Assembly (NCBI RefSeq): GCF_018399035.1
Contig: NZ_CP073760.1
Coordinates: 682,001 to 746,000, forward strand
Origin: Thiocapsa sp.
GTDB lineage: Bacteria; Pseudomonadota; Gammaproteobacteria; Chromatiales; Chromatiaceae
Direction of reading: 5' to 3'
DNA: 64,000 nt
Part shown: positions 1 through 64,000 of the stretch, in pieces
Numbering within the stretch: position 1 is the stretch's first letter
Layout of the letters: every line of letters starts with the position of its first letter
Position numbers and translations under genes: made by a program
Notes under the pieces: model-generated
What the model was told of the DNA's origin: nothing
Seen by the model: the letters and a program-made list of their open reading frames with translations, nothing else
Databases searched by the model: none

Positions 1-2904
1 TCCCAGCTCCGCGACCAGGTCGCGGAGACGCTCGACCTGGCCCAAGGTCTCCAGGTTCTTTTTCTGCGACTCGACGTCGTCTTGGGTCAACCGCAGATTC
101 TTGAGCTTGCCGACGCTGTTGTATGGCGACAGCCCTTCCAGGAAGGTCTTGAGTGCGGAGAGCCGCGCGAGCGCATCTTTGAGCTGCTCGTCGCGCAGCA
201 GCGATTGACCCCAGAAGCTCAGGCGGTTCTGCAGATCCGTGCCGACGGTCAGCACCAGGCCAACCCACTTGGCGACGGCGCCCTGCAGCTCCTTTACCGG
301 CTCTTCTTTGCCTTGGGTCGCCATCTGGGCCAAGCCCGACGGCAGCCCCAACAGCTCGAACAGCGTCCGCAGGACCTCGACATTGATCTCTTTCGGCGCA
401 TCGATGTACTTGAATGCCTTGAGCTCATCCAGGGAACGCTCGGCCAGCAGCGAGAGCTTGCCGGAATCGATCTTGTCGCCGGCGATCGCGAGCACCAGGT
501 CGCCCGAGTGGACTAGGCCGGCGAGCACGACCGTGAAGAGGTCGGGCTCCAGACGAAAGCGCACCGGCGCGAAATACTCGATGTCGGTGGCACCGCTGAC
601 CAACTCGCCGCGGTTGAGAACCTGGCCGTGGCCTTTGGCCTTGAGACGGTTCAGGACCTCCTGAGCGTACCTGGATCGCGTCGGCTCGATGCGGTCGCCG
701 TCGAGCATCTCCAGCGCATCCAGCACGGCAACCGCGTCCTTGGTGCGTGCACCACCCGCCAACCAACGCAGGGCGCCGAGCATGAGCTGCTTGCGGTTCA
801 TCTCGGTCAACAGGATCGAGAAGGTCGGATACTCGGGGGCCATGTCGGCAAACGATTGGCCGAGTGCCAGGCCGGAGACCACGTTGACGACATCCCGGAA
901 GTTCACGCGTTCGTCTGCGCCCAGGTGTGCCTTGTCGCGCAGACCGACACCGCGCACCCAGTCCTGCAGCGGCTTGGTCTTGCCGCCGAAGGTGACCTCA
1001 AGCGCCGTCATCTGTTTCTCTTGCAACCACTTGCTCATGGCTTGCAGCGACTCATTCGCCTTCGAGACATAGACCGACCTGGCGTTGCCGCTCGCGGTGG
1101 CCGCCAGATCCAAGGCCGCGGCGTAGCGGCCGATCTGGTGCCGAATCTCGTCGTCGAGACCCTTGAGCCGGAAGAAGACCTCGTCGCTCAGGTGCTCGTC
1201 GCGAAAACGCGGCGGGTCGAACGGCTGGATGAAGTAGATGTAAAAGTCACGCGGCGGCTGGGCCGTCGGACGATCGTTGGGCGCACCGAAGAAAAGGTAG
1301 CCGGTGCGCTCGACGCGGCGCTCCAGCCATTCAATCTGGTACTGCCAGATCTGAAAGCCGGAGACATAAGTGCTTTCGTCGGTGCGCTCCATGAGCTGGC
1401 GAACCGCGCTGAAGTAGGCGCGGTCGAGGGCGTCGTCCGAGAGAGCATCGGCGCGCTTGTCGATCTGCGCGTCGTAGTCGATGTCTTTCTTGAGGTCCAG
1501 GTAGAACTGGTCGGTGCCGGGTGCCTTGGAGATGAACTGCCCATTGACGGTCTTGAGGATCTCGCGCAGGCAGGTCAGGACCATTGTGAGGAGATCGGCG
1601 GCCGGCTCGCCGCCGAGATCCTCGATGCCGGGATGATAGAGACAGAGGGTATCGCGCAGCTCCTCCGCCGTCGCCCCGATGGGGATGTAGATATCGCCGC
1701 CGGTCGTGAGTCGGTGCACCGAGAGAGCCGCGATCAGGCGCAGCGCCATCGGCGTGTAGGCCGGTCGGGTGAAGGCTTGCTTGACGCGTCCGGTCAGCAC
1801 CTCGGAGACCTTGATGACGGGGCTGATGCTCGGGTCCGAGCGCAACACGGAGTTGGCGGTGACGGTGTCCCAGAAGCGGTCGTAGGCGATCAGGCCGGGC
1901 CGATCCGTCGGGATCTCCTCGTCGAGGATGGCTTGGATCTGGTCGCGAATGGTGACGAGGGCGCCACGCTTCTCGGTGAAGATGAGCCGATCGAAGGTGC
2001 CGATATAGTCCGGGTGCACGGGGAACAGGCGGACGTAGTCGTCCATCCGTTCGTTCATGTTGCCGTAGAAGCGGGCAAAGGGTGTCAGGTAGGTCCGGAT
2101 TTTCAGGTGTTGGTCGGAGGTCTTTTTGAGCAGCCGCTCGGCGACCACGAAGCTCACATCCTGACGTGCCAGGAGCACCTGGGTGAAACGATCCTTGACG
2201 CGGCGCAGGCTGTCGGCGACATGCTCGAAGCGGCTGCTGTCGAAGACGGCCTCCTGCACGCCGGCGACGAAACGAAAGCGCAGATGCTTGCACACCTCGC
2301 CGATTTCGCGCAGGAAGGAGAGATCCAGCACCAGGGCGTGATCCTTGCGGGATCGCAGAAACTCCAGGAACTCGTCGACCACGAGCAAGACGCCCTGGTC
2401 GGGGTAGACCTCGGCGAAGGCGGCCATCATCTGCTCGAAGGCGGCTTTGTTGTTGACGACCTGGTCGGCCGGCGGAAAGCTGAATTCCACTCCGAGCTTC
2501 GCGAGAAAAAGGGTCAGCTCGCCGGTCACGATCTCGCGCAACGACATCTCGCTCGAGATCTCGATGCGGTGGACTTTGAACGTGCCGGCGATGCTCTCGG
2601 CCGCCGCCGCGACCTTGGGGTGGCCGAGCAAGGGTGTGTAGGCCGCGTTCTCCGCGACCAGCGAGACCACCGACATCAGGTGCGATTTACCGATGCCATA
2701 GTTGCCGACCACGAGGACGCCCTTGTGGTCGACGGCCGGATCGAACGAGAGCTGCGGGATGATGACCTCGGCGATGCGCGTGGCCATCTCGTCGGAGATC
2801 ACATAGGTCGAAACGAGCTTTTGCGCCTCATCCGGTCGGTTGGCGTCGAGCAGTTGGATGACCGACTCGATCGGCTCGAATTGGATGAGATCCCGGTAGC
2901 GCAT
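1..2904 (-). CDS. brxC: BREX P-loop ATPase BrxC/PglY-like (DUF6079 type), 3' end beyond the left edge
   Basis: Large P-loop protein of a BREX phage-defence system; 968 codons are visible in one open frame reaching base 1 exactly, so the C-terminus is missing. The N-terminus reads MRYRDLIQFEPIESVIQ, the typical opening of DUF6079/BrxC-PglY proteins. A Walker A motif (GNYGIGKSH) lies near residue 70 and a Walker-B-like LLVVDEFLEF near residue 175. It follows brxF by 33 bp on the same strand, the gene pair that opens type 3 BREX loci. A TTG 7 codons upstream (2925) is an alternative start. The antisense 843-aa open frame over this gene is a shadow. Family call by recognition of the sequence; BREX subtype is inferred from BrxF. 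Confidence 0.85.
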   Translation of the reverse strand, partial: MRYRDLIQFEPIESVIQLLDANRPDEAQKLVSTYVISDEMATRIAEVIIPQLSFDPAVDHKGVLVVGNYGIGKSHLMSVVSLVAENAAYTPLLGHPKVAAAAESIAGTFKVHRIEISSEMSLREIVTGELTLFLAKLGVEFSFPPADQVVNNKAAFEQMMAAFAEVYPDQGVLLVVDEFLEFLRSRKDHALVLDLSFLREIGEVCKHLRFRFVAGVQEAVFDSSRFEHVADSLRRVKDRFTQVLLARQDVSFVVAERLLKKTSDQHLKIRTYLTPFARFYGNMNERMDDYVRLFPVHPDYIGTFDRLIFTEKRGALVTIRDQIQAILDEEIPTDRPGLIAYDRFWDTVTANSVLRSDPSISPVIKVSEVLTGRVKQAFTRPAYTPMALRLIAALSVHRLTTGGDIYIPIGATAEELRDTLCLYHPGIEDLGGEPAADLLTMVLTCLREILKTVNGQFISKAPGTDQFYLDLKKDIDYDAQIDKRADALSDDALDRAYFSAVRQLMERTDESTYVSGFQIWQYQIEWLERRVERTGYLFFGAPNDRPTAQPPRDFYIYFIQPFDPPRFRDEHLSDEVFFRLKGLDDEIRHQIGRYAAALDLAATASGNARSVYVSKANESLQAMSKWLQEKQMTALEVTFGGKTKPLQDWVRGVGLRDKAHLGADERVNFRDVVNVVSGLALGQSFADMAPEYPTFSILLTEMNRKQLMLGALRWLAGGARTKDAVAVLDALEMLDGDRIEPTRSRYAQEVLNRLKAKGHGQVLNRGELVSGATDIEYFAPVRFRLEPDLFTVVLAGLVHSGDLVLAIAGDKIDSGKLSLLAERSLDELKAFKYIDAPKEINVEVLRTLFELLGLPSGLAQMATQGKEEPVKELQGAVAKWVGLVLTVGTDLQNRLSFWGQSLLRDEQLKDALARLSALKTFLEGLSPYNSVGKLKNLRLTQDDVESQKKNLETLGQVERLRDLVAELG

Positions 2905-2937
2905 GGCAGCGTCCTGTTTGGTCAAGGCGGTGTTCCG

Positions 2938-3414
2938 TCAATCCTGGAGGTCGAGGGTGACGACGCCATCCAGGGCGTCATCGCGATATTCCGGATGCCC
3001 CGGCTCGGCATAGGTCAGCCGCGGCCCGCGTTCGGTGTGCCGCAGCTCGCCCGGCCAGACGGCGACGATCACCCGCGCCTGTGCCAAGCGTTTGAGCAGA
3101 GCGAGTGGATTCAGCTTCAGGGAGGCATCGAACAAAAGCTCGATGTTGTCGACGAGTAACGGGGATGCCGTAGCACGGGTCGTCTCGGCGATCTCCCGCA
3201 GCAGAGAGCCGGCCAGCAGATGGCGTTGGGTGCGTGGCAACGCGGCGAGACGCCGGCCCAGTGCCGAGCCCAAGGGACGGCGCTCGACACCGCGATGTTC
3301 GGCATACGCATCGAGCAGGGCCGTTTTGCCGCACCCCGGAGGGCCAACCAAAAGGATCAGCTTGTTTTGAAGGCTGGCGACGTCGTCGACCAGCGCACTC
3401 ATCCGCGTCAACAT
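2938..3414 (-). CDS. brxF: BREX-3 type small P-loop protein BrxF
   Basis: 158-aa ATPase-like protein with a Walker A motif GPPGCGKTALL at about residues 23-33 and a Walker-B-like hydrophobic run ending in D (SPLLVDNIELLFD, about residues 84-96). Size, motif position and its place directly before a BrxC-like gene match BrxF, a type 3 BREX marker. A GAGGAG sequence lies 12 nt before the ATG at 3414; an internal ATG at 3402 is possible. The rest of the BREX set (pglX, brxH, pglZ, brxA) would lie off the left edge. Its biochemical role is not established from sequence. Confidence 0.75.
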   Translation of the reverse strand: MLTRMSALVDDVASLQNKLILLVGPPGCGKTALLDAYAEHRGVERRPLGSALGRRLAALPRTQRHLLAGSLLREIAETTRATASPLLVDNIELLFDASLKLNPLALLKRLAQARVIVAVWPGELRHTERGPRLTYAEPGHPEYRDDALDGVVTLDLQD

Positions 3415-3838
3415 GGTGCCTATCGTCTCCTCAGCGCGGCTCGGCGCCGATTCGTGGGCACTCGTCCATGACCGTCGGATACACGCGCTGCTCCCTATTG
3501 GTTTCGCTCTGCTGAGTCCCGTTTTGCACGACGCCGAGCCTCAGCTGGATGCCGATCGGTTTCGATGACAGAGCACACCTCACGAATCCGGCTTCGCCAA
3601 CGTGGCCGGTTCATCCCGCCCGAGCATATCACCGCCTGCGCTGTCCGCGTACATATCGCCGAACGATCATGTCCACCGAAGGCCCCGAAAACCTGCCGGA
3701 CGTCGTGTCGGTCTGTTCGGTTAAGGGTGAGCGTTCGGTCGCCGTCGGCGTGATTGAACTTGGCCGGCTGCTGTTGTCTGCCGCGCCAAATGGACCGGTC
3801 GAAAACCGCTCCGAGGAGGTCGTCGATGGTCGCTACCC

Positions 3839-3970
3839 TCAGCAGCACCCAGAGCTTTGGGCGTCCGCGAGCGGAACACCGACCAGCATGGCCTTGGACT
3901 GCACCGGCAGCAGGGTGGCGGAACCGAGTGTGGCGAGGAAAAGTCCGAGATTGTCAGGGATTGCCTCCAT
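3839..3970 (-). pseudogene. short remnant resembling the N-terminus of a YqaA/DedA-like membrane protein
   Basis: A 43-codon frame begins MEAIPDNLGLFLATLGSATLLP and stops soon after. The LF-A-LGSATLLPxxSxAxLVG pattern resembles the start of YqaA-family membrane proteins, but the rest is absent. The surrounding 3415-4047 interval otherwise holds no convincing gene. Low confidence. Confidence 0.3.
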
Positions 3971-4047
3971 CAGTCGAGCGCGACGCCCTTACAGCGGAGC
4001 CGGACGCTCGGTGGAGGCATTTCGATCAGCGGCCATGGGGGTGAGGT

Positions 4048-4290
4048 ATGACGACGACAGGCATCACGGAATTCCTGCTCTGGTGTGTCGGCATCAACTA
4101 CGGATTTCTGCTTCTCTGGTTCGGGGTTTTCGCCCTGGCCCACGACTGGATATATCGCCTGCACAGTCGATGGTTCAGGCTCTCGGTCGAGACCTTCGAC
4201 GCGATCCATTATGCGGGCATGGCCGCCTACAAGCTGGCCATCCTGTTGCTGAACCTGGCGCCGCTTCTCGCGATCTATCTGTCGGACTGA
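4048..4290 (+). CDS. small two-helix membrane protein, DUF6868 family
   Basis: 80-aa protein with two hydrophobic segments (about residues 7-30 and 55-77) and the motif WFxLSVETFDAIHYAGMAxYK between them, which I recognise as the DUF6868 family of unknown function. It has a GGTGAGGT sequence just upstream of the ATG. It stands alone between minus-strand genes, pointing the opposite way to brxF. Confidence 0.75.
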   Translation: MTTTGITEFLLWCVGINYGFLLLWFGVFALAHDWIYRLHSRWFRLSVETFDAIHYAGMAAYKLAILLLNLAPLLAIYLSD

Positions 4291-4376
4291 CGATGCCGGG
4301 CCGGGTACCGAACGCTCCCAGTCGGAGCGGGCGCCGCTCCGGGCATGACCGGCGACGCCGCGTGGGTTCCGCGAGG

Positions 4377-4637
4377 TCAGGACCAGCTACGCGCGATCTT
4401 GCCCGGACCCCGCTCCCAAAGCTGTCTCAGCAGGGCAGGGCGCCCCTCCAGCGCTGCGACCAGGGCATCTTCGGCGGGTTCGTCGCCGCTGCGTTCCGCC
4501 CAAGCGCCCGCGAACCCGGCGAGCCATGCGCGCTGGGCGTGCGCGTCGTCGAGCGGCGGGAACAGGTCGGGCGTCCGAGCGCCTTCGAGGACGCGACTGC
4601 CGGCGTCGAACCAATCAAACATTGTCGTTTCGCTCAT
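4377..4637 (-). CDS. small conserved-looking protein of unknown function
   Basis: 86-aa frame starting MSETTMFDWFDAG and ending GPGKIARSWS, acidic in its first half and with a helical C-terminal half. The overlapping frame extends further upstream, but the residues before MSET come from the terminator region, so I place the start here. It lies downstream of the terminator that closes the DNA-processing block and in the same direction. No family recognised. Confidence 0.5.
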   Translation of the reverse strand: MSETTMFDWFDAGSRVLEGARTPDLFPPLDDAHAQRAWLAGFAGAWAERSGDEPAEDALVAALEGRPALLRQLWERGPGKIARSWS

Positions 4638-4696
4638 CGGGCATCGTCGGTGAACAGCCGAAAGTCGCGCAGTATCGCGCGCGGATCGACGCCGCA

Positions 4697-4737
4697 ACAA
4701 AAAACCCACCGGCGCTTGCGCCCCGGCGGGTTTGCTT
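4697..4737 (-). terminator. Rho-independent terminator after the primase-like gene
   Basis: On the minus strand an AACCCGCCGG...CCGGTGGGTT stem with a GC-rich tip is followed immediately by TTTTTTG. It lies about 65 bp beyond the stop of the Toprim gene and would end the minus-strand transcript of the DNA-processing block. Confidence 0.75.
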
Positions 4738-4803
4738 GGGTTGACGGGTGGCCTCGCCGACCGCGCACCCGTCGGGGTGCGGGTCGACGAGCTCACCGCT
4801 TGG

Positions 4804-5850
4804 TCAGGCCACCGCGCGCAGGTCCAGCCGCCACAGGTCGCACCAGTCGAGGCTTTTGCTGCCCTCCGGGATTGGCCCTTTCGGTAAATGCAGCGCTACC
4901 CGGATGCCTAGGGCGACAAGCCGCTCGCGCAGCGCGAGGGCGGCCTGCTCTCCGGTCCCCGAGCGATCCAGATCGGCCCAGATCACGACCAGCTCGACCC
5001 CCGGCGGCGGCACGAACCGCTGCAGCAGGGTCGCGGAGATCCCGGCCCAGACCGGCATCGCGGTGCGCTGGCGGATCACCAGTGCGGTCTCGATCCCTTC
5101 GGTGATCCCCAGTGTCGGACCGGCCGGGTAGAGCCGCACGGCACCCCCGCAGAGCGTGCCGATCGGCGGCATCATCTTCTTCGGATGCGCCACCGGGGCC
5201 TTGCGTCCCGCGCGATCGAGATAGATCCGGTGCAGCGACACCGACCGACCCTCGGCATCCGACACCTTGGCCACAAGCGCCGGGAAGGTGCCGATGCGCG
5301 TCGTCTTGTCGTAGTAGGCGAGCCCCGGATGAAACCGGAGCACGCGCGAGTCGGGTTCGGCATCGATGCCGCGACGGGACAGATACCGCCGCAGCGGGAG
5401 TGCCTGTCGGTCGTCCGGGTCCAGGGTCTCGGACCAGACACGCCGAAGGGCGGCCTCTGCCATGGTCGGGTCTAGGTCCGTGCGTGCGACGACGACCGGT
5501 CTCGGTCGCGCCTCGATCGTTCGCGGGTGTCCCGTGTCGAGGCCCAGATCCCTGGCGACTGCCTCCAGGGTCTCGCGAAAGCCCCAAGCGTTGGCCCACA
5601 TCAGCAGCGCAAAACCGTCGCGACGGGGGCCGCAGCTGTTGCAGATCCCGCCGCCGGTTTCCGCCACATCGCGGAAGACCCGGAACCCGTCCGATCCGCC
5701 ATGGACCGGGCAGGGCACGTGGCGACCCGGACGGGCCAGTGCGGGCTCCAAGGTCGGCGCGAGCCGACCGAGGATGCCGATCCAACGTCCGCGGGCGTGC
5801 TCGCGGACGGTCTGTGCGTCGATGGTCATCTGCTGTCTCGAATGGTTCAT
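4804..5850 (-). CDS. zinc-ribbon/Toprim primase-like protein
   Basis: 348-aa protein. A zinc-binding CPVHG ... CNSCG motif near residues 47-75 resembles the ribbon of P4/DnaG-type primases. The C-terminal half has Toprim features: the glutamate-containing LGITEGIETAL and the acidic VVIWADLDRSG motif. Such proteins make or handle primers during replication of plasmids and ICEs. The start at 5850 was chosen because GGAGAC lies 8 nt upstream within the conserved leader; the frame extends 10 codons further. It is the last gene before the terminator at 4697-4737. Confidence 0.8.
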   Translation of the reverse strand: MNHSRQQMTIDAQTVREHARGRWIGILGRLAPTLEPALARPGRHVPCPVHGGSDGFRVFRDVAETGGGICNSCGPRRDGFALLMWANAWGFRETLEAVARDLGLDTGHPRTIEARPRPVVVARTDLDPTMAEAALRRVWSETLDPDDRQALPLRRYLSRRGIDAEPDSRVLRFHPGLAYYDKTTRIGTFPALVAKVSDAEGRSVSLHRIYLDRAGRKAPVAHPKKMMPPIGTLCGGAVRLYPAGPTLGITEGIETALVIRQRTAMPVWAGISATLLQRFVPPPGVELVVIWADLDRSGTGEQAALALRERLVALGIRVALHLPKGPIPEGSKSLDWCDLWRLDLRAVA

Positions 5851-5931
5851 GCGGTGTGTCTCCGAGGTCGGGCGGGGCACACCTCCCCGACGGGGAGATC
5901 CGCCCCGCGGGGTTGAGTGGATTGGGTTCCT
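5851..5931 (-). promoter_or_regulatory. structured 5' leader of the primase-like gene (candidate radC-motif RNA)
   Basis: GC-rich leader containing a CTCCCCG-TCGGGGAG hairpin, then GGTGTGCCCC, then the Shine-Dalgarno region GGAGACACACC. GGTGTG is exactly complementary to the CACACC beside the start codon. Same layout as the leaders at 6455, 8501, 11086, 12395 and 13568; see findings. Confidence 0.6.
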
Positions 5932-5950
5932 TGCGATGGCCGATCGACCG

Positions 5951-6454
5951 TCAGAGCACGCCGCGCTCGGCCATGGAGACGGCCTCGCCGTCGCCGACGA
6001 TCATGTGATCGATCACCCGCACGTCGAACAGCGACAGACCTTCGCGCAGTCGCTGGGTGAGCCGCAGATCGGCTTGGGATGGCTCGGGAACGCCCGAAGG
6101 GTGGTTGTGGGCGAAGATGACCGCCGCCGCACCGGTCTCCACCACCTTGCGCAAAACCTCTCGGGGATGGACGCTGGCCCCGTCGATCGTGCCGCGGAAC
6201 AGCTCCTCGTAGCGGATGACGCGATGGCGGTTGTCCAGATACAGGCAGGCGAAGACTTCGTAGTGCAGGCCGTAGAGCCGCAGCTTGAGATAGTCGCGCG
6301 TGGCCTCCGGGTTGGTCAGGCAGTCCTGCTTGACCAGGTACTTCTGCTCCAGGCAGCGGATGGCGTTGGCCACCAGCTCCCGATCGCTTTGCGGAAGGTC
6401 GGCCCGGCGCATGTGGTCGGGTTCCAGCGGCAGGGAGAGTTGGGGTTTCTTCAT
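5951..6454 (-). CDS. radC: RadC-like JAB/MPN-domain protein
   Basis: 167-aa protein with the JAB metalloprotease-like signature: an upstream Glu region (RYEELFRGT) and [16 protein letters not shown], giving the H-x-H ... D metal ligands. It covers the RadC catalytic domain without the N-terminal helix-hairpin-helix of chromosomal RadC, as is usual for mobile-element copies. The true cellular role of RadC proteins is unsettled. The start [10 protein letters not shown] at 6454 has GGAGACAC 6-13 nt upstream. It lies between the VWA gene and the primase-like gene on the same strand. Confidence 0.88.
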
Positions 6455-6545
6455 GGGTGGTGTCTCCGAGGTCGAGCGGGGAGACACGTCCCCCCGTGCA
6501 GGGAAGGGTGTCCCCGCGGGGTGGTGTGGAGCAGTGGGTTCGGCT
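6455..6545 (-). promoter_or_regulatory. structured 5' leader of radC (candidate radC-motif RNA)
   Basis: Contains an upstream arm GGGGACAC, a central GTGTCTCC and the ribosome-binding region GGAGACAC immediately before ATG. The central strand is perfectly complementary (8 bp) to the ribosome-binding region and largely complementary to the upstream arm. Being in front of radC is the classical location of the Rfam radC RNA motif. Confidence 0.65.
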
Positions 6546-6665
6546 GTGTTTCCGGCGGACCGGGCGGCCAGCGACCGCTTCTCGGAGATCCTCGACAGCG
6601 AGGATCCGGGGAACCGCGCTTGCGATGAACGCGCGAGCGCGCCCACGGCGAGCACACCTCCCGGA

Positions 6666-6698
6666 CCCGGACCGGCCGTCCGCGAAGGACGACCGGCC
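6666..6698 (-). terminator. GC-rich hairpin after the VWA gene
   Basis: Inverted repeat GGACCGGCCGTCC / GGACGACCGGCCC about 20-50 bp beyond the VWA stop. It has no U tract, so it may be a processing or attenuation hairpin rather than a simple terminator. Similar U-less hairpins follow the DUF3150 and exonuclease genes. Confidence 0.35.
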
Positions 6699-6718
6699 CG
6701 CGGGCCCGATGGCTGGGG

Positions 6719-8500
6719 TCAGGTCAGGAGAAGCTGCTCGGCAATCCCGAACAACGCGGTCTTCAGGTCCGCGACGGCGTCGATCCGCACGGCGATCGGG
6801 AACAGACGCCCGACGTCCACGGCGATGCCCACGCCGATCATCTCGATGCCGGCCGCGCCGGCACGCTCGATCAGGTCGGCGGCGGTGCACAGGTCGTCGG
6901 GTTGTCCGTCGGTGAGGGTGATGATCACCTTGCGCGTCTCGCGACGGGCCAGCAGATCCGCCGCGGCGAACCACAGCGCTCCGGTCATCGGCGTACCGCC
7001 GCGACCGCGTTGGACGAACGCCCCGACGCGGGACGCCACCCGCTCGCCGTGCGCCAGGATCCGGGTCACCTTCTCGGCGTGACCCTGTAGGCTCGGGAAC
7101 GCCGTCACCGCGCGCGAGACGCCTTTGACCGGCTCCAGGGCCAACGCCAGCGCCGCGGCCGCATCCAACGCGATCGCATCTCGGCCGGCGCTCATGGAGG
7201 AGGACAGATCCACCAGCAGGTGAATCGCCGTATTCGGCGCGATCGCCTGCTCCCGGATCCGGAACACCCGCGGGTCGCCGACACCGGCGCGGTGCAGGTG
7301 ACGTGGACTCAAGGATCGTCCGCGACGACCCGCTCGGGCGCGTTCCAGGGTGTGGGTCTCGATCAAGCCCTGCAGACGCGCCGTAAGCTTCGCGGAGTGT
7401 CCATTGACGCGGTCCAGGGCCATCCGTCCCGATCGCAAGTCCCCGACGTACGCCTCCGCTGCGGGAAGCAGCGTCGCCGGATCGCGGTGTTGCCCGTTCA
7501 GGGCTTGGGCGACCGACGCGAAGAGATCCTCCGGAAGGTCGGCGTCGGTGGCGGACAGCGCCTGCTGCAGTGCACGGCGGGCGTCGTTGCCTGCCGTGGT
7601 GCTGTCGGGGTCGTTGGTCTGCTCGGTCTCTCGACCCTGGTTCAGGCTCTGTTCGGACGAGCCGGTCCCGGAGTCGGCACTTCGACCGTCTTGGCCCTTT
7701 TCGTCCTCCTCGTCCCGATCCTCTCCTCCATCGTCTGCGGATGCGCCGTTCTCGGATCCTCCGTCTCCGGCATCATCCTGTTCGGCGTCGCGTTCACTCG
7801 TCCCGGAGCCCGCATCCGAGTCCGCATCGCTATCCCCGTCGGACGGCGAAGTGGGCTGGATCGGCGCCGGAGGCGGCGGCTCTTGCGATTCCTCCTCGAT
7901 CAACCCGACGATTCGCCGTGCGAGGTCGATCGACGCCGCCGTGTTCGCCAGCCTCGGGATCTCGGACATGAGTCCCTGCAGCCGATGGACGAAGCGCGGT
8001 TGGAAGACCGCCCGCATGGCGCGGTCGGCCTCCTTGGCATGGCTCGCCAGCGCCTCCTGCTTGCGGTAACGGTGCCGCGCCACGGCGAGGAACCCGTTGC
8101 CGAGGATGTCGGACGGACTCTCGGTCTCGCCCACTGCCGCCAGCGACCCGTCGGCCACCAAGGCGGCCACGATCGCATCGAGCGTCCTGCGGGTCCCCGG
8201 ATAGGCGGCGATCAACTCGCCCTCGATCCGGATGTCTTCGATGACGCCTTGAATGAACCGCTCCAGCGGCGTGTGTGCCCTCGGCAGGGCGAAGTCGGTG
8301 TAGCGGACATGGGCCGCTTCGTGGGCCAGATAGCCCCACGCCAGCGTCCGCGCCGTCGCGTCGGACCCGATTGCGGGAATGACGATCACGCCGCCGTCGG
8401 TGAGGGCCTGCGTGCCGCCGACCCTTACGGGGATACCGAACTTGCGCCCGTAGGCGGCGGCGACGATCGGCAGTGCGTCGGTCAAGGTCTTGGGTGTCAT
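6719..8500 (-). CDS. CobT-like von Willebrand factor A (VWA) domain protein
   Basis: 593 aa. The N-terminal half contains an HEAAHVRYTDF metallopeptidase-like motif near residue 80. A long acidic, low-complexity linker (about residues 245-320, rich in D, E, S and G) follows. The C-terminal VWA domain shows the MIDAS residues: DLSSS, the Thr in GGTPMTGAL and LTDGQPDD. VWA proteins of this form pair with CobS/MoxR-type AAA ATPases, and one is present in the same block (10132-11085). The pairing is expected from the family and supported by context; the substrate is unknown. The start at 8500 follows AGGAGCACACC. Confidence 0.85.
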   Translation of the reverse strand: MTPKTLTDALPIVAAAYGRKFGIPVRVGGTQALTDGGVIVIPAIGSDATARTLAWGYLAHEAAHVRYTDFALPRAHTPLERFIQGVIEDIRIEGELIAAYPGTRRTLDAIVAALVADGSLAAVGETESPSDILGNGFLAVARHRYRKQEALASHAKEADRAMRAVFQPRFVHRLQGLMSEIPRLANTAASIDLARRIVGLIEEESQEPPPPAPIQPTSPSDGDSDADSDAGSGTSERDAEQDDAGDGGSENGASADDGGEDRDEEDEKGQDGRSADSGTGSSEQSLNQGRETEQTNDPDSTTAGNDARRALQQALSATDADLPEDLFASVAQALNGQHRDPATLLPAAEAYVGDLRSGRMALDRVNGHSAKLTARLQGLIETHTLERARAGRRGRSLSPRHLHRAGVGDPRVFRIREQAIAPNTAIHLLVDLSSSMSAGRDAIALDAAAALALALEPVKGVSRAVTAFPSLQGHAEKVTRILAHGERVASRVGAFVQRGRGGTPMTGALWFAAADLLARRETRKVIITLTDGQPDDLCTAADLIERAGAAGIEMIGVGIAVDVGRLFPIAVRIDAVADLKTALFGIAEQLLLT

Positions 8501-8572
8501 GGTGTGCTCCTGAGTCAAGAAAGGGGCACACCACCCCGGCGGGGTCGGTGTACCCCGGTCGGGTGGATTGAT
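8501..8572 (-). promoter_or_regulatory. structured 5' leader of the VWA gene (candidate radC-motif RNA)
   Basis: Three-arm layout: upstream GGGGTACACC, central GGTGTGCCCC, and GGAGCACACC at the start codon. GGTGTGC/GCACACC is a perfect 7-bp pairing that would hide the start site; the upstream arm pairs with the same central strand with one G-U. A CCCCG-CC-GGGG hairpin lies between the first two arms. Confidence 0.65.
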
Positions 8573-8574
8573 GG

Positions 8575-8597
8575 GAAGCCGGCGCGGATGCGCCGGC
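8575..8597 (-). terminator. hairpin after the DUF3150 gene
   Basis: AGCCGGCGC / GCGCCGGCT inverted repeat just beyond the DUF3150 stop codon, without a U tract. Part of the pattern of 3' hairpin plus 5' leader between genes of this block. Confidence 0.35.
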
Positions 8598-8614
8598 TCG
8601 GGTTCAGGCTCGGA

Positions 8615-9691
8615 TCAGAAGAAGAAGCCCTCGACGTCCGCGACCGTCTCCTCGACGGGCCTGGCGCACGCGGGCTCCGGCGGGTGGTCTTGCATGTCGA
8701 TGTCGTCGACCTCGATCGTCACCTCGCTGAACAAGGCGTCCATCTCGGCCTCGAAGTCCATCGCGGACTGCACGGCGAGCGGCGATGCGGCCACCGTCGT
8801 TTTACGCTCGGTCGGCAGCGGGACCACCTCGGCCTCCGTGTCTTCCGGGTCGCTCGCGCTCGGCATGCCGCCCTGCTGAACCGCCCACTGGCCCGCCCCG
8901 TGGCGTGCCATGCGCTCGGCGTCCGCGAGGAGCAGCGCGAGCCCCATGCCTTCGTTGAAGATCGGGCCGTCGATCGGGCCGTCCGGCAGGCGCGCGAACC
9001 AGTCATCGAGGGTGTCCACCACCGGATGGATCCGCCGGTCCACGAAGGACAGGCAGGCGAGCTTCTCGCGGATGCGTCGGAAGGTGCCGAGCGCACGGCG
9101 ATGCAGCTTCTCCTTGCCCTCGAAGCTGCCTTCGAGCTCGCGGGCCATCTGCTCGACTTCGGCGAAGATGCCGTCGCCGAGCCCCTGGACCTCCTCCTCG
9201 AGCGTCCCCGGTTGCTCCGCCGGGGCGATCCGCACGATCTGGTAGCCGAAGCGCAGACGCGTACCGACGACCTCCGCCGGCTCGATGGCTCGACGGATCG
9301 GCTCCTCCCAGGCGGGCAGATTGGAGATCCACTCCTCCAACGCCCGGTCGTAACCGGCCAGGAAGGCGCGGGTTTCCGTGTCGAACTCCACCTTCAGCAC
9401 GGCCAAGCTCTCGGCGATCGACTCGGCATGGGCGTGCGGCACGGCAAACCCGCCGAGAAAGCGGGTTCCGACCTGCAGGCAGGTGCGCTCCGCACCCTTC
9501 TTGATGCGGTGAAAAATCCTCAAAGGCTCGGGGTCGCAGACCCGTTTGGATCCCAGGGAGACCAGCTCCTCGGGCGGGACCTCGGTGCCGAGCTTCAGGT
9601 CTTCGGCGCGCAGTTTCTTGCGTCCGGACCAGATGGCGACGTTCAACATGACCAGAGTGATCCGGTCGGTGATATGGGTGATCGTGTGCAT
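8615..9691 (-). CDS. DUF3150-family protein
   Basis: 358 aa, starting MHTITHITDRITLVMLNVAIWSG, which matches the opening of DUF3150 proteins found beside CobS/CobT-like genes in conjugative elements. The middle (about 190-250) is helical and charged. The C-terminus is acidic and ends EGFFF, close to the GFYF ends of two neighbours. An overlapping longer frame starts at 9721, but the GGGAG site 6-10 nt before 9691 favours this start. The upstream 80 bp can form a strong hairpin (TCCCGG/CCGGGA) around that site. Function unknown. Confidence 0.75.
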   Translation of the reverse strand: MHTITHITDRITLVMLNVAIWSGRKKLRAEDLKLGTEVPPEELVSLGSKRVCDPEPLRIFHRIKKGAERTCLQVGTRFLGGFAVPHAHAESIAESLAVLKVEFDTETRAFLAGYDRALEEWISNLPAWEEPIRRAIEPAEVVGTRLRFGYQIVRIAPAEQPGTLEEEVQGLGDGIFAEVEQMARELEGSFEGKEKLHRRALGTFRRIREKLACLSFVDRRIHPVVDTLDDWFARLPDGPIDGPIFNEGMGLALLLADAERMARHGAGQWAVQQGGMPSASDPEDTEAEVVPLPTERKTTVAASPLAVQSAMDFEAEMDALFSEVTIEVDDIDMQDHPPEPACARPVEETVADVEGFFF

Positions 9692-9775
9692 ACGTGGGCT
9701 CCCGGGCGAACCGGGACGCACGCGATCGCCGGGCGGCGAAGACGTGCGCCGCGGTCGGCCGTGTGTCGAGATCGG

Positions 9776-10135
9776 TTAGAAGTAAAACCCGTCGTCTTCG
9801 CCCAACAGGGCGGCGATGTCGCGGGTTGGTTTGGGGTCGGGCGTTGGCGCAGCGGGTACGACGGGAGTCACCCGCTGATCCGGACCGTCCCGAGACAGGA
9901 GCACGACAGCCCCGGTCGCATCGATGTCCGCCCGGCCGACGGCGACGTAGCCCTTGAGCGTCTTCTCGCGTGCCCGCTCGAGTGCGACCTGCAACGGCTT
10001 GGATTGGGTTTGCCGCAGACGACCGGCCGGTCCCCAACGGATCTGCGCCGTCCCGTTGCCGAGATCGGCGTAGGCCCATTCCTTGGCGGTCCCGTCCCCG
10101 TGCTCGTAGCGATAGAGCCGATACAGCGGACTCAT
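9776..10135 (-). CDS. WGR-like domain protein with GFYF tail
   Basis: 119 aa. The core contains KEWAYADLGNGTAQIRWGPAG and RQTQSKP, a pattern like the WGR domain (K-W ... W-G-R ... Q), although the canonical Arg is replaced by Pro. A proline-rich linker leads to an acidic end, GEDDGFYF. It overlaps the AAA ATPase stop by 4 bp (ATGA), so translation is probably coupled. WGR domains bind nucleic acid or proteins in PARPs and DNA-repair proteins; the role here is inferred only from context. Confidence 0.6.
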   Translation of the reverse strand: MSPLYRLYRYEHGDGTAKEWAYADLGNGTAQIRWGPAGRLRQTQSKPLQVALERAREKTLKGYVAVGRADIDATGAVVLLSRDGPDQRVTPVVPAAPTPDPKPTRDIAALLGEDDGFYF

Positions 10136-11085
10136 GGTTTCGCACCCCAGTAGTCGCCGAAGACATCGGCGGCGATCCGGTGGATCGCCTCGCGCTGCTC
10201 CGGCTCCGCGCGGGCGGTCAAGGATTGCTCCAAGGCATACTCGAAGACGTTCGGTGCGCCTTTGAACGCCAGACTCAGCGTGGCCCAGCGCACCAGGGTT
10301 CGGGTGCTCATGGTCACGGTCAGCTCTCCGGATTCGGTACCGGCACCCAGGAACAGGCGCCGCACCTCCTCGGCCACGAGGATCATCTTCGCGATGATCT
10401 CCGCGGGCAGCTTCGGGACCGCCGCGGCGATCAGATCCTGTTCCGTCTCGGGCTCCGGATAGCCGACCTGCACCACCCGGAAGCGGTCCATGAAGGCGAG
10501 GTTCTGTCGCAGCACCCCTTGGTAGAGCCCCGAGCGGTCGCCGGCGCCGGCGGTATTGCCGGTCGCGACGACCCGGAACTTCGGATGGGGCCGGATCACC
10601 TCCCCGCCGTTCTCCGCGATCACCAGCGGATGGCCCTCGAGGATGTCGTTCAGACCCGCCAACTCGGCCGGGTCCATCAGGTCGCTCTCGTTGAGCACCA
10701 GGAGGTGCCCGTCGCGCGCCGCCGTGGACAGGGGTCCGTGGACGAAACGGGTGCTGCCATCGACCAATACGAACTGGCCGACCAGGGCCGCCAGCTCCAT
10801 GCGTCCGTGGCAGGTCACCGACTGCACCGGCCAGGCGAGCCGGGCGGCAATCTGCAGGATCAGGCTGGTCTTGCCCGATCCGGTCGGTCCGGTCAGGAAC
10901 AGGCCGTCGCCGCCGGCATCGTGCAGGAAGGCCAGCACGTCGCGCAGCAGCTCGGGTCTGAAGACATAGGGCTTGCGCACCGGAACGTGCGGGTGGGTGT
11001 CGTCGGCGAAACCGATCACTTCCAGACCCGGACGGGCCTTGACGTTGAAGGTGGTCGCGACATCGAAACGTTGGCTGGCGGTCAT
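10132..11085 (-). CDS. CobS/MoxR-like AAA+ ATPase
   Basis: 317-aa ATPase with Walker A GPTGSGKT (about residue 64), a Walker B region LLVLNESD, sensor 1 VVATGNTAG and an Arg-finger-rich C-terminus. The family is that of CobS, CbbQ and MoxR, which remodel or load partners together with VWA proteins such as 6719-8500. The start at 11085 (MTASQRFD) lies behind a leader with GGAGACC; the open frame continues upstream for 118 codons across the leader, which is not credible coding sequence. SXT/IncC-type elements carry an equivalent cobS gene. Confidence 0.85.
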   Translation of the reverse strand: MTASQRFDVATTFNVKARPGLEVIGFADDTHPHVPVRKPYVFRPELLRDVLAFLHDAGGDGLFLTGPTGSGKTSLILQIAARLAWPVQSVTCHGRMELAALVGQFVLVDGSTRFVHGPLSTAARDGHLLVLNESDLMDPAELAGLNDILEGHPLVIAENGGEVIRPHPKFRVVATGNTAGAGDRSGLYQGVLRQNLAFMDRFRVVQVGYPEPETEQDLIAAAVPKLPAEIIAKMILVAEEVRRLFLGAGTESGELTVTMSTRTLVRWATLSLAFKGAPNVFEYALEQSLTARAEPEQREAIHRIAADVFGDYWGAKP

Positions 11086-11175
11086 GGTGTGGTCTCCATC
11101 GGGTGGGTGAACCCGAGGAGACGCACGCCTCCCGTGGGGGGAGCGCAGGTCTCCCCGGGGGGCTTGGGTTACGGA
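11086..11175 (-). promoter_or_regulatory. structured 5' leader of the AAA ATPase gene (candidate radC-motif RNA)
   Basis: Upstream arm GGGGAGACC, central GCGTCTCC, then a perfect TCGGGT/ACCCGA hairpin, then TGGAGACCACACC and ATG. GTCTCC can pair with either GGAGAC copy. Nearly identical over its 3' half to the leader of the bet gene (13568-13660). Confidence 0.65.
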
Positions 11176-11377
11176 GGGTTGGGGTTGGCTGTGTCGCCGA
11201 GAGTCGGCCCGTTCAGCTCGCGGAGTCGTCATGTCCGGCAGGGACATCACGTCATTCGGCTGTCCGATCGCGACCGCGGCTCTGTCGGTCGGGACGGGAC
11301 AGCCGCCGGCCGGGGCCGGGGTGTCTTGGAATGGATCCGCGGATCCGGGGCCCGTCCTTGAGCCTGGATCCGCATGG

Positions 11378-12394
11378 CTAGAAGTAAAAGCCCATGTCGG
11401 TCTCGGTGGCGTGCCGCAGCGCTTCGACCTCGGCCTCACTGAACGGGACGCTTGCCGTGCCGTCCTTCAGGGTCGTGATCCTGACCCGGTCGGAGGACGC
11501 GCGGCGATAGCGCTCCAAGCGCATCGGATCGACATCGGGTGCAACGTCCGCGAGGGCGGCCTTGTAGTCGATCGCTCCGGCCACGGCGTAGCGCAGGACC
11601 CGCAGCCCGGCGCTCTCGCCCATCGCGAAGTCGCCCAGCAGGGCCACCAGTTGCGACTCGATGCCGTCCAGACCCGACCTCAGGGTCTTGAGCGCGGCAT
11701 CGACCTTGGCCTTCTCGGCCGCGAGCCTGCGGTACTCCCCGGACAGCCGCGTCCAGGTCGCCAGCTCCGTGCCGGACGGGGTGTAGAGATCCCGCTCGGG
11801 ATCGCGTTCGGGCTCCTGCTTCTTCTCCACGCGCGTCCGAAACTCCAGGCAGCGCGGCACCAGGGTGTCCCGGATGAAGGTCTCGTCGCGCGGGATGCGA
11901 AAGTCGACCGCGATGCCCGGCGCCCGATGAAACACCAGCCAGCCTTCGGCGGCGTCGGCGACATGGATCTGACACTGGACCTGATGCCAATAGAGGCGGT
12001 AAGCCTCCGAGGCGACCCCGTGCTCCAGGATCTGCAGATAGGTGCTCTCGTGCGGCACCTTGAGCTCGACCGGGATGCCGTTGTTGTCCAGGCCGTCGAA
12101 GGACGCGCGGATGACGGGATGGGTGTCGGACTCGCCGCAGAGCGGCAGCAGCAAGGTGTCGTGGCGCTCCTCGAAGCCCCGACGGGCGGTGTCTTCGAGC
12201 GAGGTGCCGCGGCGCACGACCGGGTTGCCGCTCAAGTCTTCGGGCAACAGCATCCCGATCTTCTCCGCCCACAGCCGCCACGGCGTCTTGTAGGGCGAGA
12301 CGCCGAGAACGGCCGCGGCATCCGAGGCCGAGACCCCGGCGTTACGCCAGACGTGCCACTCGGGGGTGCGTTGGGTGATGTCGATGACGTGCAT
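11378..12394 (-). CDS. YqaJ-type viral recombinase / lambda-exonuclease family nuclease
   Basis: 338 aa. The N-terminal TPEWHVWRNAGVSASDAAAVLG and SPYKTPWRLW segments are typical of YqaJ-like exonucleases. PD-(D/E)XK-type residues appear as ...ASFDGLDNNG and PVELKVP (about residues 105-125). Such an enzyme degrades one strand of duplex DNA to expose 3' single strands for a RecT/Bet annealase, which is the next gene upstream (12500-13567). The C-terminus ends TETDMGFYF. The start MHVIDIT at 12394 has AGGAGCACC upstream. Confidence 0.85.
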   Translation of the reverse strand: MHVIDITQRTPEWHVWRNAGVSASDAAAVLGVSPYKTPWRLWAEKIGMLLPEDLSGNPVVRRGTSLEDTARRGFEERHDTLLLPLCGESDTHPVIRASFDGLDNNGIPVELKVPHESTYLQILEHGVASEAYRLYWHQVQCQIHVADAAEGWLVFHRAPGIAVDFRIPRDETFIRDTLVPRCLEFRTRVEKKQEPERDPERDLYTPSGTELATWTRLSGEYRRLAAEKAKVDAALKTLRSGLDGIESQLVALLGDFAMGESAGLRVLRYAVAGAIDYKAALADVAPDVDPMRLERYRRASSDRVRITTLKDGTASVPFSEAEVEALRHATETDMGFYF

Positions 12395-12466
12395 GGGGTG
12401 CTCCTGAACAGAACGGGGCACCGTCCCCGAGGGGCAGCGCGTGCCCCCAGGGGTGGATGATCGGAA
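12395..12466 (-). promoter_or_regulatory. structured 5' leader of the exonuclease gene (candidate radC-motif RNA)
   Basis: Upstream arm GGGGGCAC, central GGTGCCCC, ribosome-binding arm GGAGCACC. The central strand pairs with GGGGCAC (7 bp) or with GCACC at the start codon. A CCCCT-CGGGG hairpin separates the first two arms. Confidence 0.6.
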
Positions 12467-12467
12467 T

Positions 12468-12493
12468 CCGATGACCGCCGTCCGTGGCGGTCA
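12468..12493 (-). terminator. hairpin after the bet gene
   Basis: Perfect ATGACCGCC/GGCGGTCAT inverted repeat a few bases beyond the bet stop codon (12500), without a U tract. Confidence 0.4.
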
Positions 12494-12499
12494 TGGGAG

Positions 12500-13567
12500 C
12501 TAGGCGGCTTCGGCGACGGGCGCCTCGGCGGCCTTGGCTTTCCTCGTGACGACCGACAACGCGGCCGCCTGCTCCAACTCGGCGAGGGCGTAGGCGAGAT
12601 GCACCCCGTTGAAACGGGCGCGGGCATAGTCCTCGGCCTGACCCCAAGCGCCGACCTTGCAGGCCCGCTCCACGAGCGTGGCGACCTGCTTGGCCACCTG
12701 CGCGTCGATGACGGCATCCCGCTGTGCGGGATCCGCCGGGGCGGTTGCGGAGACGGAGGTCTCGTCGGTTCCGTTTGGCCGAGCGGTGTCGACCGACGCG
12801 GTGTCGACGACTGTCGGACTCACCCGCGGTTGGATCGTGGTCGGTTGCGCGGTGACGATCTCGCCCTCGATCACGGCCCCGTCGACGGGGGCATGGCCCT
12901 CGATGGCCTTGCCTTCCATCTCCTCGGCGGTGTAGCCGGCTTCCTCGGGAAAGGCCGCCCGCAGGCTCGCGGCTTTGGCGCATTTGAGAAGCTGTCCCTT
13001 CGGACGCTTCTGCCACATCTCGTTCGGCACCTCCGCGCGGCCTTGTCGGGCATAGGTCTCCTCCCAGAAGACCATCTCGGAGAAGGGGCAGCGCACCCCG
13101 TTGACCATCCGATAGACCGTCGTTTCGGCCCACTCGGGGAAGGTCACGGTGACGGCGACCTCGGTCCATTTGTCGTCGCGCTTCACCGTCCCGGTGAAGG
13201 TCTTGGTCAGCTCCGGTCCGAACTGCGGCGAGTCGAGCCCGGCCCACAGGCCGGTGCGCGCCGCCGTGATCTGGACCTCGGCGATGCCGGGCCACACAGT
13301 TTCGACATAGCGCCCGAGCGCGGTCGACCACATGGAGACGACGTGCACCGGGCGCTTCATCACGTCCAGACCGCGCGCCTGGCAATAGCGCACGGCAAGG
13401 ATCACGCCCTCAGGGGTCTTGGCGTTGGGGAAGATCGAGTCGGCGAGCACCGCCCAGGTTCCGGCGTCCAGGCCGATCTCGGCGAGGACGCTCGGGGCGA
13501 CCGGGAGGCGGCTGGGGACGAGCGAGCTGGTCAAGGCTTGAGTCGGGTTGCTGCGGCGTGTAGCCAT
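12500..13567 (-). CDS. bet: RecT/Bet-family single-strand annealing recombinase
   Basis: 355 aa with the recognisable phage recombination protein Bet core: FPNAKTPEGVILAVRYCQARGLDV, RPVHVVSMW, WPGIAEVQITAARTG and LLKCAKAASLRAAFPEE (residues about 45-215). The remaining third is alanine- and threonine-rich linker. Bet binds single-stranded DNA and anneals complementary strands; with the YqaJ-type nuclease it forms a two-gene recombination pair like those of lambda and SXT. The start MATRRSNP at 13567 follows GGAGACCACGCC. It is the first gene of the minus-strand block. Confidence 0.88.
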   Translation of the reverse strand: MATRRSNPTQALTSSLVPSRLPVAPSVLAEIGLDAGTWAVLADSIFPNAKTPEGVILAVRYCQARGLDVMKRPVHVVSMWSTALGRYVETVWPGIAEVQITAARTGLWAGLDSPQFGPELTKTFTGTVKRDDKWTEVAVTVTFPEWAETTVYRMVNGVRCPFSEMVFWEETYARQGRAEVPNEMWQKRPKGQLLKCAKAASLRAAFPEEAGYTAEEMEGKAIEGHAPVDGAVIEGEIVTAQPTTIQPRVSPTVVDTASVDTARPNGTDETSVSATAPADPAQRDAVIDAQVAKQVATLVERACKVGAWGQAEDYARARFNGVHLAYALAELEQAAALSVVTRKAKAAEAPVAEAA

Positions 13568-13660
13568 GGCGTGGTCTCCATCGGGTGGGTGAACCCGAGG
13601 AGACGCACCTCTCCCCCGGGAGCGGCAGTCTCCCCGGGACGGGTGAGCCGGCAGGGCCGG
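13568..13660 (-). promoter_or_regulatory. structured 5' leader of bet (candidate radC-motif RNA)
   Basis: Upstream arm GGGGAGAC, central GCGTCTCC, inner hairpin TCGGGT/ACCCGA, then GGAGACCACGCC-ATG. Its 3' half is almost base-for-base the same as the leader at 11086-11175, showing that the elements are related by descent, not chance. Confidence 0.65.
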
Positions 13661-14204
13661 CGGTTGGTTTCGGCTGTGTTCGGGCAAACGCCCGGGGTCA
13701 GCGGCCCCGTCGGTCGGTCTCGCACATGGAGAACCGAGCGGATCGGTCGACAATCGCCTGTCCGCTGCGGGCCGTGCGGGCAACGGCCGCGGTCGGAGCG
13801 CAGGGGACAGGGGAATCGATGGGGTTCGGAGGAGGGCGTGCGGACGCATGGAGCGACACGGCGCGGTGTCGATCCTCGGGGTAAGGTCGGTGGGTTGCGG
13901 AGCGTTCGATGGAGACGGACGCGCGATCGGCACGGTTGGCCGTCGTCGGCACCCTGAAGGCGTGTGGCCTTCGCGACTGCATGCGATCAGGTCGACTTGG
14001 TTTCGGCTGTTACGTCCGGGCGGACGTTTCGGTTCGCAGGGGAGCCGCGGCCAGCTACCGCTTGTGTATTCCAGCGCAGGCGCACGGCGATTGCAAGGCC
14101 GTGATCGGGTCGAAAAGCAGCGTTTCGGAGGTCTTTTCCCCGGTGCGAGCGCGTTCGGGTCCGGGCTAGGCTGAAGACTCCGATCAGCCGCAAAGAGCAT
14201 CCCC
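13661..14204. other. intergenic region between divergent bet and DUF1845 genes
   Basis: About 540 bp without a convincing gene. It must hold the promoters of both the minus-strand DNA-processing block and the plus-strand DUF1845 gene. Several short frames occur on both strands but none has a family signature. Confidence 0.4.
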
Positions 14205-14825
14205 ATGCCCGCCCCGAGAGGTTACAGCCGCCCCGAATTCCACGTCCCCGTCACCCTGCAATCGGCACATGCCCACCGCGTCGTCGGCCGCAGCCTGATC
14301 CGTGTCGCGCGCGCCCTCTACGGGATCGACGTGGTGCTCCACGCGATCGGCGATGCCCGGCAGATGGAGGAGGTCGAGGGCCTGGTCGATGGCCTGCTCG
14401 GCGCCTTCGCCCAACGCTTGGACGAAGAGATCGCCCGCGTGGAGGCGTTGAAGAGCGCCAACGGCATCGCCGCCGTGCCGCGCTACACCAACCCGAGCCG
14501 GGTCACCTTCCGCATCTCCTCGCCCCAGCTCTCCCAATACGCCAACCTGATCCAGGCGCTGGACCGACTCACCGTCGGCATCGACACCCTCTGGCTGAGC
14601 GGCCTCTTCAGCAATCGTCAGCGCGCCGATGCGGTCTATACCTGGCGCAACGAGCTCCTCTCCGTCGGTCGACGCATCGTCGAAATCGAAGCGCGTGCCC
14701 GCGATTTCGCGCGGCGCCAAGGCAAGGAGGAGGAGATCGCCGCCGGGGATGCCGCGGCGAACTCCGTGGTGGTGTTGGACGAGGAGGGCGAGTTGGCGGG
14801 AGACGAGGAGGAGGTTGCCACGTAA
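14205..14825 (+). CDS. DUF1845 / PFL_4669-family conjugative-element protein (AcaB-like)
   Basis: 206 aa beginning MPAPRGYSRPEFHVPVTLQSAHAHRVVGRSL-type sequence, with YTNPSRVTFRISSPQLSQYANLIQALDRL in the centre and an acidic tail. I recognise the DUF1845 family, seen in ICEs (PFL_4669) and as AcaB, an activator of IncC transfer genes. A regulatory role is therefore plausible but inferred. It is divergent from bet. Confidence 0.7.
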   Translation: MPAPRGYSRPEFHVPVTLQSAHAHRVVGRSLIRVARALYGIDVVLHAIGDARQMEEVEGLVDGLLGAFAQRLDEEIARVEALKSANGIAAVPRYTNPSRVTFRISSPQLSQYANLIQALDRLTVGIDTLWLSGLFSNRQRADAVYTWRNELLSVGRRIVEIEARARDFARRQGKEEEIAAGDAAANSVVVLDEEGELAGDEEEVAT

Positions 14826-15006
14826 TCAGCATCCCCGACGCTCCGTAGATCCGGTCATGGCGATCGCCGACGTTCGCCTGTTGTCCTGTGCCTGCGGTTC
14901 GAGCGTCAGGCGGGCAGGCCACTTGATCGGAGTCGGCGTCGTCGACTCGTCACCAAGACCGCGTCGCCGTCGTTGCGCGGTCGCCCTATGAGGCGGTCCC
15001 CGGCCA

Positions 15007-15843
15007 TTACGGGGTCGGCACAGTCTGGTCCAGCCACTGACCGACGGTCTCGATCAAGGGCTCTTCATATCCCTCGAAGAAATGGTCTGCGCCGGGGATC
15101 TGCACCTGATGATAGCCGGGGTTCGCAGCGGCGGTCTCGGCGCGCTCCCGGGCCCCCGAGACGACCGCCGGCAGATCATTCTCGCCGAACAGGTCGAGCA
15201 TCGGGATGGTGATCCTGCGCACCAATTCGACGTTGTCGCGACCGGCCTGAAGTCCGCTGCTGGACATGCCGATGGCCACATAAGCATCGACGTCGTCGGG
15301 ACGGGCGGCGAGAGCGTCGTTGACCATGGTGGCGCCGAGACTGTGCGCGACGATGACGATGCGCTCGGCGCCATGTGCCTTCAGATAGGCGACGGCGGCA
15401 GCGAGGCGGGGAGCACTTTCGGCAATGAGCGGCGCGTAATCGGCCCCGGTCGCCTCGTTCGCCAGGACCGGCATCTGAATGGCGAGGGTGCTCCATCCGT
15501 CGCGGGGCAGAGCGGTGCGCAGCGGATAGACCACCTGTGGCCAGTTGGGGTGAACGCCGATGCCGTGCACGATGATCGCACCCCGGCCCGCGTCCTCTTC
15601 GGCCTCGGTATAAAGCCCGAGGAAGGTCGCCTCGCCGGCCGTGAGATCGACGGCCTCGCCGTCCATCAGGCTGTCGACGATCTGCTCGCGCCACCGCAGC
15701 TCTTTGCCGAGATCCGAGCCGGTCGTTTGGATCGGCGCAGCGGTGGTGTCGGCATGGATCGGTCCGCTCGGACTGGCAACGACCAAGGCGAGCAAGATGG
15801 ACAGGGTGGGCAGGGTGGGCAGGGTGGTCGGTGTCTTCGTCAT
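15007..15843 (-). CDS. exported alpha/beta hydrolase, DUF3530-like
   Basis: 278 aa. An N-terminal signal peptide (MTKTPTTLPT ... HADTTA) contains a TLP repeat. The hydrolase core shows the nucleophile elbow AHSLGAT, preceded by ERIVIV, an aspartate in LDLFGENDLP and a histidine in GADHFFEGYE, a full Ser-Asp-His set. Fits the DUF3530 / dienelactone-hydrolase-like proteins. A strong AGGAGG lies 8 nt before the ATG at 15843. Nothing ties it to transfer functions; it may be cargo. Confidence 0.75.
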   Translation of the reverse strand: MTKTPTTLPTLPTLSILLALVVASPSGPIHADTTAAPIQTTGSDLGKELRWREQIVDSLMDGEAVDLTAGEATFLGLYTEAEEDAGRGAIIVHGIGVHPNWPQVVYPLRTALPRDGWSTLAIQMPVLANEATGADYAPLIAESAPRLAAAVAYLKAHGAERIVIVAHSLGATMVNDALAARPDDVDAYVAIGMSSSGLQAGRDNVELVRRITIPMLDLFGENDLPAVVSGARERAETAAANPGYHQVQIPGADHFFEGYEEPLIETVGQWLDQTVPTP

Positions 15844-16533
15844 CGGTTGGCCTCCTGTGGTGTGCGGATCTCGGTGCGGCGGGGGCGCATCTTCTCGACA
15901 CACCGCCCCGTGGAAGCTCGCGAGTCTCCTCGGATTCAGGCGCATCGCCCTTTTCGGCTCGGGGATGCTCTGTGCTCCGAACGATCACCATAGACCGGGG
16001 TCGGGCTTGGCGCGAGTCAGGCTCTCTTCGATCCGGTCCCGCAGGAACGCGGTGCTAGAAGGGCTGCAGATCAGCGGCCGGCCAATACCCAATCAAGACG
16101 CACAGGCTCGGCCATCGGGCGTCCTCATGGCTCCTCTACGGGTCAGTGGGGCGAGCCAACCCAGTGCCGCTTGGCCCCGCAACCGGTGAATGCCGGAGAG
16201 ACCACGGGTGACCGTTCGATCCTGATACCGGTCACCCGCCGCCCGGCGACCGACGGACCGGTCACGACCCACAGACACTGGTGCATTGCCGGACGGGGTC
16301 CGCAGTCGAGCGGGCAGCGGACACCCGTCGCGGCATTGAATCACAGATCCTGTCCCCGGAACCCGTCGGATTTGAGAAACCGCTGCGGCGCCGCCGCACG
16401 GCGTGCGGCCCGTTCCCGAACGGTGCCGGCGATCCTGCGCGCAGGGTGTCCTTTCCTGTCATACTGCGCCGCGCGACCCCCGCGGCGTTCCTCGACGCGC
16501 TGTCCGGGTTCAGCGACGAGGCGGAGACGGCAC
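15844..16533. other. intergenic, no gene recognised
   Basis: 690 bp between the hydrolase and the first LRR-type gene. Short frames exist on both strands but lack family signatures and consistent start signals. Confidence 0.4.
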
Positions 16534-16992
16534 ATGACGGACGACACGAAGCACCCCTTGGTCCCCCGGCCCGCTGCGGACATCGCCGCGCCGGGGCGGC
16601 GCACCCCTCGCGTCGTGGCGGCGGTGACCGGGGACATCCTGGCGCGCGCCCGGGCGCAGGATCTCGACGCGGCCCGGGTTCCCCTCGGGGAAGCACCTAC
16701 GCGCTTCCTGAGCGCCAGCACCTGTACGCCTGAAGACATCGGCGTACCGATGACCATCGTGGCATGCTTTGTTGATGCGCCGATGCCCGATGGCAAGGAG
16801 AAGCTTCAGCTGCGCCTGCAGCACCGAGGCGCTCTCATTGGCTATACCTGCAACGGTCGTGCTGCCATGGCGCTGGTGCTTGCCGGTTGTGAAGAGGAAG
16901 CAGATGCAGTTGGCATGCGTGTCGAATTCGGTTTGATCGACGTCACTGAGCACAATGGCTTCGACAAGTCGTTGACAATCAAGGTTTTGTAG
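16534..16992 (+). CDS. chimeric protein: LRR-gene N-terminal module joined to an unrelated C-terminus
   Basis: 152-aa frame. The first 48 residues (MTDDTKHPLVPRP ... ARAQDLDAAR) are virtually identical to the start of the LRR protein at 19642, including the GGAGACGGCAC ribosome-binding site. After about base 16692 the sequence switches to a different, less GC-rich segment encoding TIVACFVDAPMPDGKEK ... KSLTIKVL and a stop. The displaced LRR part resumes at 17007. The new segment's family is not recognised. Looks like replacement of the C-terminal part with the old one left behind as an orphan. Confidence 0.5.
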   Translation: MTDDTKHPLVPRPAADIAAPGRRTPRVVAAVTGDILARARAQDLDAARVPLGEAPTRFLSASTCTPEDIGVPMTIVACFVDAPMPDGKEKLQLRLQHRGALIGYTCNGRAAMALVLAGCEEEADAVGMRVEFGLIDVTEHNGFDKSLTIKVL

Positions 16993-17006
16993 AAATCCCT
17001 ACTCGG

Positions 17007-17575
17007 TATCTGCTGCGCGCGCCCGATTACCGCCAGATCCTGCAGTGGGCCAATGCCTTGGGCCTGGCGCCGGAGGCGGTTTTGAAACGGCTCGCCGGGA
17101 GTTCGGTGAACTGGGTCATTAACGGTAAGTTCATCGACGTTTCCGTGGAATTTTCCGTGGAAGACGGCGCCATGGTCGGCGTCGCCTGGGACTTCGACGT
17201 CTCCCCTTCATCCCCGGCAACTGGGAGTCTGGGTTGCTGATTCGTCACTTGGGCCTCGAGGGACGCTGGCCGGACGTGTCCACCGCCCTCCGTCCGGTTC
17301 TGCCGCGCCTGCAGACCCTTTGCTGCGGTTCGCTCGGACTGGAGTTGCTAGACCTCTCGCCAGTGCCAGAGCTGACAACGCTCGATTGCGTATCCAACAA
17401 CATAACCGAGTTGGACCTCTCGCCGGTTCCCGGGCTGACCACGCTTTTTTGCTAGGACAACAACCTCCCTGAGCTGGACCTCTCCCCGGTGCCGGGCCTG
17501 ACTAGGCTTGATTGCAACACAGGCCTGCGACTTCACAACGCACCGGCTTGCCTAAAGATTATTAGTATTTGAAAT
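17007..17575 (+). pseudogene. orphaned, decayed C-terminal part of an LRR protein
   Basis: Matches the LRR gene at 19642-20766 from its LRAPDYRQ segment onward: same order of LAPEAVLERLAG-like, WDFDV, RPVLPRL and LDLSPVPxLT repeats. Only about four repeats remain. A one-base loss near 17205 shifts the frame and an in-frame TAG occurs at 17453. It no longer has its own N-terminus (see 16534-16992). Confidence 0.75.
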
Positions 17576-17576
17576 C

Positions 17577-17866
17577 ATGAATTTAGAAAGCTGGATTCTC
17601 CTCGACACCGAAACCACCGGCATCAAGGCACCCGTCTACGTGGTGGAGTTGGCTGCCCAGCGCATGCGCGGCTGGACGCCGGAAGGCCCGTCCTTTCGTC
17701 GCCTGCTCAACCACAACGCCGCGATTCCGCCCGAGGCCTCCCGCGTCAACGGCTACACCCGCGAGATCCTGGAGCGCGACGGCGAGCCGCCGCGTCAGGT
17801 CTACGACGCCTTTGACCGATACGTCGGGGAACGGCCGCTGGTCGCCTACAACCTGCGCCACAATTC
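17577..17866 (+). pseudogene. truncated copy of the DnaQ-like exonuclease
   Basis: Starts MNLESWILLDTETTG and stays almost identical to the first 97 residues of the intact gene at 20756 (both have RVNGYTREILERDGEPP), then breaks off after VAYNLR where intron-associated sequence begins. The DEDD active site is incomplete. It lies directly after the LRR remnant, so the LRR-exonuclease order is the same as in the intact cassette. Confidence 0.8.
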
Positions 17867-17874
17867 CGGGGGAC

Positions 17875-18705
17875 AGTGCGGCCTGGCAAGGCCGCGTGTT
17901 CTAGCGGGTGGGAATCCCGCCTGGGTAATCGTGCGCCGCGAGCCCAGTATCGAGCCTTGCGGCGTGGACGGCAACGGACACGTCGATGCGTAGGCACGAA
18001 AGCAGGCGAGGTGCAAAGGTAACGGGTGGAGCCGACCTTGAAGGTGTTGAGCCCCGTAAAGAACAGTCGGGAGTGCCGACGGGTTTGTCCCTCCGGCAGG
18101 CAACAATCCGTGTCGCGGTATGGCGTGCGATGCGGGTACTCCTCGGGGTCCGAGGCCGTATCGAGCCTGACATCGAGAGCATGCGGTAACCAGGGAGATC
18201 CACGCATCGGTCCGCTGGAGGCGGGCACCCGCGAACAAGTTAAAAGCGAGGACGTGGGCGGCGTTGCGTGGAAGTCGGAGCCATCCATACGAGCGTTGAC
18301 GCCCGGTAACGCGGGTCGAGCAAAGGGGTGGCGGCCTGAGACAACGCGAGGGTGAAACACGGCCCTACACCGTGAGGACTCTGTCCGTGGCAACGACGCT
18401 CGCGCGTTTCACACAGTCGGCGTGCCCCGTCCTTGGGCGGTGCGTGCGAAGCCCTGCGCTGCGGCGGGTGCCGTCAATGCGGAGTCGACAGGGCGCCGGA
18501 TCGCTCCCCTGTTCCACTGTGAAAGACTCGGGCTGGGAGCCGGATGGTGTAACACTCCAAGTCCGGTTCTGCGAGGGGCCGGGAACGAGCCGTCGCATGG
18601 CAGAGATATTGTGGCACCGCCGGGAAACCAGGCGGCAACAGAGAACACGAACTTCTGTCTACACGACGGTGAGAACCCGGCCTACTCTCCGTTTCGCCTA
18701 ATCCC
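17875..18705 (+). ncRNA. ORF-less group II intron
   Basis: Begins with GTGCG, carries the domain I-like TTCTAGCGGGTGGGAATCCC segment also found in the intron at 27961-29975, and has a convincing domain V at 18537-18569 (GAGCCGGATG ... AGTCCGGTTC). A domain VI-like tail follows, with GGCACCGCCGGGAAACC and CGGCCTACTC near the end, paralleling the tail of the second intron. No reverse transcriptase is encoded in its roughly 830 nt, so mobility would need a maturase in trans. Exact ends are uncertain by some bases. Confidence 0.6.
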
Positions 18706-18973
18706 GTTCCAGCAGTTCTAAATAGGCCCCGGGTGTAAGAGTCTCGTCGCGGTGGCTGATGTAGCGATGAGTGCTTACAATCTCCTCCGAGCAGTATGGG
18801 TAGACCCCGCATCCAGAGCCAAACCATCAGCGGTCGCATAGAGCATCGAGCTTTCACTCTACAGTATTCGATGGGAGATGGAGCCCAACTGGTTGTGATT
18901 GATTGGTGACGCCTCATGGCGAACCCGAATCGTGAAACCTCATGGTGAATGGTTCCTTAACGGAGAACGGAAT

Positions 18974-19438
18974 ATGAGCGGAATCAACAAGGTCATCTTG
19001 GTCGGCAACCTCGGGGCGGATCCCGAGATCCGCACCACCTCAAGCGGCGAATCGGTCACGACATTGAGCGTGGCGACCAGCGAAAAATGGAAGGATAGAC
19101 AGACGGGCGAACCTGTTGATAAGACGGAATGGCACCGCGTCGTTCTTTGGCGTCGACTTGCTGAGATTGCCGGTCAATATCTCCGGAAGAGCTCAAAGGT
19201 TTACATCGAGGGCAAACTCACGACTCGGAAATGGACCGATCAATCGGGACAAGATCGGTACACGACCGAGATCCAGGGCAACGAACTGCAGATGCTCGAC
19301 GGGCGGCCATCCGCCGACGCCGAGCGCCGGAGTGATTCGAGGACCGAGGGCCGAGCGGACGCCATGACGCGCGACTCGGCCCAGAACCGGGCACCGACGC
19401 CACCACCTATCGACGACTTTGACGACATTCCCTTCTGA
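18974..19438 (+). CDS. ssb: single-stranded DNA-binding protein
   Basis: 154 aa. The OB fold is clear: [48 protein letters not shown] and [13 protein letters not shown]. The disordered linker ends in the acidic tip DDFDDIPF used to recruit SSB partners. The start at 18974 has GGAG 9 nt upstream; the longer frame from 18899 is not supported. An ICE-borne ssb next to bet/exo functions is typical of SXT/IncC-like elements, although here the LRR region separates them. Confidence 0.93.
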
Positions 19439-19641
19439 GGTTCATCTTCCCGGCCCTGAAGAACAAACCAAGGTTAAGATCGTCTCTCGGATCTCTCGTC
19501 GTCGCGCTCGCGCAACGCAACCGACCTTCTCGATCCGGGCGGGTCCTCGTGACGATGCTTCGCCGGTTGCAGGATTCTTCTGAACGAACGACCGCGGTCG
19601 GTTCTTTTTCGGTACAGGAAGGACGCCTTTGGAGACGGCAC

Positions 19642-20766
19642 ATGACGGACGACACAAAGCACCCCTTGGTCCCCCGGCCCGCCGCGGACATCGCCGCGCC
19701 GGGGCGGCGCACCCCTCGCGTCGTGGCGGCGGTGACCGGGGACATCCTGGCGCGCGCCCGGGCGCAGGATCTCGACGCGGCACGGTTTCCCGTCGGGGCG
19801 TATCGGCTGCGCGCGCCCGATTACCGGCAGGTCCTGCGCTGGGCCGCAGCCGCGGGCTTGGCGCCGGAGGCGGTCCTGGAACGGCTCGCCGGGAGTTCGG
19901 TGGAATGGAAACTGAAAGACAAGGACCCATGGAAACTGGAAGACATGGAGCCCATTGGCTTCCGCGTGGAGGACGGTGCCATCGTCGGCCTTGCATGGGA
20001 CTTCGACGTCTTCCCGTTCATCCCGGGCGACTGGGAGTCGGGGTTGCTGATCCGGGACTTGGGCCTCAAGGGTCGCTGGCCGGACGTCGCCGTCGCCCTC
20101 CGTCCGGTTCTGCCGCGACTGCTAACCCTCTGCTGCTGTTGGCTTGAACTGGAGTTGCTCGACCTCGCCCGGGTGCCGGGCCTGACCACGCTTGGTTGCC
20201 ACTTCAACGAACTCGCCGAACTCGACCTCGCCCCGGTGCCGGGCCTGACCTGGCTTCATTGCGACAACAACCGCCTCACCGAGCTCGACCTCGCCCCGGT
20301 GCCGGGCCTGACCTGGCTTGATTGCGGCGTCAACCAACTCACCGAGCTCGACCTCGCCCCGGTGCCGGGCCTGACCTCGCTTGATTGCGGCGGCAATCCC
20401 CTCTACGAGCTCGACCTCGCCCCGGTGCCGGGCCTGACCTGGCTTGATTGCGGCCGCAACCAACTCACCGCGCTCGACCTCGCCCCGGTGCCGGGCCTAA
20501 TCGGGCTTCGTTGTTACGGCAACCAACTCACCGCGCTGGACCTCTCCCCGGTGGCGGGGCTGACCAAGCTTGATTGCAACGGCAATAAGCTCACCGCGCT
20601 GGACCTCTCCCCGGTGCCGGGGCTGTCCGGGCTTGTTTGCGTCTGGAACAAGCTCACCGCGCTGGACCTCGCCCCGGTGCCGGGGCTGCGAAATTTGTCG
20701 TGTTATGAGGATCTGCTAGTCCTGAACGCGCCTCGCGGCTTGGAGATCTACGGATATGAAATCTAA
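19642..20766 (+). CDS. leucine-rich-repeat protein
   Basis: 374 aa. The N-terminal module (about 1-130) has no recognised family. From about residue 150 come ten leucine-rich repeats of 20-21 residues with the pattern LDLAPVPGLTxLxCxxNxLTE, very uniform at DNA level. The start at 19642 has GGAGACGGCAC upstream, identical to the chimeric gene at 16534. No signal peptide is evident, so it is probably cytoplasmic. Its last 11 bases overlap the start of the exonuclease gene, suggesting coupled expression. Uniform repeats could change number by slippage. Confidence 0.8.
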   Translation: MTDDTKHPLVPRPAADIAAPGRRTPRVVAAVTGDILARARAQDLDAARFPVGAYRLRAPDYRQVLRWAAAAGLAPEAVLERLAGSSVEWKLKDKDPWKLEDMEPIGFRVEDGAIVGLAWDFDVFPFIPGDWESGLLIRDLGLKGRWPDVAVALRPVLPRLLTLCCCWLELELLDLARVPGLTTLGCHFNELAELDLAPVPGLTWLHCDNNRLTELDLAPVPGLTWLDCGVNQLTELDLAPVPGLTSLDCGGNPLYELDLAPVPGLTWLDCGRNQLTALDLAPVPGLIGLRCYGNQLTALDLSPVAGLTKLDCNGNKLTALDLSPVPGLSGLVCVWNKLTALDLAPVPGLRNLSCYEDLLVLNAPRGLEIYGYEI

Positions 20767-22399
20767 CCGCCCCATGCACCAAACCTCCTGGATCCTCCTC
20801 GACACCGAAACCTCCGGTATCAAGGCGCCGGTCTACGTTGTGGAGCTGGCCGCCCAGCACATGCGTGGCTGGACACCGGAGGGTGCGCCATTTCGGTGCC
20901 TGCTCAATCACAACGCCGAGATTCCGCCCGAGGCCTCCCGCGTCAACGGCTACACCCGCGAGATCCTGGAGCGCGACGGCGAGCCGCCGCGTCAGGTCTA
21001 CGACGCCTTTGCCCGATACGTCGGGGAACGGCCGCTGGTCGCCTACAACCTGCGCTACGACCTCGACGAGGTGCTGCGCCCCGAATGGGACCGTCTCGGC
21101 ATCGCGCCGATCGGGCGTCCCGGCTTCTGCGCCCTCAACCTGACCCAGCGTCTGCTGGACCCGGTTCCTGCCGGGAACCACAAGCTGCAGACGCTGCGTC
21201 AGTACTACCGGCTGCCCGAGCGCGGCGCGCATACCGCGCCGGGGGATGTGGAGACGGTCGCCGACCTGATGCGGCAGGTCTTGCGCCCCCTGGCCGACGC
21301 GCGCGGGCTGGGGAGCTGGGAGGCGATCAGCGCCTTTGCCGCCGCGCCTTGGTTCCCCTCGCGCATCGCCTTCGGCAAGTACAAGGGGCGCCTGTTTCGC
21401 GAAGCGCTGGAGGATGAGGCGCTGCACGACTGGCTGCACTGGCTGGCGAGCGCCGACAACCCGCGCAGTGCCGAGATGGGCCGGTGGTATTTGGATCGGC
21501 TCCACGCGGAAGTCGGGGTTGCCGAGGCCGAAGCGGTGGTGATCGAGGTCGGGCCGGGCGACAGCGGCGAGCTGGTGCTGTTCCGCGATCCGGAGCGTGA
21601 GACGCTGCGCCAATGCGTGGCCGGCGCCCGCGCCCGACTGGCGGATCTGGAGGCGGAGTACACCCGCGAGCATCACGGCGTCGAGGTGCTCCGGTTCGAG
21701 CTGTTTACGCGGCTGCGCCCGCATTACGAGCGACGCGATGCACTGCGGCTGCAGGTCCAATACCGGCGCAGGTTTCTCGACACCCTGATCCTCGAGGGCG
21801 AGGAAGAGGCCGAGGCGCTCGCGCCCGACTACGCGGAGGCCAAGGCCGAGACCGAGCGCGAGTACGAGGAGACGGCCACGCAGGCGGCCGACACCCACGC
21901 CCTGAGCGAGGAGGAAGCGCAGGAGCTGAAGGGCGTTTACAAGAAGCTCGTCCGCCTCTACCACCCCGACCGCTATGCCCAGGAGCCGGAAAAGCAGGCG
22001 ATTTACGAACGCCTGACGCAGGAGGTCAACACGGCGCGCGATCGCGGCGATATCGAGCGCCTGCGTGAGATCGCCGAGGATCCCAACGGCTTTCTGCTGC
22101 GTCAGGGGCTGGCCAGCCTCGATTTCAGCGACGAGGCGGAGCTGGCCAAGCTGCGGGCGCTCTACGCGACGCTGCAGGAGCGCATCTTCGGTCTGTTGGA
22201 CGAGCTCGAGCGGCTGCGCGAGAGCGGCGACTACGAACTTTACCTGCTCAGCCGGAAACGGCCCGCGTTCGTCCAGGAGATCGCGGACCAGCAGGCCGAG
22301 GTGATCGGCGCCGAGATCGCCGAGCTGGAGGCCGAGGCCGCGCAGTTGGCGGAGGAGATCGAGGGTTTGACCGGTGCCGACGACCCGTTCGGCGACTAG
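20756..22399 (+). CDS. DEDDh exonuclease with ExoX-like and J-domain segments
   Basis: 547 aa in four parts. Residues about 10-180: DnaQ-like 3'-5' exonuclease with LLDTETSG, NLRYDLDE and HTAPGDVETVADL giving the DEDDh residues. About 200-245: FGKYKGRLF ... WLHWLAS, as in exonuclease X-type proteins. About 250-400: coiled-coil-rich. About 395-440: a J-domain core, KKLVRLYHPDRY with the HPD motif. The end is helical and finishes GADDPFGD. Fusion of a nuclease to a chaperone-recruiting J domain is unusual. A start at 20774 is also possible. Translationally coupled to the LRR gene. Confidence 0.85.
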   Translation: MKSNRPMHQTSWILLDTETSGIKAPVYVVELAAQHMRGWTPEGAPFRCLLNHNAEIPPEASRVNGYTREILERDGEPPRQVYDAFARYVGERPLVAYNLRYDLDEVLRPEWDRLGIAPIGRPGFCALNLTQRLLDPVPAGNHKLQTLRQYYRLPERGAHTAPGDVETVADLMRQVLRPLADARGLGSWEAISAFAAAPWFPSRIAFGKYKGRLFREALEDEALHDWLHWLASADNPRSAEMGRWYLDRLHAEVGVAEAEAVVIEVGPGDSGELVLFRDPERETLRQCVAGARARLADLEAEYTREHHGVEVLRFELFTRLRPHYERRDALRLQVQYRRRFLDTLILEGEEEAEALAPDYAEAKAETEREYEETATQAADTHALSEEEAQELKGVYKKLVRLYHPDRYAQEPEKQAIYERLTQEVNTARDRGDIERLREIAEDPNGFLLRQGLASLDFSDEAELAKLRALYATLQERIFGLLDELERLRESGDYELYLLSRKRPAFVQEIADQQAEVIGAEIAELEAEAAQLAEEIEGLTGADDPFGD

Positions 22400-22508
22400 C
22401 CATCGACCGTGGCCCCGGCGACGACGTAGACTTTCGAAGTATAGCCCTGAGCAGGAAATTTCATTAAATTTCATTAAGAATGTTAAGACGCTGTATAGCA
22501 ACTTAGAT

Positions 22509-22638
22509 GCCTTGATCATCGTCTGGTCCAAAACCCAGTGCAAGCGTAAGGATAGCTGCAATCTTAGGCTTCTTATCAGCGCTTTACGCCAGGACGCCTT
22601 GCTCCCGCCGGCAAGGTGGACCAAACGATGATCGAGGC
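22509..22638. mobile_element. 130-bp MITE, divergent member of the GGCCTTGATCATC family
   Basis: Flanked by about 20-bp imperfect inverted repeats, CCTTGATCATCGTCTGGTCC on the left and its complement (GGACCAAACGATGATC...) on the right. The ends match those of the three 132-bp elements at 43997, 46578 and 49251, but the interior differs. Confidence 0.65.
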
Positions 22639-22762
22639 CAACTTAGGCCAATGCAAAGGGACCCGAGACCGATCGCAAGAGTCGACATCCTATTCATAAA
22701 GAATTTGATTTCCGCAGATTTGACGGAGGAGTAGACGCGAGGAGGCAAGATAGACTTGTGAT

Positions 22763-23390
22763 TCACTCGATCGCGGCTCTCTCTCGACTCACGCGACGTG
22801 ATCGTCCCAACCACGCAACGGTGCGCTCCACAACCCAGCGGCGAGGCAACACATGAAAGCCTTTCTTCTCCCCCCTCTTCACGATTTCGATCCGACAGTC
22901 GAACTGCGATAATAACCAATCAAAAGCTCTCGGCCGGAATAGCCGCAATTCGCCCAAATAATCTTGACGTTCCGCACGAGCACGAACACGTCGGCGAGAA
23001 CCTTGCGAGCGGCTTTGCCGTCGAAGATGTTGGCCGCATGCACGTAGACAATCAGAAGGCAACCCATTGTATCGACGACGATATGCCGCTTCCGGCCCTT
23101 GACGAGCTTGCCGCCGTCGAAGCCCGAGTCGAGCGACGACTCGGGTGTCAATAATCGCGATGTTTGCAGGCCGAGCGCCGGATGTTTGTAGGTCGCTACA
23201 GCTACCTCGCCACGCTGCTCTTCGAGGCGCCGAAGATCTCTCCACAAAAGACAGCCTCCAAAAGCGCGAATATTAGGAAAACGCGATGCGATTGTCCTGG
23301 GGACACACTGCCACGCTCCACCGGCTGGTATCCGAAGTCCCACGCCACCTTGCCTTCTCCGATTGCCTAGGTGCGGCGCACGATCTGGGC
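22763..23390 (-). pseudogene. IS5-family (IS427-like) transposase remnant
   Basis: Two minus-strand frames together resemble an IS5-family transposase: [17 protein letters not shown] and [13 protein letters not shown] in one frame, then [21 protein letters not shown] in another. At least one frameshift separates the DDE parts and the N-terminus is degraded. Non-functional. Confidence 0.75.
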
Positions 23391-23463
23391 CGAGGAGAAT
23401 GACGTCAATTCAAGGCCCGAGTAGCAGCTCGCGGCGACCGCCTAGATTGGCCAAAGTCGAATT

Positions 23464-24522
23464 CTAATACTCCATCATTGTTATGGTCTTTTTATTTCCA
23501 CTTGTACCAACAGTAATTATTTTCAGTTTTGAATTTGGTTCTAAATTATATTCATCGCAAATTTGAATATAAGCAATCTTTACCCATTGAATCAACTCAT
23601 CTTCAGTAGAAGGAGTTTCCGCATTAAGCGCCATATAAATTGGCACAATATTATTTTCCGAATCAAATGCATTTAAACCTTCGTTTACGATTATTTTATT
23701 ATATCTGTCGTTAGCTATCATTGCGCTGAAAAAGTCGTCTTCATCCAAATTAGACCACTTAAATATGGCAGATACCGTATCTCTATATTGTGAATCTAAA
23801 TAAATTGCACTAAAAGAGTCTTCAACACTTCCTCCATCGATATTCTTTTCTGCATAAATTGGGTCTGATATATTACATTTTTGATAACCAAACGATATTC
23901 TACATTTGGTGTTACTAAACCTGTCCGTCCATTTTTTTGAATCTTCATTGGTGAAATTATTATTTTGCAAATCTATCGATTCTAAATTATTCAAATTCAT
24001 TATTTCATCTGGTAGGCTACTTAAATTATTATCCCATATGTAAATCTGATTGAGTGCGGTCATATTTCCTATTTCTTTAGGTAAGCTGGTTAACATGTTG
24101 TTATTCAAAATAAGTGTTTCTAGATTTTTTAATTCTCCAATCTCGCTAGGAAGACTGATCAATTTATTTTCACCTAAATCGAGAATTTTTAATTTTTTTA
24201 ACCTCCCAATACCATTTGGCAATTCAGATATTTGGTTTACTCCAAAATTTAAAAACATTAGTTCATTAAGGCTAAAAACAATCTCAGGGACTATTGAAAA
24301 TTTATTACCAGATAAACTGAGATCAACTAAGCCTGTAAGTATTGATATATCATCTGATAAATCACTTAGATCATTTGATCGAAGCTCAAGTTTTTTTAAT
24401 TCACTCCATGCTTTAATTTTTTCTGGTTTAAATTCTACGCAACTGCAATTATTCTGAACCCATTTCCAAAATTTATGATTAACTTTATGTGTTTGAGATT
24501 TTCCAAACAGTTTTCCAAACAT
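23464..24522 (-). CDS. AT-rich leucine-rich-repeat protein
   Basis: 352 aa. Residues about 40-200 are eight or so canonical 23-residue LRRs of the L-x-x-L-P-x-x-I-x-x-L type (IGELKNLETLILNNNML, IGNMTALNQIYIWDNNL). The C-terminal 150 residues are unrelated to the repeats and unrecognised. Base composition is far more AT-rich than anything else here and codon use is A/T-ending (AAT, AAA, TTA), a clear sign of acquisition from a distant low-GC source. GGAG lies 9-12 nt before the ATG. Neighbours are mobile-element remnants. Confidence 0.8.
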   Translation of the reverse strand: MFGKLFGKSQTHKVNHKFWKWVQNNCSCVEFKPEKIKAWSELKKLELRSNDLSDLSDDISILTGLVDLSLSGNKFSIVPEIVFSLNELMFLNFGVNQISELPNGIGRLKKLKILDLGENKLISLPSEIGELKNLETLILNNNMLTSLPKEIGNMTALNQIYIWDNNLSSLPDEIMNLNNLESIDLQNNNFTNEDSKKWTDRFSNTKCRISFGYQKCNISDPIYAEKNIDGGSVEDSFSAIYLDSQYRDTVSAIFKWSNLDEDDFFSAMIANDRYNKIIVNEGLNAFDSENNIVPIYMALNAETPSTEDELIQWVKIAYIQICDEYNLEPNSKLKIITVGTSGNKKTITMMEY

Positions 24523-24572
24523 TTCATGTTCTCCGATTTATCTTGAGCATAAGAACTGACCCCGGACCTTTC

Positions 24573-24650
24573 TTACCAAAATTCCAATTTATCTGGCAAT
24601 TTATATTCTGCACCATTTTCGTTTAGGAATTCTATAAAATCACAGATGAT
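24573..24650 (-). pseudogene. AT-rich 3' fragment of an unknown gene
   Basis: A frame ending FIEFLNENGAEYKLPDKLEFW and a stop, cut at its 5' side by the MITE at 24657. It shares the low GC of the adjacent LRR gene and probably arrived with it. Confidence 0.4.
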
Positions 24651-24656
24651 TTCTAA

Positions 24657-24805
24657 CTGAAGTTTCCGGGTTTCGGGCGGGGTTAGCGACAGGGGTAGGG
24701 GGTATTTTGAGGGGGGTTTGCCTAGATTCGCGCAAACCCTGCCGAAAATCCCAGCCTCCCCAAGCACTACTGACGCCAGCCCGCGCCAGAACCCGGAAAC
24801 TTCAG
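24657..24805. mobile_element. 149-bp MITE with 7-bp target duplication
   Basis: Terminal inverted repeats CTGAAGTTTCCGGGTT / AACCCGGAAACTTCAG bound the element. The bases TTTCTAA occur directly before (24650-24656) and directly after (24806-24812) it, as expected for a target-site duplication. It contains no coding sequence. Confidence 0.75.
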
Positions 24806-24812
24806 TTTCTAA

Positions 24813-25400
24813 TTGTACCGGCCGGAAACCGGCAAGGCCGATGCCTACAAGGATCTTCAACTGATTCTGACCCGACCGATCGACTGGGAGCTGATCCGGC
24901 AACAGTACGACCAGATGATCAAATACACGACGGCACTGCGCTTGGGGACCGCCGAGACCGAGGCGATCCTGCGACGCTTTACCCGGCAGAACGTGCAGCA
25001 CCCGACCTACAAGGCATTGGCCGAGCTTGGAAAGGCCATCAAGACCATCTTTCTGTGCCGCTACCTGCACTCCGAGGCCCTGCGGCGCGAGATCAACGAG
25101 GGACTCAATGTCGTCGAGCAGTGGAACGGCGCGACCGATTTCGTCTTCTTCGCCCGCCGCGGCGAGATGGTGAGCAACCGTCGTGAGGACCACGAGATCA
25201 GCATGCTCGCGCTCCATCTGATCCAGAACTGCATGGTCTACATCAACACCCTGATGATCCAAACCGTGCTGGCGAGGCCGCATTGGCAGGAACGGCTCAC
25301 CCCTCGCGACTATGCGGCGCTGACGCCGCTGATCTGGGAGCACGTCAACCCGTACGGTCGCTTCGAGCTGGACATGAACACCCGCCTGGCGTTGCTTTGA
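24813..25400 (+). pseudogene. tnpA: C-terminal fragment of a Tn3-family transposase
   Basis: About 190 codons with [48 protein letters not shown] and [20 protein letters not shown], the well-known end of Tn3 TnpA, finishing with a natural stop. The N-terminal 800 residues are absent, and the fragment starts next to the MITE. Confidence 0.85.
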
Positions 25401-25788
25401 GCGAAATGGCGGCTGGTGACACGACTGCTTGTTCTACCCCCATTACTACCGCACGGCACGTGTGATCGCCGCCGTACTCGGCCACTGGCCCGACTGGGAG
25501 CCTCACCTACGCGGTTCCTGGACGACGCCGACCGGGACAGGCCCGCGGGCGTCCGCCGAGCGCGGCGGACGCCCGCCGAAACTGGCCCAGCGTGCCCGCC
25601 GATAAGCGTTTATGCTCCCTGACCACATCCGGCGGCAGAACAAAGACGTTGTGCAAAGCAAGTTTCGACCGCCGAGGAGCCTGTCTGAAGCTTAGCGTAC
25701 GATTTTCTCCGTTTTGACCCCTTTAACCGAAACACATAAAGAGCCAATAAACTCACCATTCAGTCTCTATCATTCATTTTTAAGGTTA
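25401..25788. other. no gene recognised
   Basis: A degraded segment after the Tn3 fragment (it includes a phrase reading FYPHYYRTARVIAAVLGHW in one frame) followed by non-coding sequence with no terminal repeat identified. Confidence 0.3.
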
Positions 25789-26070
25789 TCAACCGTTATG
25801 ATCTTTCCCAAGACTCATTGCATACTGCTTAATTCTCATCCAAATCCGTAGTTCCCTGGATTCGCGAACATTCTTGAATTGTCGATAAACTGCCAGATGA
25901 CCGAAAATGACCAAAGAACTCACAATCACAATCACTGCAGCCGCGTCTCCATAATCTTGTAACAAGAAAATCGAGATCGCCAACCAAACATAGGCTGCAA
26001 AAAAGCCAACTCCCGCTATTACAAATCTTGCGATCAACACATCATAGTTTTTTACTTTTGGATCATCCAT
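25789..26070 (-). CDS. small two-helix membrane protein, unknown
   Basis: 93 aa with two hydrophobic helices (about 15-37 and 43-63) and a basic, charged C-terminal tail. The ATG at 26070 has GAGGAG at ideal spacing. Lower GC than neighbours. No family recognised; lies just outside the ISL3-type insertion. Confidence 0.55.
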   Translation of the reverse strand: MDDPKVKNYDVLIARFVIAGVGFFAAYVWLAISIFLLQDYGDAAAVIVIVSSLVIFGHLAVYRQFKNVRESRELRIWMRIKQYAMSLGKDHNG

Positions 26071-26209
26071 CTCTTTACTCCTCAATCTTGATGATCAAAC
26101 ACTAAAATTATTGGCGTGTCCCTAGCTGGACCACGATCTTCGCCTCGCTATCCGCCATCCATGGCTACCCCTAGGGGGCTGTCCCACTTGTCGGATTTCG
26201 GTCGGGGAA

Positions 26210-27681
26210 GGCTCTCCCGGATTTCAGGGGAACGTATGGGTTATTTGAAAACAAGTACTTAAGCCAAATCCAGCCGTACACGACAACCCCAAAAAATGGT
26301 TGAGCGCTCGACCGACAAGCGCTTGTTTCATCCGCGAGAGGTCCCGAACCGGGCGTATCCATCGAGATCCAAGTACACTCTCTGGTAGAGGTGTTTGAGG
26401 CTCGTCATTCCATAGCAGCGGCGCTTGATGACTTTGATCTTATTGTTGAGCCCCTCCACGAATCCACTGGTCCGGCGGCCGACGAAATAATTGGTGATCT
26501 CCTCGAAGCGGGTCTCGAGCGTGCCGAGGAAACGATCGAAACACGTGAGCTTGCGGTTGGTGACGCGGCGCATCCAACCGCGCAGTTTACGTTTGCTTTG
26601 ACCTTTCGACAGGCGACTGTCGTAGATGGCGGTGAGCGCCTCGCAGGCTTCGTACGCTTCTTTGAGTTTCGGGGAGTGGGCGAAGATGCGATTGAGGAGG
26701 CGACGCTCATCGGCATTCAGGTCGGCGCGACGATGCCGCAGGACCCAATGCGCGTTCTTGAGCTCATCAATGGACGCTTTGGAGAGCGTGCGACGCAGCC
26801 GCTTGAACTCGCGCTTGCGCAGGGTTTCGAGTCCCTCGCGATACAAGCGAGCGACATGAAAGCGGTCCGCGCAGATGAGGACGCGTTTGCCGAACACGGC
26901 CTTCGCGGCCCCGATGAAGCCTTGGTAAAGGTCCGAGCAGACAACCTCGACCGTGCGCCGTAAGCGCTTGGGAATGCTTCGAAAAACGCCTCCACGACGG
27001 CCTTGGTCCGTGCCGGGAGCAGGGCGATGACGCGGAGCCGATCATTCACGTAGGCACTGATCACGACGACAAAATCGCGATGGCCCTTCTTCAACGCAAT
27101 CTCGTCGATGCCGATGACCTCCAGCGTCTCGATCCCGTTCCAATCGACCTCGGGCTCGATGCGGCGATCCAGAATGCCCTGCAGCGCATCGACACCGACG
27201 GCATGCTTGAGACTCACATCCTCGAGCGTACTGTTGATCAACTCGAGCAGCATTTGCTGCTCGAAGGCCTTCGTAACCGAGGCGCGTGGCGAATACCACG
27301 ACAGCATCTGACTCGTCGTCGGCCGCCCCTCGCAGGAGTGGCACTGATAGCGTTTGGGTCGCAAAACAAGGACGGTGTGGTAGTCGAACACCGGTAAGTG
27401 CCGCAGCTTGATCTCTTGACCAAGCCCGTAGCCATGGTCGATCGGCTTGCCGCAACGGTGACAGTGCGTCCCCTCGAGGGTGCTGTGGACGTGGATCTCA
27501 AGCGTTCTGTGCTCACCGAGCACAACGCGATCAATGGCGATATCAGGCAGGTTCAGCAGGGTCTGAAGGGTCTCTGTGTCGAACATCATGATGAGCCGCG
27601 TCCGAATGGGGTTCTGCCGGCAGGCAAGGTTCAGGTTGTTGATTTACAAAATATCATAACCCTATGAGATCCTAAAGAGCC
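26210..27681 (-). mobile_element. ISL3-family insertion sequence, 1472 bp, with 8-bp target duplication
   Basis: Ends carry related inverted repeats (GGCTCT...GGATTTCA on the left; GGCTCT...GGATCTCA read inward from the right). TCGGGGAA is duplicated at 26202-26209 and 27682-27689, the 8-bp duplication typical of ISL3. The transposase inside has one frameshift. The clean duplication shows the element has not been rearranged since insertion. Confidence 0.85.
26328..27589 (-). pseudogene. tnp: ISL3-family transposase split by a one-base deletion
   Basis: First frame (27589 to about 26980): zinc-finger HCHRCGKP and CHSCEG, then VIGIDEIALKKGHRDFVVVIS. Second frame (to 26328): VLICADRFHVARLYREGLE, and YFVGRRTSGFVEGLNNKIK. 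The frames join perfectly if the run of five A at 26982-26986 (T on the coding strand) had one more base, giving FFRSIPKRLRRTVEVV. Either a recent inactivating deletion or a sequencing error in a homopolymer. Confidence 0.85.
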
Positions 27682-27812
27682 TCGGGGAATCGCCGAGAAC
27701 CGGTCACGGAATGATCAAAGTCGGTGCGCTACACGGATTTCAGCGGCTTCGACTTGATCGAAACCGCTGAAATTCGCGTGAGAGCGCGTTGAGAACCGAA
27801 GTCAGACGGCCG

Positions 27813-27960
27813 CTAGTCTCCGACGCGATAGCGCCACAAATCACTCAGGGGGCCGGTCAATGCCTTGCCGGTACTTCGCGGATTCTCGCGTGTCGCTATG
27901 CGCCCATCCAGGTAATCGACGATGCGCCGAGCCATCTGTCGATCCAGCACGGAGTTACGG
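27813..27960 (-). pseudogene. RelE/ParE-type toxin fragment
   Basis: Reads VLDRQMARRIVDYLDGRIA ... GKALTGPLSDLWRYRVGD and stops. This is the middle of a RelE-family toxin; the N-terminus is missing where the group II intron begins and the C-terminus ends early. No partner antitoxin is visible. Confidence 0.7.
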
Positions 27961-29975
27961 GTAGAGTAGAGAGCAGGTCGCCAATTACGGTAGCCGTGGC
28001 TTATCTGTTTCCGCGCCTTTCGTTTCGCGGTGCCTAAATAGCCAGGACATGGCTGTGACTCCCAGCCCTCCCTCATCAAACCGTGCATGCGGTTCTCCCG
28101 CACACGGCTTTCCGATGTTCTTCACACCAAGGCATGCGCCGTCTTCCAGCCGGGTCCTTTCGGGAGTGGGTGCAGTCCATGGCGGTCATAGAGGTCGTGA
28201 GACGGGAATTTGGCGTAACCCGCACCCCAGGTCTTGACCTTGTGTCGCTTGCGCAAGTGGATTCGCAGCCGCTGTTCGGCGTGGTTCCTAACCTTACTCA
28301 TCGCCAGACTGGAATTGCGGAAATGGAAATAGTTCGCCCAGCCGCGAAGGCTGCGGTTCACGCTTCCAACCACATCATCCAGCGGGATGCAGGTCAACTC
28401 CCGTCGCGTTAGTTCCGTCACTTTCGCCGTGATTTTACCCACAGCTTTGTCCGACGGACGTACGTTTGGGTACCATTTGCCGGTGTTGGCGCCTCGACTC
28501 ATCTGGAGCGTAAAACCCAGAAAGTCAAAGCCCGTCTCCTTGGCGTCCACCACGTGGGTCTTGGTCTCATTGAGCGTCAAACCCAGTCGATCCATGACGT
28601 GGCGCACCACGTTCAGCGGTTCTTCCACACCCTGCTTACAGAGCACGACAAAGTCGTCCGCATAGCGGACGATGTGTGCCCCCAGCTCGTCTTTCAGCCG
28701 ATGCCGGTCCCAGATGCGATCGAGCAGATGCAGGTAGAGATTCGACAACAGCGGGGAGATGACACCACCTTGCGGCGTGCCAACCCGGTTGGCTTTTCCT
28801 CCACCGACCGTCCTGCGTTTTCCTTGATCGTCCACGCCGATGACGGGTGCCTTCAGCCATTGCTTCAGAAGCGCCAGGAGGCGTCCGTCGACAATGCGTT
28901 CGGCCACCACCGCCATGAGGTTAGCGTGGGGGATCGTGTCGAAGTAGCTCGACAGATCGGCATCAATGACATGAGTGTGTCCGGCCCAGAGTGCGTTGGC
29001 AATATCGTCGATGGCATCGTGCGCCGAGCGTTTGGGTCGAAACCCATAGGAGTGCGGCGTAAAGTCCGCCTCGAAAATCGGCTCGATCACCAGCTTGACG
29101 GCCATTTGCACCACGCGGTCGCGGATGGTGGGTATCCCCAGCGGCCGTTCGCGGCCATCCCCTTTGGGGATCATCACACGCCGTACCGGTTGGGCGCGGT
29201 AGCTTTTCTCGCGCAGTTCCTGTGCGATCTCCTGCAGAAACCCCTCTACCCCTTCGCCTTGCTCAATGGCCGCGAAGCTGACCCCGTCAATCCCGGGGCT
29301 GCCTGCGTTTGACCGGACAAGATTCCAGGCGTGACGGAGGATGTCCTCCCGGTACACCTTGTCATAGAGCGCGTAGAAGCGGTAGGCCGGTTCTTGCTTG
29401 GCCTTAGCGTAGAGCTTCCTCTGAAGTGTCCTGATCGTCTCCGGGGTGATTAGCGACATGGCAATCCCCTGATCCTCCACTCGTTGGTTGCGTGAACAAA
29501 GTAGGGTCCCTTCCCTCGACCGAGGGTTGTGTTGTCCCCCAGTCTCAAACGGTACTACGAACCCCTCCGACTTCCATGACGGGCGGCGACGATTTCGTTG
29601 CCTTATACGCCGCCGTCGGTGGCCTCTCTCCACCCCCGTCATGGATCTCCAGCACTGGACAGATCAGTCTTCAAGTACATGCCGCCCCTGCTACCCCGAG
29701 AGACGATGACCATCACTTCCGTTCTTCCAATGGCCACCCAACGACCTTCCCCTTCTGTCCACAGGGTCGGCGTCTCCAACCTAATATTACGAGGCTACCT
29801 CTAGGTTCACTTGCGTTACGGCCTGCTCTTTTGCTGGGGGGAAACTTACGACCCCTTGTTACCAAGACGCCGCTTCCTCATGCTACCGAGTCGTACGGAC
29901 AACTCCTCGGACGGGACTTCAACCCGCTAGACTTACTGTTGTTACTGCGAACGGACAGTGTATGTCACTCTTTGG
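27961..29975 (-). mobile_element. group II intron encoding a maturase
   Basis: Minus-strand intron enclosing the reverse-transcriptase gene at 28122-29459. Domain V is at 28078-28110 (AGCCGTGTGC ... GCACGGTT on the minus strand). A domain VI-like tail ends at CTCTACTCTAC (27961). Near the 5' end a GTCTAGCGGGTTGAAGTCCC segment matches the intron at 17875. The 5' boundary is approximate. The flanking RelE piece exists only on the 3' side, so the insertion site was later rearranged. Confidence 0.8.
28122..29459 (-). CDS. ltrA: group II intron reverse transcriptase/maturase
   Basis: 445 aa. Reverse-transcriptase blocks are intact: SPGIDGVSF, IPKGDGRERPLGIPTI, YGFRPKRSAHDAI, ADLSSYFDTIPH, GTPQGGVISPLLSNLYL and the catalytic HIVRYADDFV. 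The maturase (X) region follows, with a GWANYFHF motif. It promotes splicing and retrotransposition of its host intron and may act on the ORF-less intron at 17875. Start MSLITPETIR at 29459; upstream codons of the same frame belong to intron RNA. Confidence 0.92.
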   Translation of the reverse strand: MSLITPETIRTLQRKLYAKAKQEPAYRFYALYDKVYREDILRHAWNLVRSNAGSPGIDGVSFAAIEQGEGVEGFLQEIAQELREKSYRAQPVRRVMIPKGDGRERPLGIPTIRDRVVQMAVKLVIEPIFEADFTPHSYGFRPKRSAHDAIDDIANALWAGHTHVIDADLSSYFDTIPHANLMAVVAERIVDGRLLALLKQWLKAPVIGVDDQGKRRTVGGGKANRVGTPQGGVISPLLSNLYLHLLDRIWDRHRLKDELGAHIVRYADDFVVLCKQGVEEPLNVVRHVMDRLGLTLNETKTHVVDAKETGFDFLGFTLQMSRGANTGKWYPNVRPSDKAVGKITAKVTELTRRELTCIPLDDVVGSVNRSLRGWANYFHFRNSSLAMSKVRNHAEQRLRIHLRKRHKVKTWGAGYAKFPSHDLYDRHGLHPLPKGPGWKTAHALV

Positions 29976-30615
29976 TAGGGCGAGCGTCGGCTGTCCGCGC
30001 GCCTTCGGACTCCGACCGGCGAAATTCCTGCGTCCGGAAGTGGCCGAGGTCTTCCTGGTCGCCGCCAGAGTGGGGTGACCGGTAATGGGGCCCAGTCGTC
30101 GCCGACCTCGGCAGCTCGACTGACAGCTGTCCGCGCGATGTGATCGGCGGCGAAAGTATCCGTTGGAGCCTCCAATGCGTGTCTACCTGCCGCCGGAGCG
30201 GCTCGGTTGGCGCCGCCTACTGGCCGAGTCACGCCGCACCGCAGTTCCGGAACCGATCGTCGCTCCGACCCCGCATTTTCGACGAGACGCCGCGCTTGCC
30301 GCGGATCGCGGCCTTGTAGAGCCGGTTGTGGCAGCCTTAAGAATCATTGGTTTCGTAGCGACGAGGCGAACGTCGAAACCGACGATGAACTGGCCAATCT
30401 CAGTGGGCGGATGCTCGCGATCCGTCGGATGTCGCCGTTGATCCAACCCCGGAGGATCCGTAGTTGTTCTACCGGAATAAATGCTCCTAAGAATCAGCAG
30501 CCGATAGGTGCGCCGCCGCACGGAGCCTGTGGAACCGCAAGGGGATCATTGCTTTCATGCTTGGTACGCCGCCAAACGAGGGGTGAGGCCCTCATCACCG
30601 AGAACAGGAACTTCA
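29976..30615. other. no gene recognised
   Basis: 640 bp between the group II intron and the RlpA-like gene. Short frames on both strands are inconsistent with coding sequence and lack family signatures. Confidence 0.4.
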
Positions 30616-31068
30616 ATGTCCCAACGCGACCGTCTTGCCCGATTCTCGCGACGTGTTCTGATTGCCGCCTTTGCGCTGATCGGATGTCACTCCGAAGAGT
30701 CGGTCGAGCACGGCAAAGGGAGTGCGGCGGCCACCAAACCGGGCTCGAATGAGGTCGGCGAAGCGTCCTGGTACGGCCCCGGATTTCAAGGCAACGAAAC
30801 CGCGAGTGGCGAGACCTTCGATCAGAACAAGATGACGGCTGCCCATCCGACGTTGCCGATGGGGACCACGGCTGAAGTGACCAACCTCGAGAACGACAAG
30901 AAGGTCGAGGTCAGGATCAATGATCGTGGGCCTTACGAGGGGAATCGGGTCATCGATCTTTCGCGCGAAGCGGCCAGTCGGCTGGATATGGTAGACGACG
31001 GAACGTCCCGCGTCAGAATCGAGGCTCAGCCGCAACCGCGCACGGACTGCGGCGGCACCTCTCGATAG
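30616..31068 (+). CDS. rlpA: RlpA-like double-psi beta-barrel lipoprotein
   Basis: 150 aa. A signal peptide with a lipobox-like LIAAFALIGC is followed by the RlpA core: GEASWYGPGFQGNETASGE, AAHPTLPMGTTAEVTN, and VRINDRGPYEGNRVIDLSREAA, with the catalytic-type D in NDRGPY. RlpA proteins act on naked peptidoglycan glycan strands; a copy beside transfer genes could help open the wall. AGGAAC lies 6 nt before the ATG. Confidence 0.85.
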   Translation: MSQRDRLARFSRRVLIAAFALIGCHSEESVEHGKGSAAATKPGSNEVGEASWYGPGFQGNETASGETFDQNKMTAAHPTLPMGTTAEVTNLENDKKVEVRINDRGPYEGNRVIDLSREAASRLDMVDDGTSRVRIEAQPQPRTDCGGTSR

Positions 31069-31074
31069 ACAGTG

Positions 31075-31320
31075 ACTGCCTATCCTCCATCATGCGGGCA
31101 CCTTGCTCGGGCGTCGGTTTGTCTTCTCCGAGGGCGGCGAGGACGGAACAACCGACTTCGGAGAGGCCGCCGGCGAGGGGAAGCGCGGCGGCGCGATCCC
31201 GCGGCTTCAGGGCCGGCAGGGCAGGATCCATGATGAGCTTGGCCGCGGCCGCGTCGGCTGCCCCTGCTTGCGCGATGAGACCATCCACGATCCCCGGCAG
31301 GTTGTCGCAGCTCTTTTGGC
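31075..31320 (-). pseudogene. fragment resembling a DUF5681-type C-terminus
   Basis: A minus-strand frame includes GAADAAAAKLIMDPALPALKPRDRA and PTPEQGARMM, similar to the helical C-terminus of DUF5681-type proteins. No start or N-terminal half is present. Tentative. The rest of 31321-31673 shows no recognisable gene. Confidence 0.35.
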
Positions 31321-31673
31321 GAAGGGCCGCTTATAGACAGGCCATACGCGGGTTCGACGATACCCGCGTCTTTCAGACCAGTCGACGTCGTGGGCGGGAG
31401 ACCTGCCCAACCGATTTCACCCTTCGAGAGAGCCTCCAGGGGTCGGCTCATGAAGGGGAAACCATCGTACTCACTGTAGCCTGTACCGGGCGTTTGTCTT
31501 CCACGAGACAGGGTCCGGTCTGCAACACGACGGTGATGTGCGGGTGATCGTGGAACCGGCCACGCCGGAGAAGATGGGTGCTGCGGTCGTCGCTGAAGAT
31601 CATGCTGCTCGGGAGTTGCATGGTCGCGAAGCGATGGATCCACCGTCCTTGGGAAGTCGTTCCCGACACGCGC

Positions 31674-34448
31674 CTACTCGGCAGGCAGAGCCGGAAGCGT
31701 CTCGCGCCACAGCTCGGACTCGGCCTCCTTGCGGACCTCCTCGCTGTCGAGTCCGTCGCTGCGTTGCGTGGTACGCGTCGCCGCATCCGCCCGGCCTTCG
31801 CTGCGGACGGTCAGCGCGCTGCCCGCGCCGGTGAGGTCCTCGACGGTGAGGGTCTCCAGGGTCGGGAAGTGTCCGGTCTCGTAGAGGATCGCGAGCCACT
31901 CGTCGAGATTCACCCGGGTCCAGTCGACGCGCGCGAAATCCCGGATGTCGATCCCGGAGCACTCCGGTGATTGCGCCTCGCCCCAGTCGCGTCCGAGCTG
32001 CGGGCGGATCTGCTGGTTGAGGATCCGCGCAAGCGGGGTGTTGAAGCAACAGTAGCTCTCGCGCTTCTCCACGCACCAGGTCAGCACCTCCTGTTTGCAG
32101 TAGGATCCGACGCGATGGCAGGCGCGCAGCTCCCGCTTCGCACCCAGCTCGAACTCGCTCTGCTCGCAGGTCCAGATGATGCGGATCAGGATCATCACGA
32201 CCGTGTAGATCATGTAGGCATACATCGCCCAGGCCATGGCCGTACCGAGCCAGGCCGCCCCGCCGCCGAGCTGCAGCACCGAGCCTTCCGCCACCACACC
32301 CCCGGTGACCGCCACCCCGCCGCTCGTGGTCGAGAACAGCGCATTGACCGCGGCATCGCCGAAGAGCTGCGCGGCCCATTCCGCGGTCTGCGTCAGAAGC
32401 GCTTGTTTGACCGCATTCAGTCCGACCTCGGCCGCGGCGTCGGTGGCGGCCGCCGCGGTCTTGCCGGTGAAGCTGTTGGCCACGCTGACGAAGGACTCCT
32501 TGACCGCGCTCCAGGTCGCGGTGACCGGCTGGCGCAACGTCTCCCAAGAGCCGCGGATCATGGCCCCTTTGTCGAGTCCCATGATCGCGGCATCGATCTT
32601 CCCGAGTGCGAAGATCAGCCCGACGTAATCCGCCAGCGACACGCCTTGGGGTCGCGTGCAGCAGTTCACGATCCCCCCGACCGCGCGTTTGCACTCATGG
32701 GCGCTGCCCGAGAACACCCGACAGCTGCCGCCCGGCGTGCACTGCATGTCCGAGACCGCCATCTGCACCGTCTGCAACGCGCCGACCGCCTTGGCGAAGT
32801 CCGCCGACTGCTCCTCGGGAAACTCCGCGCAGTCGGTGCCGAGGCAGCGCACCGGACCGGCACAGTCGAGCGTGCGGTGGCGCTCCAGGAACGGGATGGT
32901 GCGCGCGGTGCCGCAGTCCCAGGTCTCTTCAAACAGAAAACAGGTTCCGCGGTTGTCGACGGCACCCTCGACACATTCGGACTTGATGAAGCCGCAGGCG
33001 GGATCGGCCTCCAAGGCGATGCAGTCGGAGGGTTGATCGCCGTCGTTGTAGGGACACTGCAGCTGTCCCTGCGGATCGGTCCAGCACGACATCGGCCCTT
33101 GGTTGAACCCCGAGCAGCTCGCGGTCACCTTGATCTCGGTGCAGAAGGGGTTTTGACCGGCCACGGGCGGGGTCGCCATGGCGTCCGGGCAAATGCGCAC
33201 GTCGCCGTTCTCGTAACAGCCGTCCGCGGCAAGCGGGGGCGAGCCCAGGCAGTCGACCGTACCGCTGCAGAAGTCGCTGCCGAGGGTCTCGAGCAGGTCG
33301 TAACAGCCGTCGTTCGCGCCCCAGACACTGCGCAGCGGCCGGGAGGTGTAACGGATCTCCACCGCAAGGGCGATCGCCCCGAAATAGACGGGGTAGCTGA
33401 ACTGCTCCCCGCACAAGGGGCACCACTCGGTGGGTCCGCCCTGATCGCTGTAGGTCCAGGTCTGGTCGTGGCGCAGGCTGAACCGACCGCCGTTGCGCAG
33501 GTTCTCCGTCATGGGTGTTGCGTCATACCAGTCGCCCGGCGTGGTGCGCGCGCGATCGACCCCGGGAAAGCGCGCCGAATACCAGGAACGCGTCCCCTGG
33601 AGAAACCACCCCTCGGCGGCCTCGTGATCCGGTCGATCGCCGAAGACGAGCGTGACCCGGACACTGTCCACGCGTGCCGGATCGCTCACGGCGAATTCGC
33701 CCTCCAACGGGGGAGCGTCGACGGGGACGGCGCCGGAGCGCGCGTCGATTTCACTCCAGGATCCGCCGCGCTCGAGCACGACCCGCGTGCAGCCGGGTCC
33801 GCAGCTCTCCAGCGCCGCACTGCCGCCGACCGTCACGAGACTGTCCTGCGCCGGGAGCGCGTAGTCGTGATACCAGGAGCAGGAGCCGCCTTGCGGGGTC
33901 AACCGATCGCAGGTGCGCAGATCCGGAACGTGGACCGCGCGGGTGCCGTTGTCGAAGGTCGTTGCGGTCTCGCAGTGACCGAAGGTCTCGGCGATCGCCT
34001 CGAAGTTGTCGAGGACGTCGTCGGTCTGCGCCCACAGCGGGTCGATGCGCATGTCGGCACGGGAGCGCTCGACCGACCCGCGCAGGGTGCGGTAGGCCTC
34101 GCCGGTCGCCGAGCCCTCGGTGATCAGGGCACCTTGGGCCTGTTGGCCGTGGATCAGGGTGCCGTGGTGATGGCCGTAGAGTCCGGAGAAGCTCGCCGGG
34201 TCGCCGCCGCCGGCGCCGGGAAAGAGCGCGTCGAGACGCAGATCCCCGCCCGGCAGCGTCAGCGTGTCGCCCGAGAGCGCCGGCAGCGTCAGTGCGCCGG
34301 TCGCTTCGCGCCCCGCCTGCTTGCCCGCGTCGATGGCGTCGGCGAAGTCATCGCCCCACACCAACGCCCACGGGGTCCAGGCCAGGGCGATGCAGAGGAG
34401 GCCGGTCAGGACCCGGACCGGGAAGGCGTATCGCTCAGAAGGTCGCAC
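31674..34448 (-). CDS. traN: TraN, mating-pair stabilisation outer-membrane protein
   Basis: 924 aa with a signal peptide (residues about 1-32) and a very cysteine-rich body (CDRLTPQGGSC, CGPGCTRV, CWTDPQGQLQCP, CIALEADPACGF, CCTRPQGVSLADY), the hallmark of TraN. Residues about 720-760 form a hydrophobic stretch. TraN sits in the donor outer membrane and stabilises contact with the recipient. Its start overlaps the traU stop by 14 bp. Last gene of the transfer operon seen here. Confidence 0.9.
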   Translation of the reverse strand: MRPSERYAFPVRVLTGLLCIALAWTPWALVWGDDFADAIDAGKQAGREATGALTLPALSGDTLTLPGGDLRLDALFPGAGGGDPASFSGLYGHHHGTLIHGQQAQGALITEGSATGEAYRTLRGSVERSRADMRIDPLWAQTDDVLDNFEAIAETFGHCETATTFDNGTRAVHVPDLRTCDRLTPQGGSCSWYHDYALPAQDSLVTVGGSAALESCGPGCTRVVLERGGSWSEIDARSGAVPVDAPPLEGEFAVSDPARVDSVRVTLVFGDRPDHEAAEGWFLQGTRSWYSARFPGVDRARTTPGDWYDATPMTENLRNGGRFSLRHDQTWTYSDQGGPTEWCPLCGEQFSYPVYFGAIALAVEIRYTSRPLRSVWGANDGCYDLLETLGSDFCSGTVDCLGSPPLAADGCYENGDVRICPDAMATPPVAGQNPFCTEIKVTASCSGFNQGPMSCWTDPQGQLQCPYNDGDQPSDCIALEADPACGFIKSECVEGAVDNRGTCFLFEETWDCGTARTIPFLERHRTLDCAGPVRCLGTDCAEFPEEQSADFAKAVGALQTVQMAVSDMQCTPGGSCRVFSGSAHECKRAVGGIVNCCTRPQGVSLADYVGLIFALGKIDAAIMGLDKGAMIRGSWETLRQPVTATWSAVKESFVSVANSFTGKTAAAATDAAAEVGLNAVKQALLTQTAEWAAQLFGDAAVNALFSTTSGGVAVTGGVVAEGSVLQLGGGAAWLGTAMAWAMYAYMIYTVVMILIRIIWTCEQSEFELGAKRELRACHRVGSYCKQEVLTWCVEKRESYCCFNTPLARILNQQIRPQLGRDWGEAQSPECSGIDIRDFARVDWTRVNLDEWLAILYETGHFPTLETLTVEDLTGAGSALTVRSEGRADAATRTTQRSDGLDSEEVRKEAESELWRETLPALPAE

Positions 34449-35457
34449 AGCAGTCGTTCCAACGCCACAGCAGATAGAGATGGTCCTCCCCGACCGCGGG
34501 GATGTTGCGCCACTCCCCCCAAGTGAACGGGCTTTCGCCGATCACATGGGCGCGCTGCGTCTCGGGCAGGGGGTAGAACATCGTGAGCTTGTACTGGCTC
34601 TTCGGGAGGAAGGGCGCGAGCGGTGCGCCGCACAGGGCGTCGTTGCCCATCGTGCGACGCGCGAGTCCGCGCCGATGCAGGGCGGCGAGAGACCGGGCCG
34701 AGGCCAGACTGGTTTCGCGGGCCCGCGAGCCGACGGTGGGCCCGCGCCCGGTGAAGGGATAGAGATTGCCCCAGGTCCCGGCACACCAGAAGAGCGCATC
34801 GATCGGGGTGCCCGCGGTCGCTGCGGCGGCATCGGCCAGGCAGGCGGCCAGGGCGACCGGATTGGCGAGCCAGGCGGCCTCCGGGTTGGTGAAGAAGGCC
34901 AGCTCGTCGTGGTTCCAGGTCGGATCCAGCTCGGAGACATAGAGCAGGTCCAGATCCACGTAGCCGTCCGGGTTGCAGCGGTCGTCCCAAAACAGATCCA
35001 GCAGGATCAGCAGCGGGAAGGCGTACCAATGAAAGTTGTAGAAGGACGTATCGCTCGCGTCGTATTCGGCTTGACCGGCGGTGCCGAGCAGACGGCGACT
35101 GCCGAGCGGCAGGCGAATCCCGCCCAGGGCCGGGGCGCAGCGCGGCGCATGGACCAGCTCGATCAGTCGCGCGGGCTCCCACATCCCGACGGTGAAGCCC
35201 GGATGGGGCACGCCGAAGGCGTCGTTGCAGGCGCAGAAGGGGGCGGAGGCCGCACCCGCCGGTGCGGTTCCGCCGAACAGGGGCATGCCGGCGATGCGGA
35301 TCGGAAACAGACAGGCCCAGCAGACATCGGTGATCAATTTGCCCGAGAACAGCTCGGCGTCCGGGCAGGCGGGGTCGGCGGCCCGAACGGGGGACTGCGA
35401 CAGCGCGAGGACGACCGCGAGCAGTCCGGCGAGGCGGGGCAGGGTGGGTGCCTTCAT
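34435..35457 (-). CDS. traU: TraU, F-type conjugation protein
   Basis: 340 aa with a signal peptide ending near SPVRAAD and the TraU signature: CWACLFPIRIAGMPLFGG, CACNDAFGVPHPGFTVGMWEPARLIE, WYAFPLLILLDLFWDDRC and LFWCAGTWGNLYPFTG. A periplasmic protein needed for DNA transfer. Start MKAPTLPRLAG at 35457 overlaps the preceding stop by 4 bp. Confidence 0.93.
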   Translation of the reverse strand: MKAPTLPRLAGLLAVVLALSQSPVRAADPACPDAELFSGKLITDVCWACLFPIRIAGMPLFGGTAPAGAASAPFCACNDAFGVPHPGFTVGMWEPARLIELVHAPRCAPALGGIRLPLGSRRLLGTAGQAEYDASDTSFYNFHWYAFPLLILLDLFWDDRCNPDGYVDLDLLYVSELDPTWNHDELAFFTNPEAAWLANPVALAACLADAAAATAGTPIDALFWCAGTWGNLYPFTGRGPTVGSRARETSLASARSLAALHRRGLARRTMGNDALCGAPLAPFLPKSQYKLTMFYPLPETQRAHVIGESPFTWGEWRNIPAVGEDHLYLLWRWNDCCATF

Positions 35458-36638
35458 CGGGGTTCCTCCGGCGGATGCTCGCGCACCAGGAAGACACGAC
35501 CGGCGGACTCGACGCTCGCCGGTACGCGCTCCAGGGCGAAGCGTTCGCGCACGTCCGGGGTGAGCAGATAGACCGTCTCGTCCAGGGCATCCTCGATGGC
35601 GCGAAAACCCTCCCAGCCGGCCTCGCGATCCAAACGGGTCGCCAGATAGACCGGCCGCAACGTCCCGGCACTTTCGCCCAGCGTGCGCGCCGTCTGGACT
35701 TGGGCCGGCTCGGTCGGATCGAACACCACCAGACGCAGCCCGAAGGCCAGGCGATCGAGCGGGTTGAGGGTCTCGCCGACCCGCACCAGCAGCGTGCCGT
35801 CCGGCAGGGCGATGTCGGCCTTCGCCTCGATCACCGGATCGATCACCCGCGTGCGGGGCTCCCGCGCGGCCGGCAGATGTTCGAAGACCGCGCGTGTCCA
35901 ATAACGCGCGAGTGCCTGCTCGCGCAGTGCCGCGAGATCCAGGGCGGCGACCCGGCGCGCGATCTCCTCGAGCATGTCCGGTTCGGAGATCGTCGCGACC
36001 GGTCCGCGTATCCCCAGATCCCCGGTCCGGCCGGCCGCCACCTGCGCCTGCAGCCAGGCGGGATCCGACAGGCCGGCGACCCGTGCAATCTCCCCGTCGG
36101 GTCCGGACAGGATCATCAGCGGGACGGCCTCGGCGCCGGCCTCGCGAAAGGGTGTCGGGTCGAGCGCGACCGCGGGCATCGGATCGAGCCCGTCCAACTC
36201 GGCATGGATCCCGCGCATGAAATCCATCAGCGGTTCGCCTTCGGCCACCCCGCGAAAGACCACCCGCACGTCGGGTCGGGCCGCGCTGGCGAAGATGTCG
36301 CGCAGGGCAGCCGCGCCCAAGGCGCGCGAGACCAGGAGCGTGATCGTCTGCGTCGGGGGCGCGTTCGCGGCGGGGACGGCGGGCATCTGTGCGGTGATCA
36401 GTCGGTGCATCCGTTCGCGCTCGGCCGCGCCGAGCGTCTCGCCCGCGCGTGTCGAAGCCTCGGAGCCCGGCCGGAGCCAGTCCGGGAGCGCCGTGCCGGA
36501 GACCGCCTCTTGGATGGCGCCGGCCTGATCGCGCAGCGCACGCAGATCGGCGCGCTCGCTTGACTGGGCGGAGGCCGTCGGGACGTATAGGAGCGAGAGG
36601 ACGAGCAGGGCAGGGAACCGAAGCTCAGAGCAGTGCAT
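35454..36638 (-). CDS. traW: TrbC-TraW fusion, pilus assembly protein
   Basis: 394 aa with a signal peptide (ALLVLSLLYVPTASAQ). The N-terminal half has the TrbC-type thioredoxin-like part (ITLLVSRALGAAALRDIFASA, VVFRGVAEGEPL). The C-terminal half is TraW (QALARYWTRAVFEHLPAA, VIDPVIEAKADIALPDG, LNPLDRL, VVFDPTEPAQ). In F these are separate genes that interact. Start MHCSELRFP at 36638, overlapping the peptidase stop by 14 bp. Confidence 0.85.
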   Translation of the reverse strand: MHCSELRFPALLVLSLLYVPTASAQSSERADLRALRDQAGAIQEAVSGTALPDWLRPGSEASTRAGETLGAAERERMHRLITAQMPAVPAANAPPTQTITLLVSRALGAAALRDIFASAARPDVRVVFRGVAEGEPLMDFMRGIHAELDGLDPMPAVALDPTPFREAGAEAVPLMILSGPDGEIARVAGLSDPAWLQAQVAAGRTGDLGIRGPVATISEPDMLEEIARRVAALDLAALREQALARYWTRAVFEHLPAAREPRTRVIDPVIEAKADIALPDGTLLVRVGETLNPLDRLAFGLRLVVFDPTEPAQVQTARTLGESAGTLRPVYLATRLDREAGWEGFRAIEDALDETVYLLTPDVRERFALERVPASVESAGRVFLVREHPPEEPR

Positions 36639-37176
36639 AGGCCCGCCCGATGATGTGATGACGCGGCAGCGGGCCCCAGTAACGCGAGTCGAAGCTGTCG
36701 CGGGTGGCGCCCATGATCCAGACGGCATCGGCGGGGACCACGACCTCGCGGACGAACTGCGCCGCGGGCGTGCCGAGCGTGCCGGCCAGATCCAGTCCTT
36801 CGCCGACCGTTCGGCCGTCGACCCGAGTGGCCTGTTCAGTGACCGCAACGGTGTCTCCGGGCAAACCGACGACCCGTTTGATCACCTGCATTTGCATCGG
36901 GAAGAAGGGCGCCATGCGCTCGCCGGCAAGGAAGGCATAGAGGCCGTCGCGCTCGAGGGCACTGTCGTGGCGATCCACCAGGAAGACCGTGTAGGGCGGC
37001 AAGCACTTGTCGACCTGATCGTTGATCGCGATGCGATAGCGCGTCCCGAGATAGAGCATCAACCCCAGGACGAGGAGCAGCACCGGCAGGCCGCGCCGGA
37101 GGGTGCGCGCGAGGCGAGCCTCGGGGAAGCGGCAATGTCCGCGCGTGCGCTCATGGCTGCTTCCCCGACAACACAT
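36625..37176 (-). CDS. trhF: TrhF/TraF-like S26 signal peptidase family protein
   Basis: About 183 aa; the N-terminal start is uncertain (ATG at 37176; residues before LPVLLLVLGLMLYLG are not conserved-looking). One transmembrane helix is followed by DKCLPPYTVFLVDR, where S26 peptidases have their catalytic Ser, and VIKRVVGLPGD with the catalytic Lys, then DSFDSRYWGPL. Probably processes pilin or another transfer protein. The Ser position is Cys here. Confidence 0.8.
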   Translation of the reverse strand: MCCRGSSHERTRGHCRFPEARLARTLRRGLPVLLLVLGLMLYLGTRYRIAINDQVDKCLPPYTVFLVDRHDSALERDGLYAFLAGERMAPFFPMQMQVIKRVVGLPGDTVAVTEQATRVDGRTVGEGLDLAGTLGTPAAQFVREVVVPADAVWIMGATRDSFDSRYWGPLPRHHIIGRAYALL

Positions 37177-37483
37177 AGGCGTCGTGCGGTGCCGCGAGCA
37201 CGGCCTGGGCGTCCAGCACCAGAACGCCCCCGTCGGCGAGACGCGCGGCGGTCGCCTTGAGGTCCGCAATCGCCTCGCCGACGTCTTCCGGTGCGATCCC
37301 GTCCAGGGCGGCGGCGACATCGATAATCAGCACCGGCGGGCGGGTCGCGATGGCCTCGCGCAGCGGCCGGGCCGCGATCTCGGTGCCGAGGTAACCGCCG
37401 GCGAGGGCCGCCAGCGGGAGTGCCGCGAGCAGCAGGATGCCGCCGGACGTGCGAGCCGGAGCGGAGCGATTCTCAGGCGGCAT
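37151..37483 (-). CDS. trbI: TrbI-like inner-membrane protein
   Basis: 110 aa with one N-terminal transmembrane helix (SGGILLLAALPLAALAGGYL) and a short periplasmic domain with PPVLIIDVAAAL, as in F TrbI, which modulates pilus extension and retraction. It overlaps traC by 11 bp and the next gene by 26 bp. Confidence 0.65.
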   Translation of the reverse strand: MPPENRSAPARTSGGILLLAALPLAALAGGYLGTEIAARPLREAIATRPPVLIIDVAAALDGIAPEDVGEAIADLKATAARLADGGVLVLDAQAVLAAPHDAYVLSGKQP

Positions 37484-39887
37484 CGGACGCCTCCGCCTCG
37501 GCCCCCGCAAGCAACCGGTTGATCGCCTGCTCGACGCTCATCCCGCGCTCGCGCAGCCGTCGGATCGCCGCGACGTCCGAGGGCTTGGTGGAGTAGAGCA
37601 GCTGGCGGAAGGGGTCCACCATCAGCCGGCCGATCCCCGCGCCGCTGTCGGTCAGGGTCATGATCTCGGAGTAGGCACCGGGAACGGTGTGCACGGTCTT
37701 GAGCATCTCCGCGCCCGCGGCGGTCATCGGCAGACGGTGATCGGCCTTGAGTCGATCGATGGCATGGCCGGGCTGGGCGAGCAGCAGGGTGTGGGCGCTG
37801 TTGTCGGCGATCGCCCGCCCGGTGGGGTTGGCGTAGAGGTCGGCGAGGGACTGGGTGACGGTGATCGCGGCCCCGTTGTACTTGCGAAAGCGCCGGTAGC
37901 CGTGCTCGATGAAGGTTGCGACATCCCCCTGGGTGAGCAGATCCCAGGCCTCGTCGATCAGCACCAGCTTTTGGCGAGAACGCTCGCCCAGATACATCGC
38001 CTGCTGGATCTGGAAGATCAGCTGAAGCAGGATGACCTGCTGGAGGTGTTTGCGTCCCTTGAGCTCTTCGAGCTCCAGAACCACCAGATCCGCGCTGAAG
38101 TCCATGGTGTTGCGCCCGTGGAACCAGCGTCCGTATTCCCCGCGCGAGGTGAAGGGGTAGAGCTGCACGCCGACGTCCTGCAGACGCTCGTCCGCGCAGG
38201 CGAGCATGGCCGCGGCGATCAGATCCACGTTCATCCCCGTGCCGTGGGTGTCCCACAGCTCGCGCAGGGCGCGCTTGAGACCGGCGGTGCGATAGTCGCC
38301 GAGCGGCTCGGTCGGGGCGGCCATTGCCGTGACCATGGCGGCGATCACGTCGGCGTCCTCCTCCCACGTCTGCAGCAGCTCGAAGGGATTCAGCACGATG
38401 TCCGAGTCGGCGGTGAAGGCGACGAACTGCCCGCCGAGGGATTCGCAGAGGTTGGCGTAGCTGCGCCCGACGTCGATCACCCAGCAGCGCCCGCCGACAC
38501 TCAGGTTGGTCGAGAGCAGCTCGTTGGCGAGGAACGACTTGCCCGAACCCGAGGAGGCGGCAATCACGGCGTTGTAGTTGGTCGCCGAGTCGAAGAGGCT
38601 CAGATCCACGAGCTGACCGGTGCGCCCGATCAGGTTGAGCACCGGGGTGCCGGTGCCCTTCCAGTCGCCGAAGACCGGCATGAGCGCGACGGCGTGGGCG
38701 GCGGAGAGGGTGCGGTAGCGAAAACTGGTGCGGATCGCCCCGCGATCGGCCCCGAACGGCAGACAGTTGAGAAAGAGCGGCAGCACGAAGAAGCGGTCGG
38801 TCAGCACCTGAAAGCCGAGCTCGCGCCAATAGGTGCGCAGATTCGAGGCCGCGCCCGCGGCCTCCTCCGGGGCGGTGAAGAGCACGATCCCCAGGTACGC
38901 CTGCAGCGGGCGGTCGCCGTGATCCAGCCGGGCGAACAAGGCGTCGAAATCGCGCTTGTTGTGGGCGAGACGCGGCATGTAGTGCGAAAGATTGCCGCTC
39001 ACCTGATGGGCGGCCCACTGCGCGCGCGAGGTGAGATTCACCCGCGTCGCCTCGGGGTCCGGGAAATGCAGGTTCAGGGTGATCAGCGCATTGTGGCGCA
39101 CCCCGCGCGAGCCCGAGAAGGGATCCCCGAGGAAGCGCGCGGCCAGCCCGAAGCCGGCGCGGTCGGGAAAGCGCTTGATCGAGAAGGTCTGGATGCGCTG
39201 CTCCCCGAGCGTGATCCCCTTGGCGTCGACATCGATGCCGACGTCGTAGTCCAGGTACTGATCGCGGACCGGGCGCCGGGCATCGCATTCGGGCGTGATG
39301 CGGTCGCGCCACCCCGCCTGCGCTCCCCAATTGAGCAGGGTCGTCATGATCCGCACGTGGCGGTCGGCGGTGAGGCTCGTCGGGCGCATCCCGGCGGTGA
39401 CCAGCACCTGCAGGGCGGTCGCCTGCAACTCGCGGGCATCGCGCAACTCATGCGCGCTCGGCTGCGGGGCGGCCAGCGGCAGCTTGGCCGTGACCAACAC
39501 CTGCAGCTCGCGCAGGCGCAGATCCCCGGTCGGGGAGATCGGGGCGGTGCTGCCGGCGCGCAGATAGGCGGCGGTGCGGCGCGTGGATTCCCGCAACAGC
39601 GCGGTGGCGGTCTCGATGCGCAGCCCTTCCATGCGCGCGACCGTCTCCTCGACATCCGGCGAGGTCCAGAGCGCGACCTGCAGCAGGGTCTCGGGCGGCC
39701 AGTCGAGATTGCCGAGCACCAGCAGGCGGTCGGCGTTGGACTGATCGGCAGCGGACAAGGGCTCGCACAGATAGCCGAAGGCGAGCGACTGGTCGTCGAG
39801 CAGAAACAGATGGCTGTCCGGGTCGTAGGCCAGGGTCGGGAAGAGCGCGTTGGCGCGCGAACCGGTGAACCGGCGCGATGTCGTCAT
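37473..39887 (-). CDS. traC: TraC, type IV secretion ATPase
   Basis: 804 aa, VirB4-like. Walker A is AASSGSGKSFLANELL near residue 435; Walker B is KLVLIDEAWDLL near 645; the RYRRF/ITVTQSLADLY and NSAHTLLLAQ segments follow. The N-terminal third is the TraC/VirB4 domain. It energises pilus assembly at the inner membrane. The ATG at 39887 overlaps the stop of a small upstream ORF (ATGA). Confidence 0.95.
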   Translation of the reverse strand: MTTSRRFTGSRANALFPTLAYDPDSHLFLLDDQSLAFGYLCEPLSAADQSNADRLLVLGNLDWPPETLLQVALWTSPDVEETVARMEGLRIETATALLRESTRRTAAYLRAGSTAPISPTGDLRLRELQVLVTAKLPLAAPQPSAHELRDARELQATALQVLVTAGMRPTSLTADRHVRIMTTLLNWGAQAGWRDRITPECDARRPVRDQYLDYDVGIDVDAKGITLGEQRIQTFSIKRFPDRAGFGLAARFLGDPFSGSRGVRHNALITLNLHFPDPEATRVNLTSRAQWAAHQVSGNLSHYMPRLAHNKRDFDALFARLDHGDRPLQAYLGIVLFTAPEEAAGAASNLRTYWRELGFQVLTDRFFVLPLFLNCLPFGADRGAIRTSFRYRTLSAAHAVALMPVFGDWKGTGTPVLNLIGRTGQLVDLSLFDSATNYNAVIAASSGSGKSFLANELLSTNLSVGGRCWVIDVGRSYANLCESLGGQFVAFTADSDIVLNPFELLQTWEEDADVIAAMVTAMAAPTEPLGDYRTAGLKRALRELWDTHGTGMNVDLIAAAMLACADERLQDVGVQLYPFTSRGEYGRWFHGRNTMDFSADLVVLELEELKGRKHLQQVILLQLIFQIQQAMYLGERSRQKLVLIDEAWDLLTQGDVATFIEHGYRRFRKYNGAAITVTQSLADLYANPTGRAIADNSAHTLLLAQPGHAIDRLKADHRLPMTAAGAEMLKTVHTVPGAYSEIMTLTDSGAGIGRLMVDPFRQLLYSTKPSDVAAIRRLRERGMSVEQAINRLLAGAEAEASDAA

Positions 39888-40045
39888 GAGGGCTTCTCGG
39901 TCAGGCGGATGATCGGGGGTGAGGTCGAGATCCAGGTCGCGCGACCGCGGCGGACCATCTCCCTGGCGCGGCGGCGGGCGCAGTCGCTCAAGGGCTTGCC
40001 GGAGGGCGAGCGCACCTGGACATGGGCGGTGCGGGATCGGCTCAT
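39884..40045 (-). CDS. 53-aa basic protein coupled between two transfer genes
   Basis: Starts MSRSRTAHVQVRSPSG and ends IIRLTEKPS. Its ATG overlaps the preceding stop (40042) and its TGA overlaps the traC ATG, so it is locked into the operon by two 4-bp overlaps. Strongly basic middle (CARRRAREMVRRGRA). No family recognised, but the exact fit in the operon argues it is real. Confidence 0.65.
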   Translation of the reverse strand: MSRSRTAHVQVRSPSGKPLSDCARRRAREMVRRGRATWISTSPPIIRLTEKPS

Positions 40046-40959
40046 GGGCGTGCCCCGTGCGGACTGTCGAACAGGCGGGTCTCCGCGAGTCGAACCATCG
40101 GGGTGCGGTCGCTCGGGTCGGCAGGCAGGGCGCCGAGCGACACCAGGGTCGCGCCGTCGACGGCGGCGACTTCGCGCGTGACGATCAACGCATCGTCGAT
40201 GGCCGACGGATGGAGCCGGAAGACGGCGCCGCGCGCGTCGAGCCCATCCTCGGTGGTCGAGGCCGGCGCGAACACCTGTTGCGGGTGGCGTCGGATGTGC
40301 GCCGCGCTCCAGGCGAGCGGGTCGACCGCTTCGGCCGTGAACAGCGCGCCACCGTCGGGGAGCAGGATGGCCACGCCGTGTGCGGTCGTGGCGACGGCGA
40401 GGCGTCCGCCACCGTCGCGTGCGTGCGCCGCCTGCGCTTCGCCGGTCGGTTCAACGGAATACTCCGCTTCGCTGCAGAGTGCCGTCGGCCCGGGTCCCGC
40501 GGAGGATCCGAGGTCGGAATTCCGGTTCGGGGCACAGCGGGTGACGACGAGCGTCCGGGACCGGGACGAAACGCCGTCGGCCTGGTGTCCTGCCAGTCGG
40601 TAGGCGACCACGAAGAGACCGTCCGCGCCGTCCGCGGCGATGGCGATCGCGCGATCGAGCACCGCGATGTCCGGATCCGTCGGATAAAGCAGATCGGCGG
40701 TGCGGGTGAGCCAGGCGTCACGATCGGCGAGCGCGCCGTCGATGACCTGCCGCGCACTCGTGCAGGATGCCGAAGCGCGCGCGGGGATGCGCCGGCAGAC
40801 GTGGACCTCGCCCGAACGCGGATAGACGACGAGATCGCCGATGCCGGGCAGCACGCCGATCAGGGATTCGGGAAGCCGCGGAGCGACCTCGGCGTGCGCG
40901 ACCGAAACCGCCATGAGGAGAGCCACGCCGGCGACGGCGTGCCTGTCGAATCCGACCAT
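40042..40959 (-). CDS. exported protein of the transfer operon, unknown
   Basis: 305 aa with a signal peptide (VAGVALLMAVSVAHAE). Four cysteines (CRRIP, CTSAR, CAPNR, CSEAE) suggest periplasmic disulfides, in line with dsbC in the operon. The start at 40959 has GAGG upstream; the open frame continues further but without leader-like sequence. Not recognised as a TraK, TraB or TraE homologue. Confidence 0.65.
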   Translation of the reverse strand: MVGFDRHAVAGVALLMAVSVAHAEVAPRLPESLIGVLPGIGDLVVYPRSGEVHVCRRIPARASASCTSARQVIDGALADRDAWLTRTADLLYPTDPDIAVLDRAIAIAADGADGLFVVAYRLAGHQADGVSSRSRTLVVTRCAPNRNSDLGSSAGPGPTALCSEAEYSVEPTGEAQAAHARDGGGRLAVATTAHGVAILLPDGGALFTAEAVDPLAWSAAHIRRHPQQVFAPASTTEDGLDARGAVFRLHPSAIDDALIVTREVAAVDGATLVSLGALPADPSDRTPMVRLAETRLFDSPHGARP

Positions 40960-41044
40960 GAAGACCTCGCGTGGAAAGGGGTCCCGTCGCCGGGACCCGG
41001 CAATGGACCCGATGGTCGGGGTCCGGGCGATCGGAAGGCTCCGA

Positions 41045-41377
41045 TCAGAGAACGGGCAGGGTGGCGGTGACGACGCCGTCGACGATCGCCGGGGCCAGGA
41101 ACATGCCCACGCCGGCGGCGATGCCCAGGACGAAGCCCATGATCGACTGGCGTGCGGCACCGGCGATGACGCCGATGATGATGAAGATCACGGCCACCAC
41201 ACGACCCAGGAAACCGGTCATCCAGCCGGTGAGCAGGGTGTAGAGGGCCGAGAACTCGGTGCCGGTGGTGCCGGCCGTGGCGGTCGCGGAGAGCGCCAGG
41301 GCGAGCAGGGTCGCGGCGAGGCCCGCGAACAGCAGGGTCCGGCGGTCGCGGCCGGACAACGGGGGCGGGGACAACAT
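41045..41377 (-). CDS. traA: TraA-like conjugative pilin precursor
   Basis: 110 aa. A long leader ends near ATATAG, then TGTEFSALYTLLTGWMTGFLG and two hydrophobic helices (residues about 58-75 and 80-100), the two-helix layout of TraA/VirB2 pilins. It is in the expected place near traV and before traC. Confidence 0.8.
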   Translation of the reverse strand: MLSPPPLSGRDRRTLLFAGLAATLLALALSATATAGTTGTEFSALYTLLTGWMTGFLGRVVAVIFIIIGVIAGAARQSIMGFVLGIAAGVGMFLAPAIVDGVVTATLPVL

Positions 41378-41461
41378 GAACAGCTTCTCCGAAAGGTTGA
41401 GGAACCCGCGCCGCGCGGGTTCGAGTGGGCCGATCGTCCGGTCTGCGCCGGACCACGGTGT

Positions 41462-41869
41462 TCAAGCGCCGCGCTTGTCCGCTCGCGGCAGGTGCATGGG
41501 TACGTTTGCCGGATCCGTCGGAACCGTATCCGGGGGCATGACCGGACCCGCGGCATCGTTCGGTGCGGGCGATCGCGGCTGTACCTGCAGCGGCCGCAGC
41601 ACGGTCAAACGACCGTGCGGGGCGTCGTACTGCCAGTGCTCGCGCAGCACCTCGATGTACACCGTGGAGGGCGGATACAGATCGCCGGTCGCATCCTCCC
41701 AAGGGGCGATCCAGGCCTGCATCGACGCGGCGGCGGCGCGTGTGGGTCGATACTCGGCGGGGCGTTGGTCTTGGGCCGCCACCGGTTCCGGGACGGGCGC
41801 TCGGGTGGCGCAGCCGCTCAGGGCGGCGAGCGCCGAGAGCATGAGCGGCAACGTGAGGCGTGAGGTCAT
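41462..41869 (-). CDS. traV: TraV-like lipoprotein, C-terminal-half type
   Basis: 135 aa. Lipobox ALSGC at residues 16-20. The second half, QAWIAPWEDATGDLYPPSTVYIEV and LTVLRPLQV, matches the C-terminal part of TraV/TrhV, the outer-membrane lipoprotein of the transfer channel. The CPG/C-rich N-terminal part of TraV is missing here and present in the gene upstream. Confidence 0.7.
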   Translation of the reverse strand: MTSRLTLPLMLSALAALSGCATRAPVPEPVAAQDQRPAEYRPTRAAAASMQAWIAPWEDATGDLYPPSTVYIEVLREHWQYDAPHGRLTVLRPLQVQPRSPAPNDAAGPVMPPDTVPTDPANVPMHLPRADKRGA

Positions 41870-41878
41870 GGCGGTCTC

Positions 41879-42124
41879 CTAATCCCGCAGGCGTGTGGCC
41901 CGGGCCCAGCCGGACCCGGCGGCAAACCCGCTTTCGGTTTCGACCGGCAGGGCGCGTGCGACGGACGCGGGCGGTGGCCCGGCCCCGTCGCTGAGGCTGT
42001 AGACGGCGCTCGGCGGCAGACAGAGCGGTTTGCCCGGATAGCCGGGACAGGCGTACTCGGGATTACCCGAGGCGCAACCCCCGAGCAGGGCCGCGCACAG
42101 CAGCAGGGGTGTGGCGTGGATCAT
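41879..42124 (-). CDS. TraV-like lipoprotein, N-terminal-half type
   Basis: 81 aa. Lipobox LLGGC at residues 13-17, then YACPGYPGKPLCLPPSAVYSL, the cysteine motif of the N-terminal half of TraV. Its ATG overlaps the dsbC stop by 4 bp. Together with the next gene it appears to divide TraV into two separately lipidated proteins. Confidence 0.7.
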   Translation of the reverse strand: MIHATPLLLCAALLGGCASGNPEYACPGYPGKPLCLPPSAVYSLSDGAGPPPASVARALPVETESGFAAGSGWARATRLRD

Positions 42125-42888
42125 TCGGCACGCTCCTCGACGGCGGCGAGCCAGGTCGCGAGGTCGTCGGGGCGACCTTGCCGCAGGCGCCCGTCCGGCG
42201 CGATCAGGAAGGGCGTGCCGCGAATTCCGAGGATTTGGGCTGCGATCAGGGTGCGTTGCGCAACCGCCTCGCCGCATCCCGCCGCGGGTTCCGGGAGATC
42301 CGCCGTGAGCCCGGCGAGCAGCGCCTCGCGCGCCTGCTCGGGAGCGGATCCGGCCAGGCACGCCAGCGCGAGCACGGCGCGCTGCGAGGGCTCGCCCAGC
42401 ACCGGAATCGGGACCAGCCGGAAGCGATAGGTCGCGCGCAGCGGCGCCAGATCGGCGTAGAGCGCGGTGCAATGGGGGCAGAAGGGATCGACGAAGACGA
42501 CCACTTCGGGGCCTTCGCCGACGTCGATCGCCCCCAGATCGGCCACGTCGAGCTTCAGTCGCGCCAGATCGATGCGCCCGGCGAGGCGTTGGGTCTGATC
42601 GAACGCGGTGAGCTTGGCCCCGTGCCAGAGATCCACGGCACTGCCGCGCAGCACGTAGCGCCCGTTCTCCGAGAAGAACAGCAACTCCCCGTCGGTGGTC
42701 TCCACCGCCTGCAGACCGCCGGACGGCAGCTGCGCCATGCGCGCGATCGACGCGCTCGGCAACGGCTCGGCCATGCCGGGGTTCGCGAGCGACGCCGCCG
42801 CCAAACCGAGTGCGGCCAGCGAGGCCCCGAGGTGTCGGGCCAGACGCCCGGGCGTTTCGTCGAAGGGTGAATCGAGGTTCTGTCGCAT
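42121..42888 (-). CDS. dsbC: DsbC-like periplasmic disulfide isomerase
   Basis: 255 aa. Signal sequence (about 15-40), a dimerisation-like domain (about 45-120), then a thioredoxin fold with the active site VFVDPFCPHCTALY (CPHC) and the cis-proline loop GIRGTPFLIAPDG. Likely folds the cysteine-rich TraN and TraU. First gene of the operon as seen here. Confidence 0.9.
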   Translation of the reverse strand: MRQNLDSPFDETPGRLARHLGASLAALGLAAASLANPGMAEPLPSASIARMAQLPSGGLQAVETTDGELLFFSENGRYVLRGSAVDLWHGAKLTAFDQTQRLAGRIDLARLKLDVADLGAIDVGEGPEVVVFVDPFCPHCTALYADLAPLRATYRFRLVPIPVLGEPSQRAVLALACLAGSAPEQAREALLAGLTADLPEPAAGCGEAVAQRTLIAAQILGIRGTPFLIAPDGRLRQGRPDDLATWLAAVEERAE

Positions 42889-43069
42889 GCCGCTGCCCTG
42901 TCCGTGAAGGTGCGGACAGAGTGCCGGCCGACGGGCGTGACGGCGACGGCGCTAAGCGCTCGAAAACGCGGCTTTACTCGCAGGTGTGTCGGCCGCTGCG
43001 CAGACGGCGCATCGGGGAGGTCATCCAGGCGCCGACGGCCTTTTTGTTCACAATCCCTGTGGTCGGTCG

Positions 43070-43680
43070 TGTGGATAACCTGTGCTCGAGGGGGTTAAGC
43101 GCCGGACAGGGCAGGGCGGAATGCCGGCCGGTCGAAGAATGCCCGGGTCCGGACGGCCCCGGCGATCCCGTGCGCGATCATGCGCGGTGGATCCGGGGAG
43201 GGTGGCGTGTTCGTTGTGCGAGTGGCGGGTGCCGACCGGCCGAGTCGAGGCCTTGTCCGCGTGCCGAAGCGTCTGCCGGCGCTGGATGACGGTGGCGTCC
43301 CGACACGTGCGGTGCGCCCCGGTGTCGGACCAGGAGGCGACGCGCTCGTCGACTCGGGCGCGGACCCGGTCGCGCCGGATCGGGTCTGCGTTTCGAGGTG
43401 TGATTCGACAAGCGGGGGTCGCGCGCGACGACGTCGACTTACTGACGGTTCTATGACGGTTAATATACCGGTTAGGGGGAACTGTGTTCCCTATCAAAAG
43501 GAACTCTGTTCCCTACCGACGGAACCGGGTTCCCTAGGGACGGAACCGGGTTCCCTACCCATGGGCACGGTGTTCCCTACCTATGGGCACGGTGTTCCCT
43601 ACCTATGGGAACGGTGTTCCCTACTCCGGATAGGGCACTGGGTTCCCCTGCGCTGTGTACAGGGTTCCCGGAGACCCCGG
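43070..43680. other. candidate replication origin or operator array: DnaA box, AT-rich patch and iterons
   Basis: A consensus DnaA box (TGTGGATAA, i.e. TTATCCACA on the other strand) lies at 43070-43078. An AT-rich stretch with repeated GACGGTT is at 43443-43474. From 43476 to about 43672 there are nine copies of a 20-22 bp unit with core GGGAAC-nn-GTTCCCTA, the middle ones nearly identical (GGGCACGGTGTTCCCTACC). Iterons plus DnaA box plus AT-rich DNA is the layout of iteron-plasmid origins, but no rep gene is seen beside it. The rest of 42889-43830 shows no gene. Confidence 0.6.
43476..43672. repeat. array of about nine iterons, 20-22 bp period
   Basis: Units start at about 43476, 43500, 43521, 43542, 43563, 43585, 43607, 43633 and 43656. 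Each is an imperfect palindrome ending GTTCCCTA or GTTCCC. The outer units are more degenerate. Confidence 0.85.
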
Positions 43681-43830
43681 TTTCCTGCCCTCGCCCCGGG
43701 ACTGGTGTTCCCGATTCCTGGCACCCTTGATCCTTCTGCGGCGGACAGCAGAAGCCGGTAGTGAGTCGCTCGTCCGGGGCCTTGGTGATGCCGCGGCGGC
43801 TGGTGTGTCTTCGAAGCGTGACTCCGGACC

Positions 43831-44004
43831 GTGGCCTCGCTCGGGGATGCCGTGTCCAAACGCCTCTACGGAACCGAACCCGCTGCCAAGCTGCCCGATA
43901 CACCGGCCAAAGCGACCGGCCTGCTGAATCGCGATCCGGAGGCGGTCGGCATCCCCCGCTACGCCGTGCCGAAGCGCAACCTACATCGTCGAGCGGGGCC
44001 TTGA
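43831..44004 (+). pseudogene. short coding remnant cut by a MITE
   Basis: A GTG-started frame reads VASLGDAVSKRLYGTEPAAK ... GIPRYAVPKRNLHRRAG and ends where the MITE begins. It looks like real coding sequence by composition, but the family is not recognised. Confidence 0.35.
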
Positions 44005-44128
44005 TCATCGTTTGGTCCAGCTGCTGGCGATCCTTGCGTCATCAGGGCTTCCAGCCATGATTCCGTCAGGCCAGGATGGCCTGACGACGCATTCGGTGGC
44101 CGCTGTGGGCGAAGGGATGATCGAGGCC
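43997..44128. mobile_element. 132-bp MITE, copy 1
   Basis: Terminal inverted repeats GGCCTTGATCATC / GATGATCGAGGCC. Two internal palindromes: TCAGGGCT-TCC-AGCC(A/C)TGA and GTCAGGCCA-GGA-TGGCCTGAC. Nearly identical to copies at 46578 and 49251. It truncates the methyltransferase gene; no target duplication is visible here. Confidence 0.85.
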
Positions 44129-45812
44129 GAAGAGGCCAAATAAGGGGAACCTGATGACCTTGGCATAGTGAATTCGTCGTCACAAATGCGAACGCTGAAC
44201 TTCTGCGTAGGCCATACTCCGCAGCCTTCATAAACGAACAGCCTACGTAATCGATATAGCCGTGCTTCACGCCAAGGTGTCCAAACACGAACTCCATGTC
44301 ATCGATTTCTTGAGGTGTTTTCTTCCCCTTTCCCGCATACGGCGGATTCCCACAAATATACGTCTCCCCACCCTCATTCTCGAATTCAACCTCTACCTGA
44401 TCGAGCGGTGGCTCGAACAAGTCATCCGCCTGCAGCTTCACGCCCGTCCCGGTCGGCGGACAGATGCTCAACCAGTCGAGCCTGAGCGCATTCCCGCAGG
44501 TGATCCAGTTCATCGCCTCCAGGGGCAGGAACTCAGCCAGCGCCTCCTTCTGCCCGCGATAGAGCAGGTCGCATTGATACTCGGCGATGATGAGCGCAAG
44601 CCGGGCAATCTCGGCCGGGAAATCGCGAATCTCGATGCCCCGGAAGTTGGTCAGCGGGATGTCTGACTTACGCCCGATCTCGCCGCGGCGGCGATTGATC
44701 TCGGCCTCGATGGCGCGCAGCTCCTTGTAGGCGATGACCAGAAAGTTGCCCGAGCCGCAGGCGGGGTCGAAGACCCGGATGCGGGCGATGCGGTTGCGCA
44801 GATTGAGTAGCTTGCGGGGGTTGTTGCCCGCCTCCTGCAGCTTCTCGCGCAGCTCGTCGAGAAACAGCGGGTTGAGCACCTTCAGGATGTTAGGCACGCT
44901 GGTGTAGTGCATGCCCAAGGCCCCACGCTCCTCGTCCTCGGCCACCGCCTGGATCATCGAGCCGAAGATGTCCGGGTTGATCTTCTGCCAGTTGAGCTTG
45001 CCGATGTGCAGCAGGTAGGACCGGGCAATCTTGCTGAAGCGCGGGACATCCGTGCTCTCCGAGAACAAGCCGCCATTGACGTAAGGAAGCGCGTCCGCCC
45101 AGCGCGGCACCGTCGCCGCCGCCCGCTGGCGGTAGGGGATGTTCATCGCGCGAAACAGCTCACCGATGATCTCGTGGGTGTTCGAGGAGTCCCGCGCGCT
45201 CATCTGCTCGATGGTCGAGGTGAAGATCTCCTTGCCACCGAAGATGTCGGTGTCTTCGGCAAAGAAGCAGAAGATCAGCCGCGCCATGAAGTGATTCATG
45301 TCCGAGCGGCGTTCTGCCGTGCCCCAACCAGGGTTGTCCTTCAACAGCTCGACATAGAGCCGGTTCAGCCGTCCGGTCGCCTTGATGTCGAAAGAACTCT
45401 CGCGGATCTGCTTGACGGTGGTAATGCCCGCCAGCGGGAGGAAGAAGCCGAAGTGATCCGGAAAGTCCGGGTAATCACAGGCGATGGTCTCCCCGGAGTT
45501 CAGGTCCTCGGCCTCCAGGTCCACACCATCGGTCGCCAGCACGAACTTGGCCTTGGCCCGTGCCGTCGTCGGGCTGGCCTTGAGCGCATCCAGTGTCGTG
45601 TTGACCTCGCCCACCGCGCAGGTCGCGATGTGGATGTTGTTGGTCTGCAAGACCCCGCCCAGGTCCGACTTGTTGGACGCACCCGAGCGCAGCCGCTTGA
45701 TCGTCGTCGACTTGTTCCCGAAGGCTTCCAGGAACGCGTAGGGAAACTCCTCCGCATCGAAGGGTTGCTCGGCCAGGGCGGAAACGGCTTCTTCAATCTC
45801 AACAGCGTTCAT
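44129..45812 (-). pseudogene. MmeI-like restriction/methyltransferase, truncated by a MITE
   Basis: About 560 codons remain. The start is MNAVEIEEAVSALAEQPFDAEE. Methyltransferase motif I is RVFDPACGSGNFLVIAY (about residues 345-361) and motif IV is CGNPPYAGKGK. The text ends SLCQGHQVPLIWPL exactly where the MITE begins; the frame runs on through the MITE as nonsense to 43959. MmeI-type enzymes also need a target-recognition domain, which is lost. The N-terminal PD-ExK part is not obvious. Confidence 0.8.
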
Positions 45813-46145
45813 CGGACGGCCTCATGGCGTTGCCTCATCATCCTTTGCAGACAGCGACGAAGCCGCGCTTCTCGCCGAGATTCTTCACCTACGACGCAAA
45901 GCATACTATCAACACGCTGAGGAGGTCAGCGCACGGTGGATGCCTGACAATGGCCAAGATGCCGTCGGACATCTTCGACAAAGGGGTCTGACGCCACTGA
46001 GAGTCACGGCGCTGCGGGGTTAGACAGCCGATCGCGTTGTCGCCGTGGCTGTTCGGTCATGGAGAGCGCCCCTTACCACGCCGCAAGGACGACGTTCCGT
46101 GCTACTGGCGTGAGCCGGAGGCCGGGGTTCTGCTACGATCAGTGG

Positions 46146-46166
46146 ATGAAACGATGATCAAGGCCG
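46146..46166. repeat. solitary MITE terminal repeat
   Basis: GAAACGATGATCAAGGCC matches one end of the GGCCTTGATCATC elements, without a partner end nearby; likely a deletion product. Confidence 0.5.
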
Positions 46167-46215
46167 CTCGTGCGGGTATCATCACGCAACACCTCTGACG
46201 CTGGGAGACCCCGAG

Positions 46216-46512
46216 ATGACCGAGCGGATCATGACGGTCGATCACATCGATGAACTGAACCGCGTGAGGACGGCGTTGTTCGCCGTCGCCTCGATGCTCG
46301 TTCAATGTGACACGATGCCGGCACGCGGACTCTGCGGGGTGGCCGATATCCTGTCGGCCCACGTTGAAGCACTGGATCAGCTCGCAAAGGCGGTCGAAGC
46401 AGACTACCAAGCACGACTCGACCAGGAGAGACAAGATCGATCGGGACACGCCATCGAGCGCACGTCAGGTTCTTCGATGCGGACGACCGACAGCGACACC
46501 CTAACCGGATAG
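46216..46512 (+). CDS. small conserved-looking protein, unknown
   Basis: 98 aa, starting MTERIMTVDHIDELNRVRTALFAVASML, mostly helical, with two cysteines and a polar tail. GGGAG lies 8 nt before the ATG. It stands between a MITE end at about 46145 and the MITE at 46578. Family not recognised. The 45813-46215 interval upstream is otherwise empty. Confidence 0.55.
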   Translation: MTERIMTVDHIDELNRVRTALFAVASMLVQCDTMPARGLCGVADILSAHVEALDQLAKAVEADYQARLDQERQDRSGHAIERTSGSSMRTTDSDTLTG

Positions 46513-46577
46513 GAAGCCGAACCAGCGGCGCCGGACGCCCCGCCCCTGGCCCCGAGGCCGAGACGGCCTGATGCCGG

Positions 46578-46709
46578 GGCCTTGATCATCGTTTGGTCCA
46601 GCTGCTGGTGATCCTTGCGTCCTCAGGGCTTCCAGCCCTGATTCTGTCAGGCCAGGATGGCCTGACGACGCATTCGGTGGCCGCTGTGGGCGAAGGGATG
46701 ATCGAGGCC
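46578..46709. mobile_element. 132-bp MITE, copy 2
   Basis: Same length, ends and two internal palindromes as copy 1; only a few base differences. Confidence 0.85.
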
Positions 46710-46921
46710 CGGCCGACCATGCCGGCGCCGAAGCCTTGCTGGCTCAACTCCTGGCACGCGCACCAAACCATGCTGTGGTCAAGGGCCATCTGTCTGCGAT
46801 TCGTTCCGCCCAAGGTCTGCACGAGGAGGCGGAACAACTGTTGAGGGAGGTCGTTGCTGAAAGGACTGACGGTCTTTCAGCAGCTTCTCGGTTGCCTTCC
46901 TTCGGGTACTTGGCCTTGTAG
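46710..46921 (+). pseudogene. TPR-protein fragment behind a MITE
   Basis: A frame directly after the MITE reads HAGAEALLAQLLARAPNHAV ... GLHEEAEQLLREVVAE, a tetratricopeptide-like repeat, then degenerates. No start codon or second repeat. The following 46922-47300 shows no gene. Confidence 0.4.
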
Positions 46922-47301
46922 AGGCATTTCGGCCCGTGTCGCAAGGCTTGGCGGTGCAGGCTGCCGTTCCTTTCTTATCAGCTCGCCCCTTGCTGGGCAT
47001 GGATCAACCCCCAACGTCCCTAATCGAGGTCAGGGTGCTCGTTTCGGACCGCGCACGATCAGAGTCGTGCTGGGTATTCGCGCGAGCCTGTGCATCACGC
47101 CTCATGTGCATCGGGCAATCGTACGGTACTCGACCGACGATCACACCGCGCTTACCACCGATCCACCGGCACTGGGCGCCAAACGATGCCGCTCCGACGT
47201 CCTAGAAACAATTTAGTGCCCGCGCGGCACGCAGTCGGGCCGCGCACGCGAGAGAAGAGGCGCTATGCCCCGCGCAACTTTCCGTACCCGGGAGGAGAAC
47301 C

Positions 47302-47916
47302 ATGATCCAAGTGACCTATGTGAGCTGCGTGAGCGCCCCTCTGTCGCGACAGGAGCTCCTGGCTCTACTGCTGCAGTGCCGCACCAATAACCCCAAGCAG
47401 GGCATTACCGGCATGCTGCTTTACGGCAGAGGCACGTTCCTGCAGACCATCGAAGGCGATGAAGCGGTCGTCGACCCGCTGGTCGAGAAGATTTGGAAGG
47501 ATGATCGACACCAGGACGTACAGCTGCTGGGCCGGCAGGTAGTGACCGAACGACAGTACGCGGATTGGTCCATGGGCTTCGCGGAGATCACCGACGAGAG
47601 CCTTCAGCGGGCCGAGGGGCTCAAGGACTTCACCGCCGACGACTTCACGTTCGATTACCTCATCGGTAATGAGCCCGTCGTGACTTCGCTGATGGATCAT
47701 TTCCGCGAGCCGAACTTTGACCAACTCATTGGCGAGATCTACGCGAAAGACAAGGTGATCGCGCACCTTAAGACGGCATTGGCTCAGGTGCGGGACCGCG
47801 CCCAACTCGCACATCTTGCCCTCGAAAGCCTGACCGAGGCGAACCGGAAGGGAGAGTCAACCGGGACCTTGCTACCGATGTGTGAGGCCGCGCTCAAGGT
47901 CTGGCGACAGCACTGA
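47302..47916 (+). CDS. BLUF-domain blue-light (FAD) photosensor
   Basis: 204 aa. The first 95 residues are a BLUF domain: the flavin-contacting Tyr in VTYVSC, Asn in NNPKQGITGMLLY, Gln in TFLQTIEGDE and the WSMGF segment. Light would rearrange the Tyr-Gln hydrogen bonds around FAD. Residues 150-190 are coiled-coil-like, so output is probably by dimer rearrangement or partner binding; there is no cyclase or EAL domain. GGAGGAG lies 7 nt before the ATG. Single-gene unit. Confidence 0.92.
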   Translation: MIQVTYVSCVSAPLSRQELLALLLQCRTNNPKQGITGMLLYGRGTFLQTIEGDEAVVDPLVEKIWKDDRHQDVQLLGRQVVTERQYADWSMGFAEITDESLQRAEGLKDFTADDFTFDYLIGNEPVVTSLMDHFREPNFDQLIGEIYAKDKVIAHLKTALAQVRDRAQLAHLALESLTEANRKGESTGTLLPMCEAALKVWRQH

Positions 47917-48313
47917 CCGGTCAAATCCCATGCCGGGACCGGGGGACGCGTCCGGCGCTCGTCTCGCTCTACAACGCCCCGGGTGTTGATGCTTCCATGC
48001 CTATCCGGTTAGCTCCCAAGATCGGCGATCCTAGGTCGCGTCCCTCGTGCCACACTCCAGGGTGCGCCCACATCGCCTCGCAACGCCCCGCGTTGATGGA
48101 AGTTTTCTCGCGGCGCGGCGACCCCCTAAACATCGCCAGTCGTGACTATTAGCCAGATCACTGATTTGGGAGACAACCGGATAGGCATGGATGCTTCCTC
48201 CGGGTGTATGCGCGATTCGTTGGGGAAGGGAAAAAGAGGCCAGACCACGTCGGGTAGCGGAGTGGTGTTACCACCACCCCGCCTTCGTCGGTCGTGCGTA
48301 CCGCGCCATCCGA

Positions 48314-49250
48314 TCAGTGCTGTCGGAGCCAGGCGTCAAGGTCATCCACGGACGTGAAGTCCAAGAGCGCCTCGCCGAGCGCCTCCATTCGTTCCAGCGA
48401 CAGCGCGCCGACACGCGCGTCGATCTGTCCGGGCAAGACACCGAGGCGGCGTTGCAGGAGCTTGCGCACCAAGCTCTCCGCCTCGGTGCGCCGGCCTTCT
48501 TCACGGCCTTCCGAATGACCGCGCGTGTAGCCGAGGCGTTCGACGGATGTCACGTAGGGCATGGTCTTTTGTTTCTCTCCAGGGTCGTGAGGGCCTGCCA
48601 CAGCTTCGCTTCCAACTCGCCGGGCCGGGTCATCATCCAGTCGATGACGGCGAACAGATCGATCATGCGTTGGCGGTCCCAATTGCGTTCGTAGAGGAGT
48701 CGCGCAAGCCGCCATTTTGCCGCATAGCGTTTTAGCGGGTCAGCAAATGCGCGGCGGTGACGATCGCGAACGGGTTGGCATCCTCCAGCAGCGCATCGAG
48801 CCGATCGGCAAAGTCGATCAGTTTGACCAACGGATACTCCAGCCAGTGCCGGCAGCCGAACAACGAGAAGCCGAAGTTGCCCGGACGCCAGGAGGCACTG
48901 TCGTCGGCAAGGACCGCGAGGCTGGCGATCGGGCGATCATAGCGATCGAACAGGCGGTAGTTGTAGGTGAACATGCGCCTGGCAAAGTGCGTGTCGTGCC
49001 CGCCCTGGATCTCGATATGGACGTAGACCCAGTCCTCGCTCCCGTCGAGCCGATGGACGGCAACCAGCTTGTCCAGGACGCGTTTGCCGAGCGCGGCATC
49101 CTTCACGACTTGCGCCAGTTCCTGGTCGAGGAAGCGATGGCCTCGGGTCCAGTCGATTCCCGCGTGGGCCGCCGGAAAATAGAACGCGAGAAACTCCGGG
49201 AAGTGATGCTCGACGGCGTCCTTCCACGGGGTGTCGAGGTCGTCGGAGAG
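48314..49250 (-). pseudogene. Rpn/PD-(D/E)XK nuclease with DUF4351 tail, frameshifted
   Basis: N-terminal part: TPWKDAVEHHFPEFLAFYFP, HIEIQGGHD and FARRMFTYNYRLFDRY, a PD-(D/E)XK putative-transposase (Rpn-like) nuclease. The middle (KRYAAKWRLARLLYERN ... WMMTRPGELEAKLW) is in another frame after a stop at 48732, and the DUF4351 end (VRKLLQRRLGVLPGQID ... DLDAWLRQH) in a third after about 48557. The original start, MTEIPV on the far side of the MITE, is followed by TAG. At least three lesions. Confidence 0.8.
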
Positions 49251-49382
49251 GGCCTCGATCATCCCTTCGCCCACAGCGGCCACCGAATGCGTCGTCAGGC
49301 CATCCTGGCCTGACAGAATCAGGGCTGGAAGCCCTGAGGACGCAAGGATCACCAGCAGCTGGACCAAACGATGATCAATGCC
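49251..49382. mobile_element. 132-bp MITE, copy 3, with 8-bp target duplication
   Basis: Inverted orientation relative to copies 1 and 2. TCGGAGAG is duplicated at 49243-49250 and 49383-49390, which defines the ends exactly. Inserted in the first codons of the Rpn-like gene, to which it supplies a spurious start (MVQLLVILASSG). Confidence 0.9.
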
Positions 49383-49429
49383 TCGGAGAGTATCGGCTAA
49401 ACGGGGATTTCGGTCATGGATTCATTCTG

Positions 49430-50764
49430 TCATTGGCGATCCCGGTGTCGCTGCACCGGATCGGAAGGCGCGTCGGCGACGGGATTGCGAGGCCGTTCTG
49501 GTCCGCCAACCGCGCATGCCTCCGACTCGGCATCGGTGACGCTACTCCCGGTACACCAGTCCGCCCATTGCAGCATCATGGCGCGGCGCTTGTCGAACAG
49601 ATCGCCGCGTCGATAGGCTTTTTCGGCCTTGTTGCCGATAACATGTGCCAGGGCCATCTCGCAGACATGGTTCGGGAAGCTGCTCACTTCACCGGCCCAA
49701 TCTCGGAACGACGAGCGGAATCCGTGCGGGACCGCGTCGCCCCGCGTGCCGCCGACGCCGAACCCCATGCCGCGCATGACCTGCAGCAGGGCCATATTGG
49801 AGAGCGGTCGACCGTGCTTTGCGCCCGGGAACACGTAAGGGTGATTGACGACGCGCGGGAGGGTCTCGATGACGGCCATCGCGGCGTCGCTCAACGGGAC
49901 GCGATGCTCGCGATTTCCCTTCATGCGCACGGCCGGTATCGTCCACACGCGGGCCGCGAGGTCGATCTCGGTCCATTGTGCACCCAAGACTTCCCCGGTG
50001 CGGCATGCGGTCAAAATCAGGAACTCGAGCGCGCGGGCGGAGATGCTGGTCAATCCGCGCAATTGCACCAAAAACGCAGCGACGTCTTGATAGGGAAGGG
50101 CGGGCTGCTGCCGGACCGTCTTAACCTTGGTCGGTTTCGGCAACAACTTGTCCAGATGACCTCGCCAACGGGCCGGATTCGCCGTATCCCGCCACTGCCG
50201 GGCAGCGGCAAAGTCGAGGATGTTCTCGATGCGCCCTTGGACGCGTTTGGCGGTCTCGGTCTTCGTGATCCAGATTGGCTTGAGCACCGAGAGAATGTGG
50301 TCGGTCGTGACCTTGTCCACGGGCTTGTTGCCGAGCGTCGGGCGAGCATAGGTCTTGAGTGTGGTCGTCCACTGTCTTGCGTGTTTGCGATTGCTCCAGC
50401 CATGCCGGTTCATCCTGATGAAGGCCGCTGCGGCTTGTGTGAACGTCGGAATCAACGGCTCGGGTTCGACGTAAACCTCGGGTGCAGGAGCCCACGCCTT
50501 CGCCGGATCGAGGTGCTCCGCCAAGAGAACCGCAGCCTCGTTGGCCTTCGACGTGGCTTGTTTGAACGACGTCACGGGTAGCGCTCCGAGGCTCAATTCC
50601 TTGCTGGTGCCGTCGAATTGATACCTCAAGAACCAGCCACGCGACCCGCCTCGAACGCGCAGAAAAAGGCGTCGTACATTCGTCGTATATTTCCCCGGAG
50701 GGACGGTCTCTGCCTGCCGAGCGGTCGTGATGACGACTTTTCCTGCTTGCGTACGGCTAGCCAT
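49430..50764 (-). CDS. int: tyrosine-type integrase of the element
   Basis: 444 aa, P4-integrase type. An N-terminal arm-binding/DUF4102 region (FLRVRGGSRGWFLRY, LSLGALPVTS), a core-binding SAM-like part (about 110-200), then the catalytic domain: Arg in ILTACRTGEVLGAQW, HGFRSSFRDW (H-x-x-R), and the nucleophile Tyr in GNKAEKAYRRGDL. Catalyses integration and excision. Its neighbourhood is the presumed end of the element; 50911-50930 is a possible att core. Confidence 0.93.
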   Translation of the reverse strand: MASRTQAGKVVITTARQAETVPPGKYTTNVRRLFLRVRGGSRGWFLRYQFDGTSKELSLGALPVTSFKQATSKANEAAVLLAEHLDPAKAWAPAPEVYVEPEPLIPTFTQAAAAFIRMNRHGWSNRKHARQWTTTLKTYARPTLGNKPVDKVTTDHILSVLKPIWITKTETAKRVQGRIENILDFAAARQWRDTANPARWRGHLDKLLPKPTKVKTVRQQPALPYQDVAAFLVQLRGLTSISARALEFLILTACRTGEVLGAQWTEIDLAARVWTIPAVRMKGNREHRVPLSDAAMAVIETLPRVVNHPYVFPGAKHGRPLSNMALLQVMRGMGFGVGGTRGDAVPHGFRSSFRDWAGEVSSFPNHVCEMALAHVIGNKAEKAYRRGDLFDKRRAMMLQWADWCTGSSVTDAESEACAVGGPERPRNPVADAPSDPVQRHRDRQ

Positions 50765-51438
50765 GCGTCTCTGTCTGCCCCCAACTTTGCCCCCAATCGC
50801 GACGGAGATTGTAGCATACGCTCAGGGACGAGTACGGACATGAAAAGATTTATATAACTGTTTTTCATATTCTTATCTGGACGAAGAAGGGCGTTGTGAG
50901 ACGGGAAATATGCGGACTCCCTCTCCGCCACTACAATTTTTAAGTTTTTGTTTTAAAAAGAATTTTCTCGTAAAATCTTCTCTCAGCCCACCTTCCGGTC
51001 CACCCTCGCGACAGTGTGAAGCCGGCACTACGATCAGACGAACGGTCGACCAATCGTCGCTGAGTACGTCCTTTCGTGGGTTTCGCGTGGGGCCTCCATC
51101 CCCACCATGCCACGTTCGGCACCCTCGGCAGACTGGCCTCAGCACGTCGCCCGTCGCCCTGACGTTCGTGTCGGCAGGTTGAACGCACCCACGATCTCCG
51201 CGTCAAGAATTCTTCGACCGCTCTCGGATAACAGCCCCTCGGGCATCTTTAGCCCTTTCCCATCGTCGTAGCTCTTCCGCGGCCTCGTGTGCCCCGGTCT
51301 GCCGACCTGGCGCCCGTCCGGTTGTGCCGTTTATGGATGGCCGAGTCCGGAATGATCGCCTCATGTGGGAGGGCTGACGGGCGCAATCCCGTCAGCCCGA
51401 CCCGATCGGCTAAGGCTTCCTTGCGGCTTCCTTGTGCT
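50765..51438. other. intergenic region upstream of the integrase, possible attachment site
   Basis: No gene recognised. The stretch at 50911-50930 (GCGGACTCCCTCTCCGCCA core) looks like the 3' end of a tRNA-Ser gene, the usual target of such integrases, but no complete tRNA is present. An AT-rich tract follows. Confidence 0.3.
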
Positions 51439-51795
51439 TTATTCCCCCGAAAGGAGGCTTTCGTAAGGTATGTTGAGACCGTCGTGCAAGCGCTTGACCA
51501 TGCGCAAGCTTAGGCTGCGCTTGCCGTTGAGTACTTCGGAGACGCGGCCGCTGGAGCCGATGTAGGGCTCTAAATCCTTAGGGGCTAGTCCTTGCTGCTC
51601 CATACGAAATTTGATGGCTTCGATGGGATCGGCCGGCCCTATGGGATAGTGACGGAACTCGTAGGCTTCGATTAGGGTCACCAGCACCTCGCGTTCATCG
51701 GCTTCGTCGGTCTGTTCAGGTACCTGAAAAATTGCCTCCAGTCGCTGAAACGCCTCCTGTAGATCGTCGTCAGTGTGGATGGGTTTAATAGTCAT
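51439..51795 (-). CDS. higA: HigA-type antitoxin
   Basis: 118 aa with a helix-turn-helix in the C-terminal half: IKFRMEQQGLAPKDLEPYIGSSGRVSEVLNG. Binds and neutralises HigB and represses the operon. It follows higB with an 11-bp overlap, the usual toxin-first order. Confidence 0.88.
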   Translation of the reverse strand: MTIKPIHTDDDLQEAFQRLEAIFQVPEQTDEADEREVLVTLIEAYEFRHYPIGPADPIEAIKFRMEQQGLAPKDLEPYIGSSGRVSEVLNGKRSLSLRMVKRLHDGLNIPYESLLSGE

Positions 51796-52093
51796 TCACG
51801 GTCTCCACGTCGATCCTGTCGTACTGGGCATGGGTGCCGATGAATTTCACCCATACGATGCCTGACTGATATTGCACCTCCACCACCAATCGGTATTTGT
51901 TACCGCCCACATTGAACACCACGCGGTTGTTACCGCAGATGCTGACATGGCGATACTGCGCCTTGATGTCTGGAGGTGATTTCCAGTCCGCCTTAAGGAC
52001 CTCGTCATGCCAGCAGGTCAAGGGACCGCGAGCATCAGCGTACTGAGGTTGCTCCCAAAACTTTCGCAAGGTGCTCTTGGCGATGATACGCAT
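51785..52093 (-). CDS. higB: HigB-type mRNA interferase toxin
   Basis: 102 aa, starting MRIIAKSTLRKFWEQ with ADWKSPPDIKAQYRHVSI, NNRVVFNVGGNKYRL and VWVKFIGTHAQYDRID, the typical HigB fold and C-terminal catalytic residues. Likely cuts ribosome-bound mRNA. Its position at the element edge fits a stabilisation role. Confidence 0.9.
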   Translation of the reverse strand: MRIIAKSTLRKFWEQPQYADARGPLTCWHDEVLKADWKSPPDIKAQYRHVSICGNNRVVFNVGGNKYRLVVEVQYQSGIVWVKFIGTHAQYDRIDVETVNDY

Positions 52094-52189
52094 ACAGACA
52101 CTGTAGCTCCCGTTACGGGAGGATACAAGGATCCATCACCGCCCGCGCCCCCCCAACACCCCAATATGCGTAAAGGGGGCGATGGGTTG

Positions 52190-52482
52190 GAGCTCGGCCA
52201 GCTCGCGCGAGGCGGGGTTGATCAAAAGGTACGGGATCGCGCCCGAAAGGGCTCTTTTCGGGAATGTGCAATGGGGGCAATGCCCGTGGAGCGAAGGCGC
52301 CCTACTGTTGGCAATCCTTGAACAAGATGGGAGGCAGGGGCGAGATGACAAAGATGCCCATCGATCTGCAAGACCTGAGGAAGAGGATCGACATCAAGGA
52401 GAAGGCTGAACCGGCCTGGCGCTTCTGGGGACTCTACGTCCACGTGTGCAAAGAGGAGACCCTGCACGCGGCCTATGCGATG
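52190..52482 (+). pseudogene. group II intron remnant with truncated maturase N-terminus
   Basis: The intron-like stretch ATGTGCAATGGGGGCAATGC leads into a reading frame at 52345, MTKMPIDLQDLRKR ... WRFWGLYVHVCKEETL, the start of a group II maturase that breaks after about 46 codons. A different class from the one at 28122. Confidence 0.75.
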
Positions 52483-52639
52483 GCGAAACGTTCAGCACGT
52501 GGCCGAGGCGATTGTGAGCAACAAGACCCATGTCTTATCGATCGCACTGATCGATGGCCTCCGTGCAACCATCCCCGCGATCACGGTCAAACTCCGGGAT
52601 GCTCGAGTCCGCTCGGCGGACGGTACCTGGAGGATGTCT

Positions 52640-53572
52640 ATGGATCGATCTTGCGTCTCGAGTCGGCGTGCCTTTCTTGCGACCCTCGCGGTCGCGCCTC
52701 TGTCCTTCCTGACGCTGCCGGGCAACAGCCCGGCGGAGGACGGTCAACCCCTTGTCAAACCGATCCCCTCAACCGGCGAACCTTTGCCGGTCATCGGCAT
52801 GGGAACCTGGATCACCTTCAACGTCGGCGACGACCCGGTAGCGCGGGACGTGCGCACCGATGTCCTGCGTGCCTTCTTCGCGGCAGGCGGCGGCATGATC
52901 GATTCCTCGCCTATGTACGGGACGGCCGAGGCGGTCGTGGGCGATTGTTTGGCGAGACTGGATCGCCCCAAGGGTTTGTTCTCGGCGACCAAGGTCTGGA
53001 CCTCCTCGACCGCGGAGGGTCTCGAGCAGATCGCGGCATCGGAGCGCCTCTGGGGCCTGCAGCGTCTGGATCTGCTGCAGGTCCACAATCTGGTGAACTG
53101 GAAGGGCCATCTGGAGACCTTATCGGCGATGAAGGCCGATGGGAAGGTGCGCTATATCGGCGTCACCACGTCGCACGGTCGTCGTCACCCGGAGCTTGCC
53201 CGGATCATGGAGACGCAGCCGATCGATTTCGTGCAGTTGACCTACAACATCGAGGATCGCGAGGTCGAGGCCCGCTTGCTTCCGCTGGCGGCGGAGCGGG
53301 GGATCGCGGTGATCGCCAATCGGCCCTTCCAGGGCGGCTCGCTGATCGATCGCGTCAAGCGTCATCCCTTGCCGGGTTGGGCGCGCGCGATCGACTGCAC
53401 CGAATGGTCGCAGATTCTGCTCAAGTTCATCGTCTCGCACCCGGCCGTGACCTGTGCCATCCCGGCGACCAGTCGGGTGGATCACATGGAGGAGAACATG
53501 ACGGCCGCGCGCGGTGGCATGCCGGATGCGGCGCTGCGACAGCGCATGGCCGCCGACATCGCCGCGCTCTGA
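52640..53572 (+). CDS. Tat-exported aldo/keto reductase
   Basis: 311 aa. A twin-arginine signal (SSRRAFLATLAVAPLSF) precedes an aldo/keto reductase barrel: GMGTWITFN, the catalytic Asp and Tyr in GGGMIDSSPMYG, Lys in SATKVW, and LLQVHNL. The start at 52640 is preferred over 52634 because GGAGG then sits at proper spacing; the long frame upstream crosses intron debris. Coupled to the next gene through a TGATG overlap. Confidence 0.88.
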   Translation: MDRSCVSSRRAFLATLAVAPLSFLTLPGNSPAEDGQPLVKPIPSTGEPLPVIGMGTWITFNVGDDPVARDVRTDVLRAFFAAGGGMIDSSPMYGTAEAVVGDCLARLDRPKGLFSATKVWTSSTAEGLEQIAASERLWGLQRLDLLQVHNLVNWKGHLETLSAMKADGKVRYIGVTTSHGRRHPELARIMETQPIDFVQLTYNIEDREVEARLLPLAAERGIAVIANRPFQGGSLIDRVKRHPLPGWARAIDCTEWSQILLKFIVSHPAVTCAIPATSRVDHMEENMTAARGGMPDAALRQRMAADIAAL

Positions 53573-54252
53573 TGGACCTCTTGAGCTATTCGCTCGTCGA
53601 CCTGATTCCCTTCTCGCGCGAGACCTATTTCAGGCTGTTCGAGCGCTACAACATCGGGCTCTGGCCGGCGCCGATCATCGGGCTGGCGATGGGTCTGACG
53701 GCCCTGTTCACGGCGCGTCGGGTGGAGGGTCGGGTGCTTCGGGCACCGTTTCTGCTGACCGCGGTCTGCTGGGTTTGGGTCGGCTGGGTCTTTCAGATCC
53801 ACTGGTACGCGCCCTTGAGCTGGCCGGGGATCTCTTTCGGGATCGGCTTCGTGCTGCAGGGCGTGCTCATGGCGGTCGTACTCGGGTGGCGCCCGCTGAT
53901 TGGCTCGCCGGAAGGCACGGATCGGGATCCCGGTCCGGGGCTGTGGATCCTCATCTTCGCACTCGCGCTGCAACCCCTGCTCGGACTCGTGTCCGGTCGC
54001 CCCTGGTACGGCCTGGAGGTCTTCGGCAGTGCGCCGGCCCCGACGGTTCTTGCAACACTGGGTCTGCTGCTGATGATCCGTCATCCGCTGCGCTGGCTGC
54101 TGTCGATCATCCCGCTTGTCTGGTGCCTGATCAGCGGGGCGACCCTCTGGGTCTTGAGCGTTCCGACCTGGCCGGTCATGCCGCTTGCCGCGGCGCTCTA
54201 TTTGAGCGTCGTCGTTTGGCCGTGGGTCTCCGGGCGAAGCCGGCTTGAGTAA
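53572..54252 (+). CDS. DUF6064-like multi-spanning membrane protein
   Basis: 226 aa with six or seven hydrophobic helices and the opening LIPFSRETYFRLFERYNIGLWPA, which matches DUF6064 proteins. Function unknown. The ATG overlaps the reductase stop, so the two are an operon. Confidence 0.75.
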   Translation: MDLLSYSLVDLIPFSRETYFRLFERYNIGLWPAPIIGLAMGLTALFTARRVEGRVLRAPFLLTAVCWVWVGWVFQIHWYAPLSWPGISFGIGFVLQGVLMAVVLGWRPLIGSPEGTDRDPGPGLWILIFALALQPLLGLVSGRPWYGLEVFGSAPAPTVLATLGLLLMIRHPLRWLLSIIPLVWCLISGATLWVLSVPTWPVMPLAAALYLSVVVWPWVSGRSRLE

Positions 54253-54284
54253 AGTGTCGGAGAGAGGTTGAGCGCCGAATCTGA

Positions 54285-54323
<39 letters not shown>

Positions 54324-54351
54324 CAATCGTGATCGACAACGACTGGGGGAA

Positions 54352-54470
54352 ACGCGGTTTAAAATTCCATATTTTTGAAACTCTAAACCGCGCCAGCTCC
54401 AACAATCGTCGAGTCTGCCGTGGCCGATCCCATCCAAAAACACCACATCACCGCGCCGGGCGCGGTTTAG
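54352..54470. repeat. 119-bp CGCGGTTTA repeat, copy 1
   Basis: Opens with CGCGGTTTAAAATT, whose first bases form a hairpin with CTAAACCGCG 32 bp later, includes GCCGATCCCATCCAAAAACA and closes with GGGCGCGGTTTAG. Copy 2 is at 61443-61560. Looks like a non-autonomous repeat element. Confidence 0.8.
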
Positions 54471-54472
54471 GT

Positions 54473-54907
54473 TCAATGCATCCGCGGCTTCGGGGTCTCG
54501 GACGGCGCCGTCTCGGGTCGCTTGCGCATGAGCGGCAAGGAGGCGTGATGGGCCGTCATCCGCCAGCCCTCGCCCGTTTGGCGGTAGACGTTCGTCGCCA
54601 GGATGCGGTTGGGCTCCTCGCGCGAGCGGCTCGGGCGGATCAGCTCCTCGACCAGATGCACGGCAAGTCCGTCGGTCGCCGTGCGTTGGATCACCCGGAA
54701 GTGCAGCTCGGGGCGCTCGGCCCCGGTCAGGACCTCGCGCCAACTGTTCAGGACCTCGCTGCGCCCCTGCAGGAGATCGCCGCCGGGGTGGACGCAGACG
54801 GGGCTGGGCTGCTCCGCCCAGACCGCTCCCATCAAGGCGATGTCGAGCGTCCGGAAGGCGGCATAGAAGGCGGCTTCGACCTCGTCCGGGGTCGGGAATC
54901 GGCTCAT
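54473..54907 (-). CDS. SnoaL/NTF2-like protein
   Basis: 144 aa: VEAAFYAAFRTLDIALMGAVWAEQPSPVCVHPGGDLLQG, with WREVLTG and LILAT-like NVYRQTGEGWRMTAHHAS. Fits the DUF4440/SnoaL_3 nuclear-transport-factor-2 fold. Substrate unknown. Coupled to the Uma2 gene by a 4-bp overlap. Confidence 0.8.
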   Translation of the reverse strand: MSRFPTPDEVEAAFYAAFRTLDIALMGAVWAEQPSPVCVHPGGDLLQGRSEVLNSWREVLTGAERPELHFRVIQRTATDGLAVHLVEELIRPSRSREEPNRILATNVYRQTGEGWRMTAHHASLPLMRKRPETAPSETPKPRMH

Positions 54908-55539
54908 CGGCCGGAATCCGGCGCCGCGGGGGTGCCGAGCAGCGCGGTGCGCAACGCCCGGATCGCGCGGGTCTGGGTCGGCTCGCCCATGCAGCGGACG
55001 ATGAGCGCGGGATCCAGCTCGGGCAGCGCGCGGCTGCGCGTCGCGGCCAGATAGGTCTCGTCCTGCAGGACGAAAAAGCGCAGCGTGCCGTCCTCCCAAA
55101 ACCAGAACTCGGGCACGCCGAGTCCGCGATAGACCGCGAGCTTGTCCACACCGCCGCTCGTCCAGATCACCTCGATCGCGATATCCGGGACCTTCGGTGC
55201 CCGGCGGATCGGGCCCACCAGATAACACTCGTCGGCCTCGGCACCGAGCCGCTTGGCCTTTTCCTTCAGGGTCCAGGAGCCGTAGCCTTCAAGCTCGATG
55301 TCCTTGATCTCGGCGTAGGTCTCGAGCAGGCGGGCGAGCCGCGTTTTGAGTGATTCGTGATCGACGGACGGTGTCATCAGCTCCAGCTCGCCGTTGCAAT
55401 AGGTGATGCGCACACCGCCGTCGTCGCCGCGGGCGGACAGCAGTGCCTCGTAGGCGTCCCAGCCGACGTTGCGCAGGAAGACACGCTGGTCGACATGGTC
55501 GGTGTCGCAGATGGCCGAAGGATGGTTGGCGGGCATCAT
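54904..55539 (-). CDS. Uma2-family putative endonuclease
   Basis: 211 aa. Uma2 (DUF820) signature: YCNGELELMTPSVDHESLKTRLARLLETY, then PDIAIEVIWTSGG and FWFWEDGTLRFF. PD-(D/E)XK-like; expanded in cyanobacteria and some proteobacteria, role unknown. Start at 55539 or the next codon. Confidence 0.85.
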   Translation of the reverse strand: MMPANHPSAICDTDHVDQRVFLRNVGWDAYEALLSARGDDGGVRITYCNGELELMTPSVDHESLKTRLARLLETYAEIKDIELEGYGSWTLKEKAKRLGAEADECYLVGPIRRAPKVPDIAIEVIWTSGGVDKLAVYRGLGVPEFWFWEDGTLRFFVLQDETYLAATRSRALPELDPALIVRCMGEPTQTRAIRALRTALLGTPAAPDSGR

Positions 55540-55639
55540 GGCTGTGGTCGCTCTCGGTGAGATCGCATGGGGTGCTCGAGCCGCTGTCGATTCGAAGGTT
55601 AGTCGCCTGTTCGAGACGCGGCAAGGAGACTCGGCACGC

Positions 55640-57256
55640 TCAAGCTCGGGGTCTCTCGGAATCGGGATCCGCGTCTGCCCTGACCCCGTCCATCGGTTTC
55701 AGGCGCAGCCCGCGCGGCACCACCCAACGCTCCGCAAACTCGAACATCCCTTGGAGTCCGAGCGCGAGCAGCGCGGCCGGGACGGCGCCCTGCATGATGA
55801 GTGCGGTGTCGTCCAGGCGGATCCCGGTGAGGATGGGCTGTCCATAACCGCCGGCACCGATGAGTGCCGCGACGGTCGCGGTGCCGACGTTGAGCACGGC
55901 CGAGGTCTTGATCCCGGCCAGGATGGTGTTGGCGGCGAGCGGCAGCTCGATCAGGCGCAGGCGTGCGCCCCGGGTCAGCCCGAGGACGTCGGCCGATTCG
56001 CGGATCGGCACCGGGATGTCCATCAGGCCGGCGTGGGTATTGCGCACGATCGGGAGCAGGCTGTACAGAAAGAGCGCGACCACCGTCGGCAGCCAGCCGA
56101 TCCCGAGCCAGGGGATGAGAAAGACGAAGAGTGCGAGCGAGGGGATGGTCTGGATCATCCCGGTGATGCCGAGGATCAGATGACCGAGGCGCGCATGCTG
56201 TGCAGCCAGCACCCCGAGCGGCACGGCGAAGAGGATCGCCGCGCCGAGCGAGACCCCGACCAGGCCCAGATGCTCGAGGGTGCGCTGGCCCAGTTGGCTC
56301 CAAAAACCTTGGCCCGAGACCGTGACCTCGAGCCCGAGGCCCTCCGATAAGAGGCGAGCGGCGACCGTCTGCTCGGAGTCGCCCTCCAGCTTCACCGCCC
56401 CGTTCATGCCCGCCATGGTCGGTGCGTCGATCGCGCCTTCGAGACGGCGAAAGGCGGCCAGGGCGTCCGGCGCCTCCTCGGCCAGCTCCGTGCGGTAGAG
56501 CAGGATGGCCTGGTAGTCCTCGAAATAGCCCAGATCGTCGTCGAGCATGCGCAACCCGTAGCGGGCGATCTCGGCATCCGTGGTGTAGACCACCGTCACG
56601 TCCAGATGCCCGGCGGCGATGCCCCGGTAGACCAGGTCGTGGTCCAGGCCCTGCACGCGGGTCTGCGGGAGTCGGTAGCGCTGTCTCAAGCCCGGCCAGC
56701 CGTCGGCGCGCTCCAGAAACTCGCTGCTGAAGCCGAGCCGCAGATCCGGATGCTCGCGCAGATCGGAGATGCGTTGCAGACCGAGCTGCTCCGCCAAGGG
56801 TTCGGGGACCGCGATGGCGTAGGTGTTCTCGAAGCCGAGCGAGGCCGATGATCGGACCCCGCGGGCCGCGAGCGCCGCATCCAGCCGTTCGGGCGAGGAC
56901 ACGTCCTCGCCGGCCAGGATCTCGCGGACCAGCGTGCCGCTGTATTCCGGATAGATGTCGATCTCGCCGCTCAGCAGCGCGCCCCAGAGGATGCGCGTCC
57001 CGCCCAGCTCGGCGCGATGACGCGCCGGGTGGCCGGCGTCGAGTGCCAGCAGGCGCAGCGTCTCGCCCAGGATGACCGACTCGGTGAACTTCTTCGAGCC
57101 GATGACGACCGGGCGGGGCGTCGATTCCTCCGCGGACGGCTCGGCCGACCAAGTCGCGAGTCCGACCGCGAGAAGCAATGCGACGAGCGTCGCGAGCGCA
57201 AAGCCGGCGGCCGGAAGCCGGCGGCTGGAGGCCCTTCTCGAGATGCCGCGCCTCAT
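55640..57256 (-). CDS. osmoprotectant-type ABC transporter, substrate-binding domain fused to permease
   Basis: 538 aa. An N-terminal hydrophobic anchor, then an OpuAC-like binding domain (VIGSKKFTESVILGETL, GEIDIYPEYSGTL; about 45-305), then a MetI-type permease (about 310-510; SLALFVFLIPWLGIGWLP, GVVALIGAGGYGQPI-type EAA region). Probably imports glycine betaine, choline or a related compound. Overlaps the ATPase gene by 4 bp. Confidence 0.85.
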   Translation of the reverse strand: MRRGISRRASSRRLPAAGFALATLVALLLAVGLATWSAEPSAEESTPRPVVIGSKKFTESVILGETLRLLALDAGHPARHRAELGGTRILWGALLSGEIDIYPEYSGTLVREILAGEDVSSPERLDAALAARGVRSSASLGFENTYAIAVPEPLAEQLGLQRISDLREHPDLRLGFSSEFLERADGWPGLRQRYRLPQTRVQGLDHDLVYRGIAAGHLDVTVVYTTDAEIARYGLRMLDDDLGYFEDYQAILLYRTELAEEAPDALAAFRRLEGAIDAPTMAGMNGAVKLEGDSEQTVAARLLSEGLGLEVTVSGQGFWSQLGQRTLEHLGLVGVSLGAAILFAVPLGVLAAQHARLGHLILGITGMIQTIPSLALFVFLIPWLGIGWLPTVVALFLYSLLPIVRNTHAGLMDIPVPIRESADVLGLTRGARLRLIELPLAANTILAGIKTSAVLNVGTATVAALIGAGGYGQPILTGIRLDDTALIMQGAVPAALLALGLQGMFEFAERWVVPRGLRLKPMDGVRADADPDSERPRA

Positions 57257-58005
57257 CCTCCCGCTCCGAGCAAAACCCGCTGCGGCTCGCGTTGCGCCGC
57301 CACGAACTGCGCGACGAAGGGCTCGGCGGGACTGTCGAGAAGCACCCGCGGCTCGGCCTGTTGGACGATGCGACCGGCCCGCAGCAGGACGATCCGATGC
57401 CCGAAGAAGACCGCCTCGGCCAAGTCATGCGTCACCATCAGCACCGTCTTGCCGAGTCGGGCGAAGATCGCCTTGAGCTCGCGTTGCAGCTCGAAGCGGA
57501 TCATGGGATCCAGCGCCCCGAGCGGCTCGTCGAGCAGCAGCAGATCCGGGTCGAGCATGAGCGCACGCATCAGGGCGACGCGCTGTCGCTGGCCGCCCGA
57601 GAGCTCGATCGGATAGCGTGCCAGCATCGCAGTCGGGAGTTGCACCAGGTCCGCAAGCGCGGCGAGACGCTGCTCGCGACGCTCGCGTGGCCAGTCCAGC
57701 CGGCGCGCCATCAGGGTCACATTGTCGCGTACGCTCAGATGCGGAAACAGTCCGCCGTCCTGGATCATGTACCCCATGCGCAGTCGGGCAGGGCGCAGGC
57801 TGCCCGTATCCAGTCGGGCGCCCTCGAACCACACCTGGCCGCGATCGGGCCGGATCAGGCCGGCGGCGAGGCGCAGCAGCGTGGATTTGCCGCAGCCGCT
57901 CGGGCCGATCAGAACCGTCGTCTGCGCCTCCGACACATCCAGGTCGACACCCGCAAGCGCGAGCGTGCCGCCGTAGTCCTTGAAGATCCCTTCGAATCGC
58001 AGCAT
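57253..58005 (-). CDS. osmoprotectant-type ABC transporter ATPase
   Basis: 250 aa. Walker A GPSGCGKSTLL, Q-loop in GYMIQDGGLF, signature LSGGQRQRVAL, Walker B LLLLDEPLGALD and H-loop VTHDLAEA. OpuA/ProV-like ATPase without a CBS tail. First gene of a two-gene operon with the fused permease. Confidence 0.9.
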   Translation of the reverse strand: MLRFEGIFKDYGGTLALAGVDLDVSEAQTTVLIGPSGCGKSTLLRLAAGLIRPDRGQVWFEGARLDTGSLRPARLRMGYMIQDGGLFPHLSVRDNVTLMARRLDWPRERREQRLAALADLVQLPTAMLARYPIELSGGQRQRVALMRALMLDPDLLLLDEPLGALDPMIRFELQRELKAIFARLGKTVLMVTHDLAEAVFFGHRIVLLRAGRIVQQAEPRVLLDSPAEPFVAQFVAAQREPQRVLLGAGG

Positions 58006-58103
58006 CGGTTGATTCCCGTCGACTGTGCATGAACGGCTTGAATTCGTGCCTATCGGCTCGAATTCCAGTGCATCGTCAAAAGGAGCTTCAGGATTCTCGC
58101 CGT

Positions 58104-60182
58104 ATGTCGTGGAAAACCAGTACCTGTTACGAGTGTGACGCCAACTGCGGGATTCAGGTCGAGCTCGACGACGACGGCGAGCCGATCCGCGTCCAAGGCC
58201 CCGATTGTCCGCGCTGCTATGTGCAGCTGGACCGGCGTAATCATCCCGACCGTATCCTCTATCCGCTCAAGCGCGTCGGGCCGCGCGGGAGCGGCGCGTT
58301 CGAGCGGGTGTCTTGGGACGAAGCACTCGACAGCATCGCCGAGCGTCTGAGCGCCGCGAAGGCCGAGCACGGCGCACCCGCCGTGGGCTTCTTCGCCGGC
58401 TACACCAAGGAGGCGCGGCCGCAGTTGCAGCGTCTGGCACACGCCTTCGGCTCGCCGAACTACCTGACCGAGAGCGGTTGCTGTTTCTCCGCGACCATGG
58501 TGGCCGAGAAGGTGACCTTCGGCTACAAGATCAAGACGACATCCACGGTGGTCTCGCCGAAGACGCGCTGTCATCTGATTTGGTCGACCAACCCGCGCGG
58601 CTCGATCCCGCCCTTCGATACGCATCCGCTGGTCCTGCGCCGGCCGGGCAAGACCCTCATCGTGGTCGATCCGCGACGCACGCCACTCGCCGAAGAGGCC
58701 GACATCCATCTGGCGATCCGCCCGGGGACCGACGGTGCCCTGGCGCTCGGCTTCCATCATCTGATCTTCGAGAACGGCTGGCAGGACCAAGCCTTCCTGG
58801 ACGAGTGGGCCAACGGCGTCGAGGGCTTCCGAGACTATGTCCGCGACTTCACGCCCGCGCGTGTCGCCGAGATCTGCGGCATCGCGGAGCAGGATCTGCG
58901 CACCGCCGCCGAGCTGTTCGCGACCACCCCGCCGGCCCAGATCACGCTCTCGCCCACGGCGACGGTCCAGCACAGCAACGGCTTCCAGAACCACCGGGCC
59001 GTGATCCTGCTCTCGGCGGTGACCGGCAACCTGGACCGCGAGGGCGGCAACCGTTTCTTCAACGACAAGGCCGCGCCCAAACCGATCGAGTTGTTCGACT
59101 ACTGCCGCACCCATCTCCCGCCGCGCGTCGGCGACGAGGTCTATCCGGTCTGGACGCGGTATTGGCCGGCGGCCCAGAGCATGCTGCTGCCCGACTGCAT
59201 CCTGGACGGGCGCCCGCAGCCCATCCGCGCCCTGCTGGCGATGGGGATCAATACCGCCATGTGGCCCAACTCCAAGCGGATGGAGCGCGCGCTCGGTGCG
59301 CTCGACTTCTTCGTCGCGACCGACTTCTTCCACAACCCCGCTACACGGATGGCCGACTTCGTGCTCCCGGCGGCGACCAGTCTGGAGCGTCCCGCGCTGA
59401 TCGCCTATCCCGGCTGCGCCTATCAGGGCGAGCTGCGCTATCGCCGGCCGGTCGTCGCGCCCAAGGGCGAGGCGCGTCCGGACGGCGAGATCTTCCTGCA
59501 GCTCGGCGTGCGACTCGGTATGGCCGAGCAGTTCTGGAACGGCGACCTTGCGGCCTCCTGGGCCGAGGCAGCCGAAGGCATCCCGGAGGAGATTCGCCGG
59601 GAGGTCTACGACAACCCGGACGGCGTCGTCGTCTACGCCGAGGCGATCGAGGATCTGGTCGAAAACGGATTCATGGACGCCGATCGGCTCTATCGGCTGC
59701 GCGGTTTTCGCACGCGGTCCGGAAAGGTCGAATTCGATTCGGTCGAGCTGCGCGAGGCCGGTCACGACGGACTGCCGATCTATCGCGAGCCGCCCGAGAG
59801 CCCGATCTCCACACCCGCGCTGGCGGTCGATTACCCGCTGGTCCTGACCAGCGGGGCACGCACCAAGTTCGACACCCATTCCCAGCACAACTACATCGAG
59901 CGGATGCGCCGCGCGATTCCCCATCCCTTGGCCGAGATCCATCCGGACGACGCCGCACTGCGCGGCATCGAGAACGGCGATTCCGTCATGGTCAGCTCCC
60001 CGCGCGGGGCGGTGCGTTTCATCGCCAAGGTCACCGACCGGATCAAGTCGGGTGTGGTGCACTGTACCCATGGCCGCAACGACGCCAACATCAACGAGCT
60101 GACCGACGACCGGCACCTGGATCCCATCAGCGGGTTTCCGCCGTTCAAGTCGCTGCTGTGTCAGGTGGCGCGGGTGGTTTAG
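58104..60182 (+). CDS. molybdopterin oxidoreductase
   Basis: 692 aa. The N-terminal cluster-binding region has CYECDANC and a later CPRC, consistent with a 4Fe-4S site. It continues with the molybdopterin dinucleotide domains (LIWSTNPRGSIPPF, VVDPRRTPLAEEADIHLAIRPGTDGALALG, VLPAATSLERPAL) and the C-terminal MopB-type barrel (LVLTSGARTKFDTHSQHN, HPDDAALRGIENGDSVMVSSPRGA). No Tat signal and no electron-transfer partner nearby, so it is likely cytoplasmic; the substrate cannot be told. Start MSWKTSTCYEC at 58104; no strong ribosome site. Confidence 0.88.
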   Translation: MSWKTSTCYECDANCGIQVELDDDGEPIRVQGPDCPRCYVQLDRRNHPDRILYPLKRVGPRGSGAFERVSWDEALDSIAERLSAAKAEHGAPAVGFFAGYTKEARPQLQRLAHAFGSPNYLTESGCCFSATMVAEKVTFGYKIKTTSTVVSPKTRCHLIWSTNPRGSIPPFDTHPLVLRRPGKTLIVVDPRRTPLAEEADIHLAIRPGTDGALALGFHHLIFENGWQDQAFLDEWANGVEGFRDYVRDFTPARVAEICGIAEQDLRTAAELFATTPPAQITLSPTATVQHSNGFQNHRAVILLSAVTGNLDREGGNRFFNDKAAPKPIELFDYCRTHLPPRVGDEVYPVWTRYWPAAQSMLLPDCILDGRPQPIRALLAMGINTAMWPNSKRMERALGALDFFVATDFFHNPATRMADFVLPAATSLERPALIAYPGCAYQGELRYRRPVVAPKGEARPDGEIFLQLGVRLGMAEQFWNGDLAASWAEAAEGIPEEIRREVYDNPDGVVVYAEAIEDLVENGFMDADRLYRLRGFRTRSGKVEFDSVELREAGHDGLPIYREPPESPISTPALAVDYPLVLTSGARTKFDTHSQHNYIERMRRAIPHPLAEIHPDDAALRGIENGDSVMVSSPRGAVRFIAKVTDRIKSGVVHCTHGRNDANINELTDDRHLDPISGFPPFKSLLCQVARVV

Positions 60183-60183
60183 A

Positions 60184-60231
60184 GCCTTCAGCCTTCAGCC
60201 TTCAGCCTCCAGCCTCCAGCCTCCAGCCGGG
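60184..60231. repeat. tandem 7-bp repeat (CCTTCAG/CCTCCAG)
   Basis: About seven copies of AGCCTYC directly after the oxidoreductase stop. Confidence 0.9.
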
Positions 60232-60310
60232 AGCATGATGGGCTGGAGACGTTCGCCTTTGTGCGTTGAAGGTTTTGTTGATCTCGAATGGCTGATCGCA
60301 GGAACCTACT

Positions 60311-60399
60311 CCGAACCCCGAACCCCGAACCCCGAACCCCGAACCCCGAACCCCGAACCCCGAACCCCGAACCCCGAACCCCGAACCCCGAACCCCGAG
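60311..60399. repeat. tandem heptamer (CCGAACC)n, about 12-13 copies
   Basis: Perfect 7-bp repeats immediately 5' of the gene at 60411; the array ends 12 bp before its start codon, where promoter or leader would be expected. Confidence 0.95.
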
Positions 60400-60410
60400 G
60401 TCCCCGAACC

Positions 60411-61253
60411 GTGCCCTTCATCGGCGTCCTACCTGAACGCGAGCACCTGTTTCAGCCCCGCCCCCGGTGCGATATCGGGGTGAACGACGCCGCCGCTTGG
60501 CGGCTCAACCCGGCGCATCGCCAGGTCTACGACAAGCTCTCTCTTGCGCTCGATGCGGGTCTGCGTGCCGCGCCCTGCGGTGTCGACCCGCGCGACTGCG
60601 GGATCGCGCGCGATGCGCAGGTCTTCGTCAAGCCCATCGTCAACCTTGCCGGTATGGCGGTGCGGGCGCGTGCCGTGCCGGCCGATGCCGTACCGAACGA
60701 GGCGGGCAGCTTCTGGTGCGAGCGGCTCGAAGGTGCGCATACAAGCAGCGACTGTTTGGTGCAGGACGGGCGTGCGGTCTGGTTTGCCCACACACGTGGC
60801 TCGGACGAGAAGGACCGGGAGCGCCCGATCTACTGGGAGGTCGGGGCCGCTCTCCCGGACCTGGAGCCGCTGATTGCGGATTGGGTCGCCCGCCACCTGA
60901 AGGGTTACAGCGGTCTGTGCAACCTGGAGATGATCGGTGGGCGCCCGATCGAGGTGCATTTACGGGGCTCGAACGGATTCTTCGACTTCTATGGTCCCGA
61001 TTTCATCCCGGCTTGGGTCGCGCTGGTCGACGGGGCCGATTTCACACCGCCGCCGCCGATCCCGGGCGGCTTCGTGATCTCGGTCTTCGGCGAGGTCGTG
61101 ATCGACGAGGCGCAGCGCGAGGCCGCGGCAGAGCAGGGTGTTCGGGTCGATCTCGACACCCGCACGGCCGATCGGTCGGCGATCCTGCGCAGCTCCGACA
61201 AGGATGCCGGACTGGACGTCCTGCGGAGGCTGACCGGACGCACCCCGGCTTAG
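60411..61253 (+). CDS. unknown protein with an ATP-grasp-like motif
   Basis: 280 aa from a GTG at 60411 (VPFIGVLPEREHLFQ). Segments such as VFVKPIVNLAGMAVRAR, WCERLEGAHTSSDC and YSGLCNLEMIGGRPIEVHLRGSNGFFD recall the nucleotide/metal-binding end of ATP-grasp enzymes, but the glycine-rich loop is not evident. The frame upstream runs through the heptamer array, so an earlier start is unlikely. Function not assigned. Confidence 0.6.
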   Translation: MPFIGVLPEREHLFQPRPRCDIGVNDAAAWRLNPAHRQVYDKLSLALDAGLRAAPCGVDPRDCGIARDAQVFVKPIVNLAGMAVRARAVPADAVPNEAGSFWCERLEGAHTSSDCLVQDGRAVWFAHTRGSDEKDRERPIYWEVGAALPDLEPLIADWVARHLKGYSGLCNLEMIGGRPIEVHLRGSNGFFDFYGPDFIPAWVALVDGADFTPPPPIPGGFVISVFGEVVIDEAQREAAAEQGVRVDLDTRTADRSAILRSSDKDAGLDVLRRLTGRTPA

Positions 61254-61442
61254 GCGATCTGCGGGGGTGAACATCCCGACTGCGCATGCATCAAGGGACC
61301 TGTGGGGCGACTTAAGTCGCCCCTTGGTCTATGGATCTTTTCCGGAAATCACTTTTAACGACCGACCTAAACCGCGTCCAGAGCGAGATGCTCACTTTCG
61401 AGTGAGCTCGAAGTTTGGTGAATCTACGACCCTTAGCGGGGG

Positions 61443-61560
61443 GCGCGGTTTAAAATTTTATATTTTTTAATACCTTAAAGCGCGCCGGCTCCAGCGGTTC
61501 TGAAATCCGCCGGGGCCGATCCCATCCAAAAACATCGCATACCGCACTGGGCGCGGTTTA
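61443..61560. repeat. 118-bp CGCGGTTTA repeat, copy 2
   Basis: Same order of blocks as 54352-54470: GCGCGGTTTAAAATTTTATA, TTAAAGCGCGCCGGCTCC, GATCCCATCCAAAAACAT, GGGCGCGGTTTA. An isolated inverted end (CCTAAACCGCG) also occurs at about 61365. The last three bases form the stop codon of the yheT gene. Confidence 0.8.
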
Positions 61561-62520
61561 GCGCGGCCCTGTCTCGCTCAGACCCCGAACGATCCGGTCT
61601 TCGAGCCAGTAGTGCGCACGCCAAGGCCAGGGGCCGTCGATAAACCCGACATGGCCACCGTGATCGGCGAGCTCCAAGGTGATGCCGGGGCCGAGCTCAT
61701 GCTCCCAAGGGATGGTGGTCGGGAACATGAAGGGATCGTCCACGGACTGGATGATGAGTGTCGGGGTCCGGATGGCCGGCAGATACTGTCGGCAGCTTGC
61801 CCGGCTGTAGTAATCGAAGACCCCCTCGAAGCCGTTCAGCGGTGCCGTGATCCGGTCGTCGAAGGCGTTGAAGTCCCGGATGGCGTCGAGATCGACGTCG
61901 AGCGGGAAGCGCCGCCCGGCGAACTTCCGCCGCAGGCTCCCCTTGAGCTTTCCCAACAGATAGCCCCGATAGATCTTCGAGAATCCGATATCCAGCCTGA
62001 GCATGGCATCGCGCAGGACAAAGGGGACCGACACCGCGATGGCCGATCCGACGGCGGGGTGCCGGGTCTCGCCGAGATACTTCAGCAGCAGGTTTGCGCC
62101 GAGCGAAAACCCGATCGCAGCGGCCGGCGGACCTTCGGGGTCTGTACCGAGAACGGCGAGGACCTCCGCCAGGTCTTCCGTGGCACCCGAATGGTAGGCA
62201 CGGTCGAGCCGGTTCGGCTCCTCGGAGCACCCGCGCAGAAACATGAAGATCGGTTGATAGCCCTCGCGCTCCAAGCGCTCGACCAGGCTTGCGGCATAGT
62301 GCGACTCGAGCCCGCCCTCCAGCCCGTGGATCACCAGGACCCGCGGCCCTGCGCCATGGCCGACGGCCAAATCGATGAAATCGCCGTCAGCCAGCTCGAT
62401 GCGTCGACGCGCGAGATCGGGTCGCGGGCAGGGTCGCGACAGACTCGGCCAAAGCGTCTGCAGATGCGCCCCGGGAAGCCACCAAGCCGGTCGGAAGGTG
62501 CTGCGTGTGATCAAGCCCAT
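61558..62520 (-). CDS. yheT: YheT-family alpha/beta hydrolase
   Basis: 320 aa. PAWWLPGAHLQTLWPSL at the N-terminus, VLVIHGLEGG oxyanion loop, nucleophile elbow AIGFSLGANLLLKYLGE, IIQSVDDPFMFP (Asp) and ADHGGHVGFIDG (His): the complete YheT/ABHD1-3 pattern. The start at 62520 (MGLITRSTF) is favoured; 62553 is possible. Its TAA stop lies in the repeat element at 61443-61560. Confidence 0.88.
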   Translation of the reverse strand: MGLITRSTFRPAWWLPGAHLQTLWPSLSRPCPRPDLARRRIELADGDFIDLAVGHGAGPRVLVIHGLEGGLESHYAASLVERLEREGYQPIFMFLRGCSEEPNRLDRAYHSGATEDLAEVLAVLGTDPEGPPAAAIGFSLGANLLLKYLGETRHPAVGSAIAVSVPFVLRDAMLRLDIGFSKIYRGYLLGKLKGSLRRKFAGRRFPLDVDLDAIRDFNAFDDRITAPLNGFEGVFDYYSRASCRQYLPAIRTPTLIIQSVDDPFMFPTTIPWEHELGPGITLELADHGGHVGFIDGPWPWRAHYWLEDRIVRGLSETGPR

Positions 62521-62580
62521 AGCCCGCGAAATCTCCGCTGTGATCCAGAACATCCGCGCGAAACCGATGGAGCGACAGCC

Positions 62581-62799
62581 GTAGGATGGGTAGAGCGCAG
62601 CGAAACCCATCCTCCAAACCACCAAGGGTTCCCTCGGTCACCCCGAGAGCGCAGCGAAACCCATCCTCCGAACCACCAAGGGTTCCCTCGGTCACCCCGA
62701 GAGCGCAGCGAAACCCATCCTCCGCACCGCGATGTCTTCCGGCTGTTGTCTATTCAGATCGGTGCGGGGATGGGTTTCGCTGCGCTCTACCCATCCTAC
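62581..62799. repeat. GTAGGATGGGT-type palindromic repeat with three 54-bp direct repeats
   Basis: A 31-bp segment (62581-62611, GTAGGATGGGTAGAGCGCAG...) recurs inverted at 62769-62799. Between them GCGCAGCGAAACCCATCC repeats with a 54-bp period at about 62595, 62649 and 62703. A widespread type of proteobacterial repeat; it lies between yheT and tolC. Confidence 0.9.
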
Positions 62800-62908
62800 G
62801 GATCGGGTTGTTGGAGGGTCCGCAGATTGAGAGCCGGCCCCCTTGTCCCCTATACTGATGGCCTTCAGGGTATCACCTGACCCCGCGAGCCCGACCAAGG
62901 AATCCAAC

Positions 62909-64000
62909 ATGCGAACACGCCTTTCGACCCTGATCGCCGCATTACTCTGCGGTCTGGCATCGGCGAGCCAAGCCGAGGATCTCCTGCAGATCTACGACTT
63001 GGCGGTTCAGAGCGACCCCCAGATCCGTCAAGCCGAGCAAAACCTGTTCGCAACGCGCGAGGTCAAGCCTCAGGCCCGCTCCCTTCTCTTGCCGAATCTG
63101 AGCGTCGTCGGCACGGCGGACTATCAAAACGTCGATGCGAGCGGAACCAGTAGTTTCGGGACGAGTTTCAGCAGAAACGACAGCTTCAGCACCCAGGGAG
63201 CCCAGGCCGTCGTCAGCCAGACGGTCTACAACCGAGCCAACTGGATGACCCTGCAACAGACCGACAACATCATCGCGCAGGCCGAGGCCCAATACCGCGA
63301 CGCCCAGATCTCCTTGATGGTCGACACCGCGGATCGCTATTTCGGGGTCCTGCGTGCCGCCGATGCGGTGACCGTACAGGAAGCACTGGTGCGCGCCGAC
63401 GAGCGTCAGCTCGAGCAATCCCGGCAGCGCTTCGAGGTCGGTTTGGTCGCCATCACGGATGTGAACGACAGCCAGGCCGCATACGACCGTTCGCGTGCCA
63501 ACCTGATCACGGCGAAGAACGACCTCGACAATGCCTGGCAAGCGCTCCTCACCATCGTCGGTCCGATCCAGGTGCCGCTCGCGCGACTCGGCGACACGCT
63601 GCCGCTGACCCCGCCCGAGCCCAACAACATCGAGATCTGGGCCGAAACCGCCGGGCGCTCGAATTACGGCATCATCGCGGCGAGCGAGGCGGTGAGTGCG
63701 GCCAAGAAGGGGATCCAAATCGAGCGCTCGGGATATTACCCGTCGGTGAACCTGCAGGCCGGCTACGACGTCGCTCGCTCGGGGGCCGAGTTCAACACCG
63801 ATTCGGACACCGGGTTCGTCGGACTCACGCTCAACGTGCCCATCTATCAGGGCGGCGCGGTCGCCTCGCGGACACGCCAGGCCGGGTTCAACTTCCGTGC
63901 CTCGCAGGATCAGCTCGATGCGACACGCCGGCAGGTCGATCAACAGGTCAAGGACGCCTTTCGCGGTGTTATCTCGAGCATCGAGGACGTGAAGGCACGT
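62909..64000 (+). CDS. tolC: TolC-family outer-membrane efflux protein, 3' end beyond the right edge
   Basis: 364 codons visible, in frame to the last base. A signal peptide (MRTRLSTLIAALLCGLASASQA) precedes TolC repeats: LLQIYDLAVQSDPQIRQAEQNL, QTVYNRANWMTLQQTD, QRFEVGLVAITDVNDSQAAYD, and the second repeat LNVPIYQGGAVASRTRQAGF. Forms the outer-membrane channel of a type I secretion or RND efflux system. AAGGA lies 8 nt before the ATG. Confidence 0.93.
   Translation, partial: MRTRLSTLIAALLCGLASASQAEDLLQIYDLAVQSDPQIRQAEQNLFATREVKPQARSLLLPNLSVVGTADYQNVDASGTSSFGTSFSRNDSFSTQGAQAVVSQTVYNRANWMTLQQTDNIIAQAEAQYRDAQISLMVDTADRYFGVLRAADAVTVQEALVRADERQLEQSRQRFEVGLVAITDVNDSQAAYDRSRANLITAKNDLDNAWQALLTIVGPIQVPLARLGDTLPLTPPEPNNIEIWAETAGRSNYGIIAASEAVSAAKKGIQIERSGYYPSVNLQAGYDVARSGAEFNTDSDTGFVGLTLNVPIYQGGAVASRTRQAGFNFRASQDQLDATRRQVDQQVKDAFRGVISSIEDVKAR

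Follow-up and report, generated by a model that had tools for sequence, protein, structure and literature searches.

The window analyzed here, a 64,000-nt stretch of DNA from a Thiocapsa-group genome, contains a block of DNA-processing genes on its minus strand (Table 1). We found that most of these genes are preceded by related leaders. The original prediction had described six leaders, upstream of genes starting at 5850, 6454, 8500, 11085, 12394 and 13567. These starts are correct and belong to the primase-like, radC, VWA, AAA, YqaJ exonuclease and RecT genes, and the arms that had been quoted for the radC, VWA, exonuclease and AAA leaders are present at the places given, on the minus strand. 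The six leaders are real, and the extent is much wider than six. The window holds seven, the seventh being a diverged leader before the DUF3150 gene (start 9691), and there are relatives elsewhere. The gene for p119 (start 10135), which overlaps the end of the AAA gene, is without a leader.

As read from the sequence, the order of strands is C1-G1-C2-G2-C3-SD, where SD is the Shine-Dalgarno arm. C3 is the shared strand: its predicted partner is either G1, in which case the SD stays open, or the SD arm itself, which is then hidden. The primase leader had been singled out for a weaker upstream pairing, and its G1 is indeed short (GCGGGGC, 7 bp). Also supported are the claims that the predicted switch lies over the SD and is used across the whole block.

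Table 1. Genes of the block and their leaders, with positions in the window.
Feature	Positions	Strand	Pfam families or leader arms	Model R2	MFE fold
Primase-like gene	4804..5850	-	DUF7146, Toprim_3, Zn_Ribbon_Prim
Primase leader	5848..5912	-	G1 5902-5908, C2 5892-5897, G2 5883-5888, C3 5872-5883, SD arm 5853-5863, ATG 5850-5848	52.6 bits (5848-5916)	G1:C3 state
radC gene	5951..6454	-	RadC (5.6e-44)
radC leader	6452..6524	-	C1 6517-6522, G1 6507-6515, C2 6501-6505, G2 6490-6495, C3 6478-6487, SD arm 6460-6467	54.8 bits	SD-hidden
VWA gene	6719..8500	-	VWA (CobT_C)
VWA leader	8498..8566	-	C1 8557-8564, G1 8547-8556, C2 8541-8545, G2 8533-8537, C3 8523-8532, SD arm 8501-8510	58.6 bits	SD-hidden
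DUF3150 gene	8615..9691	-	DUF3150 (4.2e-93)
DUF3150 leader, diverged; homologous leaders in relatives	9689..9756	-	G1 9743-9752, C2 9734-9740, G2 9726-9731, C3 9715-9724, SD arm 9693-9704	no match at E<=1	G1:C3 state
p119 gene, no leader	9776..10135	-	no Pfam family
AAA (CbbQ/MoxR-like) gene	10132..11085	-	AAA_5, CbbQ_C
AAA leader	11083..11165	-	G1 11148-11156, C2 11138-11143, G2 11129-11133, C3 11117-11124, SD arm 11091-11098; extra hairpin within C3-SD loop	33.9 bits	SD-hidden
YqaJ exonuclease gene	11378..12394	-	YqaJ (4.3e-21)
Exonuclease leader	12392..12457	-	C1 12450-12455, G1 12441-12448, C2 12431-12435, G2 12425-12428, C3 12415-12422, SD arm 12397-12404	51.9 bits	C1:G2, G1:C2, C3:SD
RecT annealing protein gene	12500..13567	-	RecT (1e-12)
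recT leader	13565..13644	-	C1 13636-13643, G1 13628-13635, C2 13618-13622, G2 13611-13617, C3 13599-13606, SD arm 13573-13579; extra loop hairpin	31.5 bits	SD-hidden

Nearly every gene of the DNA-repair and DNA-processing block in many conjugative elements is preceded by such a leader. The architecture was also found in an SXT/R391-like ICE, in IncC and Comamonas plasmids, in Methylomonas, in Desulfovibrio and in other element types. In the 5.7 Mb genome, model R2 gave 9 matches, all inside two copies of the block. There are exceptions. The AAA gene of L043 has no recognizable leader, L160-L165 gave no R2 match at E<=0.05, and some block genes have a terminator-like hairpin in place of the leader. 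No family of Rfam 15 (4227 models) matched any of the window leaders. By these results, the leaders appear to be a large class of RNAs that lies outside the families of Rfam and extends to other kinds of elements and to distant Proteobacteria.

We compared leaders from many elements by permutation tests in which the position of C3 was fixed independently of the arm being tested. When C3 was placed from G1 only, it tracked its own SD arm with z = 14.2 overall; permuting within gene family gave 12.6 and within locus 9.6. This test used the 225 leaders, out of 268 non-redundant ones, whose G1:C3 stem scored at least 18. When C3 was placed from the SD arm only, it tracked its own G1 with z = 21.1 (17.9 within gene family and 13.4 within locus; 223 of 272 leaders, those with a C3:SD score of at least 12). 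In contrast, chromosomal control genes treated by the same rules gave z = 0.4 in the SD test (35 of 106 genes) and z = -0.1 in the G1 test (51 of 106). Both complementarities reached at least 14 in 141 of 272 block leaders compared to 12 of 106 control genes; at least 16 in 97 compared to 5; and at least 20 in 38 compared to none. The other 131 block leaders did not reach 14 in both complementarities. For other ORFs from the same loci, z was 7.6 (n = 85); this control was set aside because those loci hold further leaders, and the chromosomal stretches were used instead. An initial, less strict test, in which SD arms were matched to all of the upstream sequence, had given an overall z of -4.6, with -1.3 for p119, which has no leader, and -0.1 to -1.9 within the seven genes that have one; a second test had given -1.2 to -5.0 within genes. 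In our view, C-rich strands elsewhere presumably also match GGAG, leaving little within-gene signal, and the loose test was replaced by those with C3 fixed.

In alignment A4, G1:C3 and C2:G2 were 86.2% paired, with 160 double-changed cells compared to 61.6 after shuffling, and none of 500 shuffles equaled this. SD positions 5-9 were 69.8% paired with 388 double-changed cells, compared to within-gene-family means of 63.0% and 335 (n = 227); none of 300 permutations reached either value. Counted in fixed columns, C3:SD gave a weak signal: it was 56.3% paired, its pair-level measures did not exceed those of shuffles, and sliding by one column raised the score. We ascribe this to register shifts. 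For C1:G2 and G1:C2 there were 100 double-changed cells compared to 66, with pair and type counts not above shuffles. RNAalifold on the MAFFT alignment returned only 3 pairs, and model R1, built on that result, was left unused. In the wider alignment, the base opposite the A of GGAG is C in 74 of 150 leaders and U in 63, so the SD pairing often has one A.C mismatch. A C or U mostly facing this A is as expected if C3 has two partners. At the level of sequence and covariation, these data establish both predicted pairings of C3 and their mutual exclusion, with the compensatory change that had been claimed for the three strands, as well as the place over the SD, the strand, the linkage to genes and the spread.

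GC-rich inverted repeats in several copies could also be DNA-level features, either protein sites or mobile repeats. We consider this highly improbable. All 150 rows of A4 are anchored to the AUG (model R2 itself ends in ATG) and share the strand of the AAA gene, and 147 of them open an ORF of at least 60 aa. The copies diverge in sequence while the pairing is kept.

Minimum free energy folds hid the SD in five of the seven window leaders (radC, VWA, AAA, exonuclease and recT) and gave the G1:C3 state for the primase and DUF3150 leaders. Two-segment energies, which are approximate and scatter widely (sd 6.8 kcal/mol), preferred the closed state by a median of 2.1 kcal/mol among 223 leaders selected for C3:SD; DUF3150 and primase leaders were open on average. 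The usual preference for the closed state would fit a fixed attenuator, in which only C3:SD matters and keeps translation low for genes with strong transcription, with G1 a by-product of a hairpin further upstream and no switching. So would the accessible text of a review that describes the SXT bet leader as an attenuator, not a switch (PMC4542580), and some IncC G1 arms (hypx) that by eye match C3 over only ~5 bp. However, the link of C3 to G1 is no weaker than its link to the SD arm, and in 74 of 150 leaders a C that pairs with G1 is retained despite the A.C mismatch to the SD. We regard a fixed attenuator as rather unlikely.

Two other readings would place the control in the neighboring gene or in transcription. 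If a ribosome at the upstream stop codon covered C1, it would force G1:C3 and open the next SD, so that a gene is read only if its neighbor is read. In favor of this, the genes all point the same way with short gaps between them, and in compact elements C1 directly abuts the stop codon (TAA-CCC in L084, for example). However, the distance from stop to G1 (median 51 nt, 5th to 95th percentile 7-232) exceeds a ribosome footprint in many of the 151 leaders, and hyp4644 of L186, which lies beside a divergent gene and is thus apparently first in its operon, also has a leader. Such coupling seems improbable. Even less likely is that G1:C3 is an intrinsic terminator. Some VWA leaders (L006, L043 and L049) have a long T-run after G1:C3, and at least 4 T in a row follow C3 in 35 of 186 leaders, but runs of at least 5 occur in just 14 of 186, so that a U-tract is present in a minority, and termination leaves the complementarity to the SD arm unexplained. 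Promoters between the leaders and the start codons, which would leave the leaders untranscribed, are also unlikely. The arms lie within ~80 nt of the ATG, and the SXT recombination genes form one large operon from s089 according to the accessible text of PMC4344509. A promoter scan carries no weight here, with 0.5 hits expected by chance and none found.

Based on these results, we think that each leader is probably (roughly 0.7) a cis-acting, default-OFF translational attenuator with its own anti-sequestor, used element-wide. In the default state, C1-G1-C2-G2 would form one hairpin and leave C3 free for the SD arm, and the C3:SD pairing would shut the ribosome-binding site nearly to the AUG. 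The alternative state relies on the likeness of G1 to the SD arm: G1 would pair with C3 instead, in a single long hairpin that encloses C2:G2, and the SD would be released. We infer that the closed state is the default and that switching occurs by preventing formation of C1-G1-C2-G2. Conservation at each unpaired position is too low for a small-molecule pocket, so we expect the trigger to be either a protein of the element or host that reads structure, or the machinery of translation or transcription itself. The predicted structures suggest translational control of the block through a common shape, not a common sequence.

It had also been proposed that the leaders may belong to Rfam family RF01754 (radC RNA), a candidate structured RNA listed in 2010 (accessible text of PMC2864571). 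Like radC RNA, they sit 5' of DNA-processing genes (by Pfam) on proteobacterial mobile elements. In the window, membership is refuted: cmscan with RF01754 gave no match at the gathering score in the whole window, where no covariance-model score reached 40 bits, and none at E<=10 in 4000-14500. There was also no match at E<=5 in L084, L085 or L058. Elsewhere, radC RNA is a separate module with its own 149-nt structure, 5' of the leader. It adjoins such a leader in 10 of the 12 cases found outside the window, and in L228 one match overlaps a leader by 34 nt; most leaders here are without it. That the leaders are members of this family is extremely unlikely. An RF01754 search found 1 of 274 genomes positive, a genome already among those studied. 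A 15-base pattern from the radC core occurred in at least 120 stretches of viral contigs and was judged unspecific from the list. A literature search on radC RNA and on RNA motifs in ICEs, covering subscription journals only in part, found no paper. The adjoining leader would give radC RNA a physical output stage, and hence a route to its function.

A more speculative extension, which we consider doubtful, is that conjugative elements have a translational regulon based on RNA shape, in which one trans factor flips all of the leaders together when single-stranded DNA is present, with radC RNA as an optional sensor module. Similarity among leaders of one element (0.478) barely exceeds that among unrelated leaders (0.442, in a set from which leaders more than 75% alike had been removed), so a common trans factor would need to read structure. 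It might perhaps be the block's own nucleic-acid-binding protein, Ssb or RecT/Bet, for which autoregulation by gp32 of phage T4 offers an analogy. If so, orphan radC RNA would plug in before the same switch in other element families.

The putative switch resembles known systems in part. In the translational attenuators of cat and erm genes, the SD is masked by an alternative hairpin, as predicted here. Those systems work through a leader peptide and a ribosome stalled by a drug. Translational riboswitches have sequestor and anti-sequestor platforms in which three strands pair in mutually exclusive ways and the SD is released. The block leaders appear to share this logic, since C3 tracks both G1 and the SD arm. 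In contrast to riboswitches, they have no conserved ligand-binding core; the arms vary freely, and strong conservation is confined to columns of the C/G arm cores, the SD and the ATG.

In SXT/R391 ICEs and IncA/C plasmids, the homologous operon encodes recombination functions that generate hybrid elements, and a translational attenuator before SXT bet, also noted in IncA/C plasmids, is credited to Garriss et al. 2013 in the accessible text of a review, which attributes a measured reduction in translation to it (PMC4542580). We found that the bet leader of an SXT-like ICE has G1, C3 and SD arms (GGGAGT, ACTCCC and GGAGTC). An SD-hiding hairpin is predicted for this leader and for the window recT leader; the published attenuator was compared by description only. 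In that text the attenuator is reported for bet only, whereas the leaders described here precede most genes of the block, in many element families, and have a candidate anti-sequestor strand. With these data, the attenuator already reported before SXT bet would be one member of a large group of RNAs that precede nearly every gene of the block.

We found that every gene of the DNA-processing block in the window except p119 is preceded by a leader in which C-rich and G-rich strands alternate, in the order C1-G1-C2-G2-C3-SD arm. The p119 gene overlaps the AAA gene and has no leader. The original prediction had placed an upstream arm, a central strand and a Shine-Dalgarno (SD) arm before six of these genes, and the arms that it gave are correct in the sequence. 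The DUF3150 leader is a seventh, diverged case. A gene of the TraI_2 relaxase type (3.7e-88) is located ~40 kb away from the block. The same genome (5.73 Mb) carries another copy of the block, which has diverged, at 3.26 Mb.

Features in the window and in compared loci
Feature	Coordinates	Strand	Remarks
DNA-processing block	4804-13567	-	Products: primase-like, RadC, VWA, DUF3150, p119 (119 aa), CbbQ/MoxR-like AAA, YqaJ exonuclease, RecT
DUF3150 protein C-terminus	8615		GFFF
p119 C-terminus	9776		GFYF
Exonuclease C-terminus	11378		GFYF
recT	12500-13567		
Group II intron match	17911-18158	+	Just past start of exonuclease-like ORF (17577), which recurs near 20775
Weak leader-model match outside block	26165-26238		14.7 bits; window-only search
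Group II intron match	27961-28112	-	
Group II intron match	29684-29920	-	
Second block copy (L006)	6974-14921		
radC RNA directly 5' of leader (L228)	10226-9981	-	
radC RNA, leader-like stretch only (L228)	13476-13331		Start codon not nearby
radC RNA, leader before next gene (L372)	3612-3759		
Exonuclease leader (L241)	7388		G112:C1:3105387; gene adjoins recT

We measured the pairing of C3 with each of its two partners by permutation. The 569 distinct upstream sequences were reduced to 300 (75% identity), and an SD could be recognised in 281 of these; gene starts were picked by script, and stems were scored with a simple ungapped rule allowing one mismatch. When G1 was the only guide to C3 (225/268 block leaders had a stem score ≥18; 43 were dropped), cognate SD arms outscored permuted ones, with z of 14.2 overall, 12.6 within gene families and 9.6 within loci. 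When the SD arm was the only guide to C3 (223/272 scored ≥12), the G1 regions gave z of 21.1, 17.9 and 13.4, respectively. The permutations leave some relatedness; those confined to a gene family or a locus are more stringent. The negative control p119 gave z of -1.0 in the SD-arm test (n=9). Chromosomal control genes (106 genes, 20 stretches, two genomes) gave z of 0.4 in the SD-arm test (35/106) and -0.1 in the G1 test (51/106). Both complementarities reached 14 in 141/272 block leaders vs 12/106 control genes, 16 in 97 vs 5, 18 in 60 vs 1, and 20 in 38 vs 0. Earlier, looser tests came out weaker.

We also counted pairs in an alignment, of which the permutation tests are independent. The covariance model R2, built with G1:C3 and C2:G2 pairs that we specified, had 250 matches at E≤0.05 across 69 loci. 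The best 150 make up the alignment A4; all 150 rows are on the AAA-gene strand and 147 open an ORF of ≥60 aa. G1:C3 and C2:G2 were 86.2% paired, with 160 double-changed cells vs 61.6 in shuffles (0/500 as high), counts that are favoured because A4 was fitted to that structure. C1:G2 with G1:C2 had 100 double-changed cells vs 66, and its pairs and pair types in A4 were not in excess. At fixed columns C3:SD pairing was poor, because its register varies from leader to leader. With the register picked per leader, and likewise for permuted arms, C3:SD beyond GGAG was 69.8% paired vs 63.0% within gene families, with 388 double-changed cells vs 335 (n=227; 0/300 permutations as high for either).

Triple compensation can be seen directly in individual leaders. 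The strands are GGGCGCA / TGGTGCGCC / GGAGCGCACC in the AAA leader of an IncC plasmid (L084), GGGTACACC / GGTGTACCC / GGAGTACACC in that of an Edwardsiella plasmid (L151), and GGGGCAAG / GGTTTGCCCC / GGAGCAAACC in the VWA leader of Methyloversatilis.

Predicted folding gave two clean states. The closed state would combine a C1-G1-C2-G2 hairpin with a C3:SD hairpin extending nearly to the AUG; in the open state G1 and C3 would form a long hairpin around a nested C2:G2, leaving the SD single-stranded. Closed was favoured by a predicted median of 2.1 kcal/mol, with wide scatter, among 223 leaders selected for C3:SD, and was the predicted MFE in 5/7 window leaders. Closed should be the kinetic default too, because transcription reaches C1-G1-C2-G2 first. 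The base facing the A of the SD is mostly C or U; C would be best for G1 and U good for both, which is the pattern expected of a strand that has two partners. It is unlikely that the leaders form a ligand pocket, because the leader alignment has no strongly conserved unpaired position other than the SD and AUG. Mean leader identity was 0.478 within elements (181 pairs), 0.462 within gene families (1608) and 0.442 otherwise (10211), all three lowered by removal of leaders >75% alike. A factor common to all leaders, if any, would have to read shape.

The VWA leader of the second block copy is terminator-like (GGCGCAG..CTGCGCC, then T7). Those of L043, L045, L049, L050 and L052 have a hairpin and a long T-run, as if the switch had turned terminator.

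All 9 R2 matches at E≤1 in the window's own genome were inside the two blocks (150 of 2798 first-look candidates scored); searching the window only, at the same threshold, added two weak plus-strand matches that mirror leaders, and one weak match outside the block (26165-26238). AAA protein matches (E≤1e-60) were found in 32/210 genomes of an order-level sample, and 48 regions around them were retrieved. Named genomes gave 129 confirmed loci; the best 80 were retained, to which we added an IncC plasmid, a Comamonas plasmid and an E. coli chromosomal element. We call this element SXT/R391-like because its genes run ssb-bet-hyp-exo-AAA-hyp-DUF3150-hyp-VWA-radC-hyp-primase, an order parallel to that in the window. 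By eye and by R2, leaders of the same architecture precede many block genes in Chromatiaceae, Methylococcales, Methyloversatilis, Shewanella, Edwardsiella, Alcanivorax, Comamonas, a Desulfuromonadales MAG and Desulfovibrio sp. A2. In the SXT-like element only the radC leader matched R2 at E≤0.05; the others, bet and hyp4644 among them, were recognised by eye and predicted folds. Loci L160-L165 had no R2 match at E≤0.05. In L241, tblastn found no further block gene in the 14-kb region around the exonuclease leader.

At E≤0.001, R2 matched at least 4/398 genomes spread over the phylum and at least 15/369 over the class (own genome included in each), lower bounds because the filters were strict. 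Among 19 loci (18 regions surrounding matches beyond the order-level sample, and the SXT-like element), 82/86 R2 matches opened an ORF of ≥50 aa. Several of these loci had leader clusters with a radC gene and no other block gene, or with none (tblastn). Presumably these are ICEclc/PFGI-type elements, a label that fits the STY4534-family ICE replication proteins annotated in related plasmid loci.

Three unrelated neighbours in the block share an aromatic C-terminal tag. A terminal F was found in 38/41 exonucleases, 41/42 p119 and 44/46 DUF3150 proteins (near-identical copies included), and SXT-like, IncC and Comamonas versions end in SFYF, NYYF, FYW, FF, FYI and similar. The tag may be a shared docking peptide comparable to the SSB tip. 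Among RecT proteins (the window's and homologs), all 37 that have a stop end in -AA, and so do 12/20 primase-like proteins; this ending is reminiscent of an ssrA-like degron.

The leaders had been guessed to be members of the Rfam radC RNA (RF01754). This did not hold: in cmscan no window leader matched Rfam. The two do occur side by side in other element types (also in L367-L372). L228, taken for its leaders, has 3 radC RNAs, and 9 more came from the radC side (L243 and 6/7 plasmid records retrieved by their similarity to a single radC RNA). In this small, non-random sample, in which L370 and L371 are near-identical, a leader adjoined 2/3 radC RNAs in L228 and 8/9 of the others; in these 10/12 the start of the R2 match (E≤1) lay 7-33 nt past the radC RNA, except in one case with a 34-nt overlap. 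Of the other two radC RNAs, L372 3612-3759 has a leader that can be seen ahead of the following gene, and L228 13476-13331 has just a leader-like stretch with no start close by. Around the 9 radC-side RNAs there were 29 R2 matches in 49 kb on both strands, some double-counted in overlapping loci. We conclude that the radC RNA and the leader are distinct modules that often stand in tandem.

The main text of one paper compared has no mention of hairpin, stem-loop, untranslated or translation, and the IncA/C AcaCD paper (PMC4207636) has none of six terms of that kind. The radC RNA appears in a table of Weinberg 2010 (PMC2864571). The literature compared reports one likely member of the leader class, the translational attenuator before SXT bet (cited in the review PMC4542580). 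Our view is therefore that the leaders make up a new RNA family, though one of a known kind.
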